Positions 1 to 64,000 of a stretch of DNA of 64,000 nt are shown one piece after another. The stretch lies in NCBI RefSeq assembly GCF_010093535.1, contig NW_022985172.1, positions 121,083 through 185,082 of the forward strand, in the 5' to 3' direction. Position numbers and translations under genes: made by a program. Every line of letters starts with the position of its first letter. Position 1 is the first letter of the stretch. Below the pieces are notes generated by a model. That model saw nothing but the letters and a program-made list of their open reading frames with translations. It was not told the origin of the DNA and searched no databases. The DNA comes from Lindgomyces ingoldianus (taxonomy: Eukaryota > Ascomycota > Dothideomycetes > Pleosporales > Lindgomycetaceae).

Positions 1-43
1 ATATAGATAAGTAAGCAACTTTATAAAAGTAAAAAGTTACTAG
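1..43 (+). mobile_element. 3' internal end of an LTR element, with polypurine tract (element 0)
   Basis: The purine-rich stretch ending in AAAAAGTTACTAG lies directly before the LTR that starts at 44. It matches the sequence before the copia-family LTRs at 3,629 and 27,399 (AAAAAGAAAAGTTGCTAG). I read it as the polypurine tract of a related Ty1/copia element whose body lies left of the window. Confidence 0.5.
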
Positions 44-270
44 TGTTTATACGTAAGTACAGCTGTGTCTGTACACGCGTACAGCTAAATTAGGTTGCCT
101 AAAACGTTAGCTATCTAGCCTGTGCGTTAGGGGCTATGTGTACTTAAGAGCCCTCTTTCTTTGTACAAAGAGAGAGGGCAGTAGTTAATAACAAGAAGAT
201 CTTTGCCTGCTCACCTCTTAGTACGCCCCTTGGGCGTACGTTCGTTCGATCGAACCTAGGTCAACCAACA
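44..270 (+). repeat. 3' LTR of a copia-related element (family R1)
   Basis: A 227-bp segment starts TGTTTATACG after a polypurine tract and ends CCAACA. Beyond 270 the sequence at once matches the interior of the copia element found at 24,685 and, reversed, near 4,970, so this LTR was inserted in that interior. A diverged copy starts at 60,417. Inside are a near-perfect palindrome centred on TGTACA (151-178), a GTACGCCC/GGGCGTAC stem, and a GTTCGTTCGATCGAAC inverted repeat. The left TSD is outside the window, so the element cannot be fully confirmed. Confidence 0.6.
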
Positions 271-3200
271 GACAGTGTAATTACTACACTTAAAAAACTA
301 TTTAAAAAATTAAACTGCATAAAAATAAATACTTTAATTACTAACAGCACTTTTAAAGTTATAGCATATAACTTAATAAGGTATAAAGGTTAGATTTTTA
401 ACTTTTACTTTATATAAGAAGTAAAAGGTAAAATAACCTAACTATATAAAACATTCTGCCTAGTATTTGCTAGCTACTTAGATAAAAAAAAGAAAAAAAT
501 CCTTACTTAGTTACTAACTATTTAGAAGATAAGCTAGAGACTACTTCTAGCTATAAAAGTAAGCTTAAGAGCTATATATAAAATATATTTTAAACTATGT
601 AATATTACATAAGTATACATTTAATTAATAAATAAGCTTATGCGCACGCTGTATATAAAGCTACTAAAGAAGATACACTAAAGCTTTCTACTAAATATAA
701 TACTCTAGGTTGTACAACTCTTGTATAATGCTGCTAAATTAGGACTGTATTAGTTTAAGACATACTATAACTACTATAAAAAAAAGCTACACATGCATAT
801 CTTTTTATATAACCCCTACTTTTTAATTACTAATAAAGAAAAGCACATTTTTAGTATTACTAGCTTATAAATAGATAATACTTTAAGCATAATAACAAAA
901 AATTGTGCGCAAAAAGAAGAAAAAAAACTATAAAAAGTAAAGTTCTATATAAAAGGTAAGACTATTTTAGTAAAAAAGCAGCTTATTAAGTTTAATAGTA
1001 AAAGGATTAAACTTACACATAACATAGTAGTTTTTACTTAAAAAAGATAAGTAAGCTACCTTTATATAATTAACCTAAAAGATAAAAATGCTGCACAATA
1101 ATATGTTAAGTAATGTGTAAAAGAGGCATACATTACATCTATGTGTTAACTAGAGGCAGCATTTAACCTATTTATTACTATATAAACTATAAACTTTTTA
1201 TATAATAACATTAACATACTTAACACATAAATCTAATAGTAGATATGTAAGGCCGAGATGGTGCTTACGTGCGACGGGTATATATACTATTCTGTACGTA
1301 ATAATTAATGTTAGTTAATTATTTGCACCTTTTTAGTTGTATTAGCGTAGTAGTATAGAGCTCTGTTCTTACATAATAATTAACTAACAATAAGGACAGT
1401 CGCGCGTTTAACCTACACCTTAGACAGCTTTGCTAGTTTTTAGACTAAAACATAAGGCGGCCTCTTCTAGCGCCACGTTGTAGCTGCTAGGAGGTCTAGT
1501 GTGTATAGCTTAGCTGGCGTGGCCACTAAGCGTTGCGTTGCGTTTATCCCGCGCCTCTAGGCCGCAGGTGGTCAGCCTCTGGCCAGTAACCAAGACATGC
1601 GCATAGGCGCCTCTGAGCTGCGGGTAGGTTATGTGACGCCTGGGACATGCGTCTGCTAAGAAGGGGGATAATGTAAGGCCAGAATAGCGCTTACGTGTAA
1701 GGCTGAGATGGTGCTTACGTGCGACAGGTATATATACTATTCTGTACGCAATAATTAACGTTAGTTAATTATTCGCACCTTTTTAGTTGTATTAGCGTAG
1801 TGGTACAGAGCTCTGTCCTTACAAGATAGACAATAGTAAGTGCAGTCTTACTTTTCTACTATTATAGCTTAATTATGCAAAGCTGTTTATCTTTATAAAT
1901 AGATTATTTACTAATAATAAAGACCTTAGCTTATAGCTAGAATTTTTAATTATATTAAGTAATAAAGACTATATAGAGTAAAGCAACTACCTTAAAATAC
2001 TAGGTAATATTATACACTAGAATTCTACTAAGTGTAAAAGAGTAACTAAAAGTGTTCTTACTAGTAAACTGTATAGAATAGTTAAAAGGTTTAAAAATAT
2101 AATTACCTTTAGTATAACTCTATAGTAAATTATATAAACACTTAAACTGCTACTAATCCTAGTAGTAATCTGCACAGATTTAAGGTCTTTATATAACTGC
2201 CTTATTAAGCTAGGCACTACTAGTAAAAAGTAACTTATAATTAACATTATATTACTTTATAAATTATATAAGAAAAGAGAAATTACTAAAATAAAGTAAA
2301 TTAATAGTAAAAACAACTTAGTAAATGCATGTATAAAGAAAACACTAAATTAGGCTTTTTAATTATTAGTCTTAACTAACTGCCTCTCTGTCTAGATAGA
2401 AGCATCTGTAGACTAGCTAGATCTTATGCGCAAAGATGCTCTAAACTAACTAGACTAATAACACCTTTATATAAGGCCTATCTTTTTTTTATTTTTTTAT
2501 TATACACACTTATTTTTCTTAGTATAAGATTAGAAAAAAAGGATATATAAAAAAAACAGTCTATTTATCTAGTACACAGGAAAAGAAAAGCTACTAGCCC
2601 CCCTCCCCCCCCTCTAGAACACACCACCCCTTACGTGTAGTAGTTATAATGCAGACCACAGCTCTGCTATACGCACAAGGCGCAGGCATTAGCCTAGAAG
2701 TTAGCTAGCACATAACACTTAATAAAAAAAAAGGCACTAGTAGTGCTACTGTAATAATAAGCACATAGAGTTACTAAGACCTAACTATAACTCTAGACTA
2801 GGACTGCACAGAAGTACCCCTTATAACACATAACCTTTGCTGCCTACAGCTGCAGATTAGTGCTAGTAAGTAAGACAACATTAATATTATAAAATAGTAA
2901 AGCTGCTATATGCTACTTCTTAGCCTATTTATAATTAGCATTTTATATAAAGAGGAAGCAGAAGAGCTAAAAGATCTATATATTTATACTAAAACACTAA
3001 ATAAACTGCTAATTAGCAGCAGAACTAGTTAGAAGGGTAACATAGATGCGCCCTAGGCTGCTAGACTGCATAAGGATGCTAAAGACGCCCGCACTAACAG
3101 CGCTAGAGGTAGAGGAGGAAGGCTAGAGAGACATCTCTCTCTCTCTCTGTGTGTGTATGTGTGTGTGTGTGTGTGTGTGTGCAGGCAGGAGTATCTGTCA

Positions 3201-3628
3201 CTGTTAGCACTATATAAAAAAAGAAAAGAGCTAGAAAATTATATAGTAAAGCTTAAAAAGTAAAGAATAAAGAAAAGAAGGTAAAAAAAAAAAAAAAACC
3301 TTATTATATACACCTTCTTACACACCTGCTTACACAAAGATTTTACACTATTCTAGCATAAAACTCTATATAAAATAGTTTATACACTACTAAATTACTT
3401 ATAAAGCAAGCGCATAAAGGCTAGATAATAATAGCCTAAAACACTTTACACTATTTATAAAGCTATTTACATAGTATAACTAGCTTATCTTAACATACAG
3501 CATTACTAAAGCAAGTCCTAATAAATAAGGTAGAGTAAAGGTAGAATGTAATTAAATAGACCTACATAAATAGAAAAGAAGTAATGTGTACAGAAGGCAA
3601 CTTTTTAGATAAAAAGAAAAGTTGCTAG
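271..3628 (+). pseudogene. Ty1/copia element 1, internal 3' half (RT and RNase H remnant)
   Basis: This is the 3' part of a copia polyprotein, heavily RIP-mutated. Translation with many stops still shows the fungal copia reverse transcriptase end (a block reading IDNTLSI near 865-885, where the family has a DD pair) and then the RNase H domain. The segment around 2,040-2,240 on the plus strand reads like the family's CKRVTRSVL...LGTT block, with stops. It is collinear with element 2 (24,680-27,398) and inverted element 3 (3,909-5,871). A 578-bp mini-LTR element interrupts it at 1,246-1,823. A GT microsatellite lies at about 3,150-3,181. No usable reading frame survives. Confidence 0.75.
1246..1823 (+). 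mobile_element. Complete 578-bp miniature LTR retrotransposon (TRIM/SMART type)
   Basis: A 128-bp LTR (1,246-1,373, TGTAAGG...TTACA) and a second (1,696-1,823, or 1,672-1,823 with a 24-bp duplicated start) flank about 298 bp of non-coding interior. A purine tract, AAGAAGGGGGATAA, sits just before the 3' LTR. TSD AGATA is present on both sides (1,241-1,245 and 1,824-1,828). The uninterrupted relative at about 25,641-25,655 has a single AGATA, so the insertion boundaries are certain. The interior keeps more G+C than the surrounding DNA. No gag or pol fits, so movement must have used another element's proteins. Confidence 0.9.
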
Positions 3629-3908
3629 TATCTGTACACAGCAGCAGCGTTATAATCTAGATATAAGCAATTGTGCACAAGCAGGACTATGTATTTATGT
3701 TACATAATGCTTGTGCGTAAACCTCTGTGCGCAAACATCTAGATATCCCCCTTTTCCTCTGTACAGAGGAAAGATAAGAGTAATAGAACTAGAAACATGT
3801 TACTCTTACCTTACCTACCTTATACGCTGTGCACACTGTACACCACTCTTACTCTTGCTACTTAAGTGCTTATACTATAAGCAGCTAGCTGTCAGAGCCT
3901 ATTTAACA
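3629..3908 (+). repeat. 3' LTR of copia element 1 (280 bp)
   Basis: This 280-bp LTR follows a polypurine tract and ends TTTAACA. Its length equals that of the other four copies (split copies at 5,872 and 27,399; 39,444; 40,231). It contains the 20-bp perfect palindrome TTTCCTCTGTACAGAGGAAA at 3,753-3,772. Sequence to the right switches to the inverted copy of the same element, showing that element 1 was inserted in element 3. The apparent open frame inside it is a chance frame. Confidence 0.85.
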
Positions 3909-5871
3909 AAAGTCTTTATTATTAGTAAATAATCTATTTGTAAAAATAAACAGCTTTGCACTATTAAGCTATAATAGTAGAAAGGTAAGACTACGCTTAC
4001 TATTATCTATCTGCTATTAGATTTATGTGTTAAGTGTGTTAATATTATTATATAAAAAGTTTATAGTTTATGCAGCAATAGATAGGTTAATTGCTGCCTC
4101 TAGTTAACACATAGATGTAATGTATGCCCCTCTTACACATTACTTAACATATTATTATGCAGCATTGTTGTCCTCTAGGTTAATTATATAAAGGTAGCTT
4201 CCTTATTTTTTTTAAGTAAAGACTACTATATTATGTGTAAGTTTAATCCTTTTACTGTTAAACTTAATAGGCTACTTTTTTGCTAAAATAGTTTTACTTT
4301 TTATGTAAAACTTTACCTTCTACAGTTTCTTCTCTTCTCTTTATATAAAATTTTTTATTATAATGCTTAAAGTGTTGTCTATCTATAAGCTAGTACTACT
4401 AAAAGTGTGCTTTTCTTTATTAGTAATTAAAAAGTAGAGGTTATATAAAAAGATGTGCATGCGCAGCTTTTTTTTATAGTAGTTATAGTATATCTTAAAC
4501 TAATACAGTCTTAATTTAGCAGCTTTATATAAGAGTTGTACAACCTAGAGTATTATATTTAGTAGAAAGCTCTAGCGCATCTCTTTTAGTAGCTTTGTGT
4601 ATAGTGTGCGCATAAGCTTATCTATTAATTAGATATATGCTTATGTAATATTATGTAGTTTAAAATGCATTCTATATATAGCTCTTAGGCTTACTTTTAT
4701 AGCTAAAAGTAGTCTTTAGCTTATCCTCTAAATAGTTAGTAACTAGGTAAGAATTTCTTTTTTTTTTATCTAAGTAGCTAGCAAACACTAGGCAGGATTT
4801 TTTATATAGTTAAGTTATTTTGCCTTTTACTTTTTATATAAAGTAAAAGTTAAAAATCTAACTTTTATGCCTTATTAAGTTATATACTATAACTTTAAAA
4901 GTGCTGTTAGTAATTAAAGTGTTTATCTTTATACAGTTTAATTTCTTAAATAGTTTTTTAGGTGTAGTAATTACACTATCTGTACAGAGCTTAATAGACA
5001 AGGCCTAATTATCTTTTTTCTTCTAGGTTAGAAATACCTAGTCTAGACTTTATGTAGGTTTCCTTTACTTTTTACTTCTTTTAGTATCTATATCTTCTTT
5101 TTACACTAGTGCGGCATTGCTATTCTAAGGGGCTTAGTCTGTAGTAGGCTCTAGTTCTGCCTCTGTAATATTCTTATAAGGCTGTTCTCTTTTCCTCTTC
5201 TTTAAGAGATCTTTTTATATAAGGATTAGTTTATCTAGGTTATCTATTACAGGTAAGTTATCTTTCTTTTTTTCTTTATAGTATAGTTTAATCTGCGTAT
5301 ATTAAAGCTTTAGTAAGCTATTTTTTTTAATAATAATATTTCTTTTTTAATGCTCTTAATCTTGTATAGGCTAGTCTAGCCTTTTTTCTCCCTCTATGCT
5401 ATAATCTCTAAGCTAAGAGGGAAGTTAAGAACTTTATATATTATAAAGCTATTATAGGTGTTAATTATATAATTAATGTTTACTTTTACATAGTCTTTTT
5501 AAAGTATTTTTATTACCTTTTATATAGCGCTTGCTTATATAATAATGTCTAGTAATAGTAAAAAGTTTACGTTAATTCTTAGGTATGCTTTAAAGACTAG
5601 CAGCGTAGGTACTAGACTGTGCAGGCTAGCTATGTTATTTAGAGCCTTAACTGCTATCTACAAGGTAGCCTTATTATCTGTATAGTTACCTAGCTTAGTC
5701 TTTAGAATGTTAAACACTTGTTAAAAAAGTGTGTGTGCGTACTTAACCTTTCTAACTACCTAATATGCTTCTATAGGCATCTGCCTATATATAGCTCCTA
5801 TAATTTTTACATAAGCTTAAAAATCCTCTAAAGCAAAGTCTGTACCAGGGTTATGCATAATATAGTCTAGA
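3909..5871 (-). mobile_element. Ty1/copia element 3, distal segment (integrase end to RT region)
   Basis: Read on the minus strand, this continues exactly where element 3's right-hand segment (28,213-40,509) stops; the break is the CTAGA duplicated when element 2 inserted. It covers the end of the integrase region (a block like KALNNIASLHSLVPTLLVF, near 5,600-5,700), the linker and the RT region. It matters as the uninterrupted reference: near 5,245-5,260 it runs straight through the site where element 2 has the Helitron. It is cut at 3,909 by element 1; the rest of element 3 lies left of the window. Confidence 0.8.
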
Positions 5872-5934
5872 TGTCTGTACGCAGCAGCAGCGTCACGGTC
5901 TGGATACAAGCGATCGCGCACGAGCAGGGCCACG

Positions 5935-8900
5935 TGTCACGGTATCCTCCCCAGATCCCAGACATAACTGTATTAGACGCGTACTAGAGTATTATTAGTA
6001 CACGTCTAACACAAACACAACACAACACAGATATAAACTTAAGCATAAACTGCTTTAACACTAACTAAACCTAGAATAGGCTTAATTTATACCTAAAGCG
6101 CTTAGACTTCTAAGCTAAGTATTTAATTACTAATTTCTTTTTAAACCTTTTTATTTCTTATATAATGTCTTATACTTACTATAATACTTTATGTAGTAAT
6201 TAAACTAGACCTTTATAAAGCTCTATAACCTTACTTATGCATAATTATAATATTACATTATGTTAAAACTTTAGCTAAGAATAGCCTTTAAATCTAATTT
6301 AATAAGCTTAGTACTTACATAACTTTAAGCTATTAAAGTAAGCTAAAAAGCTTTTTAAAAAGTGCTTACTTTATAAAAAAGCTGCTATGTTATAAGCTTT
6401 AAAGCTTTTTAAAAGAACTTTAAAAAATAGCTTTACATTATTAAGTAGTCTATTTCTGCCTTAACTTTTATTATAGTAGTAGGAACTAAAAACTTACTAG
6501 CCTTAAAGCTTACTTAAAAGTCTAGAGATAGCTTAACTTTTTTTTACTTAACACTACTTATAACCTATAACTTTTTTAACTTAGTAATAAAATCTAACTA
6601 ACTTTTTAATCTCTTACTATTTAATAAAAAATAAAAAAACCTACTTTTCTTTCTATATAAGCTTTAATATAAACTTAAAAGAAATATAGACTAATTTCTC
6701 TTTAAACACTTTTAGTTACTATATGCCTACTTTTAACTTAACTATAATATAATAGCCTTAATTAACTTACTAATAAATAAAGATATTATTAACTTAAATT
6801 AATTTATAGTGTTTTTATAAGTAACTTATAAAAACTTAAATAAAAAGTTAATAGCCTTAAGTTACCTAAACACTTTATAATAATAAAAAAAAAGCTTTAC
6901 TTTACACTTTACTAAGTTTTACTAACTTACATCTAATATAGGCCTAAATAAGATAAGTTTAATTATAGCTTTATATAACTTCCTCTTAACTAAACTATAA
7001 CACACTATAGTAGAAGAACCTCTCTTAAATAACTTTAATATATATGCAAACTTAATTACTACCTATAATAATAACATAAGGTTTCTTCCTATATAAGCTT
7101 TAATACACCCCTAAACTAGCGCAGTTGTAAATAAGAACTTTAATATAATAAAAATTAATTTAAATTATGCTTTAGTTAGTTTTAAAAAGCGTAAAAATTA
7201 TAAAAAAAAAAGTTAATATTTTAAGTGTAGTAAGCATAGTTATATTTTTTAAAACTACTTTATTTACCTTTTTTAAGTCTATGCAAGTAGTGCTGCTAGT
7301 ACTTATTAAAAATTTTTACTATTTTAATCTTATTTTTATAAGAGCTTTAACTTATATTTAAGCTTTAATCTTTTTTACTACTTTTAATATAGCTGCAGCT
7401 ATAGTAGTAGAAGCCTGTAAAAAGGCTTGTTTTAAGGCTAAGTTACCTTTTAAAACTAATTTAACACTAAATTTTTACTAACTTATAAGCTAAGTCCTCT
7501 ACTAATAACTAAAAGTACTAAGTTAATATTCTTATATATTTATAATAAAAAACTATATTAGCTTTAATATAAGCTTTTATTAACTTAGAAGTAAATAGTA
7601 TAAGTTATATTAATAAAGAACTAGTGTGTAAACTAAATCTTTAATTAACACTACTTACTTAAATAATTTACCTAACTAGATTTAATAAAAAATAACTTAA
7701 AAAAAGTTTTATCTTTTATACTATAACTATTATAATTACTTACTAACACTATAAAGAGTAGATTAAACTTTATGTAATAAATATAAAATGTTATAACTTA
7801 ATTCTAAAATAACTATAGCTATATTAGCATAAAGTTACTTTTAATTACTAAAAGTAAGTTTTAAACTTTAACTTTTTTTAATGCTAAGATATATGCTTAT
7901 GCTTACACTTAAACAACACTTAAATAGCACTTAATATAAAAAGTTTTTAGACTTACTTTTTAATAACTTAAAAAAAAACTACTTAAGTAAAGCTAATAAG
8001 CTAGGCCTTTTACTAAGATAAGCTATATAAAATAATTTAATAACTACTTAAACTTAAAAAAAAAAGCTTTTAAAAAAACTTTACTTACTTAATTTAAACA
8101 TAAACTAGGACTTAAACAGCAGATAGACATCTACTATATAAAACTTACTTTATTTATAACTTTAGCTTAATAACTAGATTATAAAATCTACATAGTTATA
8201 ATTTCTAATATAGACTAAGCTTTAGCTCTTTAAAAATATACTAACTTAAAAATAATAGTTTTTTAAGACTACTATAACTTATTATATATCTTTTTTTAAG
8301 ATAAGTTTAATAAGCTTTTAATATAATATCTATATAATTACTAAATAACTTTTAAGCCTAGTAAACAACTTAGTTATAAGCTACTATATAAGATGTTACT
8401 AAATAAATTAAAAGTGCTCTAAAAATACTTTAATAAGAACTTAAAAAAAAGTTTATTTAAGCTAGCTTTTTACTAGTAGTGTTACTTATACTATTTATAA
8501 AGAAACCTAGAGGTAGGCTTTAATTTTATGTTAACTACTAAGGACTAAACACTATTACTATTAAAAACTAATACTTAATTTTTTTTTTATAAAAAACCTT
8601 AAGCTAACTAAGTAAAGTAAAGTATTTTATAAAGTTAGATATTATTACTGCCTTTAATAAGCTAAAAATAGTAAAGGGTAATAAGTAGCTAACAGCATTT
8701 TAGACCTAATATAAACTATTTAAGTACCTAGTAATGCCCTTTAGCTTAGCTAACACACTTAGTACTTTTTAATATTTTATAAATAACTTACTCTAACTCT
8801 ACCTAGACATGTTCTACACTATGTATATTAATAATATTCTAATTTATAGCAATAGCCTTTTAGAGTATAAACAGCATGTACGCCTAGTGCTAAAGGCTAT

Positions 8901-11624
8901 AGAAAAAGCAGGTTTATAACTTAACATAAATAAATATAAGTTCTACTAATTAAAGGTTATGTATTTAAGATATATAATTTTTATAAATAGCATTTAAATA
9001 GACCTTATTAAAGTTTAGACTATGCTAGATTAGTAATACTTAAAAAACATAAAGGATGTTTAAGCTTTTATAAGATTTACTAACTTTTACTAATAATTTA
9101 TTAATAACTTTTTGCAGTAAGTAAGCTTTATAATTACACTTACTAAAAAAAAAATTTAATTTAACTTTAACTTAAATTACTAATAGTTCTTTAACTAGCT
9201 AAAAAAAGCTTTTACTAAAGCTTTAATACTCTACTACTTTAACTTTAAACTACTAATACTTATAAAAGCTAATGCCTTAGACTATGTAGTAGCAGAAGTT
9301 CTTTCCTAGACTAAGCTAGATAGGACTATTAGGCCTATTATATACTTTTTAAAAAAAATAAGTCCTGTAGAAAGTAATTATAAGATCTATAATAAAAAAT
9401 TACTTACTATAGTATGCTACTTTAAATAATAGCAACCTAAACTAGAAGGTGTAGCGCATCTAATATAGGTCCTATTTAACTATAAGAACTTACAGTACTT
9501 TGCAACTATAAAATAACTTAGCTACTAATAAGCTTATTAGTTTAAATACTTATTTTATTTTAATTTTAAGATTACTTATTATTTTAGTTAAAATAAAAAG
9601 AAACTAAATACTTTTATAAAGTAATTCTAAAACATTTTTACTTAAAAAGAAGTGTAAAAGGCTTAACACTAAACTTTACTTTAACTTAAGCTATTTTTAA
9701 ACCTTAACTTAAATAAAATAAATTAGATAATTAATTAAATTATTACTAATAAGTATCTAAATAATAAATTTATTTAAAAAACTTTAGACCTACTTTAAAA
9801 CAGCGCTAGTTAGTTAAAAAAAGTAACACTAGCTAACTATAAAAACTAAAATAGCAAGCTATATTACTATAACTAACTAAGAATTCTTAATTTTAATAAA
9901 CTAAGAATTAAACTACTTTAAATTATACATAACTTACTTATTAGAGGACACTTAGGCAGAGGAAAGACTCTTAACCTACTACAGAGAGAGTACTACTAGC
10001 CCTACATGTTCTATACTGTACGCTAATACATATTATGTTGCTATACTTGCTGTAAAGTAAAGGCCTTTTAAAAAAAGTATAATAGCCTGCTTAAACTACT
10101 TCTAATCTCTAAATAAGCTTAAAAAGACATATTAATTAATTTTATTATAGACCTACTTTTATTTAAAGGGTATATAAATATTATAGTAGTTATTAATTAC
10201 TTAACTAAGTATTAACACTTAATACTATATTCCTTTATAACTGCCCCTAATATAGCCTAGTTATTCTACTAATATGTATAAGTTTACTATAGCTTACTTA
10301 ACATAATTATATTAGACAGAGGTACGTAGTTTGTCTTAGCCTTTTAAAATAAACTCTATAAATAGCTTTAAATTGTTCTTTATTTATCTATAGCTTTTTA
10401 CTTAAAAACTAATAGCTAGACTAAAAACATAAACACTATAATAAAATAAGTCTTATAAGTGTACATAAACTACTAGTAAAATAACTAGGTAAAATAGTTA
10501 GCTATAGTATAGTTTAAAGCTAATAATATAATATTTAAATTAACATAAGTATCTTTATTTTTAGTAAACTATAGATACTACCCCTAAATAAAATTTAAAC
10601 TACTTATAAATACTCTTTAACTAACTTATTAATTTATATAAGTAATAAATATAAATAAACTTATTAATAAATTTTAAAATATATTTAAATATGTTTATAA
10701 AAAGCTTACATAGGCTTTAGCTTTTTAATAAGAGTACATAAACTAATCTTAAACCTCTACCCTTATATATGCAGCTAGCAAGAAGGTCTAGCTAGACACT
10801 AGAATTATTTAAATAAACTAATAATTAAAAAAACTTAATTAGAAGAACCTTAGCCCCTTTATAGTAGCTTATATAGTTTTATTATACACTTACTAATTAA
10901 TTCTACCTAACAGCATAAAGATACACCCTGTGTTCTATGTATTATTACTGCGCTAAGTAGCCTTTAAATTTAACTATCTACTTAGATAGCTAAACTTACT
11001 ACCTAAACTTATTATTATAAACAACAAACTAGAATATATTATAGAAGACATTAAATAGATCTAGTTTAATAAAAAAAACATATTTATAAATACTTTATAA
11101 AATAGACTAGATATAACAAACTGTTATAAGAACCTGTAAAAGCTTTATAAGAGAACTCTATAGTAACTTAATTTTACGCCTAATACCTATCTAAACTTAA
11201 TTTTACGCCTAATACCTATCTAAACTAAACTTATACCATAATAAAGATAACCTAATGCTAGAACTACTAATGTAAAGGATTCTCTTTTTAATAAGAGGGG
11301 GGGTACTGTTACAGTATCCTCCCTAGATCCTAGACATAACTGTATTAGACACGTACTAGAGTATTATTAGTACACATCTAACATAAACATAACATAATAT
11401 AGATATAAACTTAAGTATAAACTGCCTTAACACTAACTAAACCTAGAATAGGCTTAATTTATACTTAAAGCGCTTAGACTTTTAAGCTAAGTATTTAATT
11501 ACTAATTTTCTTCTAAACCTTCTTATTCCTTACATAATGTCTTGTACTTACTATGATACCTCACGTAGTAATTAAACTAGACCTCTGTGAAGCTCTATAA
11601 CCTTACTCGTGCATAATTGTGACA
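5935..11624 (+). mobile_element. Ty3/gypsy LTR retrotransposon, copy A
   Basis: Two 318-bp LTRs (5,935-6,252 and 11,307-11,624, TGTCACGG...GTGACA) with TSD CCACG (5,930-5,934 and 11,625-11,629) sit inside the 5' LTR of element 2. A polypurine tract, AATAAGAGGGGGGGTAC, precedes the 3' LTR. The interior has gag with a zinc-knuckle relic, then pol in the gypsy order RT, RNase H, integrase. It is collinear with copy B (32,578-38,373). CpA sites are nearly all lost, so it is inert. Confidence 0.92.
8470..10760 (+). pseudogene. Gypsy pol remnant of copy A (RT, RNase H, integrase)
   Basis: One frame with many stops carries the conserved blocks. RT: YLVMPFSLANTLSTF at 8,725-8,769, then YINNILIYS at 8,824-8,850, where active enzymes have YIDD; both Asp codons have become AAT. 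Integrase: an HHCC-like block near 9,930-10,060, first Asp GAC at 10,150, second Asp in DRG at 10,315, and the third acidic position at 10,423 as AAA (Lys). The last two are 36 codons apart, as in D35E integrases. RT and integrase share a frame over 1.4 kb, so point mutation rather than indels destroyed it. Confidence 0.85.
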
Positions 11625-11846
11625 CCACGTATCTATGTCACATAATGCTTGTGCGCAAACCTCTGTGCACAAACATCTAGATATCCCTCTTTTCCTTTAT
11701 ATAAAGAAAAGATAAAAGTAATAGAACTAAAAACATGTTACCTTTACTTTACCTACTTTATGCACTGTGCACACTATACACTACTCTTACTCTTACTACT
11801 TAAGTGCTTATACTATAAGCAGCTAGCTATTAGAGCTTATTTAACA

Positions 11847-14800
11847 CTAATTAGTAGTTAATTTAATTAACTATAAATTAGCAAGAGTAATAATAAAGTA
11901 CTTATACTTTATAAGATACTTTATTTTATTACTTATTTTTTAAAAAAAGTAATAATAAAGCACTTACGCTTTATAAGGTACTTTATTTAGTTACCTATTT
12001 TTTAGAATAGCAGATTAATTTTTTACATTATACAGCAAGCTCTGCTACTGTATAAAGTAAAGAGGAGATAGTGTAAGACGCACACTAAAGCTACTAAAGC
12101 TGCATAACCTAGTAGCTAGACAATAGTAGATTAATCCTTTATATTATACAGCAAGCTCTGCTACTGTACAAAGTAAGAAGGAAATAGTGCAAGGCGCACA
12201 CTAAAGCTATTAAAGCTGCACAACCTAGCAGCTAGACAATAGCAGTACCTGCGTAATCTACTAGAAAAGTAATTAACTATACTATTATAATAAAATTCTA
12301 CTAGCAACTAATAACTTTATGCAATAATAGAAAAAATAAAGAATAATTTTTATTATATAAATAACTTATAAAGAACATAAAGATATTAGAGGCAACACTA
12401 TAAAATAAGACTAGCCTAGAGTACTAGAATAACAAGATTAACATGTTAGAAGCTTTAATAAGCTTATAAACTTAATTATACATAAGTTACATAATTACTA
12501 ATTTATATATAATAACTTAAAAGGGCGCTACTTTTCTAAGTTTATATATAAAGGATTTTAAAAAATAGACACTATAAGACTTCTTAGCACTTAGCTACAC
12601 ATTTAAAAGGGAGCTTATATAAGTGCTAAAGAATAAAAAAATTACACTATAGCTAAGCACTAAAAGTACTTAAGCCTAGAAGCTATATAATATAGTATAA
12701 AAAAAAGTAATTACACTAAAAAGCTTTATATATAACTTTTATTACTATATAAGGCTCTACATAGAAGCAGACTAAACATAATGCTGCTATTAACACTAAA
12801 TGTACTAGCATTACCTGCTTCTACACTTTAGCTAGTACTACACTAATTACTATATAAACAATACATGCTACCCTACCTAACGCCTGCTCTACACCCTTAA
12901 TTGTACACACCACTGCCTGCAGTAGTGTATGCACTACTAATACTACCTGCATAATTTATACTACATTATAACTTATATAAACTTCTACTTTAAAAAGAAA
13001 CTGCTAAAGAAAAACTTTTAGTAGATAAAATTATATAATTTTAAAAAGTATTAAAAAAAATAATAACTATATAAGTTAACTATATAGCATTTTTATAAAT
13101 AAAATAAAATTTTTTATTAATTTATGTTAATAGCTAGATATCTAAAAAACTTAGTACATAGACATCTTTCTAGATATCTTAAAAAGTTAGGTAAATATAT
13201 ACTATATATATAACATAGGCCTTAGACATAACTAGAAGTATTTATATAATACTTTAAGTAGTTACTTTAATACTAATGTAAACTATAGCTAGTACTAGAC
13301 AGACTAGATAATAATAACTTTTACATAATACTAATAAAAAAACTTTAATAAAACTTTATATAAAGTTTTTAAAATAATAATTAATAAGCTTATGCTTACA
13401 TAAAGAGCACTAAAAATAAATTTTTAGAAAGATGTTTTACTACACACTACTATTATATAAGCTTGTTAAGAATAACTAGAACTAGAACATGCTATGTTTA
13501 CTATTAAGCCTTTATATAAAGCTCTATTTAGTAACTTATAAGCATTACTCTAAGTTACTATAGACTAAAAAGTAAACTAATACTTTTAGAAACTACCTAA
13601 TGCATACTACATAGACTACTAATATAACTCTGCATAATAAAAGTCTACATAATAAGAAGAAAGCTTCTTTCTGTGTAGAAAAAAATAATGTAGAAGATTT
13701 TTATCTAGGTTTAGGCTATAATCTAGAGACAACTATACATAGATAAAAAAGTGCTTTGTCTGCTATAAGAAAGAATATTAGTTATTAAACTACTCTTATA
13801 ATAACTATACATAAGTAAAGAACTAGTATGTTACCTTATATAAAGATTTTTATACTAAAACTTTATTATATAAAGCTATTACCTTATACATCTAAAACTT
13901 TAAAAGTTACTTTAAAGAAAAGAATAATTTGCATAATGTAAAAAAAATAAAATAAAAAAGTAAAAATACTAAAAAAGCTGTTAACTACTTTACTTTTGCT
14001 ACCTATTTACACTATGCAACAGAAGAGGACATCTATAGCATTAAACCTAAAAAAATATGCTAAGTAGTTTATTCTTAATAACTAATACTATATAGTATAC
14101 TAAAGTAAACTATAAGACATAGGTGTAGTAAAGATCTTTACTATTAGTAAGTTCTAACTTAAAGTGTATATATAAAAAAACTTATGTATAGAAATTAATT
14201 AGACACTTAGCTAAACAAATATTAGCTTTAAAAGCTAGACACTAAAGGGATTAATTAGTACTATATAAATCTAAAACTTAATTAGTCTAGTTATATACTA
14301 TATTTTAAAGACTTTAATACTATTTCTGCTATTACTAGTAAATGCTAACTAACTTAGGGCATACTTTAATAATGTTTTAAATGTTATTATATATAAAGAT
14401 AAAACTACTATACTTATTATATAAAAATAAAGACACTTTTTTTAATATTAGTAAGAAAGAATTAATATTCTTCTTTACTATATTAGAACTTTACTGCTTT
14501 TACTACTAATTTAGACACCTCTGCATAGAGAAACTCTAGAAGATGCTAACTAGCGCTAGCTACAACATTAATGCTGTAGTGCTAGAAGAGATTAAGAAGT
14601 TCTGCTACCTCTACTAATTATATAACTAGGCCTTATAAAAATTTAAGTTTATAATTAAAAATAATACCTACTTTAACTATAAAGTTGTTATTAATGTTAT
14701 ATAAATTAATAATAAAAATGTTTTATATATTATTAATGTAGACATATTATTTTAGGCTGCTACATTCCTAAAATCTATGTCTACACAAGATACCTAGGAT

Positions 14801-15460
14801 GCACTATGCAAATGCTAGATTAACACCTATTAAGAACTCTTAGACTATATTATGCATAACTCTAGTATAAACTTTGCTTTAAAGAATTTTTAAGCTTATA
14901 TAAAAATTATAGGAGCTATATGTAGGCAGATGCCTATAAAAGTATATTAGGCAGTTAGAAAGGTTAAGCGCGCACATGCACCTCTCTAGTAAGCGTTTAA
15001 CATTTTAAGGACTAAGCTAGGTAACTGTACAAATAATAAGGCTATTCTGCAGATAGCAGTTAAGGCTCTAAACAACATAGCTAGCCTGCACAGTCTAGTA
15101 CCTACACTGCTAGTCTTTAGGGCATACCTAAGAATTAACTTAGACTTTTTACTATTACTAAACATTATTACATAAGTAAGCGCTATATAAAAGATAATAA
15201 AGATACTTTAAAAAGACTATGTAAAAGTAAACATTAATTATGTAATTAACACTTATAATAGCTTTATAACATATAAAGTTCTTAACTTTCTCTTTAGCTT
15301 AGAGATTATAGCATAAAGAGAGAAGAAAAGCTAGACTAGCCTATATAAGATTAAGAGTATTAAAGGAAAAGATGTTATTATTAAAAAAAAGAATAGCCTA
15401 CTAAAGCTTTAATGTACACAGATTAAACTATACTATAAAAAAAAAAAGACAACTTATCTA
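11847..15460 (+). pseudogene. Copia element 2, gag to integrase remnant
   Basis: This is the interior just after the 5' LTR. Near 11,880-12,240 are two imperfect repeats (about 110 bp each) around AGCAAGCTCTGCTACTGTA. The end of the integrase region is recognisable at about 14,890-15,180, with blocks like AICRQMPIK and KALNNIASLHSLVPTLLVF, followed by the linker to RT. Inverted element 3 (28,213-40,230) matches it up to about 14,845. No frame longer than about 70 codons survives. Confidence 0.7.
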
Positions 15461-16149
15461 ACATACTATAACAGTTTATAAATAAATGCATAAGCAGAGC
15501 TTATTTTAAGTCACTTATTAAACTCTTTCTAGAGAAGAAGACTGCATTAGAAGAAGCCTATAGAAGAAGACTATAAGCAAAGCAGATAATAAAAGGTAGT
15601 CTACAGACTAAAACCTATAAACTATATTCCTATAAATTCTATGCAAAGACCTATATACCTATAAATGCTATGCAAGAGAACACCTTTTAGTAGGTCTGTC
15701 TACGCAAGTACTTATTAGCAAAGTTAAAGTACTAGCTAAAATCCTAAGTAATGCAAATAACAAGCTGCACATCTTAAGCCTAGATAGTAATGCGCTTGCT
15801 ATAGATAGCAGCTAGCTAAGTGCTTATAAATTAATAAGTCTAATACCTTATCTAATACTAATACATTAGCACTCACATTCTATTAAAGTTATAATAAAGG
15901 ACTTAGTAGTTATTTGTAATGCATAAAGTGCTTACTTACTCTAGCAGAGAGGTTTATTATTAGTTTAAGCTACATCCTAGGCAACCTCCTAAATAAGACA
16001 GCAGAAGAGAGTAATTATAAAGAAGAACTTAGTATTATGTTGTTTAGACTAATAGAACTTAATCTGCTAAAGAAGTGCAACTATTTACAGTTAGTAATAA
16101 GTATTAGATAGTAGAAATAAAATTTAATAAACTCTTATTCTTCTTAAGC

Positions 16150-18640
16150 TTCTAGCCTTTACTAGTTCTCTTCTAAGCTAAAACCTAAATGCTAGTCTTC
16201 TTGTATGTAACACGCTCTAAGGGCAGCAAATTAGCACACCTTAGACATAAACCCTTTAAAACTGTAGGCTTCTTAGAAGGGCGTTTGCCTTTGTTAGGCC
16301 TAGGAACAGGAGCTTTGCAGAGAGCTTTAGTAGCAATAGCCTTCTTTCTAGAGAGAGCTACAATGCATTAGCAGTGTCTATTACTATGTCTAACACTATA
16401 ATTATACTCTTCCTAGTGGCATTAACATAAACAGGTTAAGAGCAAGACATTTTTAACAAAGTAAATATTATAATAAAGTAAAAAAGCTGTGCAACACATT
16501 GCTAAGCTATAATATTAGCATAAAAACAGCTTTAGAAGTAAATAAAGGCTTATAAAAAGTGTAATAGAGTAGTAGAGCAATTACGCAGTAGGTTATATTA
16601 AGAGTGTAGGTAAAAAAGTCTTAAAAGTTAAACAGTAAACCTTTAAGCTATACTTTTACTTTTATAAACTTACTTAGATTTTTACTACTACTTTTACCCT
16701 CCTACTGCATTTTTATTATAGCAGATAATTACATAAACTTTTACATAACTAACTCTTATAATCTGTGTGTAGAATACTCTTAAACTAGTATATAAAGTAG
16801 TATTAGACGTAGTATTAGACGCATTATAGTAGAATAAGTAGAAGTAACATTTTTAAAAGAAATATAATTTTTTTAAATAGCTTACTGCTGCTTTGCCTGT
16901 TACCTTAGCAACAGCCTACATAGTACAGATGCTGCCTAAATAATGTAATTACTTTTATTTACTTTAAAAATTTAGTTTCTTAAGCCTTTATTATAACCTT
17001 AATTTTACAACCTTAACTATACTACTATAAACTTTGTTTATTAGTTTTACGTAACACTATTTAAACCCTTACTAAGCTATCTATTACCTATTTATTACTA
17101 CCACGCAACTATAGCAAAGTGTAAAAAAAGCCTATTAAAATACTTAATAAATGCTTTTACTATAAGAAATCTTAAGAGACAAACTTAGCTTACTAGAGAA
17201 AATGCCTAACGCAACCTAGACTGTATTACAACTAATATATACTATTTTAAATTCTAGAGTAATAAGTTCTGCCTAGCAGTTTAGCATCTTCTAGATACTA
17301 AATATAATGTTTATAAAAAGTCTAAACTAGAGTTGCAACTATGCATTTAGTCTAAGAATGTAGCAACAGCACTTTAGTAAGTTAATATAGTATTAGACAG
17401 GTATTAGACAGCAGCTAATATGTTATAGATTTAAGAAAGGCAAACACTATAGCTAGAAAGCAATTGCGCGCAGTGCAGACCCTAGCAAATTTAGCAATAA
17501 ATATGCATTCTTTATCTAGTAAACTAGGCTCTTTAACCTACTAAAAGAGTTTATGCCTCCTTAACACTGCTAACTAGACAAGAAATCTATAGATACAGGA
17601 CCTATAGATGTTAATAGCTTTAAGCCTATAAACAATCTTAGTCTACAAGCTAGAGCACTAATGCAAGCTAAAGTGCTAATAATAGATGTAAAAGTAGCAG
17701 ATAAACTTTGCTAGTAGAGATATATTAAAGCTATACTAGTAGATGCAGTTGCTAGTGCAGATAAAAAAATAAGTTTTCTTAAAATGTATAACTTTAGCGT
17801 GTATGTCTTACATATAAGTAATACTATCTTTTGTGTAAGTACATTCTAGCTGCTACACTTAATACCTGTCTAATACCTCACAGCGCTACCTAAACTAGAT
17901 GTGTCTAGGCTTTTCTAGGTATCTACTGTACATTGCTAACAATGTTTAAGACTGCTAGTGCTAAGTAAGTTCTTAGAAAAGTCTTTAACTACATAACTAA
18001 TAAGTGTAGTCTACATTTATTAAGCTAGCATTTAATTTTACCTCTATAGCTTTTTATAAGCTTATTACTATTAATAAGCCCTCTTAACTGCTAATTCCTT
18101 CTTTTAAGCTTCTCTTTTTAAGGGCTAAACAGGCAATTCTAACAGTATTATATGTTGCATAATTAGGTAGTTACTTTTCTGCTGCTAACATTTAATTAGC
18201 AGCCTAAAATAAAAGCATTAGTCTTTTAAAACTTTATAATAATAAATTTCTTAATAATCTAAAGTAAGTTTAGTATTAGATAAGGTATTAGACACACACT
18301 AATTATAGCATTTAGACATTAGACTTTATTCTAAACCTACTAGTTTAAAACAGAGGATGCAAAATACTTACTAGATACTATTTATGGTAGAGACAGTGTT
18401 ATGCCTGTAGATTTAACCTAGTTTATTAAGATACTTAAGCTAAAAAAGCACTAGTAGTAGGAAGAGAATAACCCTAAGACTTTAAATAAGCTATAATAAC
18501 TTAAATATAAAGTCTATACTTATATCTAACTATTATAATCTTTAATTTATAAACTCTAATTTGTGTTATATCTATTATACTAATAAAAGTAATATATTAT
18601 GCTATAAATTAGTTTATAAATTACTAAGCATACAAACATA
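16150..18640. other. Helitron 3' region, coding relics not identified
   Basis: Between the helicase and the 3' end are stretches that look formerly coding on both strands. At about 16,190-16,375 the minus strand reads a Lys/Pro-rich segment (KKAIATKALCKAPVPRP) followed by CLRCANLLPLE. At 17,580-17,800 the plus strand is open over about 70 codons (KSIDTGPIDVNSFKPINN and onward). I do not recognise either. They could be accessory Helitron genes or captured host fragments. Confidence 0.4.
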
Positions 18641-18699
18641 ATATAATAGTAGAGAAGGTATTAGACAAGGATTAGACAAACAGGTTAAAAATTACAGTT

Positions 18700-20060
18700 T
18701 GCTACTGTAACTAACTGCTGCATTTTTTGCTACATATTTGCATTTTGCCTTTTTATAGTTTCTAAATTACTACCCTTTAAACAATCTAAGAAGAAATGCT
18801 TATTAAACATTAACTTATCTAGTAACTTAACATAAAAAACTATAATGTATATAAGACCTAGTGCATAATCTCTTTTACTACTAATATAAATAACTGCCTT
18901 GTCTAGACTTAAGCCTTGTGACTTGTAGATAGTTATAGCCTACACAGAGCAGATTAGAAACTATGTGCAGGACATAACATTTCCCTAAAAGCAAAACTCT
19001 TAACTAATAAGAAACATAAGAATAACTGCTTTACTATTTACCTAAGTGTACAGCGCTAGCCCTTTGTACCTAGAGACAGCAATAAGAACTGCCTTTAGAG
19101 GCTCCTTACAAGGATCTATAACAGATAAAGGCTATAGGATATTGTCTACTTCCCTAATAGTACTGTTTACAAGACTAACCTCTGTCTATATATTATGCAG
19201 GAGCATAACTTAGCCACCCACACATAACAGGAGAAGGCTGTGCAAGTTGCTACTGTTCTAAGCGTCTACCTTAGCAGCCTAAGGGTGATTATGTTTAGCT
19301 TAGGTAATAACAATAGGTTTACTACAGTCTTTTATACACTACTAGTTTATAGCAGAGACCTTAAAACATTTGCTGCATAGTTAGATAGTAAAGTTAAAGC
19401 TATAACACTTATTAGCTAGAAGTAAAACCTAACATTACTTACTAAATAGCATCTAGTTATTAGCAGTGCTTATGCTATCCTAAAGACGCCTAAGAGCATC
19501 CTAAAACCTAGCCTAGAAGTCCCCCTGCTGCTGTATTACAACATTAAGTATAATTGTCTTATTAAACAAACTATACAGGTGCTAACTGTAGGTCTCTACA
19601 GGGCATTTCTGATTAGTACAATTAAACAGCGGCCGCTAGCTAACTAGGGGTAGTTGCCTAAAATTGCTAGACAATATTATGTTAATGCTACTAAAGTCCT
19701 CCTTAGACTCTAGAAACACCTACACACACCTAGCGTAGATCTAGCTAAGTATACTAAGGCTAACTATAAATTTTTTGTTAATTATAATATATTTAACTTA
19801 TTAAAGTTAGCTTTAAAGCTAGGAGAGACCTACTCCTTATAAAGGTAGAAAAAGTCTGTACTTGTTAATAATTAAAATGCAAAATATAGAGTTAATAGTG
19901 CAACTAGATATAAGATGTGTAGCCACACTAGTAGGCGCGCATTGCATTACAAGGTTGCTAATATTGTATTATAGAGCTAAGTTATTAAGAGCTAAAAATA
20001 TACTATTAATAATAAATGTTTTTCTTGTACTACTAACCTTATCTAAATTAATAAGCAACT
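18700..20060 (-). pseudogene. PIF1-type DNA helicase domain of the Helitron
   Basis: The minus strand shows the Walker A region as VSSTRKTFI (20,011-20,037; family GGTGKT/S), followed by CAPTSVATHLI (about 19,910-19,941), a well-known PIF1/Helitron block. The C-terminal motif TIYKSQGLSLDKAVIYISS (about 18,885-18,945) is followed by a segment matching the ALSRVKSLDGL stretch. The region between keeps the typical spacing and several Helitron blocks around 19,080-19,300. Active enzymes unwind the donor strand during rolling-circle transposition. Walker A Gly changes and many stops show that it is dead. Confidence 0.85.
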
Positions 20061-20299
20061 GCAGTAGTAAACAAAGTTTAAGATATACTGTAAAGTAGTT
20101 TACAACTAGGTTGTATAATAATCTCTGTTTTGCCTAGAGGGTATTAGACATAGTATTAGACGCCCTAGCTCTAGTAACTAGATAGCAGCTTTTTAGCCTA
20201 GACTAATATGTTATTAGATCTAGATTATATAGATTAATATAAGATAAATCTATCTAATCCTTTACCTAATTAAGTAGATAGTTACTAAGGGCATCTAGA

Positions 20300-22320
20300 T
20301 TAACGTCCTCTCTGTCTTCTTCTAGTTAGCGTAGCCTAAGCTTATTAAATAATAAAGTCTTCTTTAGCACTGCATCTTCCTACTTAGGATTATCTAGGTC
20401 CTTCTCTAGGTTAGGTTTACTATAAGCGTTAGTTAGCTTATAGAAACAAATAGTGCAGCAATAATTATAAGCCTTAGTAAATGTTTTATAAGTAACTTTA
20501 TAAACAGCTAATAACTTATTAGCAGTGTAAAAGGGGTAGTGTAAAGTTAACTTAACCTGTAAAAAGTTCTCTAAATTAAAAAAAGGCTTATATTAAAAAA
20601 AAAAGTTTAAAATTTTAGGCTTAGCTCTTAGCCTATGTTTTAACTTTTTAGTAATGTAGTTAAAATAAAGCAGAAAGTCTAGGTAGCAGATATAGTCTAG
20701 AGAGCTATCTTACTCTAGATATTTCTGCATAAGCGTACAGGCTTTTGTAATAGTAAACTTGTTATAGTTCTCTACTCCTGCGTTTTCTAGTAGTCCCTAT
20801 TGCTAAGCTTAATCCTAAAAGAAAAAAAGGAATAGTTGTAGACTAATAAGTTAATAATTAACTATAATAATAGTCTAGCTATAGTAATAAAGAGGTAAGT
20901 AAAATAGCTAATGCATAACCTTCTAAGCACTATAATTCTAAGCGCTAAGCCCCTTGTTTATAAGCTTTGCAGCAAACAAAAGCATAAAATTGCTAGGTCT
21001 AATATGTAGCAAGACCTAAGCTGCTATCTTCTTAAACGTCTATGTCTAAGTCTTACCCTTAGAAGTATACACACCTATGTAATTAACAACCCTAGTAGTA
21101 CTTATGCATACTTATATATTAGTATTAGCGCGCTAACTAAGTGCAAGGGTACATAAATAGGCGTTAAGTTGCATATAGTTCTGTTATGCAAGAAAACGCT
21201 TATAAAGCTTCTCTTTTACATGCGTAAATGTTAGCACCTCTTACACTTTTTAAAAAGTGTTAAATTAGTAGACTTCTTCTTTTATTTTTTTATGTACCTT
21301 TAAATAATAGCTAGTCTAACACTAGTGTAAATAACAGTGTGTTAGGACATTAGACAGCTCCTTAAACATAAATGTTATAGAGCGCTATAAGAGAGACAGT
21401 ACTAAACCCTTATCTACTAACTCCTGCAGCTTAGGTTCTAGATAGATTGCTAAGATGTAACAGCCCTAGTACGCTGCTAAGTGAGCAATAAAAAAGGGTG
21501 TGGCGTTCTCTTCTAGCTTGTTGTTAGGATGAGGTGTGTTACTGCAGTAGTAGAGACTATAACAGTGTGTGCTTTCTTTGCCCTACTACTTATACTAATT
21601 CTACTAATCTATAACATTAAACTTTAGCTTAATTATATGCTTTTTAAAGAGCCTAAAACATTAATTAAAGTAATAAGCTATAATATGTAGGTTATCTTAC
21701 ATAAAGGCAGACGCTAATTATAGATACTGTCGCGTATACTGAGAGCCTTGGCTGGGGCTCAGAGCCTGGGACTGGGGCTCGGAGCCTGGGACTGGGGGCT
21801 CAGAGCCTGGGACGCAGCTCGGGATCTGGAGATATTATGTTCCGAAGCTCAGTGTATATAAGGAGAGCCTTCAGCTCTCTTAGATAGCAGAGTCACTTCA
21901 TCCGATCTTCTGAACAGCTACTGCCAGGCTATTTTATCCTCCACAGATACTATTTAGCATTAGCAGCTTTTTATAGAGGAAACTCTTATATAAAGCGCAG
22001 AAGGTTATGCTAGTGTTAATTAGCAGTAGAGAAGGTAATAAATAATGTAAGATAATAAAGTTGCTAAACCTGCTAAGTTTTAACATATGCACTGTAGGTA
22101 TTAGATAGGTATTAGACACACTATTACTTTAAGGTTTTTCCCTTCTTGCATCTAAAATAACTAAGTACTATAAATTTTAGCTATAAAATAAATAATAAAG
22201 TTAACTATTTATTACTTTTTATCTTCTCTAGTAAATTGCTCTTGTATGTCTTCTACTGTTAACTTCTACCTATTAAAGGCGCACTTAACATAGAATCCTA
22301 CTTTAAACGCAGACTTCTTC
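20300..22320 (-). pseudogene. Helitron Rep-type (Helitron_like_N) domain remnant
   Basis: Minus-strand translation near 22,200-22,290 gives KLTVEDIQEQFTREDK followed by a segment resembling the LLNSIVRYSGSLRGTRPFW block of fungal Helitrons. Near 22,020-22,080 it gives FITFSTAN, an altered copy of the family's FLTFSAADxHW block. The match is at family level, from memory of these motifs; the catalytic Tyr was not located. A solo LTR interrupts the domain at 21,728-21,945, and stops occur throughout. Confidence 0.7.
21728..21945 (+). mobile_element. Solo LTR, 218 bp, with promoter-like TATA and tandem repeats
   Basis: The GC-rich segment starts TGTCGCG, ends CCTCCACA and has TSD GATAC on both sides (21,723-21,727; 21,946-21,950). 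It lies in the Rep domain of the RIP-degraded Helitron, yet shows almost no RIP, so it arrived late. Three to four imperfect units of about 21 bp, based on CTGGGACTGGGGCTCAGAG, span about 21,745-21,816. TGTATATAAGG at about 21,852 looks like the LTR TATA box. Orientation is assigned from that box. Confidence 0.85.
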
Positions 22321-22849
22321 TAAAGAAGCATATTAAATGCTGTAAACTAGAAACATAGGTGTTAAGCAAATCTTCTGTCTTTATAACAAATAAGGTAGCG
22401 CACATAACTAAGAAAATTAATGTTATGTAGTTAGGGCTATACAAATTCTGCCTTACTATATAAAAATAGAGACAGAAACGCAAGGCTAAATAAAAGCTTA
22501 CAACTATTAAATTTAGAGATTAGAGTTTAATAAATAAAACTTATAAAAAGAAACTTTTATGTTATTATTTAATAAATATAGTCCTTTAATGTCTTAAACT
22601 TATAAACATTAGGTGTAAAGTTAGGTATAACTTTATGTTTAGGCTCTTTAACCTTATTAATGTTTATCTCTTTAAATACAGAGCTCCTACTATAGGTGCT
22701 GCTAGCGTCTTTATCTACAGCAGATGTAGCAGTATTAGACAAGGTATTAGCCCCTAGATTATTATCTTTATCTACTACATCTATAAGTAAACTGTTATTA
22801 TTTGTCCTAATAATTAAAAGTTAGTTATTAATGTAATTATTTATTAGTA

Positions 22850-23600
22850 GTAAACTAAAAGCCTTTTTATTAACAGTAACATTAGCGTATCTAGGATAGT
22901 AGGTAATTAAGTAGTTTAGCTACTATCCTATAATAGGTTAACGCACACAGTGCTCCTTTTTAAACTAACAGTTAATTGCACCCTAATTCTCCTCTTTAGT
23001 AGTAGCTAGTTTAAGGATAACAATGTCTAGATTACAAAGAAAGAGTAAAAGGCGTAAGAACACCTTAGCAGTGTTAACAGCAAAGTGGCATATATAGCTC
23101 TAGTACTTATACTGCTGTCTCTAATGCTACCTTATTTCTATATTAACATGTACGCGTGCTAGTAGTTGCTTTTTAGTAGTAGTTAACTTAAAAAAGTTTA
23201 GTAAAGGGCTAAGATTAAAGTTATTTATATTTTTTTAAAGTAAAACAAATTTCTTCTTATGTCTATATTTAAGTAAATTAGTAGCGCACTCTTTATAAGT
23301 ACCTTATTAATTTAATTCTATGTTAAACTACCTTTAATTACAGGTAGTGCATGTATCTAACTTAATATTAAGTAGACCCTTATAAAAGTTATTAATATAG
23401 CCCTTATTAACTTTTAGTATAGCCTAGTCTTTAAGAAATTTAATATTATTAAAATTTATAAGTATAGGCGCAGATAGAAAATTATACACACAGCACTTAG
23501 CGTCTAAGAAGATATCTACATTAATGTCCTTATCTAAACTGTTGCTAAGGTTGTTTTTATTTATACCTGCTCTTTATAACTAAGAGGGTGTAGACTAAAA
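22850..23600 (-). pseudogene. DUF6570-like N-terminal domain of the Helitron protein
   Basis: Minus-strand reading gives LDTCTTCN (about 23,341-23,360), a Cys pair followed by RWFNIEL, then LLARVHVNIEI (about 23,130-23,165) and QQYKYQSYICHF...DIVILK (about 23,000-23,115). This series (zinc-binding Cys pair, ARVHV, QYKYxGHV, LDxxxLxP) is typical of DUF6570 at the N-terminus of fungal Helitron helicases. It lies upstream of the Rep and helicase parts in the right order. Confidence 0.75.
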
Positions 23601-24412
23601 CCTTCTCTATGTTAATAGTAGCTTTTAGGTACATTACGTACTTAAACTAATTAGAGTAAATAGCATAGATAGTATATTAAAGAGGTTACTTAATAGGCTA
23701 GAGATTTTGTATTAAAGAGATTATTAAAGCGTCTATTATGTAAAAATGTTGTAAAGAAGAGAGCTTAATAGGCTAAAGTTTATAGAAAGTAATACATGTA
23801 CTAGTTTTTTATTTATAGTATAAACATTAACTTTACTCTTTAATTAGCAACACTTTTAATATAAAGTCTTTTACTTGCTATTTCTTTTAAACATGTTATT
23901 TGCCTAGTTTAATAGCGTAGAACAATAATAACATAGGGGTACTAGAGAAGATAACAGCAGGATATAGAGTTATAGTCTGTTATTTATAATATATGTAATA
24001 TTAGCAAAAGCGCGCCTCTTAGCTAGTAGTAGAGGTATAGGGCTGCCCTAGGTAGGGCGCTTTCTTGCCTAGATTTGTGTATTACAGGGCGCACATTAAA
24101 CCTTTTATTAAAGGAACGTCCTGTCTCTCTGTAGATCTATAGGGTGATAATAATTATTATAGAGTAGGGGAGGTTTATTAGCGTTAAATAGCAGAGGTAC
24201 TATATTATAGGTTGTAGCAGGAGGTATTAGATAGGTATTAGACAACACGCGTAGCAAGGTTTTAGTTTTTGCGTAGAAAATAATTATCTAAGGATCTACT
24301 GTTTTTATGCTTACGTGAGCCTAAAAAGGCTAAAAGCAGTAATTCTTAGCTGCTAAGCCCTAACTAAAGAAAACTAAAGTCTACAGAAAGGAGCAGAGCA
24401 AGCTCTGCTAAC

Positions 24413-27398
24413 AATAGATAACCTAGATAAACTAATCTCTATATAAAAAGATCTTTTAAAGAAAAAAAAGAAAAGACAGCCTTATAAAAATATTATAAAG
24501 GTAGAACTAGAGCCTACTATAGACTAAGCCCCTTAGGATAGCAATGCTGCACTAGTGCAAAAGGAAAATATAGATACTAGAAAAAGTAAAAAGTAAAGAA
24601 AACCTGTATAAAGTCTAGACTAGGTATTTCTAACCTAGAAGAAGAAGGATAATTAGGCTTTGTTTATTAAGCTTTATATAGACAGTGTATTTACTACACC
24701 TAAAAAACTATTTAAGAAATTAGACTATATAGAGATAGATACTCTAATTACTAATAGCACTTTTAAGGTTATAGTGTATAACTTAATAAGGCATAAAAGT
24801 TAGATTTTTAACTTTTACTTTATATAAAAAGTAAAAGGCAAAATAACTTAACTATATAAGAAATTCTACCTAGTGTTTACTAGCTACTTAGATAAAAAAA
24901 GAAATTCTTACTTAGTTACTAACTATCTAGAGGATAAGCTAAAGACTACTCTTAGCTATAAGAGCAAGCCTAAAAGCTATGTATAGAATGCATTTTAAAC
25001 TGTGTAATATTATATAAGTATATATTTAATTAATAAATAAGCTTATGCGCACGCTATACACAAAGCTACTAAAAGAGATGCACTAGAGCTTTCTACTAAA
25101 TATAATACTCTAGGTTGTACAACTCTTATATAGAGCTGCTAAATTAGGACTGTATTAGTTTAAGACATACTATAACTACTATAAAGAAAAGCTATGTATG
25201 CACATTTTTTTATACAACCTCTACTTTTTAATTATTAATAAAAAAAAGCACACCTTTAATATTACTAGCCTATAGATAGACAACACTTTAAGTATTATAA
25301 TAAAAAATTTTATGTAAAGAGAAAAAAAAAACTATAAAAAGTAAAGTTCTATATAAAAAGTAAAACTATTTTAGTAAAAAAGCAGCTTATTAAGTTTAAC
25401 AGTAAAAGAATTAAACTTACACATAATATAGTAGTTCTTACTTAGAAAAAATAAGTAAGCTACTTTTATATAATTAACCTAAAGGACAAGGATGCTGCAT
25501 AATAATATGTTAAGTAATATGCAAAAGAGGTATACATTACATTTATATAGTAACTAGAGGCGGCATTTAACCTATCTATTACTGCACAAACTATAGACCT
25601 TTTATATAATAACATTAACACACTTAACACATAAATCTAATAGTAGATAGATAATAGTAAGTGTAGTCTTACCTTTCTACTATTACAGCTTAATTATGCA
25701 AAGCTATTTATCTTTATAGATAGATTATTTACTAATAATAAGAACCTTAGCTTATAGCTAGAATTTTTAATTATATTAAGTAATAAGAACTGTATAAAGT
25801 AAAGTAACTACTTTAAAATATTAGGCAACATTATATACTAAAATTCTACTAGGTGTAAAAGAGTAACTAGGAGTGTCCTTACTAGTAAACTATATAAAAT
25901 AGTTAAAAGTTTAATAATGTAATTACCTTTAGTATAACTTTATAGTAAATTATATAAACACTTAAACTACTACTAATCCTAGTAGTAATCTGCATAAATT
26001 TAAGGTTTTTATATAATTGCCTTATTAAGCTAGGCACTACTAGTAAAAAGTAACTTATAATTAACATTATATTACTCTATAAATTATATAAGAAAAGGGA
26101 AATTACTAAGATAAAGTAGATTAATAGTAAAGACAACTTAGTAGATGTATGTATAAAGAAAATACTAAACTAAGCTCTTTAATTATTAGTTCTAACTAAC
26201 TGCCTCTTTATCTAGATAGAAGCATCTGTGGACTAGCTAGATTTTATGCGCAAAGATGCCTTAAACTAACTAGACTAATAACACCTTTATATAAGGCCTA
26301 TCTTTTTTATTTTTTTTATTATACACACTTATTTTTCTTATTATAAGATTAGAAGAGAAGAATATGTAAGAAAGATAGTCTATTTGTCTAGTATATAGGA
26401 AAAGAAAAAGCTACTACCCCTTACATATAGTAGTTACAATGCAGACTACAGCTCTGCTATACACACAAGGCGCAGGCATTAGCCTAGAAGTTAGCTAACA
26501 CATAACACTTAATAAAAGAAGAGGCACTAGTAGTGCTGCTGTAATAATAAGTATATAGAGATACTAAGACCTAACTATAACTTTAGACTAAAACTGCATA
26601 GAAGTACCTCTTATAACACACAACCTTTACTGCCTATAGCTGCAGATTAATGCTAGTAGGCAAGACAACATTAATATTATAAGACAGTAAAGCTGCTACA
26701 TGCTGCTTCTTAGCCTGTCTATAATTAGCATTTTATATAAGAAGAAAGTAGAAAAGCTAAAGAATCTGTATATTTATACTAAAATGCTAAATAAACTGCT
26801 AATTAGTAGCAGAACTAGTTAAAAGGGTGACGCAGATGCGCCTTAGGCCGCTAGACTGCACAAGGACGTTAAAGACGCCCGCACTAACAGCGCTAGAGGT
26901 AGAGGAGAAAGGCTAGAGAGACATCTTTCTGTATCTGTGTGTGTGTGTGTGCAGGCAGGAGTATCTGTTACTGTTAGCACTGTATAAAAAGAGAAAAAAG
27001 CTAGGAAATTATACAGTAGGGCTTAAAAAGTAAAGGATAAAGAAGAGAAGGTAAAGAAGAAGAGAAGACCTTATTATATACACCTCCCTACACACCTGCC
27101 TATACAAAGATCTTACACTATTCTAGCATAAAACCTTGCACAAAATAGCTTGTACACTACTAAATTACTTACAAAGCAAGCATATAAAGGCTAAACAATA
27201 ATAGCTTAAAACACTTTACACTATTTATAAAGCTATTTACATAGTGTAACTAGCTTATCTTAATGTATAGCATTACTAAGGCAAGTCTTAATAAATAAAG
27301 TAGAGTAAAGGCAGAACATAATTAAATAGACTTACACAGATAGAAGGGAGGTAACGCATATAAAAGGCAACTCTTTAGATAAAAAGAAAAGTTGCTAG
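24413..27398 (+). pseudogene. Copia element 2, RT and RNase H remnant
   Basis: This resumes element 2 after the Helitron. RT end: IDNTL block near 25,270-25,290 and KRIKLTHNIVVLT near 25,405-25,450. RNase H: KLFIFIDR (about 25,700) where the family has VFVDASF, then CKRVTRSVL (about 25,850-25,890), then LIKLGTTSKKQLIINI (about 26,020-26,070). This identifies the family as the fungal Ty1/copia type. It runs to a polypurine tract (AAAAAGAAAAGTTGCTAG) at 27,380-27,398. Confidence 0.85.
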
Positions 27399-27593
27399 TG
27401 TCTGTACACAGCAGTAGTGTTATAGTCTAGATATAAGCAATTACGCATAAGTAGAACTATGTATCTATGTTACATAATGCTTATGCGTAAACCTTTATGC
27501 GTAAACATCTAGATATCCCCCTTTTTTTTTATATAGAGAAAAGATAAGAGCAATAGAACTAGAAATATGTTGCCCTTACCTTACCTACCTTAT

Positions 27594-28117
27594 TGTCAGA
27601 TTGAAGCACTGTTTCTAGGCTTCCTGAGATGAATGATGGGTTTAGATGTGATGTATAGGATGATTGATTCATTGTCTTTATTTATCGATCCTTTTTCTGC
27701 TCTACTCGTGTTACTCGGCTTTTGTTTTTCCGATCCGAGTCCCTCGCGCACTAGCCCTATGCGCGACCAGTTTGCAACATGCTGCAATTTGCTGCAATTT
27801 GCTGCAANNNNNNNNNNNNNNNNNNNNNNNNNNNNNNNNNNNNNNNNNNNNNNNNNNNNNNNNNNNNNNNNNNNNNNNNNNNNNNNNNNNNNNNNNNNNN
27901 NNNNNNNNNNNNNNNNNNNNNNNNNNNNNNNNNNNNNNNNNNNNNNNNNNNNNNNNNNNNNNNNNNNNNNNNNNNNNNNNNNNNNNNNNNNNNNNNNNNN
28001 NNNNNNNNNNNNNNNNNNNNNNTGCAGCAACATACTGTTCGAGCTTATTGCTCGTACTATGTAGCAGCTTTCGTCAAACGTTCCTCCTGTCTTGACAGTA
28101 GGTGCGCATATCTGACA
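27594..28117 (+). mobile_element. LTR insertion with an assembly gap
   Basis: A segment with little RIP starts TGTCAGATTG and ends ATCTGACA, with TSD CTTAT on both sides (27,589-27,593; 28,118-28,122). It sits inside the 3' LTR of element 2. It contains 215 N (27,808-28,022), flanked by repeats of TTGCTGCAAT, so assembly probably collapsed or broke in a short tandem array. It is a solo LTR if the gap is small; a longer element could be hidden. Long open frames across it exist only because N was translated. Confidence 0.8.
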
Positions 28118-28633
28118 CTTATACGCTGTGCACACTGTACACCACTCTTACTCTTGCTACTTAAGTGCTTATACTATAAGCAGCTAGCTGTCAGAGCCTA
28201 TTCAACACTAGAGGTTCTTAATAGGTGTTAATCTAGCATTTGCATAGTGCATCTTAGGTATCTTATATAGACATAGATTTTAGGAATGTAGCAGCCTAAA
28301 ATAATATATCTATATTAATAACATATAGAACATTTTTATTATTAATTTATATAACATTAATAATAACTTTATAGTTAAAGTAAGTGTTATCTTTAATTAT
28401 AAACTTAAATTTTTATAGAGCCTAGTTATATAATTAGCAGAGGTAGTAAAACTTCTTAATCTTTTTTAACACTACAGCATTAATGTTATAGCTAGCGCTA
28501 GTTAGCATCTTTTAGAGTTTTTTTATATAAGAGTGTCTAAATTAGTAGTAAAAGCAGTAAAGTTCTAATTTAGTAAAAAAAGACATAGATTTTTTTTTAC
28601 TAACATTAAAAAAAAAGTGTCTCTATTTTTATA

Positions 28634-30499
28634 ACATACTTTATAGGCGAGTTGCTTACACACCTAAGTTGCTTACTTTTGCTAAGACCCTACTACACTA
28701 CTCTTCTTACACTAATACATTCCTAATAACACTTCTTAAATGTGTTAAAGGAATGTTAGATGCAGCTTATACTTTAGGCTTTTAAATAAGACATAATACT
28801 TTTTAAGTAACACGCTACAGGTATTTATAGGGTCTTTTAAAAAATAATAAGTAACTAATATGCTAGATAACCTTTCTAAGCTAATTATACAGCTAACTTA
28901 TAAAAGCTAGATAATAATAAAAAGTAGGTAATTATTTAGCACATACTTAAGCTAAATGTGTAAGGATTTCCCTCTTAGCTAGTAGCTGTAGCTAATATAG
29001 CTAATTCTTTACATGCTAAGTATAATATAGGCTATATTAGCATAAACTAGCCTAATATGTTTATTAAGTGTTACTTAAAGCTTAAAGTAAAGTTTAAGTG
29101 TAAGTATAACTATAAAAAAGCTTTTTATAAAGATTTTACAGTAATTTAAGGCTAGTTTAACCTTATAAAGAATATTAAAGCTAAGTATAGCATTTAGAAT
29201 AATAACATGTACAACTTTAATAAGACAGGGTTTATAATAGGCTAGATATCTACTAGAGTAGTTGTTACAAGTTTAGAGAGATAAGGACAGCTAAAAGCAG
29301 TCTAGCTAGGCAACTAGGAGTAGATAACAGCTATCTAGGGCATTAATGCTAAAAAGTAGGCTATTCTGCTCTTTATTATCTTCTAGGGTAGCAACTACTT
29401 TTTAAACTAGTATAAAAAGGAAAATCTACTTTAGAATTAGGTTATTATAATCTCTAAGCATAGCTAGACTACTAATTAGCTTAGTCTAGACTAGTTAAAG
29501 CACTTTAATGTGTATATAAAGAAGCATACTGTTAGTAGCTACTATCTGCTAGTTATTAACAGCTATAAGAGCTATAACTTACTTTATTTTTAGTAATACT
29601 ATAAAAATAATAAAATTATTACTATTTATATGCTTTTTTACTTATTACACTTTCTATAGCTACTTAATGTAGGTTGTTTTGCTTTTTTAAAGAAGGTGTA
29701 TAAGCGCTAAGCTAAAAACCTTATATGTAACTAGATTACTTATATTATAAAAATACAGTTTCTACTATGCTTTAAAGTAGCTTATAATGCTGTAATTACT
29801 TTTAGTAATATCTAAGAAAGGTTCTAAGGCGCTAGATTAGTTCCTTTTAACCTATAATAAGTTATAATAGGCTTTAATGTAAAGTTGCGCACTCTATTAC
29901 TACTACTACCTATATATAACAAGCCCTAGTAGTTACAAACTCTAAGTAATACTTTAAAACTTAGGTTATAATTAATGCTTATAAAGATAAAAATTTAGAA
30001 GCATATAAATAGTTTACTAACTTTTATAGTTAAGGCGTTTAAGAAGGTTTTAAAAAGGGCAGGAATAATTATGTATAAGCTAGTGTTAGCGCAATAGAAA
30101 ATTACTAAGCTTTAAGTAGCTAATAAGGCTGCTATATAACATAAATTATATAAAAGAAAGCAGATTAAGGTAGAAAAAACCTTAATAATTTAAAAAGGCC
30201 TACGCTTAATAGCTCTAAAGGAGTTTAAAGCGCGTAGTAATAGGAAGAAGGTAAAGAAGCAGGTGTAAGCTAAAGTAGGTAAGCTATTCTAAAGGCGCTG
30301 TAGACAGTGTAATTAGACTAGGCATAACACGCAAATATGTAAGCAAGAAGTAGAAGTAGTATCTAAATAATATTCTAGGCTGTACTATACTATATAGTGC
30401 TAGAGCAGGTTGTTATAGGCTATAATAGAGTTTGTTAGGGTGGGGTCTTGGCAAAAGTAAGCAACTCAGGTGTGTGAGCAACTCGCCTATAAAGTACGT
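28634..30499 (+). mobile_element. Fot1/pogo-type DNA transposon, 1,866 bp
   Basis: Terminal inverted repeats of about 70 bp (ACATACTTTATAGGCGAG... and the matching end, GCAACTCGCCTATAAAGTACGT) are flanked by a TA duplication (28,632-28,633; 30,500-30,501). Element 2 has the empty TA site near 14,420. Size, TA target and the single transposase frame fit the Fot1 group of pogo elements. RIP has destroyed it. Confidence 0.9.
28930..30380 (+). pseudogene. Fot1/pogo DDE transposase remnant
   Basis: One plus-strand frame with stops shows the DDE_1 fold. MYNFNKTGF has the first catalytic codon at 29,219 as AAT (family DETGF). LLVINSYKSYN has the second at 29,558 as AAC (family DGHxSH). LLQLLNVGCF has the third at 29,666 as AAT (family PLDVGCF). 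Spacing of the last two is 36 codons, the DD35D of Fot1. All three catalytic Asp codons have become Asn, as GAY to AAY changes would do. Upstream, ISTRVVVT and IQGINAK blocks are also recognisable. Confidence 0.88.
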
Positions 30500-31281
30500 T
30501 ATAATAAAGATAGTAGTTTTGTTTTTATATATAAAAATATTTAAAATATTATTAAAGTATGCCCTAAGTTAGTTAGCATCTGCTAGTAATAGCAGAAATA
30601 GTATTAAAGTCTTTAAAATGTAGTATGTAACTAGACTAATTAGGTTTTAAATTTATATAGTACTAATTAATCTTTTTAGTATCTAGCTTTTAAAGCTAAT
30701 ATCTATTTAGCTAAGTATTTAATTAATTTTTATATATAAGTTCTCTTATATATACACCTTAAGTTAAGACTTACTAATAGTAGAGATCTTTACTACGCCT
30801 GTGTTCTATAGTTTACCTTAGTATACTATATAGTATTAGTTATTAAGGATAAACTACTTAGCATACTTCTTAGGTTTAATGCTATAGATGTCCTCTTCTA
30901 TTACATAGTATAAGTAGGCAGTAGAGGTAAAGTAGTTAATAGCTTTCTTAGCATTTTTACTTTTTTATTTTATTTTCTTTATATTATATAAATTATTTTT
31001 TTAGAGTAACTTTTAAAGTCTTAGATATATAAAGTAATAGCTTTATATAATAAAGTCTTATTATAAAAATCTTTATATAAGGTAATATACTAGTTCTTTG
31101 CTTATATATAGTTATTATAAAAGTAGTTTAATAACTAACATCTTTTTTTATAGCAGATAAAGCACTTTTTTGTCTGTGTGTAGTTATCTCTAGATTGTAG
31201 CCTAAACCTAGATAGAGATCTTCTATGTTATCTTCTTCTACATAGAGAAAAGCTTCTCTTTTATTATACAAACTCTTATTA

Positions 31282-32381
31282 ACGTACTTTACAGGCGAGT
31301 TGCTCACACACCTAAGTTGCTTACTTTTGCTAAGACCCTACTAAACTACTCTTTCTACACTAATGCATTCCTAACAACACTACTTAGACGCGCTAAAAGA
31401 ACGTGAGATATAGTTTACACTCTAAACTTTTAAACAAGACATAAAACTTTTAAAGAAATGTGCTGTAGCTACATATAGAGTCCTATAAATAATAACAAAT
31501 AACTACAGCGCTAGGCAACTTTTATAAGCTAATTCTATAGCTAACTTATAGAGGCTACGCAATAAAAACAAGCAGGTAATTATTAAGACTATACTTAAGC
31601 TATATGCGCAAGGATTTTCCCCTTAGATAGCATTTATAGCTAATATAGCTAATTCTTTGCGTGCTAAGCAAAATCTAGGCTATGTTAGCATAAACTAGCC
31701 TAGTACGTTTGTAAAGCGTTATTTAGAGCTTAAAGTAAAGTTTTAAGCGCAAGTATAGTTAATAGATGTTTAGCCTATTATAAAGCCTGTCTTGCTAAAG
31801 TTGTACGTGTTATTATCCTAGATGCTATGCTTAGCTTTAATATTCTTTACAAGGCTAAACCTGCCCTAAATTACCCTAGGACTCCTATAGAGAGCTCTCT
31901 TATAGTTATACTTACACTTAAATGTTACTTTAAGCTCTAAATAACGCTTTACAAACGTACTAGGCTAGTTTATGCTAACATAGCCTAGATTTTGCTTAGC
32001 GCGCAAAGAATTAGCTATATTAGCTATAAATGCTATCTAAGGGGAAAATCCTTGCGCATATAGCTTAAGTATAGTCTTAACAATTACCTGCTTGTTTTTA
32101 TTACGTAGCCTTTATAAGTTAGCTATAGAATTAGCTTGTAAAAGTTGTCTAGCGCTATAGTTATTTATTGTTATTTATAGAACTTTGTATGTAGCTACAG
32201 CATGTTTCTTTAAAAGTTTTATGTTTTGTTTAAAAGTTTAGAGCGTAAACTATATCTTATGTTCTTTTAGCGCGTCTAAGTAGTGTTGTTAGGAATGCAT
32301 TAGTGTAGGAAGGGTGGTTTAGTAGGGTCTTAGCAAAAGTAAGCGACTCAGGTGTGTGAGCAACTCGCCCGTGAAGTACGT
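31282..32381. mobile_element. 1.1-kb foldback element derived from the Fot1/pogo element
   Basis: It has the same inverted ends as the 28,634 element (ACGTACTTTACAGGCGAG / reverse), a TA duplication at 31,280-31,281 and 32,382-32,383, and an empty site in element 2 near 13,635. Unlike a simple deletion derivative it is a long inverted repeat. The 5' part of the transposon (about 460 bp, 31,282-31,745) is repeated inverted at about 31,925-32,381. The right arm also continues about 170 bp further into transposase sequence. It cannot encode a transposase. Confidence 0.85.
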
Positions 32382-32577
32382 TATGTAGAGTTATATTAGC
32401 AGTTTATATAGTATGCATTAGGCAGTTTTTAGAAGTATTAGTTTACCTTTTAGTCTATAGTAACTTAGAGTAATGCTTATAAGTTGCTAAATAAAGCTTT
32501 ATATAAAGGCTTAATAGTAAATATAGCATGTTCTAGTTCTAGTTATTTCTAACAGGCTTATATAATAGCAGTGTGCA

Positions 32578-35500
32578 TGTCACGGTATCCTTCCCGGATC
32601 CCAGACATAACTGTATTAGACGCGTACTAGAGTATTATTAGTGCACGTCTAACATAAACACAACACAACACAGACATAAACTTAAGCATAAACTGCCTTA
32701 ACACTAACTAAACCTAGAATAGGCTTAATTTATACTTAAAGCGCTTAGACTTTTAAGCTAAGTATTTAATTACTAATTTTTTTTTAAACTTTTTTATTTC
32801 TTACATAACATCTTATACCTACTATAATACCTTATGTAGTAATTAAACTAGACCTTTATAAAGCTCTATAACCTTACTTGTGCATAATTATAACATTATA
32901 TTGTGTTAAAACTTTAGCTAAGAATAGCTTTTAAATCTAATCTAATAAGCTTAGTACTTATATAACTCTAAGCTATTAAAGTAAGCTAAAAAGCTTTTTA
33001 AAAAGCGCTTACTTTATAAGAAAGCTACTATGTTATAAGCTTTAAAGCTTTTTAAAAAAACTTTAAAAAATAGCTTTATATTATTAAGTAGTCTATTTCT
33101 GCTTTAACTTTTATTATAGTAGTAGAAACTAAGAACTTACTAGCCTTAAAGCTTACTTAAAAGTCTAGAGATAGCTTAACTCTTTTCTGCTTAATACTGC
33201 CTATAACTTATAACTTTTTTAACTTAGTAATAAAATCTAACTAACTCCCTAATTCTTTGCTGTTTAATAAAAAATAGAAAGACTTACTTTCTTTTCTACA
33301 TAAGCTCTAATATAAACTTAAAAGAAATATAGACTAATTCCCTTCTAAACACTCTTAGTTACTATATACTTACTTTTAACTTAACTATAACATAACAGCC
33401 TTAATTAACTTACTAATAGATAAAAATATTATTAACTTAGATTAATTTATAGTGTTCTTATAAGTAACTTATAAAAACTTAAATAAAAAGTTAATAGCTC
33501 TAAGTTACCTAAACACCTTATAATAAAAAAAAAAAAGCTTTACTTTACACTTTACTAAGTTCTACTAACTTACATCTAATATAGGCCTAAATAAGATAGG
33601 TTTAATTATAGCCTTATATAACTCTCTCTTAACTAAACTGTAACACGCTATAGTAAAAGAACCCCTTCTAAACAACCTTAACACGTATGTAAACCTAATT
33701 GCTACCTATAATAATAACATAAGGTTCCTCCTTGTACAAGCCCTAATACACCCCTAAACTAGCGCAGTTATAAATAAGGACTCTAACATAATAAAAATTA
33801 ATTTAAATTATGCTTTAGTTAGTTCTAAAAAGTATAAAAATTATATAAAAAAAAGTTAATGCTTTAAGTGTAGTAAGCATAGTTATATTTTTTAAAACTA
33901 CTTTATTTTTTTTTTTTAAGTCTACGCAAGTAGCGCTGCTAGCACTTATTAAAGATTCTTACTATTTTAATTTTATTTTTATAAGAGCTTTAACTTATAT
34001 TTAAGCCCTAATCTTTTTTACTACTCTTAACATAGCCGCAGCTATAGCAGTAGAAGCCTGTAAAAAGGCTTGTCTTAGAGCTAAGTTGCCCTTTAGAACT
34101 AATTTAACACTAGATCTTTGCTAACTTATAGGCTAAATCTCTTACTAATAACTAAAAGTACTAAGTTAATATTTTTATATGTTTATAATAAAAAACTATA
34201 TTAGCCTTAATATAAGCTCTTATTAACTTAAAAGTAAACAGTATAAGTTATATTAATAAAAAACTAGCATGTAAACTAAATCTTTAATTAACACTACTTA
34301 CTTAAATAATTTACTTAACTAGATTTAATAAAAAATAACTTAAAAAAAGTTTTATCTTTTATACTATAACTATTATAATTACCTACTAACACTATAAAAA
34401 GTAGATTAAGCTCTATGTAATAAACACAGGACATTATAACCTAATTCTAGGATAACTATAGCTGTATTAGCATAAGGTTGCTTTTAATTACTAAAAGTAA
34501 GTTCTAAACTTTAACTTTTTTTAATGCTAAGACATATGCTTACACTTATACTTAAATAACACTTAAGTAGCACTTAATATAGAAGGTTTTTAAACCTACT
34601 TTTTATTAACTTAAAAAAGAACTACTTAAGTAAGGCTAATAAGCTAGGCCTTTTACTAAAATAGGCTATGTAAAATAATTTAATAACTACTTAATGTAAG
34701 GCTAAGATGGCGCTTACGTGCGACAGGTATATATACTATTCTGCACCTGAAAATCAACGTTGGTTGATTATTTGTACCTTTTTAGTTGTATTGGCGGAGT
34801 AGTGCAGAGCCCTGTCCTTACACTTAAACTTAAAAAAAAAAAGCCTTTAAAGAATTTTTACTTACTTAATTTAAACATAAACTAGGACTTAAACAGCAGA
34901 TAGACATCTGCTATATAAGACCTGCCTTATTTACAACTCTAGCTTAATAACTAAATTATAAAATCTACATAGTTATAATTTCTAATATAGACTAAGCTTT
35001 AGCTTTCTAAAAACACACTAACTTAAAAATAATAGTCTTTTAAGACTACTATAACTTATTATATGTTTTTTTTTAAGACAAGTCTAATAAGCTTTTAATA
35101 TAACATCTATATAATTACTAAATAACTTTTAATCTTAGTAAACAACCTAGTTATAAGCTACTATATAAAATGTTGCTAAACAAATTAAAAGTGCTTTAAA
35201 AATACTTTAATAAAAACTTAAAAAAAAAGTTTATTTAAGCTAGCTTCTTACTAGTAGTGTTACTTATACTATTTATAAAAAAACTTAAAAGTAAGCTTTA
35301 ATTTTACATTAACTACTAAAGACTAAACACTATTACTATTAAAAACTAATACTTAATTTCTTTTTTATAGAAAACTCTAAGCTAACTAAGTAAAGTAAAG
35401 TATTTTATAAAGTTAGATATTATTACTGCCTTTAATAAGCTAAAGATAGTAAAGGGTAATAAGTAGCTAACAGCGTTTTAGACCTAATATAGACTATTTA

Positions 35501-38373
35501 AGTACCTAGTAATGCCCTTTAGCTTAGCTAACACGCCTAGTACTTTTTAACATTTTATAAATAACTTACTCTAACCCTACCTAGATGTGTTCTACACTGT
35601 GTATATTAATAATATTCTAATCTACAGTAATAGCCTTTTAGAGCACAAATAGCATATACACTTAGTACTAAAGGCTATAGAAAAAGCAGGTTTATAACTT
35701 AACATAAATAAATGTAAGTTCTACTAATTAAAGGTTATGTATTTAGAATATGTAATCTCTATAAATAGCATTTAAATAGACCCTATTAAAGTTTAGACTG
35801 TGCTAGATTAGCAATACCTAAAAAACATAAAAAATGTTTAAGCTTTTATAAAATTTACTAACTTTTACTAATAATTTATTAATAACTTTTTACAGTAAGT
35901 AAGCCTTATAATTACACTTACTAAAAAAAAAATTTAATTTAACTTTAACTTAAATTACTAATAGTCTTTTAACTAGCTAAAGAAAGCCTTTACTAAAGCT
36001 TTAATACTCTACTACTTTAACTCTAAACTACTAATACTTATAGAAGCTAATACCTTAGACTATATAGTAGCAGGAGTTCTTTCCTAGACTAAGCTAGATA
36101 GAACTATTAGGCCTATTACATACTTCTTAAAAAAAATAAGTCCTGCAGAAGGTAATTATAAGATTTATAACAAAAAATTACTTACTATAGTACGCTGCTT
36201 TAAATAATAGCAACCTAAACTAGAAAGTGTAGCGCATCTAATATAAGTTTTATTTAACTATAAGAACTTATAGTACTTTGCAACTATAAAATAACTTAGC
36301 TACTAATAAGCTTATTAGTTTAAATACTTATCTTATTTTAATTTTAAAATTACTTATTATTCTAGTTAAAACAAAGAGAAACTAGATGCTTTTATAAGGT
36401 AATTCTAAAACATCTTTACTTAAAAAAAAGTGTAAAAAGCTTAACACTAAACTTTACTTTAACTTAAGCTATTTTTAAACCTTAACTTAAATAAAATAAA
36501 TTAGATAATTAATTAAATTATTACTAATAAGTATTTAAATAATAAATTTATCTAAAAAACTTTAGACTTACTTTAAAACAGCGCTAGTTAGTTAAAAAAA
36601 GTAACACTAGCTAACTATAAAAACTAAAATAGTAAGCTGTATTACTATAACTAACTTATAATTTTTAATTTTAATAAACTAAGAATTAAACTACTCTAAA
36701 TTATATATAACTTGCCTGTTAGAAGACACTTAGGCAGAGAAAAGACTTTTAACCTACTACAAAGAGAGTACTACTAGCCCTGCATGTTCTATACTGTACA
36801 CTAATACATATTATGTTGCTATACTTACTATAAAGTAAAGGTTTTTTAAGAAAGGTATAATAGCTTACTTAAACTACTTTTAATCTCTAAATAAGCTTAG
36901 AAAAACATATTAATTAATTTTATTATAAACCTACCCTTATTTAAAAGGTATATAAATATTATAGTAGTTATTAATTACTTAACTAAGTATTAACACTTAA
37001 TACTATATTTCTCTATAACTACCTCTAATATAGCCTAGTTATTCTACTAATATGTATAGGTTTACTATAGCCTGCCTAACATAATTATATTAGACAAAGG
37101 TACACAGTTTGTCTTAGCCTTCTAGAACAAACTCTATAAACAGCTCTAAATTACCCTCTATCTATCTACAGCTTTTTACCTAGAGACTAATAGCTAGACT
37201 AAGAACATAAATACTGTAATAAAATAAGTTTTATAAGTGTATATAAACTACTAGTAAGATAACTAGGTAAAATAGTTAGCTATAGCATAGTTTAAAGCTA
37301 ATAACATAACATTTAAATTAACATAAGTATCTTTGTTTTTAGTAAACTATAGATACTACCTTTAAATAAAATTTAAACTACTTTTAAATACCTCTTAACT
37401 AACTTATTAATCTATATAAGTAATAAATGTAAATAGACTTATTAATAAAATCTAAAATATATCTAAATATGTTTATAAAAAGCTTACATAGGCTTAAGCT
37501 TTTTAACAAGAGTATGTAAACTAATCCTAAACTCTTACCCCTATGTATGCAGCTAGCAAGAAGGTCTAGCTAGACACTAGAAATATCTAAATAAACTAAT
37601 AATTAAAAAAACTTAATTAGAAGAACTTTAGCTTCTTTATAGTAGCTTATATAGTCTTATTACATGCTTACTAATTAATCCTACCTAACAGCATAAAGAT
37701 ACACCCTGTGTTCTATGTATTATTGCTACGCTAAGTAGCCTCTAAATCTAACTATCTACCTAGACAGCTAAACCTGCTACTTAAACCTATTATTATAAAT
37801 AATAAACTAGAATATATTATAGAAAATGTTAAATAGATCTAGTTTAATAAAAAAAACATATTTATAAATACCTTATAAAATAGACTAGATACAACAAACT
37901 ATTATAGAAACCTATAAAAGCCTTATAAAAGAACTCTATAGTAACCTAATTCTACGCCTAATACCTATTTAAACTAAACTTATACCCTAATAAAGACAAC
38001 TTAATGCTAGAACTACTAATGTAAAGAATTCCCTTCCTAATAAGAGGGGGGGTACTATTATAGTATCCTCTCTAGATCCTAGACATAACTGTATTAGACA
38101 TGTACTAGAGTATTATTAGTGCACATCTAATATAAACATAATATAACATAGACATAAACTTAAGCATAAACTGCTTTAACACTAACTAAACTTAAAATAG
38201 GCTTAATTTATACTTAAAGCGCTTAGACTTTTAAGCTAAGTATTTAATTACTAATTTTTTTCTAAACCTTTCTGTTCCTTACACAATGTCTTGTACCTAC
38301 TATAATACCTTACGTAGTAATTAAACTAGACCTCTGTGAAGCTCTATAACCTTACTCGTGCACAATCGTGACA
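32578..38373 (+). mobile_element. Ty3/gypsy LTR retrotransposon, copy B
   Basis: LTRs of 318 bp (32,578-32,895; 38,056-38,373) and TSD GTGCA (32,573-32,577; 38,374-38,378) place it in element 3. It is collinear with copy A, with one 128-bp extra piece (34,695-34,822). Gag keeps a zinc-knuckle relic near 33,860-33,901 (C-x2-C, then the His and last Cys positions as Tyr). RT has YLVMPF at about 35,503 and YINNILIYS at about 35,602-35,628. The polypurine tract precedes 38,056. CpA sites are lost as in copy A. Confidence 0.92.
34695..34822 (+). repeat. Solo LTR of the miniature LTR element, 128 bp
   Basis: TGTAAGG...CCTTACA is flanked by TSD CTTAA (34,690-34,694; 34,823-34,827). Copy A has the single CTTAA at the matching site near 8,050. 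It retains most CpG sites inside a RIP-degraded host, so it arrived after most host mutations or was too short to be a good RIP target. Confidence 0.9.
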
Positions 38374-39443
38374 GTGCAGTAGAACATTTTTTTAAAATTT
38401 TATTTTTAGTGCCTTTTATATAAGTGTAAGCTTATTAATTATTATTTTAAAAACTTTATATAAACTTTTATTAAAGTTCTTTTATTAGTATTATATAAAA
38501 GTTATTATTATCTAGTTTGTCTAGTACTAGCTATAGTTTACATTAGTGTTACAGTAACTACTTAAGGTGTTATATAAATACTTCTAGTTATGTCTAGAGC
38601 CTATGTTATATATATAGTACATATTTACCTAACTTTTTAGAATATTTAGAAAGATGTCTATGTACTAAGTTTTTTAGATATCTAGCTATTAACATAAATT
38701 AATAAAAATTCTTATTTTATTTATAAAAATATTATATAGTTAACTTATATAGTTATTTTTTTTATACTTTTTAAAATTATATAATTTTATCTACTAAGAG
38801 TTTTTCTTTAGCAGTTTCCCTTTAAAGTAGAAGTTTATATAGGTTGTAATGTAGTATAGATTATGTAGGTAGTATTAGTAGTGTGTGCAATTAAGGGTGT
38901 AGAGTAAGTGTTAAGTAAGGTAGCATGTATTGTTTATATAGTAATTAGTGTAGTGCTAGCTAAAGTGTAGAAATAAGTAATACTAGTATGTTTAGTGTTA
39001 TTAGCAGCATTATGTTTAATCTACTTCTATGTAGAGCTTTATATAGTAATAAAAGTTATATATAAAGCTTTTCTAGTATAATTACCTTTTCTTATGCTAT
39101 ATTATACAGCTTTTAGGCTTAAGTACCTTTAGTGCCTAGCTATAGTGTAATTCTTTTATTTTTTAGTACTTATATAAGCTTTCTTTTAAACATGCAGCTA
39201 AGTGCTAAGAAGTCTTATAATGTCTATTTTTTAAAATTCTTTATATATAAACTTAAAAAAGTAGCGCTTTTTTAAGTTATTATATATAAATTAGTAATTA
39301 TGTAACTTACATATAATTAAGTTTATAAGCTTATTAAAGCCTTTAATATGTTAATCTTATTATTCTAGTACTCTAGGCTAGTCTTATTTTATAGTGTTGC
39401 CTTTAATATTTTTATGTTCTTTATAAGTTATTTATATAATAAG

Positions 39444-39723
39444 TGTTGAATGGGCTCTGACAGCTAGCTGCTTGTGGTATGAGCACTTAAGTAGCAAGAG
39501 TAAGAGTGGTGTACGGTGTGCACAGCGTACAAGGTAGGTAAGGTGAGGGCAACATGTTTCTAGTTCTATTGCTCTTGTCTTTCCTCTGTACAGAGGAAAA
39601 GGGGGATATCTAGATGTTCGCGCACGGAGGTTCGCGCACGAGCATCATGTGACATAGATACGTGGTCCTGCTCGTGCGCGATCGCTCGTATCCAGACTGT
39701 GACGCTGCTGCTGCGTACAGACA
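39444..39723 (-). repeat. Solo copia LTR (280 bp), least mutated copy
   Basis: It starts TGTTGAATGG and ends GTACAGACA in this orientation, with TSD ATAAG (39,439-39,443; 39,724-39,728), inside element 3's gag region. It is the same LTR as elements 1-3 but keeps its CpG sites, so it is a good reference for the family. It contains the palindrome TTTCCTCTGTACAGAGGAAA at 39,580-39,599. Confidence 0.92.
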
Positions 39724-40230
39724 ATAAGATTTATTTTTTATTTTTTTTATTATTACATAAAGTTGTTAGTTACTAGTAGAATTTTATTCTAATAGTATAG
39801 TTAATTACTTTTTTAGTAAATTACGCAGGTACTGCTGTTGTCTAGCTGCTAGGTTGTGCAGCTTTAATAGCTTTAGTGTGCGCCTTACACTATCTTCTTT
39901 TTACTTTATACAGTAGCAGAGCTTACTATATAATGTAAAGAATTAATCTGCTATTATTTAGCTGCTAAGTTATATAGCTTTAATAGCTTTAGTATGTGTC
40001 TTATACTATCTCCTTCTTACTTTATACAGTAGTAGAGCTTACTATATAATGTAAAGAATTAATCTGCTATTCTAAGAAATAGGTAACTAAATAAAGTACT
40101 TTATAAGGCATAAGTGCTTTATTATTAGTTTTTTTAAAAAATAAGTAATAAAATAAAGTACTTTATAAAGCATAGGTACTTTATTATTACTTTTACTAAT
40201 TTATAGTTAATTAAATTAACTACTAATTAG

Positions 40231-40509
40231 TGTTAAATAGGTTTTAATAGCTAGCTACTTATAGTATAAGCACTTAAGTAGTAAGAGTAAGAGTAGTGTA
40301 CAGTGTGCACAGCATATAAAGTAAGTAAAGTAAGAGTAACATGTTTTTAGTTCTAGTACTCTTATCTTTTCTTTATATAAAAAAAAGGGGGATATCTAGA
40401 TGTTTGCGCACAGAGGTTTGCGCACAAGCATCATGTGACATAGATACGTGGTCCTGCTCGTGCGCGATCGCTTGTATCCAGACCGTGACGTTGCTGCTGC
40501 GTACAGACA
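40231..40509 (-). repeat. 5' LTR of copia element 3
   Basis: This is a 279-bp minus-strand LTR. The interior begins left of 40,231 and matches element 2's start after 11,846. Its outer (right) end is nearly unmutated while the inner end is AT-rich. Its TSD partner lies outside the window. The 85-codon frame across it is not a gene. Confidence 0.85.
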
Positions 40510-43385
40510 TCTTTCTTAATTTAAAACAGGATGCTTTGTTTATGTACCTAGTTTTTATCTATTACTATAAAGGTGCATTTGCTGTTAATAAAGGCTAATT
40601 CTAATTATTCTTTAAATGTAAAGGTTATAGTTAGGCTTTATTCTATCCCTTATTCTACAGCAACTAGGGCTAATATGTTATAAAGTACTTTTTTATTTTT
40701 TAGTAGGTAAGGATTTATATCTTATAAATTATTAAATTTTTTTTTATATAGTTAGTGTTCCCTATTACAGCAGTTAGCTGCTTTACACTTATAATCTTTT
40801 ACTAGGTAATGTAATGTTAAGTAATCCTCTTTTTATGCAGCCTTTTATTAGAAGTAGTAGAATCTATAGTTACTCTTATTATTATAGTTAGGCTATTTTT
40901 TCTACTTATAAGGCAGAGCTATGTAGTAAATGTAGTAATTTATAGTTTTATAGGCTAAGGCTATTTCTTGCTATAAGCACTTATTATAGTTTCTTTTCTA
41001 TATAGGCTACTATCCTGCTTAGTGTTTATTATTCTAGTGTCTTATATAATACTATCACATACACTAGTACTAGGGGTATAGACAGTTGTTAGGTCTATGT
41101 AGAGTGTTAAAAAGACCTTTTTAAGTCTATTAGAGGTATTCTTATGTTTGTACTACTTATACAGGATGTCTCTTCTATTAGCAACTGTTAGTGCTATAGA
41201 AGGCGCTTCTATAGAGCATGTATTAACTGTAGTTTTGTTGCATAGCAAGGGCCTTTCTACTAATTACTAGGCCTAGAAGTAGTGTCTTTAGTTTTTAAAG
41301 GTCTAGTTTAGGGACTTTAAACCTAGCAGGTCTGCCTAGTCCTTCTAGTTTTTAATTATAAATCTTAGTAAAAAACTACTATTGTTTTTTTTATTTATAA
41401 TATTATACTTAACTTTAGCTATTTATTATATTATATTAAATATAGCATAATTATTGCTAATACTTTTTTAATAAAGTGTAACTACATAATTTATACAGTA
41501 GTTATGTTATTAACTACATTTCTAGCATAAGCATTTCTAGAGCCTTCTAGAGAGCTCTCTTACTAAAGTGATAGGGGTTTAGTTATAAAGAGGAAACTTT
41601 TTTTTTTAACATTTATAATGTATCTTTAGATCTAAGTCTTTTTTTTATATTTTTTAAAAATTATAAGGTCTTGTAACACTTAATTAAAGCTACTAAAGTC
41701 TTTAATAACTACTTTTTAATACACTTTAGAGTAGTTTCTTAAAGAATAGTTTTTTTTATATTACTAGTAAAGTCTGTTATTTAATCTTTTTAATATTCTT
41801 TTATTTATAAGGCTATATTTAGCAGTAATCGCTTTTATTATTGTAGTAGTATTTTTATTCTCTCTTTTCTAGAAGTTTAGGTAATTTTAGCAGAAATGTC
41901 CTACTTTTTTATAGTTTAGGTAGGCCTTGTCTTTTAGCTACTTTTATTACTTCTTAGTTAAAAGCAGCTTATTACATCTAAGAGCTTAGCTTTTCTTTAA
42001 AGAGGGGCTTTATATATATTTTATATAACTAAGGTTTATTAGTTTTTTATTATAGTAAAAGGCTTTTTTCTTTTTAAGAATAAACTTAAGTTTCTAGAGA
42101 GCTTCTTTACACTATTTTTCTTTTTTACATTCTTTATACTTATTGTTATAAAGTGTTACTTTTATAATAAAATTTTTAAGAGTAGTTAGTTTTTTATTAT
42201 ATGTAAATTTATTTTTTATTATGTCTTTTAATTTATTATAAAACATTTAGTAAAAAGCCTTCTAGTCTGTCTATCTGCAGATAGCTAGCTGCTCTCTAAA
42301 GTGTGCTGCGTAGTACTAGGCTGTTTTTTTCTCTTATTTTAGAGTGTCTAGCTTGTTAGCTATAATTTTTTATTTATTTATAGTTCTATAGATAGTTAAT
42401 AGAGCTTTTTTAAAAGCTTCTACACTACTAAATATTTCTTTAGTTTTAGGACTTAGTGTAGTGCTATTTACTTTAAAGTCTATTTAATTATCTACGTGTA
42501 GCTAGAACTAAATTATAGAGAGTTCTTCTAAATATAATTTTATCTAAGATATTATTTCTGCATTAGTTTAAAATACTCCTCTGTTGTATTACATGTAGAC
42601 GTAGCATTTAGTAAAAAAGAGGTAAAAGTCTTTAAGCAATTCTTTAAAAAGCTTTAAAAGGGCTAGTCTTAAAGTCTTTTTAGCTAAAATACTTACTTTC
42701 TTAGTTAAGATATTTTAGAGCTTAGTTAGCTTTACTTATAATGTGTGTATCTAGTTTATAGAGCTTATAGCTAATTAAAGATTTATAAGTATAAGTTAGT
42801 TATTAAATTTAGCTACTTTTTAGCATAGATTTTTTACTTTTTTATAAAGACTAATAAGTTTATTAATTTTATTACTAATTTACTAAAGTTTTTTAATGTT
42901 GTTTTAGATACTATTAATTTATTCTACTAAGACTTTTTTATTAGCTGTTAGAACTTTTTATAATTATAATAAAGCTACATAGGCTATGTTAGAATTAAGG
43001 TTATGTTAAGTAGTTATACTTTTTAAAAAGGGTTAGTGTTTAATGTTATAATTCTTACTTTAAAAAGCACTTAGGTTAATATTATTTCTAGTAAAGTAGG
43101 ATAAAGGGTAGAGGCTAACAGTAGGGTGTACAGTCTTTTATAGAGGCTATTAGGCTAATAGAGTTAGGTAGAGTGACTAGATTATAGTTTGTCCCTTATA
43201 GCAGTAGTATAGTAGCTAGGTTAAACAGTCCTGTTAGACAGAATTAGAGGTATATATAGTGTAAGATATATAAATAGTATTACAGCTCTTTAGAAAGCTA
43301 GAATGCTACTTAGTCTATATAAAAAATAAACTAAACATTAAACACACTTTTTAAAAGTTATTTAAAGTTAGAACTATATACATAT

Positions 43386-46300
43386 TGTAACGATTCTACG
43401 AATCGTTCCATCTCGGGTCGCTCGGATCCTATCTGAAGGGTCCCTGTATCAGCCCCGACCATAACTTAACCTAGTCCCCCGCAGTTACCCCTATTCCCGC
43501 ATGTATTTAGTCGCACCTTACCCCTGTAGCTAGCTTAGTAGTTTTCTAATATCCTATGTACAAGGCCTATAGGTGTTATTAGTATTCCTAGGTCTCTAAG
43601 TCCCTACACACTTCTATATGCCTCTAAGTAGATTTATACTGCATTTAGACCTATTATCTTGCCTACGCTATTACATTATATTAGAAAACTTACTTTTGCT
43701 AGTAACAGCTTTATTAATAATATTATATTAATTATTTATTTAACTATGTCTAACTCTAAAAAGTGTTTAATTTAGTTTAAGTTACTATTTTTACACACTA
43801 TTACATTAAATTATTTAGTTATTATAGATAAGATTTTAGAAACTTTTTATTAACTAAAGCCTTTAAGTTTAGAACTTTTTATCCTTTATAATTAAAATTA
43901 CTTTTAAAAAAGTTGTAAGGAGTGTGCTAAGGTAAAAACTTAAAGACTACTAATAACTTATTAGAATTAAAGATAACTACTAATGCCTAACTTTTAACTA
44001 CTATTAAATTTTATTGTAAAAACTGCAACCTATTCTAGCTATAGCTAAGGCAAAATGCCTACTACTAAAGCTAAATAACTACTAACTTTAATAGCTAAAC
44101 TTTTTTTTATAGAACTTAAAGCTAAAAACCTACTAGATTTAGAGTTAAACTCTAGCAGTATAGCCCTTAAGAACTAAGTTGCTTAATTAAAGGCATAAAT
44201 TAAGTAGCTAACTAAATTAAAAACTATTAGTTCTAATTATTCTCTACTAACTACTAAATTACCTTTTATAATGCCTTAAATTACCTTTGCTATATTAATA
44301 GTAAGAGACTTTTTAAGCACCTTTAAGCTCTCTTAAAGCTACTTTACTAAATATATGCCTAAAATTAAAAACCTTACAGACAGCAAAAAACTTATATTTA
44401 AATAATAGTAAGCCTTTATTATAAATAGACTTAACATTAATTTAGATTACTATTAGAGTAAGTGTGCACACATAGCGTTAGTATAGGGACACACTGCTAG
44501 TATTGCAAAGGAATACCTAGAGCCTAGATACTTAGCTAAATTAGATAACTTTTAGTTTAGAAACATAAAAGAAATAATTAAGCTTTTATAAATATACTTT
44601 ATTACTAGTAATAAAAAAATAAAGGCGCAACAGGTGTTTTAGACTTTAAAAATAAGTAAAAAGAAAGCATTTTTTACTTTTAAAGCTTACTTTATTAGTG
44701 CTGCTGTTAAAAAGTTTATATTAAAGTTAAAATAGTTCTTTTACTTATAAAAAAAGATACTACTTAGCCTAAAAGTACTAAACTTAGGTTTTAAATACAC
44801 TTAAAAAAGCTTTTTTAAGACTATAGTAGCCTACTTAATAGCCTATAACATAGAAAGAAGAAATACTTCTACTATTTTAAAGTAAACTATTAATCTTACT
44901 TAATAGTCTACTATTAAACCTAGTATAGATTAGTCTTAGAAGGTTTCTAGTAATACATCTAAGGCAGTATACTATTCTAGTGCACCCTAACCTACACCTC
45001 TGTTAGTACCCTAGTCTACCTTAATTACCTATAGACAATCTAGCTAGACACCTGCCCTAGAAAGACAGACAACTTCTAGTAACTATTATAATTATAAAAA
45101 ACTAAAACATTTTACTAGTAACTACTCTATCCCTAAGGTATAAGAAATAAAGGTAGAGTAGTAAGATTCTAAAAAAAAATTTATAAACATAAATAATTTT
45201 AATCTAGATGCCTCTTAGATAGAAAATAGTAACACCTAAAAAAACTTTTTATTTTAGGCTTAAGTAAGTATAATTTATTAAACATTAATTTATTATACTT
45301 ATTTAAAGGAAAACACTTTTAAGTTCTTACTATTTTATATTTAAAAAGCATTAGAGTTTATTTAAATTTTTTAGTTAATACTAGCGCTTATAGTTTTCTA
45401 TTTATTAACTTACTAACTACTAAGTTATTATTCTAATGCTTTTATATCCTTATCTAACACTTACTATTTAAAGTTATAGTTAAGGGCTTTTAAAATTAGA
45501 TCTAAGTCTCTGTCTACTAGTATATCTACCTGTACATATAAATTAATAAAAGAAGCATCTAAAACTGCCTCTTTATTATTATAAACTTTAGCTCTTAAGA
45601 TTACATTATTAGCATTAAATAGTTACATTGTTTTAAACTTTATCTAGATATAAAGAAAAATTAGATTATATAGCTTAGCAAATATCTGCCTACTTATAAA
45701 CCTTTGCTGCCTTTGCTTATGCAATTAACCTAGCCTACATGCAACAAAGCAGTAGAGCTAGATATTAAATAACACAACACACTATAGAAAAAGGACTAAT
45801 TTTAGCAGTTATACAGCCTAACAATCTACTATATTAAGGGTTTACTAAGGCTACTAAAATTATATAGATCTTCTATTATCTATAGTTTAAAGACACTTAA
45901 ATTATTCTTCTGCCTATCTATTAAGAAGTCTAGAATAGGTCTAAAAAAGGTTTATTTAGCTACTATTACTCTAATTTTAGTAAATGCTTTTTATTTTAAT
46001 ATAAAAAGAAAAAAGAATAAGTTCTTTTTAACTTTTATTTATAAAATTAAGTAGTTAATTAAAGATAAGTAAGCTTTATAGTTAGACACTAAATATAAAA
46101 CTAAAGCATTAGTAAACCTTTAATTACCTTCTAAATACTATTAGTACTAAGATGTATTTAGCTACATAGCAGCTTACTAGCTACTAGTATATTATCTATA
46201 TAACTATAAGATTGTCCTTATAGAGCCTCTCTCTAATAGTTATAGTCTGTTGTACAAACAGAACCTTAAGGAGCTAGAGGTAATAAAGAAGTACATTATA

Positions 46301-49300
46301 AATAATCTAAAATATAGCTTTATTAAGCAGAGTTAGAGCCCTTTTACATCTTTTATTTTTTATGTACAGAAACTAAATAGTGACTTATGTATCTATGTTA
46401 ATTACTATAAACTTAACACTTTTACCTATAAGAATGTGTATCTAATACTACGCATAAACAAACTTTTATTAAGACCTACTAAGGTAGCAATTTTTACTAA
46501 GTTTAATATTTGCGTAGCTTTTAACAAGATTAGGATAGATCTAAGCTTTAAAAAGTGTACTACCTTTTAAACATAATATAAAACCTATAAGTGTAAAGTT
46601 CTGCCTTTTAGATTGTGCAATAGTCTAGCAACTTACTAGCGCTATATAAATAATATATTAATTAACTATCTAAATAATTTCTGCATTACTTATCTTAATA
46701 ACATCTTTATCTACTTTAAAGACAAAGTGACTTATATCTTTTATATTAAAAAAGTCTTAGAAAGGCTCTAGTAAGCAAAATTATAAGTAAAAATTAAAAA
46801 AAGTAAATTTTATGTTACTTAAATAAAGTATCTTAGCTATATACTTTTAAATAAAGGACTAGAGGTTAACTTAAAGAAAGTAGAGGTGCTACATAACTAG
46901 CAGGCGCCTACTACTGTAATAAGTGTAAAATCCTTCCTAAGCTTTACTAGATTTTATTAGCAATTTATTTTAAAATTCTTTTATGTAGTAAAACTAATTA
47001 TTATGCTTTAAAGCTCTACTACTCTTTTTATATAGACTTTAGAGTGTAACATAGCTTTTAAAAAGCTAAAGTCTAAGCTATTAAAAATACTTACTTTTTA
47101 CTATTTTAACTTTATGTTGTAAACTAAAATTAAAACTAACACTTTTAATAAAGTAGTAGTAGGAGTCCTTTTTTAGAAACAAGCAGATAGAAATTAGTGC
47201 CTTATATTATTCTATAGCAAGGTCCTATCTAGTTTAGAGCTAAACTAGAAGATATATAATAAAAAGCTATTTATAATTATTACTATATTTAAATAATAAA
47301 AAGCTAAGCTTACATCTATAGTAATAAGCACCCTAGTATATACTAATTATTATTTATTAGAGTACTTTATAATAATAAAAGTGCTAAATGCTTGTTAGGT
47401 CTATTAGGCTAAAAAGTTAGCTTAGTATTATTTCTAAATTAAGTACACCTCTAGTAAAAACAACACTAGGGCAGACATTCTTAGTTGTTATAAATAAGAC
47501 ATAAAAAATTTAAAAGTAGCTTAAACTAATAATAAGTTAAAGGTCTTACTAGGACTGCACTAACTACACCCCTAAATTAACTCTAAACTAGCCTAGTACT
47601 ATATTACTTAAACAACAACTTAAGCAGCTACACTAAATGTTATAGAAGAACTAAACTAGGTTATGTCTTTAAATTTTTTAAAATTAATTAATGTATTACT
47701 TTAAAAAAATTAAGCTTTTTTTATATAAAAGTAAAAACTTTTACTTTGCTATTATTAGATAGAAAATAGACTACTTCTTTATACTAACTACTTATGTGTG
47801 CTAGCAGACTTGTTGCTATGTACCTAACTTATTTAAAAAGTCTACAACTAAGTATCCTTAGTACACTTAAGTGCTACTAAGACCTATTAGTTACTAGCCT
47901 AAAAGTACTACTAGAAAAGTATAAAAGCTACTTATAAACAATATATATAAAATTACCTCTTTTGTTATAAGGCTTATTTAAAATAGACTTAAACTCTAGG
48001 CTTTATTTACTTTCTGCTAATTCCTACTTAACTAATGCAGCACTTGTGCATTAACTTTAAGGAGTTTTTTTAAAGACAAGTTTAGATATAATTAGATTAT
48101 AGTTATAATTAATTACTTATTAAAATAAGCTATATTTATCCCCTACTATAAAATAATTAACGCTTAAAAAATAGCTGCTTTATTTATTTAATAAGTGTAC
48201 TGTTTTAGCTACATACTTAAAACTATTATCTTTAACTAGGGACCTTAGTTTATATCTAGTTTCTAGTCTAAATTTTATTAAATTTTAGGTGTAAAAGTTA
48301 AGCTCTTTACTACCTATTATAAGAAAATAGATAGCTAAATAAAGATTATAAATAAGTATATTAATTAAAAACTAAGGCTTTTTATATTTTTTTACTAAGA
48401 TAACTAGAGTTTTTTACTGCTCTTAATTAATTAAGCTTAGATAACCTTACTTTATATAATAATTAGAATATCTTTATATTAAGTTTTATACAGCTCTAAA
48501 CTACATTAAAGCTAGAACTAGAAACATTCTATAGAACCTATTACAGCTATAAATAAGCTAAATTATAAAAATGCCCTAGTATTAGCAACCTACATGCATG
48601 CAGCCTAGAAGTTAGCTAAGACCTATATAGAAAAGGCCTAGAATTAGATGCAAACTGTAGTTAACTGCTACTGCTAGCTAGTTAACTAGAAAGTTAGTAA
48701 CATAGTCTACCTAAATACTAAGAACTTTACTGTTTAAAGACTTAGCTAAAAACTATCTAAATAATAAAAAGGCTTTTTTAAAGTACTTAAATAAGTTAGA
48801 AACTTATACTGCCTAAAGCTACTTTTAAAGTTAAAGATACATAACATTTTTATACTAAATATGCTTTATAAAGACTCTTAAAATCTACTCCTAAAATAAG
48901 AACTTTTAAAACCCCCTAAAATTACTATTAATAAAGTAAAAAAGTAAAAAGTAAAAGAAATACTTACTAGTAAGCTTTACTAAAAAACACTTAAGTACTA
49001 GGTAAAATAGGTAGAACATAACTTTAATCTAGTCTAGTATAAGGCTTTAAATTTTATAAGGTCTCCCTATAAACTAAAGGCTTTTTATAATAAGCATCTA
49101 AATTAGCTAGGACTTTTAAAGGCCTTATGTAAGTAGATTAAAGCTTTTAAAGCTAGTATAAAAGGCATAGATTACTTAGCAGATAATAAAGTATAAAAGT
49201 AAAAAGTTAGATTATATTTTTACATAATATTATTATAAATTTATAGACATGTTGCTTAGAAGGTCTAATAGTAAGCTGTTAGACACCTTTAGACTTTTCT

Positions 49301-50584
49301 CTTTCTTTTTCTCTACTTTTTTTCCTCTTCTCTCTTCTCTTCTCTCTCCCCTCTAAACTCTCTCTAAACTCCCTTTACTTTATCCTTAGCTGCCTAAAAG
49401 CACTATAATGTCTACCTAAAGGTTAGACACTAGAGCCTTTAGAGCTAAAACCTATTAGAGCAGCTTAGTATTTTAGTAGAATAAGGCTACCTAAACATTA
49501 GCTATAGAAAGCCTAGCTTCTTAACTCTTTATAACCTACACTACCTGCGCTAGGTTCTAAGCAGACTTTAAAATAGCCTTAAAAGCCTTTTTTTTGTCCT
49601 TTTTACTCTCTATGTTTTAGGCTGCTGCCTATAGCTTAAGATAGCTTTAAAAGACTAGAAATTTCTTTTTATAATATAAAAAAACCTACGCGCGCGTTAG
49701 TAAACTATACCCTAGCTATATTAAACTATATTTATATAAAGTTGCATTTTTTATTATGTAAAGTGTAATACTTGCATTTCTTTAATCTAAAGAACTAAAA
49801 AGAGAACTTAACCTAAAAGCTATAAGCTAGGGCGTAGGCAGCCTAAAAGCAGATAACTTAAAAGGCCTTTAAAAAGGCTTTAAAAGAGAGGCAGAGCAGC
49901 ATAGTAAATTTCTTTAATACTATAATTAGTTAGTAAACTAAGCTATAGGATGTTAAGTGCATAATAATACTTACAAAGTAAAGATTTAGATAATAGCTAA
50001 AAAAGAAACTAACAACATTAACTAGACTATATAAGTAAAGTAAGCAAACACTTATTACTATAAATAATAAATTTACTATATTAATAATAACTACACTGCT
50101 AGTTACTACTAAACAAAAATATTATAATAAAGGCATTATATTAGTATTAGGTTTTTAGTTTATTTCTTAGTAATAAGAAATTTTAGTTAAGATAGTTGTA
50201 CTTATTATATTTTATCTAAATTAGTTTTAAATTAGTTCTAAATATTTTCTACACACTATAGATAAAGACTATTAGCCTATAAAAAGAGAGGTAGTGTAAC
50301 AATTCTATAAATTATTCTATCTTAGGTTGCTTAGATTCTATCTAAAGGGTCCCTGTATTAGCCCTAACTATGACTTAACCTAGTCTCTTGCAGTTACCTC
50401 TATTCCTGCATGTATTTAGTTGCACCTTGCCCCTGTAGCTAGCTTAGTAGTTTTCTAATATCCTACGTACAAGGCCTATAGGTGTTATTAGTATTCCTAG
50501 GTCTCTGAGTCCCTACGCACTCCCATATGCCTCTGAGTGGATTCATACCGCATTTGGACCCATTGTCTTGCCTGCGCCGTTACA
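43386..50584 (+). mobile_element. Ty3/gypsy LTR retrotransposon, copy C (different family)
   Basis: LTRs of 290 bp (43,386-43,675; 50,295-50,584, TGTAAC...TTACA) and TSD CATAT (43,381-43,385; 50,585-50,589) bound a 7.2-kb element; D2 shows the empty site near 52,237. AAAAAGAGAGGTAG precedes the 3' LTR as polypurine tract. A perfect 8-bp stem, AACGATTC-TAC-GAATCGTT, sits at 43,388-43,406 just inside the 5' LTR. Confidence 0.9.
46300..49150 (+). pseudogene. Gypsy pol remnant of copy C
   Basis: RT: VLPFRLCNSLATY near 46,590-46,640 (family VMPFGLCNAPATF) and YLNNIFIYF at 46,691-46,717, where YLDD is expected; both Asp are now Asn. Integrase-like sequence follows around 47,640-48,560, with a block resembling the ISYIYPL stretch. 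Stops are frequent. Different LTRs and RT blocks separate it from copies A and B. Confidence 0.8.
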
Positions 50585-51934
50585 CATATGTAATAATGCT
50601 AAGAATAAGTTAAGTAAGTTTATGTAAGCTTGCTAAGCGCGACTTTATAAGCTCTCTTAGACTTATTCTATCCTCCTAGCTCGCCTTCCTATTAGATAAT
50701 GCATTCTTCTATAACTGCAGGCAGCTGTGCTGCCTCCGCATCTTCCGACTAGTCTGTAGACGAGCCCTGCCCCAACCTAGCTAGATTGTGGAGCACCTCG
50801 GGTGGAGTTACGTTGGTCCAACTATAGACTGTAACAATCTACACTATTTTTCTTTTTCATGTTTTTTATACCTATTATTATAAAGTGTTACTTTTATAAT
50901 AAAATTTTTAAAAGTAGTTAGTTTTTTATTATGTGTAAATTTATTCTTTATTATGTCTTTTAGACTGTTATAGAACATCCTGTAAAAAGCTTTCTAGTCT
51001 ATTTATCTACAAATTACTAACTGTTCTTTAAAGTGTGCTGCATAATGTTATGTAGTTTTTTTTTCTTATTATAGTGCGTCTAGTTTATTAGCTGCAATTT
51101 TTTATTTATCTATAGTTTTATATATAGCAGTTAGGGCTTCTTTAAAGGCATCTACACTACTAAATATTTCTTTAGTTTTAGAGGTTAGTAAGGTGCTATT
51201 TACTTTAAAGTCTATTTAATTATCTACGTGTAGTTAGAACTAAATTATAGAGGGTTCTTTTAAATGTAATCTTATTTATAATATTATTTCTATATTAGTC
51301 TAAAATGCTCCTCTGTTATATTACATGTAGAAGTAGCATTTAGTAAAAAAAAAGTTAAAAGTTCTTAGGTAATTCTCTAAAAAGCTTTAAAAAAGCTAGT
51401 CTTAAAGTCTTTTTAGCCTTAATACTTTCTTTTTTAGTTAATATATTTTAGAGTTTTACTAGATTAACTTACAGCGTGTAAATTTATAAAGTAGCTACTT
51501 TAAAAGTTATTAGCATAAGTTAGTTATTAAGTTAGATTATTTTCTAGTGTAGAAGTTTTACTTTTTTATAGAGACTAACTAGTTTACTAATCTTATTACT
51601 AATCTGCTAAAGTTTCTTAATGTTGTCTTAGATACTGTTAATCTGTTCTGCTAGGACTCTTTTATTAGCTGTTAGAACTTCTAATAATCCTAATAAAGCT
51701 GCATAAGCTATGTTAGAATTAAAGTTATATTAAAAAGTTATACTTTTTAGAAGTGCAGTGTTTAATGTTATAATCCTTACTTTGTAGAAGCACACAGGTT
51801 AATGTTGTCCCTAGGGTGTAGAGCAGAGGGCAAGGGGCTAACAGTAGGGTGTACAGTCCTACGTAATAGCTACTAGGCTAATAGAGTAGAGTAGAGTAAC
51901 TAGATTATAGTTTGTCCTTATAATAGTAGTATAG

Positions 51935-52061
51935 TGTAAGGACGGGGCTCCGCACCACTCCGCCAATACAACCAAAAGGTACGAATAATCAACCAACGTT
52001 GATTTTCGGGTGCAGAATAGTATATATACCTGTCGCACGTAAGCGCCATCTCGGCCTTACA
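51935..52061 (-). repeat. Solo LTR of the miniature LTR element, 127 bp
   Basis: This is the inverted copy of the 52,466 sequence, almost identical, with TSD TATAG (51,930-51,934; 52,062-52,066). The related D1 stretch near 43,205-43,230 lacks it. Confidence 0.88.
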
Positions 52062-52465
52062 TATAGAGGCTAGGTTAAGCAGTCCTATTAGATATAATTA
52101 GAGGTATATATGTTGCAAGATATATAAATAGTATTACAGCTCTTTAGAAAGCTAGAATGCTACGTAGTCTATATAAAAAATAAACTAAACTTTAAACACA
52201 CCTTCTAAAGGTGGTTTAAGGTTAGAACTATATACATGTCTAATAGCACTAAGAATAAGTTAGTGTAAGTTCTCTTAAGCTTCTATTACTAACCTTTAGT
52301 AAGCTTGTCTAAACTCGCGCTAACTCCTTAGCTTGTCCTTCTTACTAGACAATGCATTCTTCTGTAATCCTAGGCAGCTGTGCTGCCTCCACGTCTTCCA
52401 ATTGGTCTGTAAACGAGCTCTGTCCTAACCTGGCTAGATTGTGGAGCACTTCTGGTGGAGTTACG

Positions 52466-52592
52466 TGTAAGGCCGAGATGGCGCTTACGTGCGACAGGTA
52501 TATATACTATTCTGCACCCGAAAATCAACGTTGGTTGATTATTCGTACCTTTTGGTTGTATTGGCGGAGTGGTGCGGAGCCCCGTCCTTACA
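52466..52592 (+). repeat. Solo LTR of the miniature LTR element, 127 bp, best preserved
   Basis: TGTAAGGCCGAG...CCGTCCTTACA has TSD TTACG (52,461-52,465; 52,593-52,597). D1's end at about 50,805-50,820 has a single TTACG at the same place. It contains TATATATA and a hairpin, AATCAAC-GTTG-GTTGATT (52,523-52,540). Open frames across this area on both strands are fortuitous. Confidence 0.92.
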
Positions 52593-52621
52593 TTACGTCG
52601 GTCCAACCATAGACCGTAACA

Positions 52622-53120
52622 CTGGACTTACACTGCATGTAATTAGAAGCTGTAGCATACTATAGAGTACATATTATACTTTTTAGAAAGTTAATTAAGA
52701 ACTTGCTTAGCTCTCTAGCTATACCTTCTTGCATCTACTAAAAGTTTTTTTAACTATTGAGTTTACACAAGCAGTTAGAGTCTTAACAGCTAGTTTATAA
52801 CTAACAATCTGCGAGATTTTGTCCCTGTGTGTCACGATGGGCATGCTCAAGCTACAAGCAAGAGGTGGTGTAACCCAACTAGATTAAACTAAGGAGTAGA
52901 GGAGCTGCTCTGCGAGTTTAAATATACATATGTGCCCCCTGCCAAGGCGCTACTTGTTGCACCAAGGCGCTACTCGTTGTGCAAGCGAGAGAGCTTAAGT
53001 CGCAGAGCATATGACGCGGTACCCGCCGTCATACCGTGTGCACGAACGACTTTTCCTAATACAATATGCGCTAAGAGCTCTTTCCAGGCACTTGTTTTTG
53101 GTCTTTAGATACGGACTGTT
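52622..53120. other. Boundary of the AT-rich block; 20-bp tandem repeat
   Basis: The first 200 bp is AT-rich repeat debris that I cannot assign. From about 52,830 composition returns to normal. TGTCACGATGGGC at 52,830 resembles an LTR start, but no clear TSD was found. CCAAGGCGCTACTTGTTGCA is repeated in tandem at 52,942-52,981 with few changes. No gene is seen. Confidence 0.5.
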
Positions 53121-53249
53121 ATTTGTTTTCTACCCTGGACACCATCAACGGGTCCAAACCAGCACCACCACTTACGGCTACCGCTGAGGCAGATGCAGTT
53201 GCACTCCAGGTCCAAGGCCTCGAATCAGGGCAACATCTAAAGACAGGAT

Positions 53250-53700
53250 TCTACAGAAGACAGAGGCTAGTAAGAAGAAGAGTACAAAGTCATCTCAGAA
53301 GGCTCCTGAGGGTGGCTTAAAACACGACTTCGTAAGGTTCTGCCCGTTGAGTGTTCAACAGCTAATTTGACACTTTAGCGAGTCTACTCCTACAGAACCA
53401 AACTCGATTTCTTCCCTAATCTTAGTATACTGTATCAACTCTATCGGCTCCGGAATTGCTATGCCTTTGATGAACATAGTCTTCGGTTTGTTTCAAGACG
53501 GTCCTAATCGGGTTTGCAATGGTGCATAGACCCCAGGCGAACTGGTTTAAAGTTTTGCAAACTACTTCCCAGAAGGCACGACAGTGACGCAAGCTGAATT
53601 CTAAGCTGAAATTAACGAATTGGCACGATAAATTGTCTATCTGCTCATCGGCAAGTTTGTGTTATCTTACATTCCATTGGTAAAAATGCGGGTTCCATGC
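53250..53700 (+). pseudogene. ABC multidrug transporter (ABCB type), N-terminal remnant
   Basis: One continuous frame, with stops, reads KSSQKAPEGGLKHDFVRF, then IGSGIAMPLMNIVFGLF (53,440-53,500), then FANYFPEGTTVTQAEF and IVYLLIGKFVLSYI (about 53,635-53,680). This is the start of the first membrane domain of a full-size ABCB exporter, where helix 1 has the GxAxPLMNIVFG signature and the second helix reads YLFIGKF. In-frame stops include TAA within the EF*AEINELAR*IVY stretch and a TGA upstream, several explained by CAA to TAA or CGA to TGA. Nothing of the nucleotide-binding domain was found downstream. It may have exported the product of the neighbouring NRPS; that is a guess. Confidence 0.7.
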
Positions 53701-54281
53701 TCTTCAGCTCTAGCCTTAGTTTCCAAAGTCTAATTCTTATTTGGCTGTTGTCAATAGTTTCCACTTTAGCACCCAAATCTTGACTGTGACTACCCTGTCT
53801 GTCCGCACCCTGCATCCGGCTTCAGAATGGCTCTTCTCAACATATGCTCCTCAACTACCCTGAGACGAGAACCTGTTCACAGCCGTAGTGCTTACGTATA
53901 GTCCAGTTATAGTGCCAATGCGGCTTAGAGAAAGTAAATGCGGACTTCAAGGACTGTCTTCGCATGAGGGTGCGGGAGAGAGGATCCGTGCTCTCAAGGA
54001 GTTGAAAGGACGACAAGCTCGTGAACGTGCTTACCGGGAGAGGCAAAGTGAAAGCGTCAGAAGTGGAGCACCCATTTTCCGCTAATTACTAGTCTCCGTC
54101 TGTTCTGCCTCCCCAACATTTAACCTCTACCTCGAAGAGAAAACGCTCACTGGAGAACAAGCCAATTGAATTTGGTAAAAGCGCGCAGAGTACCCTCCAT
54201 GGGGCGATTCCTCTCTCTCCTGACTGCTATGCATAAATATTCGCCCTGGTATCCTCATCATCACCACCTTCAGAACACATA
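53701..54281. other. No confirmed gene; possible coding relic
   Basis: At 53,925-54,085 the plus strand is open with an Arg/Glu-rich segment (ERIRALKELKGRQARERAYR), helical in character, which I do not recognise. It may be the last exon of a lost gene, since it ends in TAA at 54,083-54,085. Nothing else is supported. ATGCATAAATATTC near 54,228 resembles a TATA box for the ORF at 54,282. Confidence 0.3.
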
Positions 54282-54428
54282 ATGGCCGGCCTTACGCCCG
54301 ACAGCTCTTGGAAGCGTCCAGCTGAGCAGCCCACAGCTCTTGGAAGCCAGGGTCAATCCTTCCCATTGGTCCAAGGCGGCCCCAATTTGACACTCCCTCG
54401 CCAACACAGTACACCCAAGGCGTTTTAG
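54282..54428 (+). CDS. Small ORF of 48 codons, uncertain
   Basis: ATG at 54,282 lies about 50 bp after a TATA-like element and starts MAGLTPDSSWKRPAEQPTAL; the frame ends in TAG at 54,426. It carries a short internal repeat, ACAGCTCTTGGAAGC, at two sites. After the stop the same frame stays open for more than 35 codons, so this may be a longer gene cut by one nonsense change (CAG to TAG would fit). No domain is recognised. Confidence 0.25.
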   Translation: MAGLTPDSSWKRPAEQPTALGSQGQSFPLVQGGPNLTLPRQHSTPKAF

Positions 54429-54631
54429 CCCCATGAAATAACCGCTGGCTTAGTTATCACCATAAGCGGCTGCGGCACAGCAGCCTCAATCCGATGCACC
54501 GAGCTTCCTGATTCCTGGGATGCGGTGATAGCTTTTTTTGTGCGATCGTCGTGTTCCTTCTCTTATTCCCGTCAGCGCCGTCATTTTCCAATTTCTTTGC
54601 TCTTCTTTCATTTCATTGCTGGTGTGCTTTT

Positions 54632-55471
54632 ATGGGGCACAAGTCAATTATGACCATTGGATATTCAGACTTGGAAGTTGCGCCGCAAACACCATCGACA
54701 GGGCCAGTACCGATCAAAGATCATTCTGCAGGCCTCATAGTGGAGAGTAACGATACGCACAAGATCGCAGGAGAACCATATTATTACGACCCAGACAACA
54801 ACCTCCCGCCATATTCGCAAGAAAAACCGCGGCGAATATGCGGCGCCGAACGAAGAACATTCTGGATCGTCCTCGCGATCATCGCTGTGCTAATAACAGC
54901 AGCGGCAGTAGGTGGAGGAGTCGGAGGTGTGGTATCAAAAAACAAGTCCTCGACACCTAGCTCCGCACAAACCACAACTCCCTCCTTGTCATCCACGTCG
55001 CAAATCTCGACAGGCTCAACAACCCCCACATCTACATCTACAGATATTAGAAGCACGACAACGCTTATCGGCCCAACCCGCACCCTCGCCCGCGACTGCC
55101 CATCCGCCAACAACTCCATCTACGACATCAGCTATGGTTCTTCCTCCACAATGTCGTGGCGCAAGCTATGTAATATGAACTTCCGGTCCGTAAAACGCAC
55201 ACCCGCGAACCCAGACAACGTTGTCAACACGGGCACCAAGAGTTTAAACGACTGTATCAACCTCTGCGCATCCTGGGATCAGACAAATCAGACACTAATC
55301 AAGAGTGGGAAAGCGTTCGTGTGTAATGCCGTGTGCTGGATTAATACGTTGGATGCGGATTTGCCGGGTCAGTGCTTTGGGTTTACGACGCAAAATGATA
55401 CGAGTGGATTTGTGGTTGATGAGACACGGAAATGCGATACAGCGGCTTGGATTAATCAGTCCTTTGGTTGA
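54632..55471 (+). CDS. Single-pass membrane protein with Cys-rich outer domain
   Basis: An intact single-exon frame of 279 residues is read from ATG 54,632 (MGHKSIMTIGYSDLEVAP); a start at 54,551 adds 27 residues and 54,650 is six codons shorter. I prefer 54,632 or 54,650 because YSDLEVAPQ resembles the start of a fungal family of such proteins. The N-terminal part is Pro-rich and cytosolic. One membrane helix, TFWIVLAIIAVLITAAAVGG, lies at about residues 76-101, followed by a Ser/Thr-rich stalk of about 50 residues, likely O-glycosylated. The C-terminal domain of about 130 residues has eight Cys and N-glycosylation sites (NNS, NQT, NDT). The layout suggests a cell-surface or wall-facing protein; no ligand can be assigned. 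Confidence 0.75.
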   Translation: MGHKSIMTIGYSDLEVAPQTPSTGPVPIKDHSAGLIVESNDTHKIAGEPYYYDPDNNLPPYSQEKPRRICGAERRTFWIVLAIIAVLITAAAVGGGVGGVVSKNKSSTPSSAQTTTPSLSSTSQISTGSTTPTSTSTDIRSTTTLIGPTRTLARDCPSANNSIYDISYGSSSTMSWRKLCNMNFRSVKRTPANPDNVVNTGTKSLNDCINLCASWDQTNQTLIKSGKAFVCNAVCWINTLDADLPGQCFGFTTQNDTSGFVVDETRKCDTAAWINQSFG

Positions 55472-56543
55472 TACCATTGTTGTTTACTCTTTATGTGGGC
55501 GTCGGTTTTTGTGGGCGAGCGAGGGCGGGCTGTTTGGTGCACGCCATGCATTCCTAAAGGCGGCGTTATCGGGGTTCTGAATGGCAGCTAAATATACAAA
55601 TATACATTTTCGAATCTCGCAACACTTTCTAAAGAATGCAGGGTCGAATCCGCCTTCTGCGGAATCAGTTATTTTCATTCATCCCCCCAAATCCACTCCT
55701 CTCTACTTCTTCATTACCCAGGTAACATTACAAAGAAGCTCCCACACTTCCGATCTGCAATCTAATCTTATCTCCCCATTCGCCATTCCTTCACCCTGCC
55801 CGCGCCACATCAGAGCCGCTTTTACGTCCCAGAGGAATTAGCCCGTAAATCCTCCTCCCACACTTGGAGCGGCTGTACAATACATCTAGAATCCTCTGCC
55901 ACCACAACCTAGCTAGATTCAGGTCCGCATCCTTCAAGCATGTGGCTTGTTTTACCATGGTTTGTTTATTTTTGACGGTTATTTGTGTTGGGAAAAGAGA
56001 TAACTATGTGTGCTGCGGAAGAGACGCTTGGATGCATAGTCGGCTGTTTCAAATATGCCTGGATATTCGGCTCTCAAATATAGAGCCGATTCCGTGGAGA
56101 TCAAAGACTGAGATTGAGAAGCACGCCTGTTCATCCACACAAGCAACCCTCTTCAAGACGGATCACTTTTGGATTAAACTCTTGGCACTTTATATTTTGG
56201 TAGATGCTGTCATAAATTCACACCGGTAAGCTTTAAGCGAGGTTGCGGGGCTCTGGCATAGCATAGTACTGACTGCTCCTTGCTGCTGCTAGATGGAGTC
56301 GAGATGATGGAAAAGTATAGAATGGAAATCGAAGAGGCTCAAAGGCACATATAACCAACCACCCAGGGTGCCCAAATCGGACAAGAAGCATCTCGTACGA
56401 TTTCCTGAACCAAAACGCCACCTAGACCCTAGCCTTCCACTCCACCACCAAGTTCCCGGTTCTAACCCAAGATCATTCAATATCCCTGCTTGCCCACTCC
56501 AACTCCGCCCCCTTGGATATAACCCCTCTCATCGCAACATTCC
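55472..56543. other. Intergenic region, no supported gene
   Basis: Open frames of 60-121 codons on both strands do not resemble proteins and overlap one another. The stretch includes the 3' side of the membrane protein gene and, from about 56,230, the 3' untranslated side of the minus-strand MARVEL-like gene. No repeat or RNA gene was seen. Confidence 0.5.
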
Positions 56544-57495
56544 CTAAATCCTCTCCTCAACACTCCTTCTCCCCACCTGCCCCGCAGCACCATGATAACT
56601 CGTATCTTCCCTCTCCCTCTCCCTCTCATCATCGTCATACGCAAACTGCTCATCCGGCACTGCATACCCTTCCCTCTCTCCTCGCTTAGGCTTCTTCTTT
56701 GCGGCAGCGGCAGCCGAAGGATTCGGATTGCTTTCCGGGCCTTCGAGAGTGAGAACGTTGTCAGGGGCGTCGAACGCGCGCTTGCTTTCCATAGTTTGCA
56801 TTGCGTTATATTTCCCGCGGCGGGTGGTGGACCGGTGAGTGCGGACGTCAAGGCCAAGGGCTAGGAGGGTGGAGAGGCTGGTGGATTGTCAGTGGTCACT
56901 TCAGTTCAGTTAGGGAGGATGGGGATATGGATTGGGATAAGGAATGGGGGTGGGAAAGGGTCCATACAATCCGAGTAAAGAAAAAGCAAACAACGCTTTA
57001 TAAATCCTACAGATGCTAACGCCGGTCTCATTATCCCAGTTCTTGCGATTGCAGACATGCGACAGAGTGCCTGAGCTCCACCAGCTCAACAGCGCGAAAC
57101 CAAGGGTCCAGAGAATCGCGAGTACGGAGTTGAGGACTAGGTTCAGGATTGGGTTAAGGCCACAGCAGCAGTGGAGCACGATCGTGGCGGTTAGTGCGAA
57201 GATGGTTAGGAGTGAGACTGTTAGGAGCTGTGGCGGAGGCAGAGTTAGTTAGTTGGTCGGTTTTGTATCGCATGTTGTAGAATAGAGGTTGCGTTTGAAC
57301 AGGGAGAAGAGGGCATGGTAAGCGTACGAGAAGGAATGTCCAGGGCAGTCGGTAGTGGTCGTGTTTGAGTTCCCACAGGAAATAGCTCATAACACTTGCG
57401 ACTACTATCGAGGAAACGAGTTGTGCGGTGCGGAGGATATGGAAAGGGAGCACGGGATAGTGCGTCGGTTTGACGCGGTCTTTTCGTGTCGTCAT
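56544..57495 (-). CDS. MARVEL-like four-helix membrane protein (three exons)
   Basis: The gene model was built from splice signals. Exon 1 is 57,495-57,328; intron 57,327-57,228 (donor GTACGC, branch CTAAC, acceptor CACAG). Exon 2 is 57,227-56,968; intron 56,967-56,878 (donor GTATGG, branch CTGAC, acceptor CACCAG). Exon 3 is 56,877-56,544. The frame is kept, giving 253 residues. The protein starts MTTRKDRVKPTHYPVLPFHI and has four hydrophobic helices: residues about 22-42, 52-75, 83-103 and 135-155. The loop GTLSHVCNRKNW precedes helix 4. The charged tail contains KKKPKRGERE and an Asp/Glu/Arg run. The arrangement matches fungal MARVEL-domain proteins of the plasma membrane. The family call rests on topology and the conserved helix-4 and RRG patterns. 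Confidence 0.75.
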
Positions 57496-58290
57496 GGTCA
57501 ACACGTGCTCAAGGAGAGTTATACGGAGAATTAAACGATATAATGAAGCGAGGAAAGTAGACTATATGCCCACTGTGATGGTGTTGGGTGTCAAGGCTGC
57601 AGTTTGAAGACTGCAGATTGAAGACTGAAGCGCAAGGTGATGCGGCTGAGCTGGGCGAGGGCGATCTCTGCTTTGCCAGGATTCAGCTCGGCTTTCCAGC
57701 CTGGTATAGCGTGGCTCAGCTTCAAGCCACGGTCGCTTGCCGTCTCACTCCGCGAGCCAACAGCATTTTCGACAAAATAAGAAGCATCCTAGCGTTCTTG
57801 GAATGGTATGTTTGTGGTTAAAGTGAAAGGTTCCCACAGTGTTGGACCCAGCCTTGTCAGCCTGTCGATCCCCAGGATTTGTCCGAAAAGCAGGTCTGGA
57901 TCTGTCACGTGCAATGGAATGAATCAGCCTGGTGCATCATGGTTCCCTTCACCCATGTCAAAGCTAGCTTTTGTGTGGCTGCACCCGCGGCCGTGAAATA
58001 TGATTACTAAATGCCGATTCTCCTTCCGGCATTCCTTGTCTGCGGGCTGATTAGAAGGAAAGAGAAGCCGCTGCCCTTTCAACAATGACGATACCCTGAA
58101 TTAAGGTGGAATTCGAGAGCCATTGGAAGTGCACCATTAAGGCGGTTCATCAGCACTAGAGCGTACTCAAAGACTGGGGAGACGAGTACGTACAAGATAA
58201 GCAAGCAACCCGACACTCGAAAGTTACGGAATCTCTACAAATTCCGAGCAAAGCCTTGGTGATTTCCTCCTCATTGAGCCATCCATCAAT
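57496..58290. other. Divergent intergenic region, promoters of two genes
   Basis: This lies between the start of the minus-strand MARVEL-like gene and the plus-strand flavoprotein, so it must hold both promoters. A short direct repeat (TTGAAGACTG) occurs at about 57,603 and 57,618. Frames here (for example 57,588-57,821) have no protein-like features. No RNA gene was seen. Confidence 0.5.
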
Positions 58291-60120
58291 ATGGCGTTCT
58301 CCATGGCCATGCCCTTCAACGAAGGTGAAGAGAAGATGCACAAGCTCCTTCATGTCCCCGACCACGATAACCCTACGTCAACTATGCTTACACCGCAGGC
58401 CTCATTCCTGCTACAAAGAGCACCCCTCCTCGCCATCGGAACTCTTGACTCGCAGAATCGTCCCTGGACAACCGTATGGGGTGGCCAAACTGGTTTCACG
58501 CAACCCCTGGGTGGTGGCATTGTCGGGACGCGAACTATTGTTGACGGTGAGAATGATCCTGTTGTCCAGGCCCTCGTTGGCGGCTCTGAAAAAGGGGAGA
58601 TGGTTCGTGGTGACCCGAAAGGAGACGGTGTTGGGAGAATGCTAGCTGGGCTGACTATCGACCTGATGTCAAGGAAAAGAGTTAAATTAGCTGGACGTAT
58701 GGTGGCAGGCAGTGTTGGCGAAGTTGATGTTGAGTTTGAAGATGGAACGGAAAAAGTGGAAGGAGCACCTGGAAGGCAAGATCAGCTGCAACTCGTAACA
58801 AAGATCGAACAGAGTCTGGGAAATTGTCCGAAATACCTGAATCAATACGAAATTCGGCCAGCGCTTGTCACCTCGAAACTACTCTCTCAATCCCAATCGC
58901 TCACACCAAACGCCAAAGCTCTCATCTCTAAAACAGACATGTTCTTCCTCTCATCCAGCACCGACGAAGACATGGACACTAACCATCGTGGTGGCCCACC
59001 CGGATTCGTCCGGATCCTCTCCGACAATGAAATCGTTTACCCCGAATACTCCGGTAACCGACTCTATCAAACACTCGGCAATCTGCAACTGAACCCTAAG
59101 GTTGGAATGGCTTTTCCAGCTTACGAAACAGGAGATGTGCTGTACCTCACCGGAGCTGCTGAGATCCTGGTCGCAGGCGATGCAGCCTCTCTTCTCCCCG
59201 GTAGCAATCTCGCGCTAAAAATCACAATTAATGAGGCAAGACATGTAGAATCTGGGCTCCCGTTCCGCGGAACAAGGAAGATACCGTCCCCATACAACCC
59301 GCTTCTCCGCGTGCTAGCCACAGAAGGAAGCATCAAATCCTTAATTTCCGGCTCCACATCTCGCACACATGCCACCCTAATTAAAAGGACAAATATCACT
59401 CCGCAAATATCCCGCTTTACGTTTGCGGTCCCCAACGGAGTCGAATACTCACCGGGCCAATGGGCGGCATTTGACTTTTCCAAAGATATAGATATCGGGT
59501 ACTCACATATGCGAGATGATGATCCACGGAGCTTAAATGACGACTTTATCCGGACGTTTACCATTTCTTCCGTGCCAGGGACTACAGCAAACCAAAAGGA
59601 ATTCGACATCACGATACGGAAAGTGGGACCCGTGACAAATTACCTATTCCAGCAGAACGATCGTGCGGGTTTCGAAGTCCCGCTTGTTGGTATTGGTGGT
59701 GAGTTTAGGATTGAACAGGGAGATGAGAAGATGATACCTTTCGTAGCAGGCGGCGTGGGGATTACGCCGCTGCTTGGACAACTTCCGGGTCTGAGGTTGT
59801 TATCAGATAGGTTTCGTTTGCTGTGGGCAGCGAGGTTGGCGGATGTTCATCTCGTCGTTGACACGCTGCAGCGATTTCCGGACTTGGCGAAATGCACGGA
59901 GGTGTACCTCACAAGTACCAACGATCCAGATGACGCTGAAGGGAGGTTGTCAGAGCTCCGAGACAAAGGCGTCAAGGTGGAGATGAGGCGATTGGAGAAG
60001 CGAGATTTAGACGCCGTGGAGTCTAAAACGTGGTATATCTGCGCTGCCAAGGGCCTGCGCGTTACTCTCTTGTCTTGGTTGGAGGGCAAGAAGACGATTT
60101 TTGAAAACTTTGATTATTAG
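58291..60120 (+). CDS. PNPOx-like/FNR-type flavoprotein oxidoreductase
   Basis: An intact single-exon gene of 609 residues; the ATG context, ATCAATATGGCG, is good. Residues about 35-310 form the pyridoxamine-5'-phosphate-oxidase-like split barrel: LAIGTLDSQNRPWTTVW at 47-63, and GGPPGFVRI at 234-242 followed by YPEYSGNRLYQTLGNL. Residues about 360-480 are the FAD-binding part of a ferredoxin-reductase fold: PGQWAAFDF at 388-396, and RTFTISS at 421-427, the flavin-binding RxYS-type motif. Residues 481-609 are the NAD(P) part: GGVGITPLLGQL at 487-498, and the C-terminal ENFDY aromatic end. No 2Fe-2S Cys cluster is present. The likely role is a cytosolic NAD(P)H-dependent flavin reductase; the substrate is unknown. 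The gene shows no RIP-like damage. Confidence 0.9.
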   Translation: MAFSMAMPFNEGEEKMHKLLHVPDHDNPTSTMLTPQASFLLQRAPLLAIGTLDSQNRPWTTVWGGQTGFTQPLGGGIVGTRTIVDGENDPVVQALVGGSEKGEMVRGDPKGDGVGRMLAGLTIDLMSRKRVKLAGRMVAGSVGEVDVEFEDGTEKVEGAPGRQDQLQLVTKIEQSLGNCPKYLNQYEIRPALVTSKLLSQSQSLTPNAKALISKTDMFFLSSSTDEDMDTNHRGGPPGFVRILSDNEIVYPEYSGNRLYQTLGNLQLNPKVGMAFPAYETGDVLYLTGAAEILVAGDAASLLPGSNLALKITINEARHVESGLPFRGTRKIPSPYNPLLRVLATEGSIKSLISGSTSRTHATLIKRTNITPQISRFTFAVPNGVEYSPGQWAAFDFSKDIDIGYSHMRDDDPRSLNDDFIRTFTISSVPGTTANQKEFDITIRKVGPVTNYLFQQNDRAGFEVPLVGIGGEFRIEQGDEKMIPFVAGGVGITPLLGQLPGLRLLSDRFRLLWAARLADVHLVVDTLQRFPDLAKCTEVYLTSTNDPDDAEGRLSELRDKGVKVEMRRLEKRDLDAVESKTWYICAAKGLRVTLLSWLEGKKTIFENFDY

Positions 60121-60416
60121 GGCAATGCATATGGAAGAGTCATGATCAGTATCTCTGTATTTTGGTTCATGTTTGTACTTTTGCATCATCTCTAATTTAG
60201 ATGGGCGTCTGATCTATTTAGTTTTCCTTCTAGGCAAGTGTTACGAAGGATGATTTGATAAGAATCCTGGACGTAACTACCATCTTTCACAAGCTATCTC
60301 CTGGTATGAACAAGAACGCCCAGGAGTTAAGCAAGTCTATATAGAACAATAACAACCTTAGCTATAAAGGCTATCAGAACCTAGATGCATATCTAGCATT
60401 TACCTACTAATATTCT
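60121..60416. other. 3' flank, possible LTR fragment
   Basis: After the flavoprotein stop there is about 120 bp of ordinary 3' sequence. TGTTACGAAGG at 60,239 looks like an LTR start, but no second end or TSD was found, so the following 178 bp is only a possible repeat fragment. Confidence 0.3.
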
Positions 60417-60613
60417 TGTCTGTACATAAGTACGGTTGCGTCTGCACATGCGTACAGCTGAATTAATGCCTGAAACAGTTAGCTATCTAGCCTGTGCGTT
60501 AGGGGCTATGTGTACTTAACAGCCCTCTTTCTTTATACAAAGAGAGAGGGTAGTAGTTAATTATAAGAAGATCTTTGCCTGCTCACCCCTGTTACAGGCT
60601 GTACGCTTAGCGT
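60417..60613 (+). repeat. Diverged LTR fragment of the R1 family
   Basis: It matches the LTR at 44-270 over about 170 bp: GTAAGTAC near the start, then TAGCTATCTAGCCTGTGCG, then the palindrome at 60,523-60,550, then CTTTGCCTGCTCACC. The two diverge after this; each has a different hairpin at the same place (GTACGCTTAGCGTAC here, a longer GTACGCCC stem there). No TSD was recognised. Confidence 0.65.
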
Positions 60614-60620
60614 ACAGCTG

Positions 60621-61030
60621 TCTATCCACCTACCGCGTGCGTAGCCACGCAGAGAAGGGGCCTACTACTAGATGCATAGCCATCTAGAGGAGTGAGCTAA
60701 CTAACACTAATTAGTTCTGTTAACTAGCAGACTTTTACTGTGTGTGTAGCTACGCAGAGGAAACATCTTTCTAAGATAATAGATTAGCAAGGTGGCTATA
60801 GCTGCTAGTACAAGAGCTAGCCAGCTAGCTGCAGTATCTATCTACCGCGTGCGTAGCCACGCAGAGGAGGCATCTACTGCGACTGGTAGCTGTCGTCTGC
60901 CCTGGAGTTAACTGCTGTACAAGAGCTAGCTAACTAGCTGCAGTACCTATCTACCGCGTGCGTAGCCACGCAGAGAAGGGACCCACTACCAGATGCGTAG
61001 CCATCTAGAGGAGTGAGCCAACTGACATTA
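60621..61030 (+). repeat. Array of six hairpins sharing one loop sequence
   Basis: Six short inverted repeats carry the loop CGTAGC or a one-base variant. GCGTG/CACGC stems lie at 60,635-60,650, 60,847-60,862 and 60,956-60,971; a degraded form is at 60,740-60,755. AGATG/CATCT stems lie at 60,670-60,685 and 60,991-61,006. Longer repeats hold them: about 90 bp around the first GCGTG-AGATG pair recurs about 320 bp later, and an AGAGCTAGC...CTAGCTGCAGTA unit precedes two of them. No coding frame is present. Confidence 0.75.
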
Positions 61031-61254
61031 CTTAATTTTAGTATTATAAACACTTCTAACGCTATATTTCTTCTATGAAGCTAGTTAGCGCTAGAATAGT
61101 TGAAAAAAAGCGTAGATTTAATTTTTAAATAAGTTGTAGTAACGTTAGCTTTATTTTTATAAAGTTTTTTTTTCTTAGTAGTATTAGCTTTTTAGTGGCG
61201 AAAAAGTGTACACAAACTTTTGCGTTCGTGCTGTACCTTGTGCTGTAAATAGTT

Positions 61255-61400
61255 CTTCTAGAGTTAAAGAGCCTTTAATTGTCACTTTCTAGTAAACGTT
61301 GAATGTTAGTTACTCTACTACTATCCGCGCTAAAACGCCTCTCGCACTCGTAACTAGTAGCTAGGATAGTACGGAAATTACTAGAGACAGATTACCTTGC
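61255..61400 (-). pseudogene. Possible hAT-type transposase C-terminal fragment
   Basis: Minus-strand reading gives FRTILATSYECERRFSADSS, like the S-x-x-CER-x-FS block of the hAT dimerisation domain, followed by a stop 20 codons on. No terminal repeats were found. The match is a short motif only. Confidence 0.3.
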
Positions 61401-62164
61401 CCTGCTCCTTTAGGAGCGTTAAATCCGCACCATGAGCCCACACATTTAACAGCGTACAATTGCCTTTCAACGCAGTCCTTGCGAAAGTTTCGGCTAATCA
61501 GAGCCCTAGAAACCCCCTGAACGCTCCCTACAGGCCTACTGCTCGTCAGAGCCCTCCTATGCCTCCAGGATCGCTATACGCACTTCCTAAAAGGGTAACA
61601 CAATCCGTACTACGTACTGTGCCTAGGTCATCATGAAATGCACGGTGCGGCTCACGAACTTAGTAGGTTCACTTTGTATGGACTGTAGCACGGCTGATGC
61701 AAGCCATGCCGGCTACTGTGCCCTAGTAAAATGAATCTGTTCGTTCACTACTGACGGTGCGAGGTGCAGTCGCCGTTGAAAGAGTAATGCGAATATTGAT
61801 GCTCCGCGTAATTGTCTGCAGTTGGTTAGCGAAGTGCTGATGTGGTGCCAGGACCTAAAGTCGGTTTCATCAACGATTAATATATACAGTAGTGTCCTAA
61901 TTACTTGTCTACTATGCAGGCTACATGCCAGATGCGATTACAATAGACTCCAGGTGTGCCATGATTCATGGATACCTGCTCAGGTCTTCATTCAGACGCT
62001 ACTAAGAAACAGACATATTTATACCCCAAATAACAATAGCAGGATGGAAGAAAATATAGAACGAATGTCAAGTCCAAGAAAAAGAGGTTAGAACAAATGA
62101 GAGTACGCTTCATAGCAAGCGTTCTAATACAGTTTCCGTTGCGCTGAGTTGGTCATCCATCCCT
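61401..62164. other. Intergenic region, no supported gene
   Basis: Base composition is normal. A frame at 61,822-62,091 on the plus strand has no protein-like features. This region follows the NRPS stop on the minus strand and would hold its 3' untranslated part. Confidence 0.4.
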
Positions 62165-64000
62165 TCAAGTGCATGCTGGTAAGAACGATTTGCATGAAGC
62201 AAGGGGTGCCTGTAGGTTGTTTGAAAGCGTTTTGACTGCTTCGACTAGCATATCAAGTAGCGGATCCGCCATTTCGGCTGCTAAGATGTGAGTGTTCCCA
62301 GCGATCATAATCTTGAGCTTGTTGCCTTGTGGTTGCGACCAGACACTCAGATAAGACGGCACTGTAAAGGGATTGTTAAACCATTGAACCTTCGTAGTTT
62401 CTCCTGCGATATGTATTTCGAACTCCGCATCAATGTTCTGGTGCTGAAACACCGAGTCCAACGGGGATCCAGCGGGCCAGTTTGTACATTGTTGCATAAT
62501 TTCATCCCACCCCATTGAGTCTGATTGTCCGAGTGAGACGTATTGCTCTTGGACAGAGCGGATAAGGTCTTCGGATGTTTTCGTGGAAGGTGTAAAAGCC
62601 CTGACCGGAACTACGTTCAAGCAAGGCCCGACTATTTCTGTAACACCAGAAATATCCGAATTGCGGCCCGCAATCACATGTCCATACACAACGTCTTCTT
62701 CCCCAGTGACGATAGAGAGGACCACAGCCCAGGCGGAACTAACAAGAGAGGCCATTGTAAGGTGCTCAGGAAGACGAGGGGCGTATATGGATCTCTCGGC
62801 TCTAACAACACGAGGGGTAGTCTCTTCTGGCATCTTGGGACAAAGCTTCGTAGTAGCCCTGGTGAGGTGTGAGCCCTGGAGGAGTTCTTGCCAGTAACGG
62901 CCTGATGTAGTCTGTTGGTAACGAGCGTGCGCAAGATAAGTCTGAAAGCCAATAGCAGGACGCAGAGGCTTTTGCTGGTAGATAGAGACAAGTGTTCCCA
63001 ATATGATTGGAAGACAAACACCATCATACTGAGCATGGGAAAGGCGAATAATTAATCGATTCTCCTTGGAACTGTTACGCACGAGAATGAAAGAAGTTGG
63101 AAGTCCAAGTGGATGGCATTGTTCCATATCTCGCATGAAGATCATTTGCGATTCTTGCGGTATCGGTCCTTTGACGTTGAACATGGTGAAAGGTGATCCA
63201 ACATCGCGGAGAATAGCCTGCCAAAGTTTTCCTTGAGAGTGAGCAAACTGAGTGCGGAAAATTGGGAAGTGGTCGATAAGTTTAAGACAACTGTGTCTGA
63301 GGAGGTCCACATCAAGCTGCGGTCCTATGTCGAGAAAAAGGTAGTTGAATGCCACACGAGGATTGTCAATCCCTTGAGTGATAAATGTTTGTTGTGAGTA
63401 GGTAGCAGGAAGAATGTCAACTACGTTTTCGGGTTGTATTCCTGTGCTGAAAACATTGGACTTGGAAAGAATATCCTCTTTGATATGAGCCGGAATCAGG
63501 GAAAATGGAGGTATGAATTGCACCCCATGATTAGAAGCCCGACAGATGCGAACCAGTTGCGACAAATTGGGTTGTCGGAACACATCTGCGATAGTGAGTC
63601 GAATTCCATCTTGACTCGCTTCGCCGACAAGCTTCATGGCTGCGATTGAGTCGCCACCAAGGCGGAAGAAGCTATCATCCAGTCCGATGCTCTCCGGCTC
63701 AATGTTTAGTACGCGGGCCCACAGCTGCTGCATTGTCCTCTCTGCGGCCGACATATGCTGCTGTTCCACAGGCCCTTAGCAGACCGCCTCTCTTTGTTGT
63801 CGCTGCTTAAGAGTTTTGCGGTTGACTTTGCCATTCTAGTTGACTGGCATTGTGTCAAGGATAGTGATTGTCTGGGGAACCATGTAAGCCGGAAGCTGGC
63901 ATTGGAGCATCTCGTGCAACTGCTGTTCGGTATTCCGTAGGAACTGGTGCTGCAACAGCTTGCTGCTAAGACTGTGCAGTGGACGATCCGCGTGATTGGT
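62165..64000 (-). pseudogene. NRPS 3' end: adenylation tail, carrier and terminal condensation domains
   Basis: The minus-strand frame runs in from the window edge. Adenylation tail: LPAYMVPQTI (about 63,865-63,895; motif A9), then MPVN-stop-NGKVNRKTL (A10, about 63,805-63,850). A second stop follows 18 codons later. Both TAG and TAA lie where CAG or CAA (Gln) would be expected. After them 534 codons are open (63,769-62,165). The carrier domain has LGGDS, with the phosphopantetheine Ser at about 63,647-63,649. The condensation domain has LPATYSQQ, SHAQYDG (residues 244-250 counted from 63,769) and VGPCLNVVPVR (380-390). SHAQYDG in place of HHxxxDG, with no domain after it, fits a fungal terminal condensation domain that releases or cyclises the peptide. 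No product can be named. The two stops make it a likely pseudogene unless they are sequence errors. Confidence 0.85.

Follow-up and report, generated by a model that had tools for sequence, protein, structure and literature searches.

The 64,000-nucleotide stretch of the Lindgomyces ingoldianus genome analysed here (the window) contains, at positions 1,246–1,823, a complete non-coding LTR element of 578 bp, with AGATA on both flanks (1,241–1,245 and 1,824–1,828) as established by direct reading and BLAST. Its 5' LTR is a short form of 128 bp (1,246–1,373, plus strand) with 93.75% BLAST identity to 1,696–1,823, and its 298-bp interior (1,374–1,671, plus strand), delimited by reading and BLAST and present at 61 of 66 junction loci, ends in the polypurine tract (PPT) AAGAAGGGGGATAA (1,658–1,671, plus strand), which recurs at the 145 interior/PPT/U3 junctions found genome-wide. 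Between the purine tract and the second 128-bp repeat lies a 24-bp unit (1,672–1,695, plus strand) that resembles the LTR start. From the BLAST match and comparison with the rest of the family, it is preferable to read the 3' LTR as a long form of 152 bp (1,672–1,823, plus strand) that includes the repeat at 1,696–1,823, and the 5' LTR as the short form. The earlier sequence-only reading of this DNA had described two 128-bp repeats, a 298-bp interior, and a total of 578 bp; each of these sizes holds, but the parts add up to 554 bp, leaving the 24 bp at 1,672–1,695 unaccounted for.

Three solo LTRs of the same kind were located by BLAST, each with its own exact 5-bp duplication: 34,695–34,822 (plus strand, CTTAA), 51,935–52,061 (minus strand, TATAG), and 52,466–52,592 (plus strand, TTACG). 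The two within 51,935–52,592 form an identical pair in opposite orientation, 404 bp apart, near the transition from an AT-rich stretch to the GC-rich end of the window. When the window was searched with the joined flanks of each insertion, paralogous empty sites were found at 25,451–25,844 (plus strand, 89.8% over 394 bp) and, as a second site, at 3,909–4,206 (minus strand, 91.6% over 298 bp) for the complete element, at 7,852–8,245 (plus strand, 91.4% over 395 bp) for the solo LTR at 34,695, at 43,012–43,383 (plus strand, 84.2% over 374 bp) for that at 51,935, and at 50,673–50,836 (plus strand, 84.3% over 166 bp) for that at 52,466. The complete element with its 5-bp target site duplication and the four empty sites, both proposed in the sequence-only reading, are thus borne out, with exact duplications in all four insertions and a paralogous match for every joined flank, and its further statements that the boundaries are exact, that the element has no coding capacity, and that reverse transcriptase and integrase must be borrowed are likewise supported. 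To call it one of the smallest such elements was too strong, as the account in PMC10886601 gives Helenus TRIMs (terminal-repeat retrotransposons in miniature), some of them fungal, as 311–1,263 bp and SMARTs as 292 bp.

Elsewhere in the window, tandem arrays with periods of 62 and 116 bp are paired at 11,861–12,245 and again, in the opposite order, at 39,832–40,194, and these pairs are probably two copies of a larger repeat. The two genes given here from the gene-rich end are 62,165–63,769 (minus strand), for an NRPS-like protein with phosphopantetheine-binding and condensation domains, and 58,291–60,120 (plus strand), for a protein with a PNPOx_N domain.

The family across the genome

A search of the assembly (68.4 Mb in 99 contigs) with the whole element gave 513 candidates, the best 40 of which were scored, and 41 of the 44 matches listed are full length with 93–100% identity. 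Pattern searches, for all of which the reversed-pattern control returned 0, detected 94 exact LTR/PBS junctions, 145 interior/PPT/3'-LTR junctions (≤3 mismatches), 181 PPT-U3 16-mers, and 537 copies of the LTR promoter motif. The presence of the same interior end at 145 junctions shows that the window copy is not a fragment of a larger element whose interior was deleted only here, and a rough comparison of the 145 3' junctions with the 537 promoter motifs indicates that solo LTRs probably number in the hundreds. From the fetched loci, 76 distinct LTR-interior-LTR copies of up to 605 bp were assembled (77 listed pairs minus a spurious one formed by two neighbouring elements); 67 of the 76 have exact 5-bp target duplications, and their LTRs measure 125–133 bp plus an optional 24 bp. 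The only stop-free frames of at least 60 aa in one such copy, L003, are of 62 and 83 aa. The element thus has several of the properties by which TRIMs are recognized: a length below 1 kb, terminal direct repeats of 100–250 bp, no coding capacity, a PPT adjoining the 3' LTR, and a 5-bp target duplication.

LTR length classes of 127, 128, and 129 bp coexist in the family, and 73 of the 76 copies have two LTRs of the same class, as expected if a single template gives rise to both. Comparison of the two LTRs in each of the 73 equal-length pairs gave 499 substitutions in total. Transitions make up 485 of these, and 433 transitions fall in a CpA/TpG or CpG context; this pattern, along with the AT-rich repeats, suggests that RIP acts on this genome. 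In 55 of 72 pairs (one pair fewer than in the substitution counts), the two LTRs are closer to each other than the copy is, at the median, to other LTRs; in just 15 of 72 does no LTR of another copy lie closer than the partner LTR, a result attributed to RIP blurring relationships. The LTR at 52,466 is identical to at least 12 other places (among the best 40 scored of 676 candidates), and the LTR pair is identical in 4 of 73 copies, indicating that the family moved recently; of these four identical pairs, two LTRs are also identical to the LTR of another copy.

The 24-bp unit was followed in 71 non-tandem copies (the 76 minus one with unread bases and four from tandem loci), being absent from 31, present in both LTRs of 23, in the 3' LTR only of 13, the class to which the window copy belongs, and in the 5' LTR only of 4. 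The 3'-only excess (13 vs. 4) is affected by the choice of loci, as whole-element matches were picked with a short-long query, and in the subset of 62 copies with exact junctions, which leaves out 8 junction sites among the whole-element matches, 9 short-long copies stand against 4 of the reverse. We do not claim the combination of a short 5' and a long 3' LTR as proof of a choice of end at insertion, given this bias in locus choice, and a deletion between 24-bp repeats after insertion is a possible alternative source of short-long copies. Many copies carry the unit at both ends with the target duplication outside it, short and long left ends are both found with exact target duplications, and solo LTRs occur in both the short and the long form, some with a further unit.

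Candidate self-priming signals and protein source

Immediately downstream of the 5' LTR, the PBS at 1,375–1,389 (plus strand) is, over 15 nt, the reverse complement of LTR positions 1,309–1,323 (plus strand), presumed to be the 5' end of the RNA (R) and the self-primer. None of 5,000 dinucleotide shuffles of the LTR reached this match. The presumed TATA box, TATATATA (1,279–1,286, plus strand), has its TATATA at LTR offset 33, and the putative R start at 1,309 lies 30 nt after the start of this motif. No interior window from nt 15 on matches R over 15 nt, either in L101, a less mutated copy used beside the window copy (0 of 266), or in the window copy itself (0 of 265). Of 88 copies, 75 pair R with the PBS at every one of the 14 positions if G-U pairs count, and 50 do so with Watson-Crick pairs only. 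A second duplex, between CYGTCCTT in U5 and AAGGACRG beside the PBS (CTGTTCTT at 1,363–1,370 and AAGGACAG at 1,392–1,399 in the window copy, both plus strand), is complete (8/8) in 58 of the 88, the corresponding rate being 3% for shuffles and 1.9% for other 8-mers of the LTR; the four loci with inverted U3 sequence described below are excluded from these counts. The minimum-energy fold of one copy combines a 15-bp R:PBS duplex with a 4-bp stem, UGUA:UACA; its advantage over shuffles is modest (z −1.83, with 6 of 200 equally good).

The sequence following the 5' LTR had been suggested in the sequence-only reading to be a RIP-altered primer site of the TGG type. This is not supported by the less mutated copies, which carry CAACCAAC without TGG; they read TAATAATCAACCAAC at the primer site, complementary to the likely start of the element's own RNA. 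Covariation of C/T with G/A between R and PBS was also considered as a sign of selection and dropped, because RIP alters complementary motifs alike and so yields such covariation without selection. The bases just outside the primer covary loosely, CT occurring with AG in 15 copies, AA in 14, and GA in 6, and AC with AA in 33, GA in 3, and AG in 3 (inverted-U3 copies excluded from both sets).

The LTRs, the PPT, the exact 5-bp duplications, the large family, and the 15 nt over which the PBS matches the presumed start of the RNA are properties of the DNA as read. Taken together, they make it very probable that the element is a TRIM whose reverse transcription is self-primed in the manner of Tf1. 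For such an element, transcription would start approximately 30 nt after TATATATA, and the first ~15 nt of the RNA would fold back onto the PBS. The RNase H of a borrowed reverse transcriptase would then free the primer, from which minus-strand DNA would begin, the PPT would prime the plus strand, and a borrowed integrase would insert the DNA with a 5-bp stagger.

A large family with a related LTR end, which the sequence-only reading had proposed to seek as the helper, does exist and shares the PPT-U3 end of the TRIM. Near TRIM copies there is a different LTR of 201 bp, here termed X, which starts TGTAAGGCCGGATG and ends CATCTTTACA, and which at one locus (L017) is preceded by AAGGGGGGATAA. 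Genome-wide, pattern searches with ≤3 mismatches (control 0) gave 71 PPT-X and 62 X-PBS junctions. For 17 of the 62 X 5' junctions a PPT junction follows 7,091–7,099 bp downstream on the same strand, with one more at 7,327, and at least 7 of the 62 have a PF00078 reverse transcriptase match 2,127–2,134 bp in, on the same strand, 5 of these 7 being among the 17; the comparison used 37 of the best 150 scored reverse transcriptase matches (1,171 candidates), mostly the best-scoring and those spanning nearly the whole domain. The spaced junctions and the PF00078 matches together define X as a family of ~7.5 kb with a reverse transcriptase, and the PF00078 match suggests that it is Ty3-like. All seven X reverse transcriptase matches carry stop codons, and none of the 7 PF00665 integrase matches in the genome lies in these seven copies. 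Where the interiors of both TRIM and X were read, no likeness was seen between them. Self-priming of X itself was considered and rejected, as its match of 7–8 nt at the right distance from TATA is equalled by 631 and 688 of 5,000 shuffles.

The most probable supplier of proteins to the TRIM would be a Ty3-like family that shares its PPT-U3 end, either X or a relative of X, and X is the best candidate. There is nevertheless a considerable chance, somewhat short of even, that a self-primed TRIM is served by an LTR family other than X, possibly one gone from this strain. This would fit the many stops in the X copies with a scored reverse transcriptase at a time when some TRIM LTR pairs are identical, the lack of significance of the X self-primer match, and the existence of reverse transcriptase loci without stops elsewhere in the genome, but TRIM (71) or X (24) accounts for 95 of the 100 PPT-U3 16-mer sites listed out of 181, with 5 belonging to neither, and 5-bp duplications are made by X, as seen by eye in solo copies, just as they are by the TRIM.

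Two further observations concern other LTR elements. At four loci (L042, L061, L026, and L017), TRIM copies or solo LTRs are inserted into other LTR elements, as determined partly by eye, and the hosts include X elements and another TRIM LTR. At L065, a Ty3-like pol region at about 4,470–9,001 of the locus (minus strand) was recognized by eye together with another LTR (TGTGACAG...GTCACA) and the PPT AGAGGGGGGTAA, and the genome-wide scans place reverse transcriptase and integrase matches there, with stops.

Inverted-U3 copies and alternative readings

Of the 94 exact LTR/PBS junctions, 28 fall within matches of the whole-element search, and the other 66 were fetched and inspected. Beside the PBS, these 66 have the TRIM interior in 61 cases by BLAST and in one more by its first bases, after which the sequence is masked, and inverted U3 in 4; nothing else was found at this position in the 66, although truncation or partial masking affects some interiors farther from the PBS. 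In the four exceptions (L066, L075, L085, and L126) the sequence after the PBS is the reverse complement of U3, and all four join exactly at the PBS. In L126 an unusual shortening of U3 is found both in the inverted arm and in the copy's own LTR. L066 is flanked by GAGCC on either side, and its inverted arm belongs to a different subfamily than its LTR. A clean duplication is present in L066 only, L085 and L126 having none and the end of L075 being broken. Two pattern searches for inverted U3 (≤3 mismatches) gave six places, namely these four and two known by pattern alone.

The simplest account of these copies may be a snap-back of strong-stop DNA, since its PBS copy and R are complementary stretches of one strand, which makes priming on itself or on a sister strand possible. 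On rare occasions, the PBS copy at the 3' end of the plus-strand strong-stop DNA would anneal to R, either in its own plus strand or in a co-packaged one, and be extended backwards through U3 to its tip, and the resulting LTR-PBS-inverted U3 molecule would have U3 at both ends and hence be insertable. We consider the chances roughly balanced that self-priming has an error mode leaving such molecules, whose two U3 ends the integrase accepts, that their footprints mark self-primed elements and mixed arms reveal co-packaging, and that the short and long U3 starts represent two usable left ends. An origin of the LTR-PBS-inverted U3 copies by nested insertion or later rearrangement instead of reverse transcription is rather unlikely: the family does insert into its own LTRs (as at L061), and two of the four copies have no clean duplication, but the join is exactly at the PBS in four of four, the arm of L126 shares a private U3 shortening with the LTR of that copy, and a single duplication bounds L066 as one unit.

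These copies also bear on how the TRIM is primed. According to PMC6934838, the PBS of a typical TRIM is complementary to a tRNA, and the element might likewise be primed by a tRNA or tRNA fragment, with the R:PBS match an accident of AT-rich sequence. This seems improbable, as no TGG follows the LTR, the 15-nt match appears in 0 of 5,000 shuffles and lies at the expected spacing from TATA, a second duplex is present, and the inverted-U3 copies join at the PBS. It is less plausible still that the repeats are those of a DNA transposon or MITE with the 127-bp "solo LTR" as the mobile unit, an alternative for which the 7-bp inverted repeat formed by the LTR ends (TGTAAGG/CCTTACA) and the location of 26 of 30 fetched high-identity LTR loci outside a full copy, 18 of these 26 with a readable 5-bp duplication (three read by eye), might speak, but which is countered by the PBS and PPT conserved at the interior ends, by LTR pairs that match in length class within 73 of 76 copies and are in some cases identical, and by a PPT-U3 end common to a family with a reverse transcriptase.

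Relation to known systems and implications

TRIM and SMART elements are described as shorter than 1 kb, with two short LTRs, a PPT, no proteins, and mobilization in trans (PMC6934838, PMC10886601), and TRIMs are known in fungi (PMC4646964, PMC10886601). The element described here resembles them in all of these respects, movement in trans being presumed, and also in its solo LTRs and tandem arrays, but it differs in that its PBS is complementary to the presumed start of its own RNA and lacks TGG, while theirs, as described, is complementary to a tRNA. In Tf1 and its kin, the first bases of the RNA pair with the PBS, and further duplexes of LTR and PBS-adjacent sequence form a "pretzel" (PMC7175516, PMC10085805, PMC4600332). 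The complementarity of the presumed RNA 5' end, placed by its spacing from TATA, to the PBS is shared with Tf1/sushi elements; in these accounts, however, Tf1/sushi elements are autonomous, whereas the TRIM is gene-free, the match is 14–15 nt here and 11 in Tf1, and the two further duplexes of the Tf1 type compare with one 8-bp duplex here (58 of 88 copies) plus a 4-bp stem in one predicted fold.

Helenus, Ajax, and Cassandra are also small non-autonomous LTR elements, and Helenus occurs in fungi, with 5-bp duplications, but these elements are reported to hold tRNA or 5S rRNA sequence in the LTR (PMC10886601). No such sequence was found in the LTR here, with no Rfam match at E ≤ 1 in 1,200–1,900, and ARAGORN found no tRNA in the window. 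In Venturia inaequalis, TRIMs have been annotated in another ascomycete affected by RIP, in an account that, in excerpt, says nothing on priming, protein source, or by-products (PMC4646964). For bivalve TRIMs, which also lack a typical PBS, the authors mention self-primed elements, and the excerpted text proposes no clear mechanism and displays no R:PBS match (PMC6934838). TRIMs and self-priming are thus each known, and neither their combination in a self-primed TRIM nor inverted-U3 by-products were found in the open-licence PMC literature searched, in part at the level of titles and abstract openings.

The element would bring together, in one unit, the way of life of a TRIM and self-priming of the Tf1 type. 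If this is correct, about 550–600 bp without any gene are enough to hold the cis signals for self-priming, and the over one hundred copies in this genome are a natural mutation series. The short and long U3 starts, each inserted with exact duplications, would likewise mean that two left ends are usable. Because another family shares the PPT-U3 end, it becomes testable which element supplies the proteins, and the inverted-U3 copies may provide a signature by which self-priming could be sought in any assembly.
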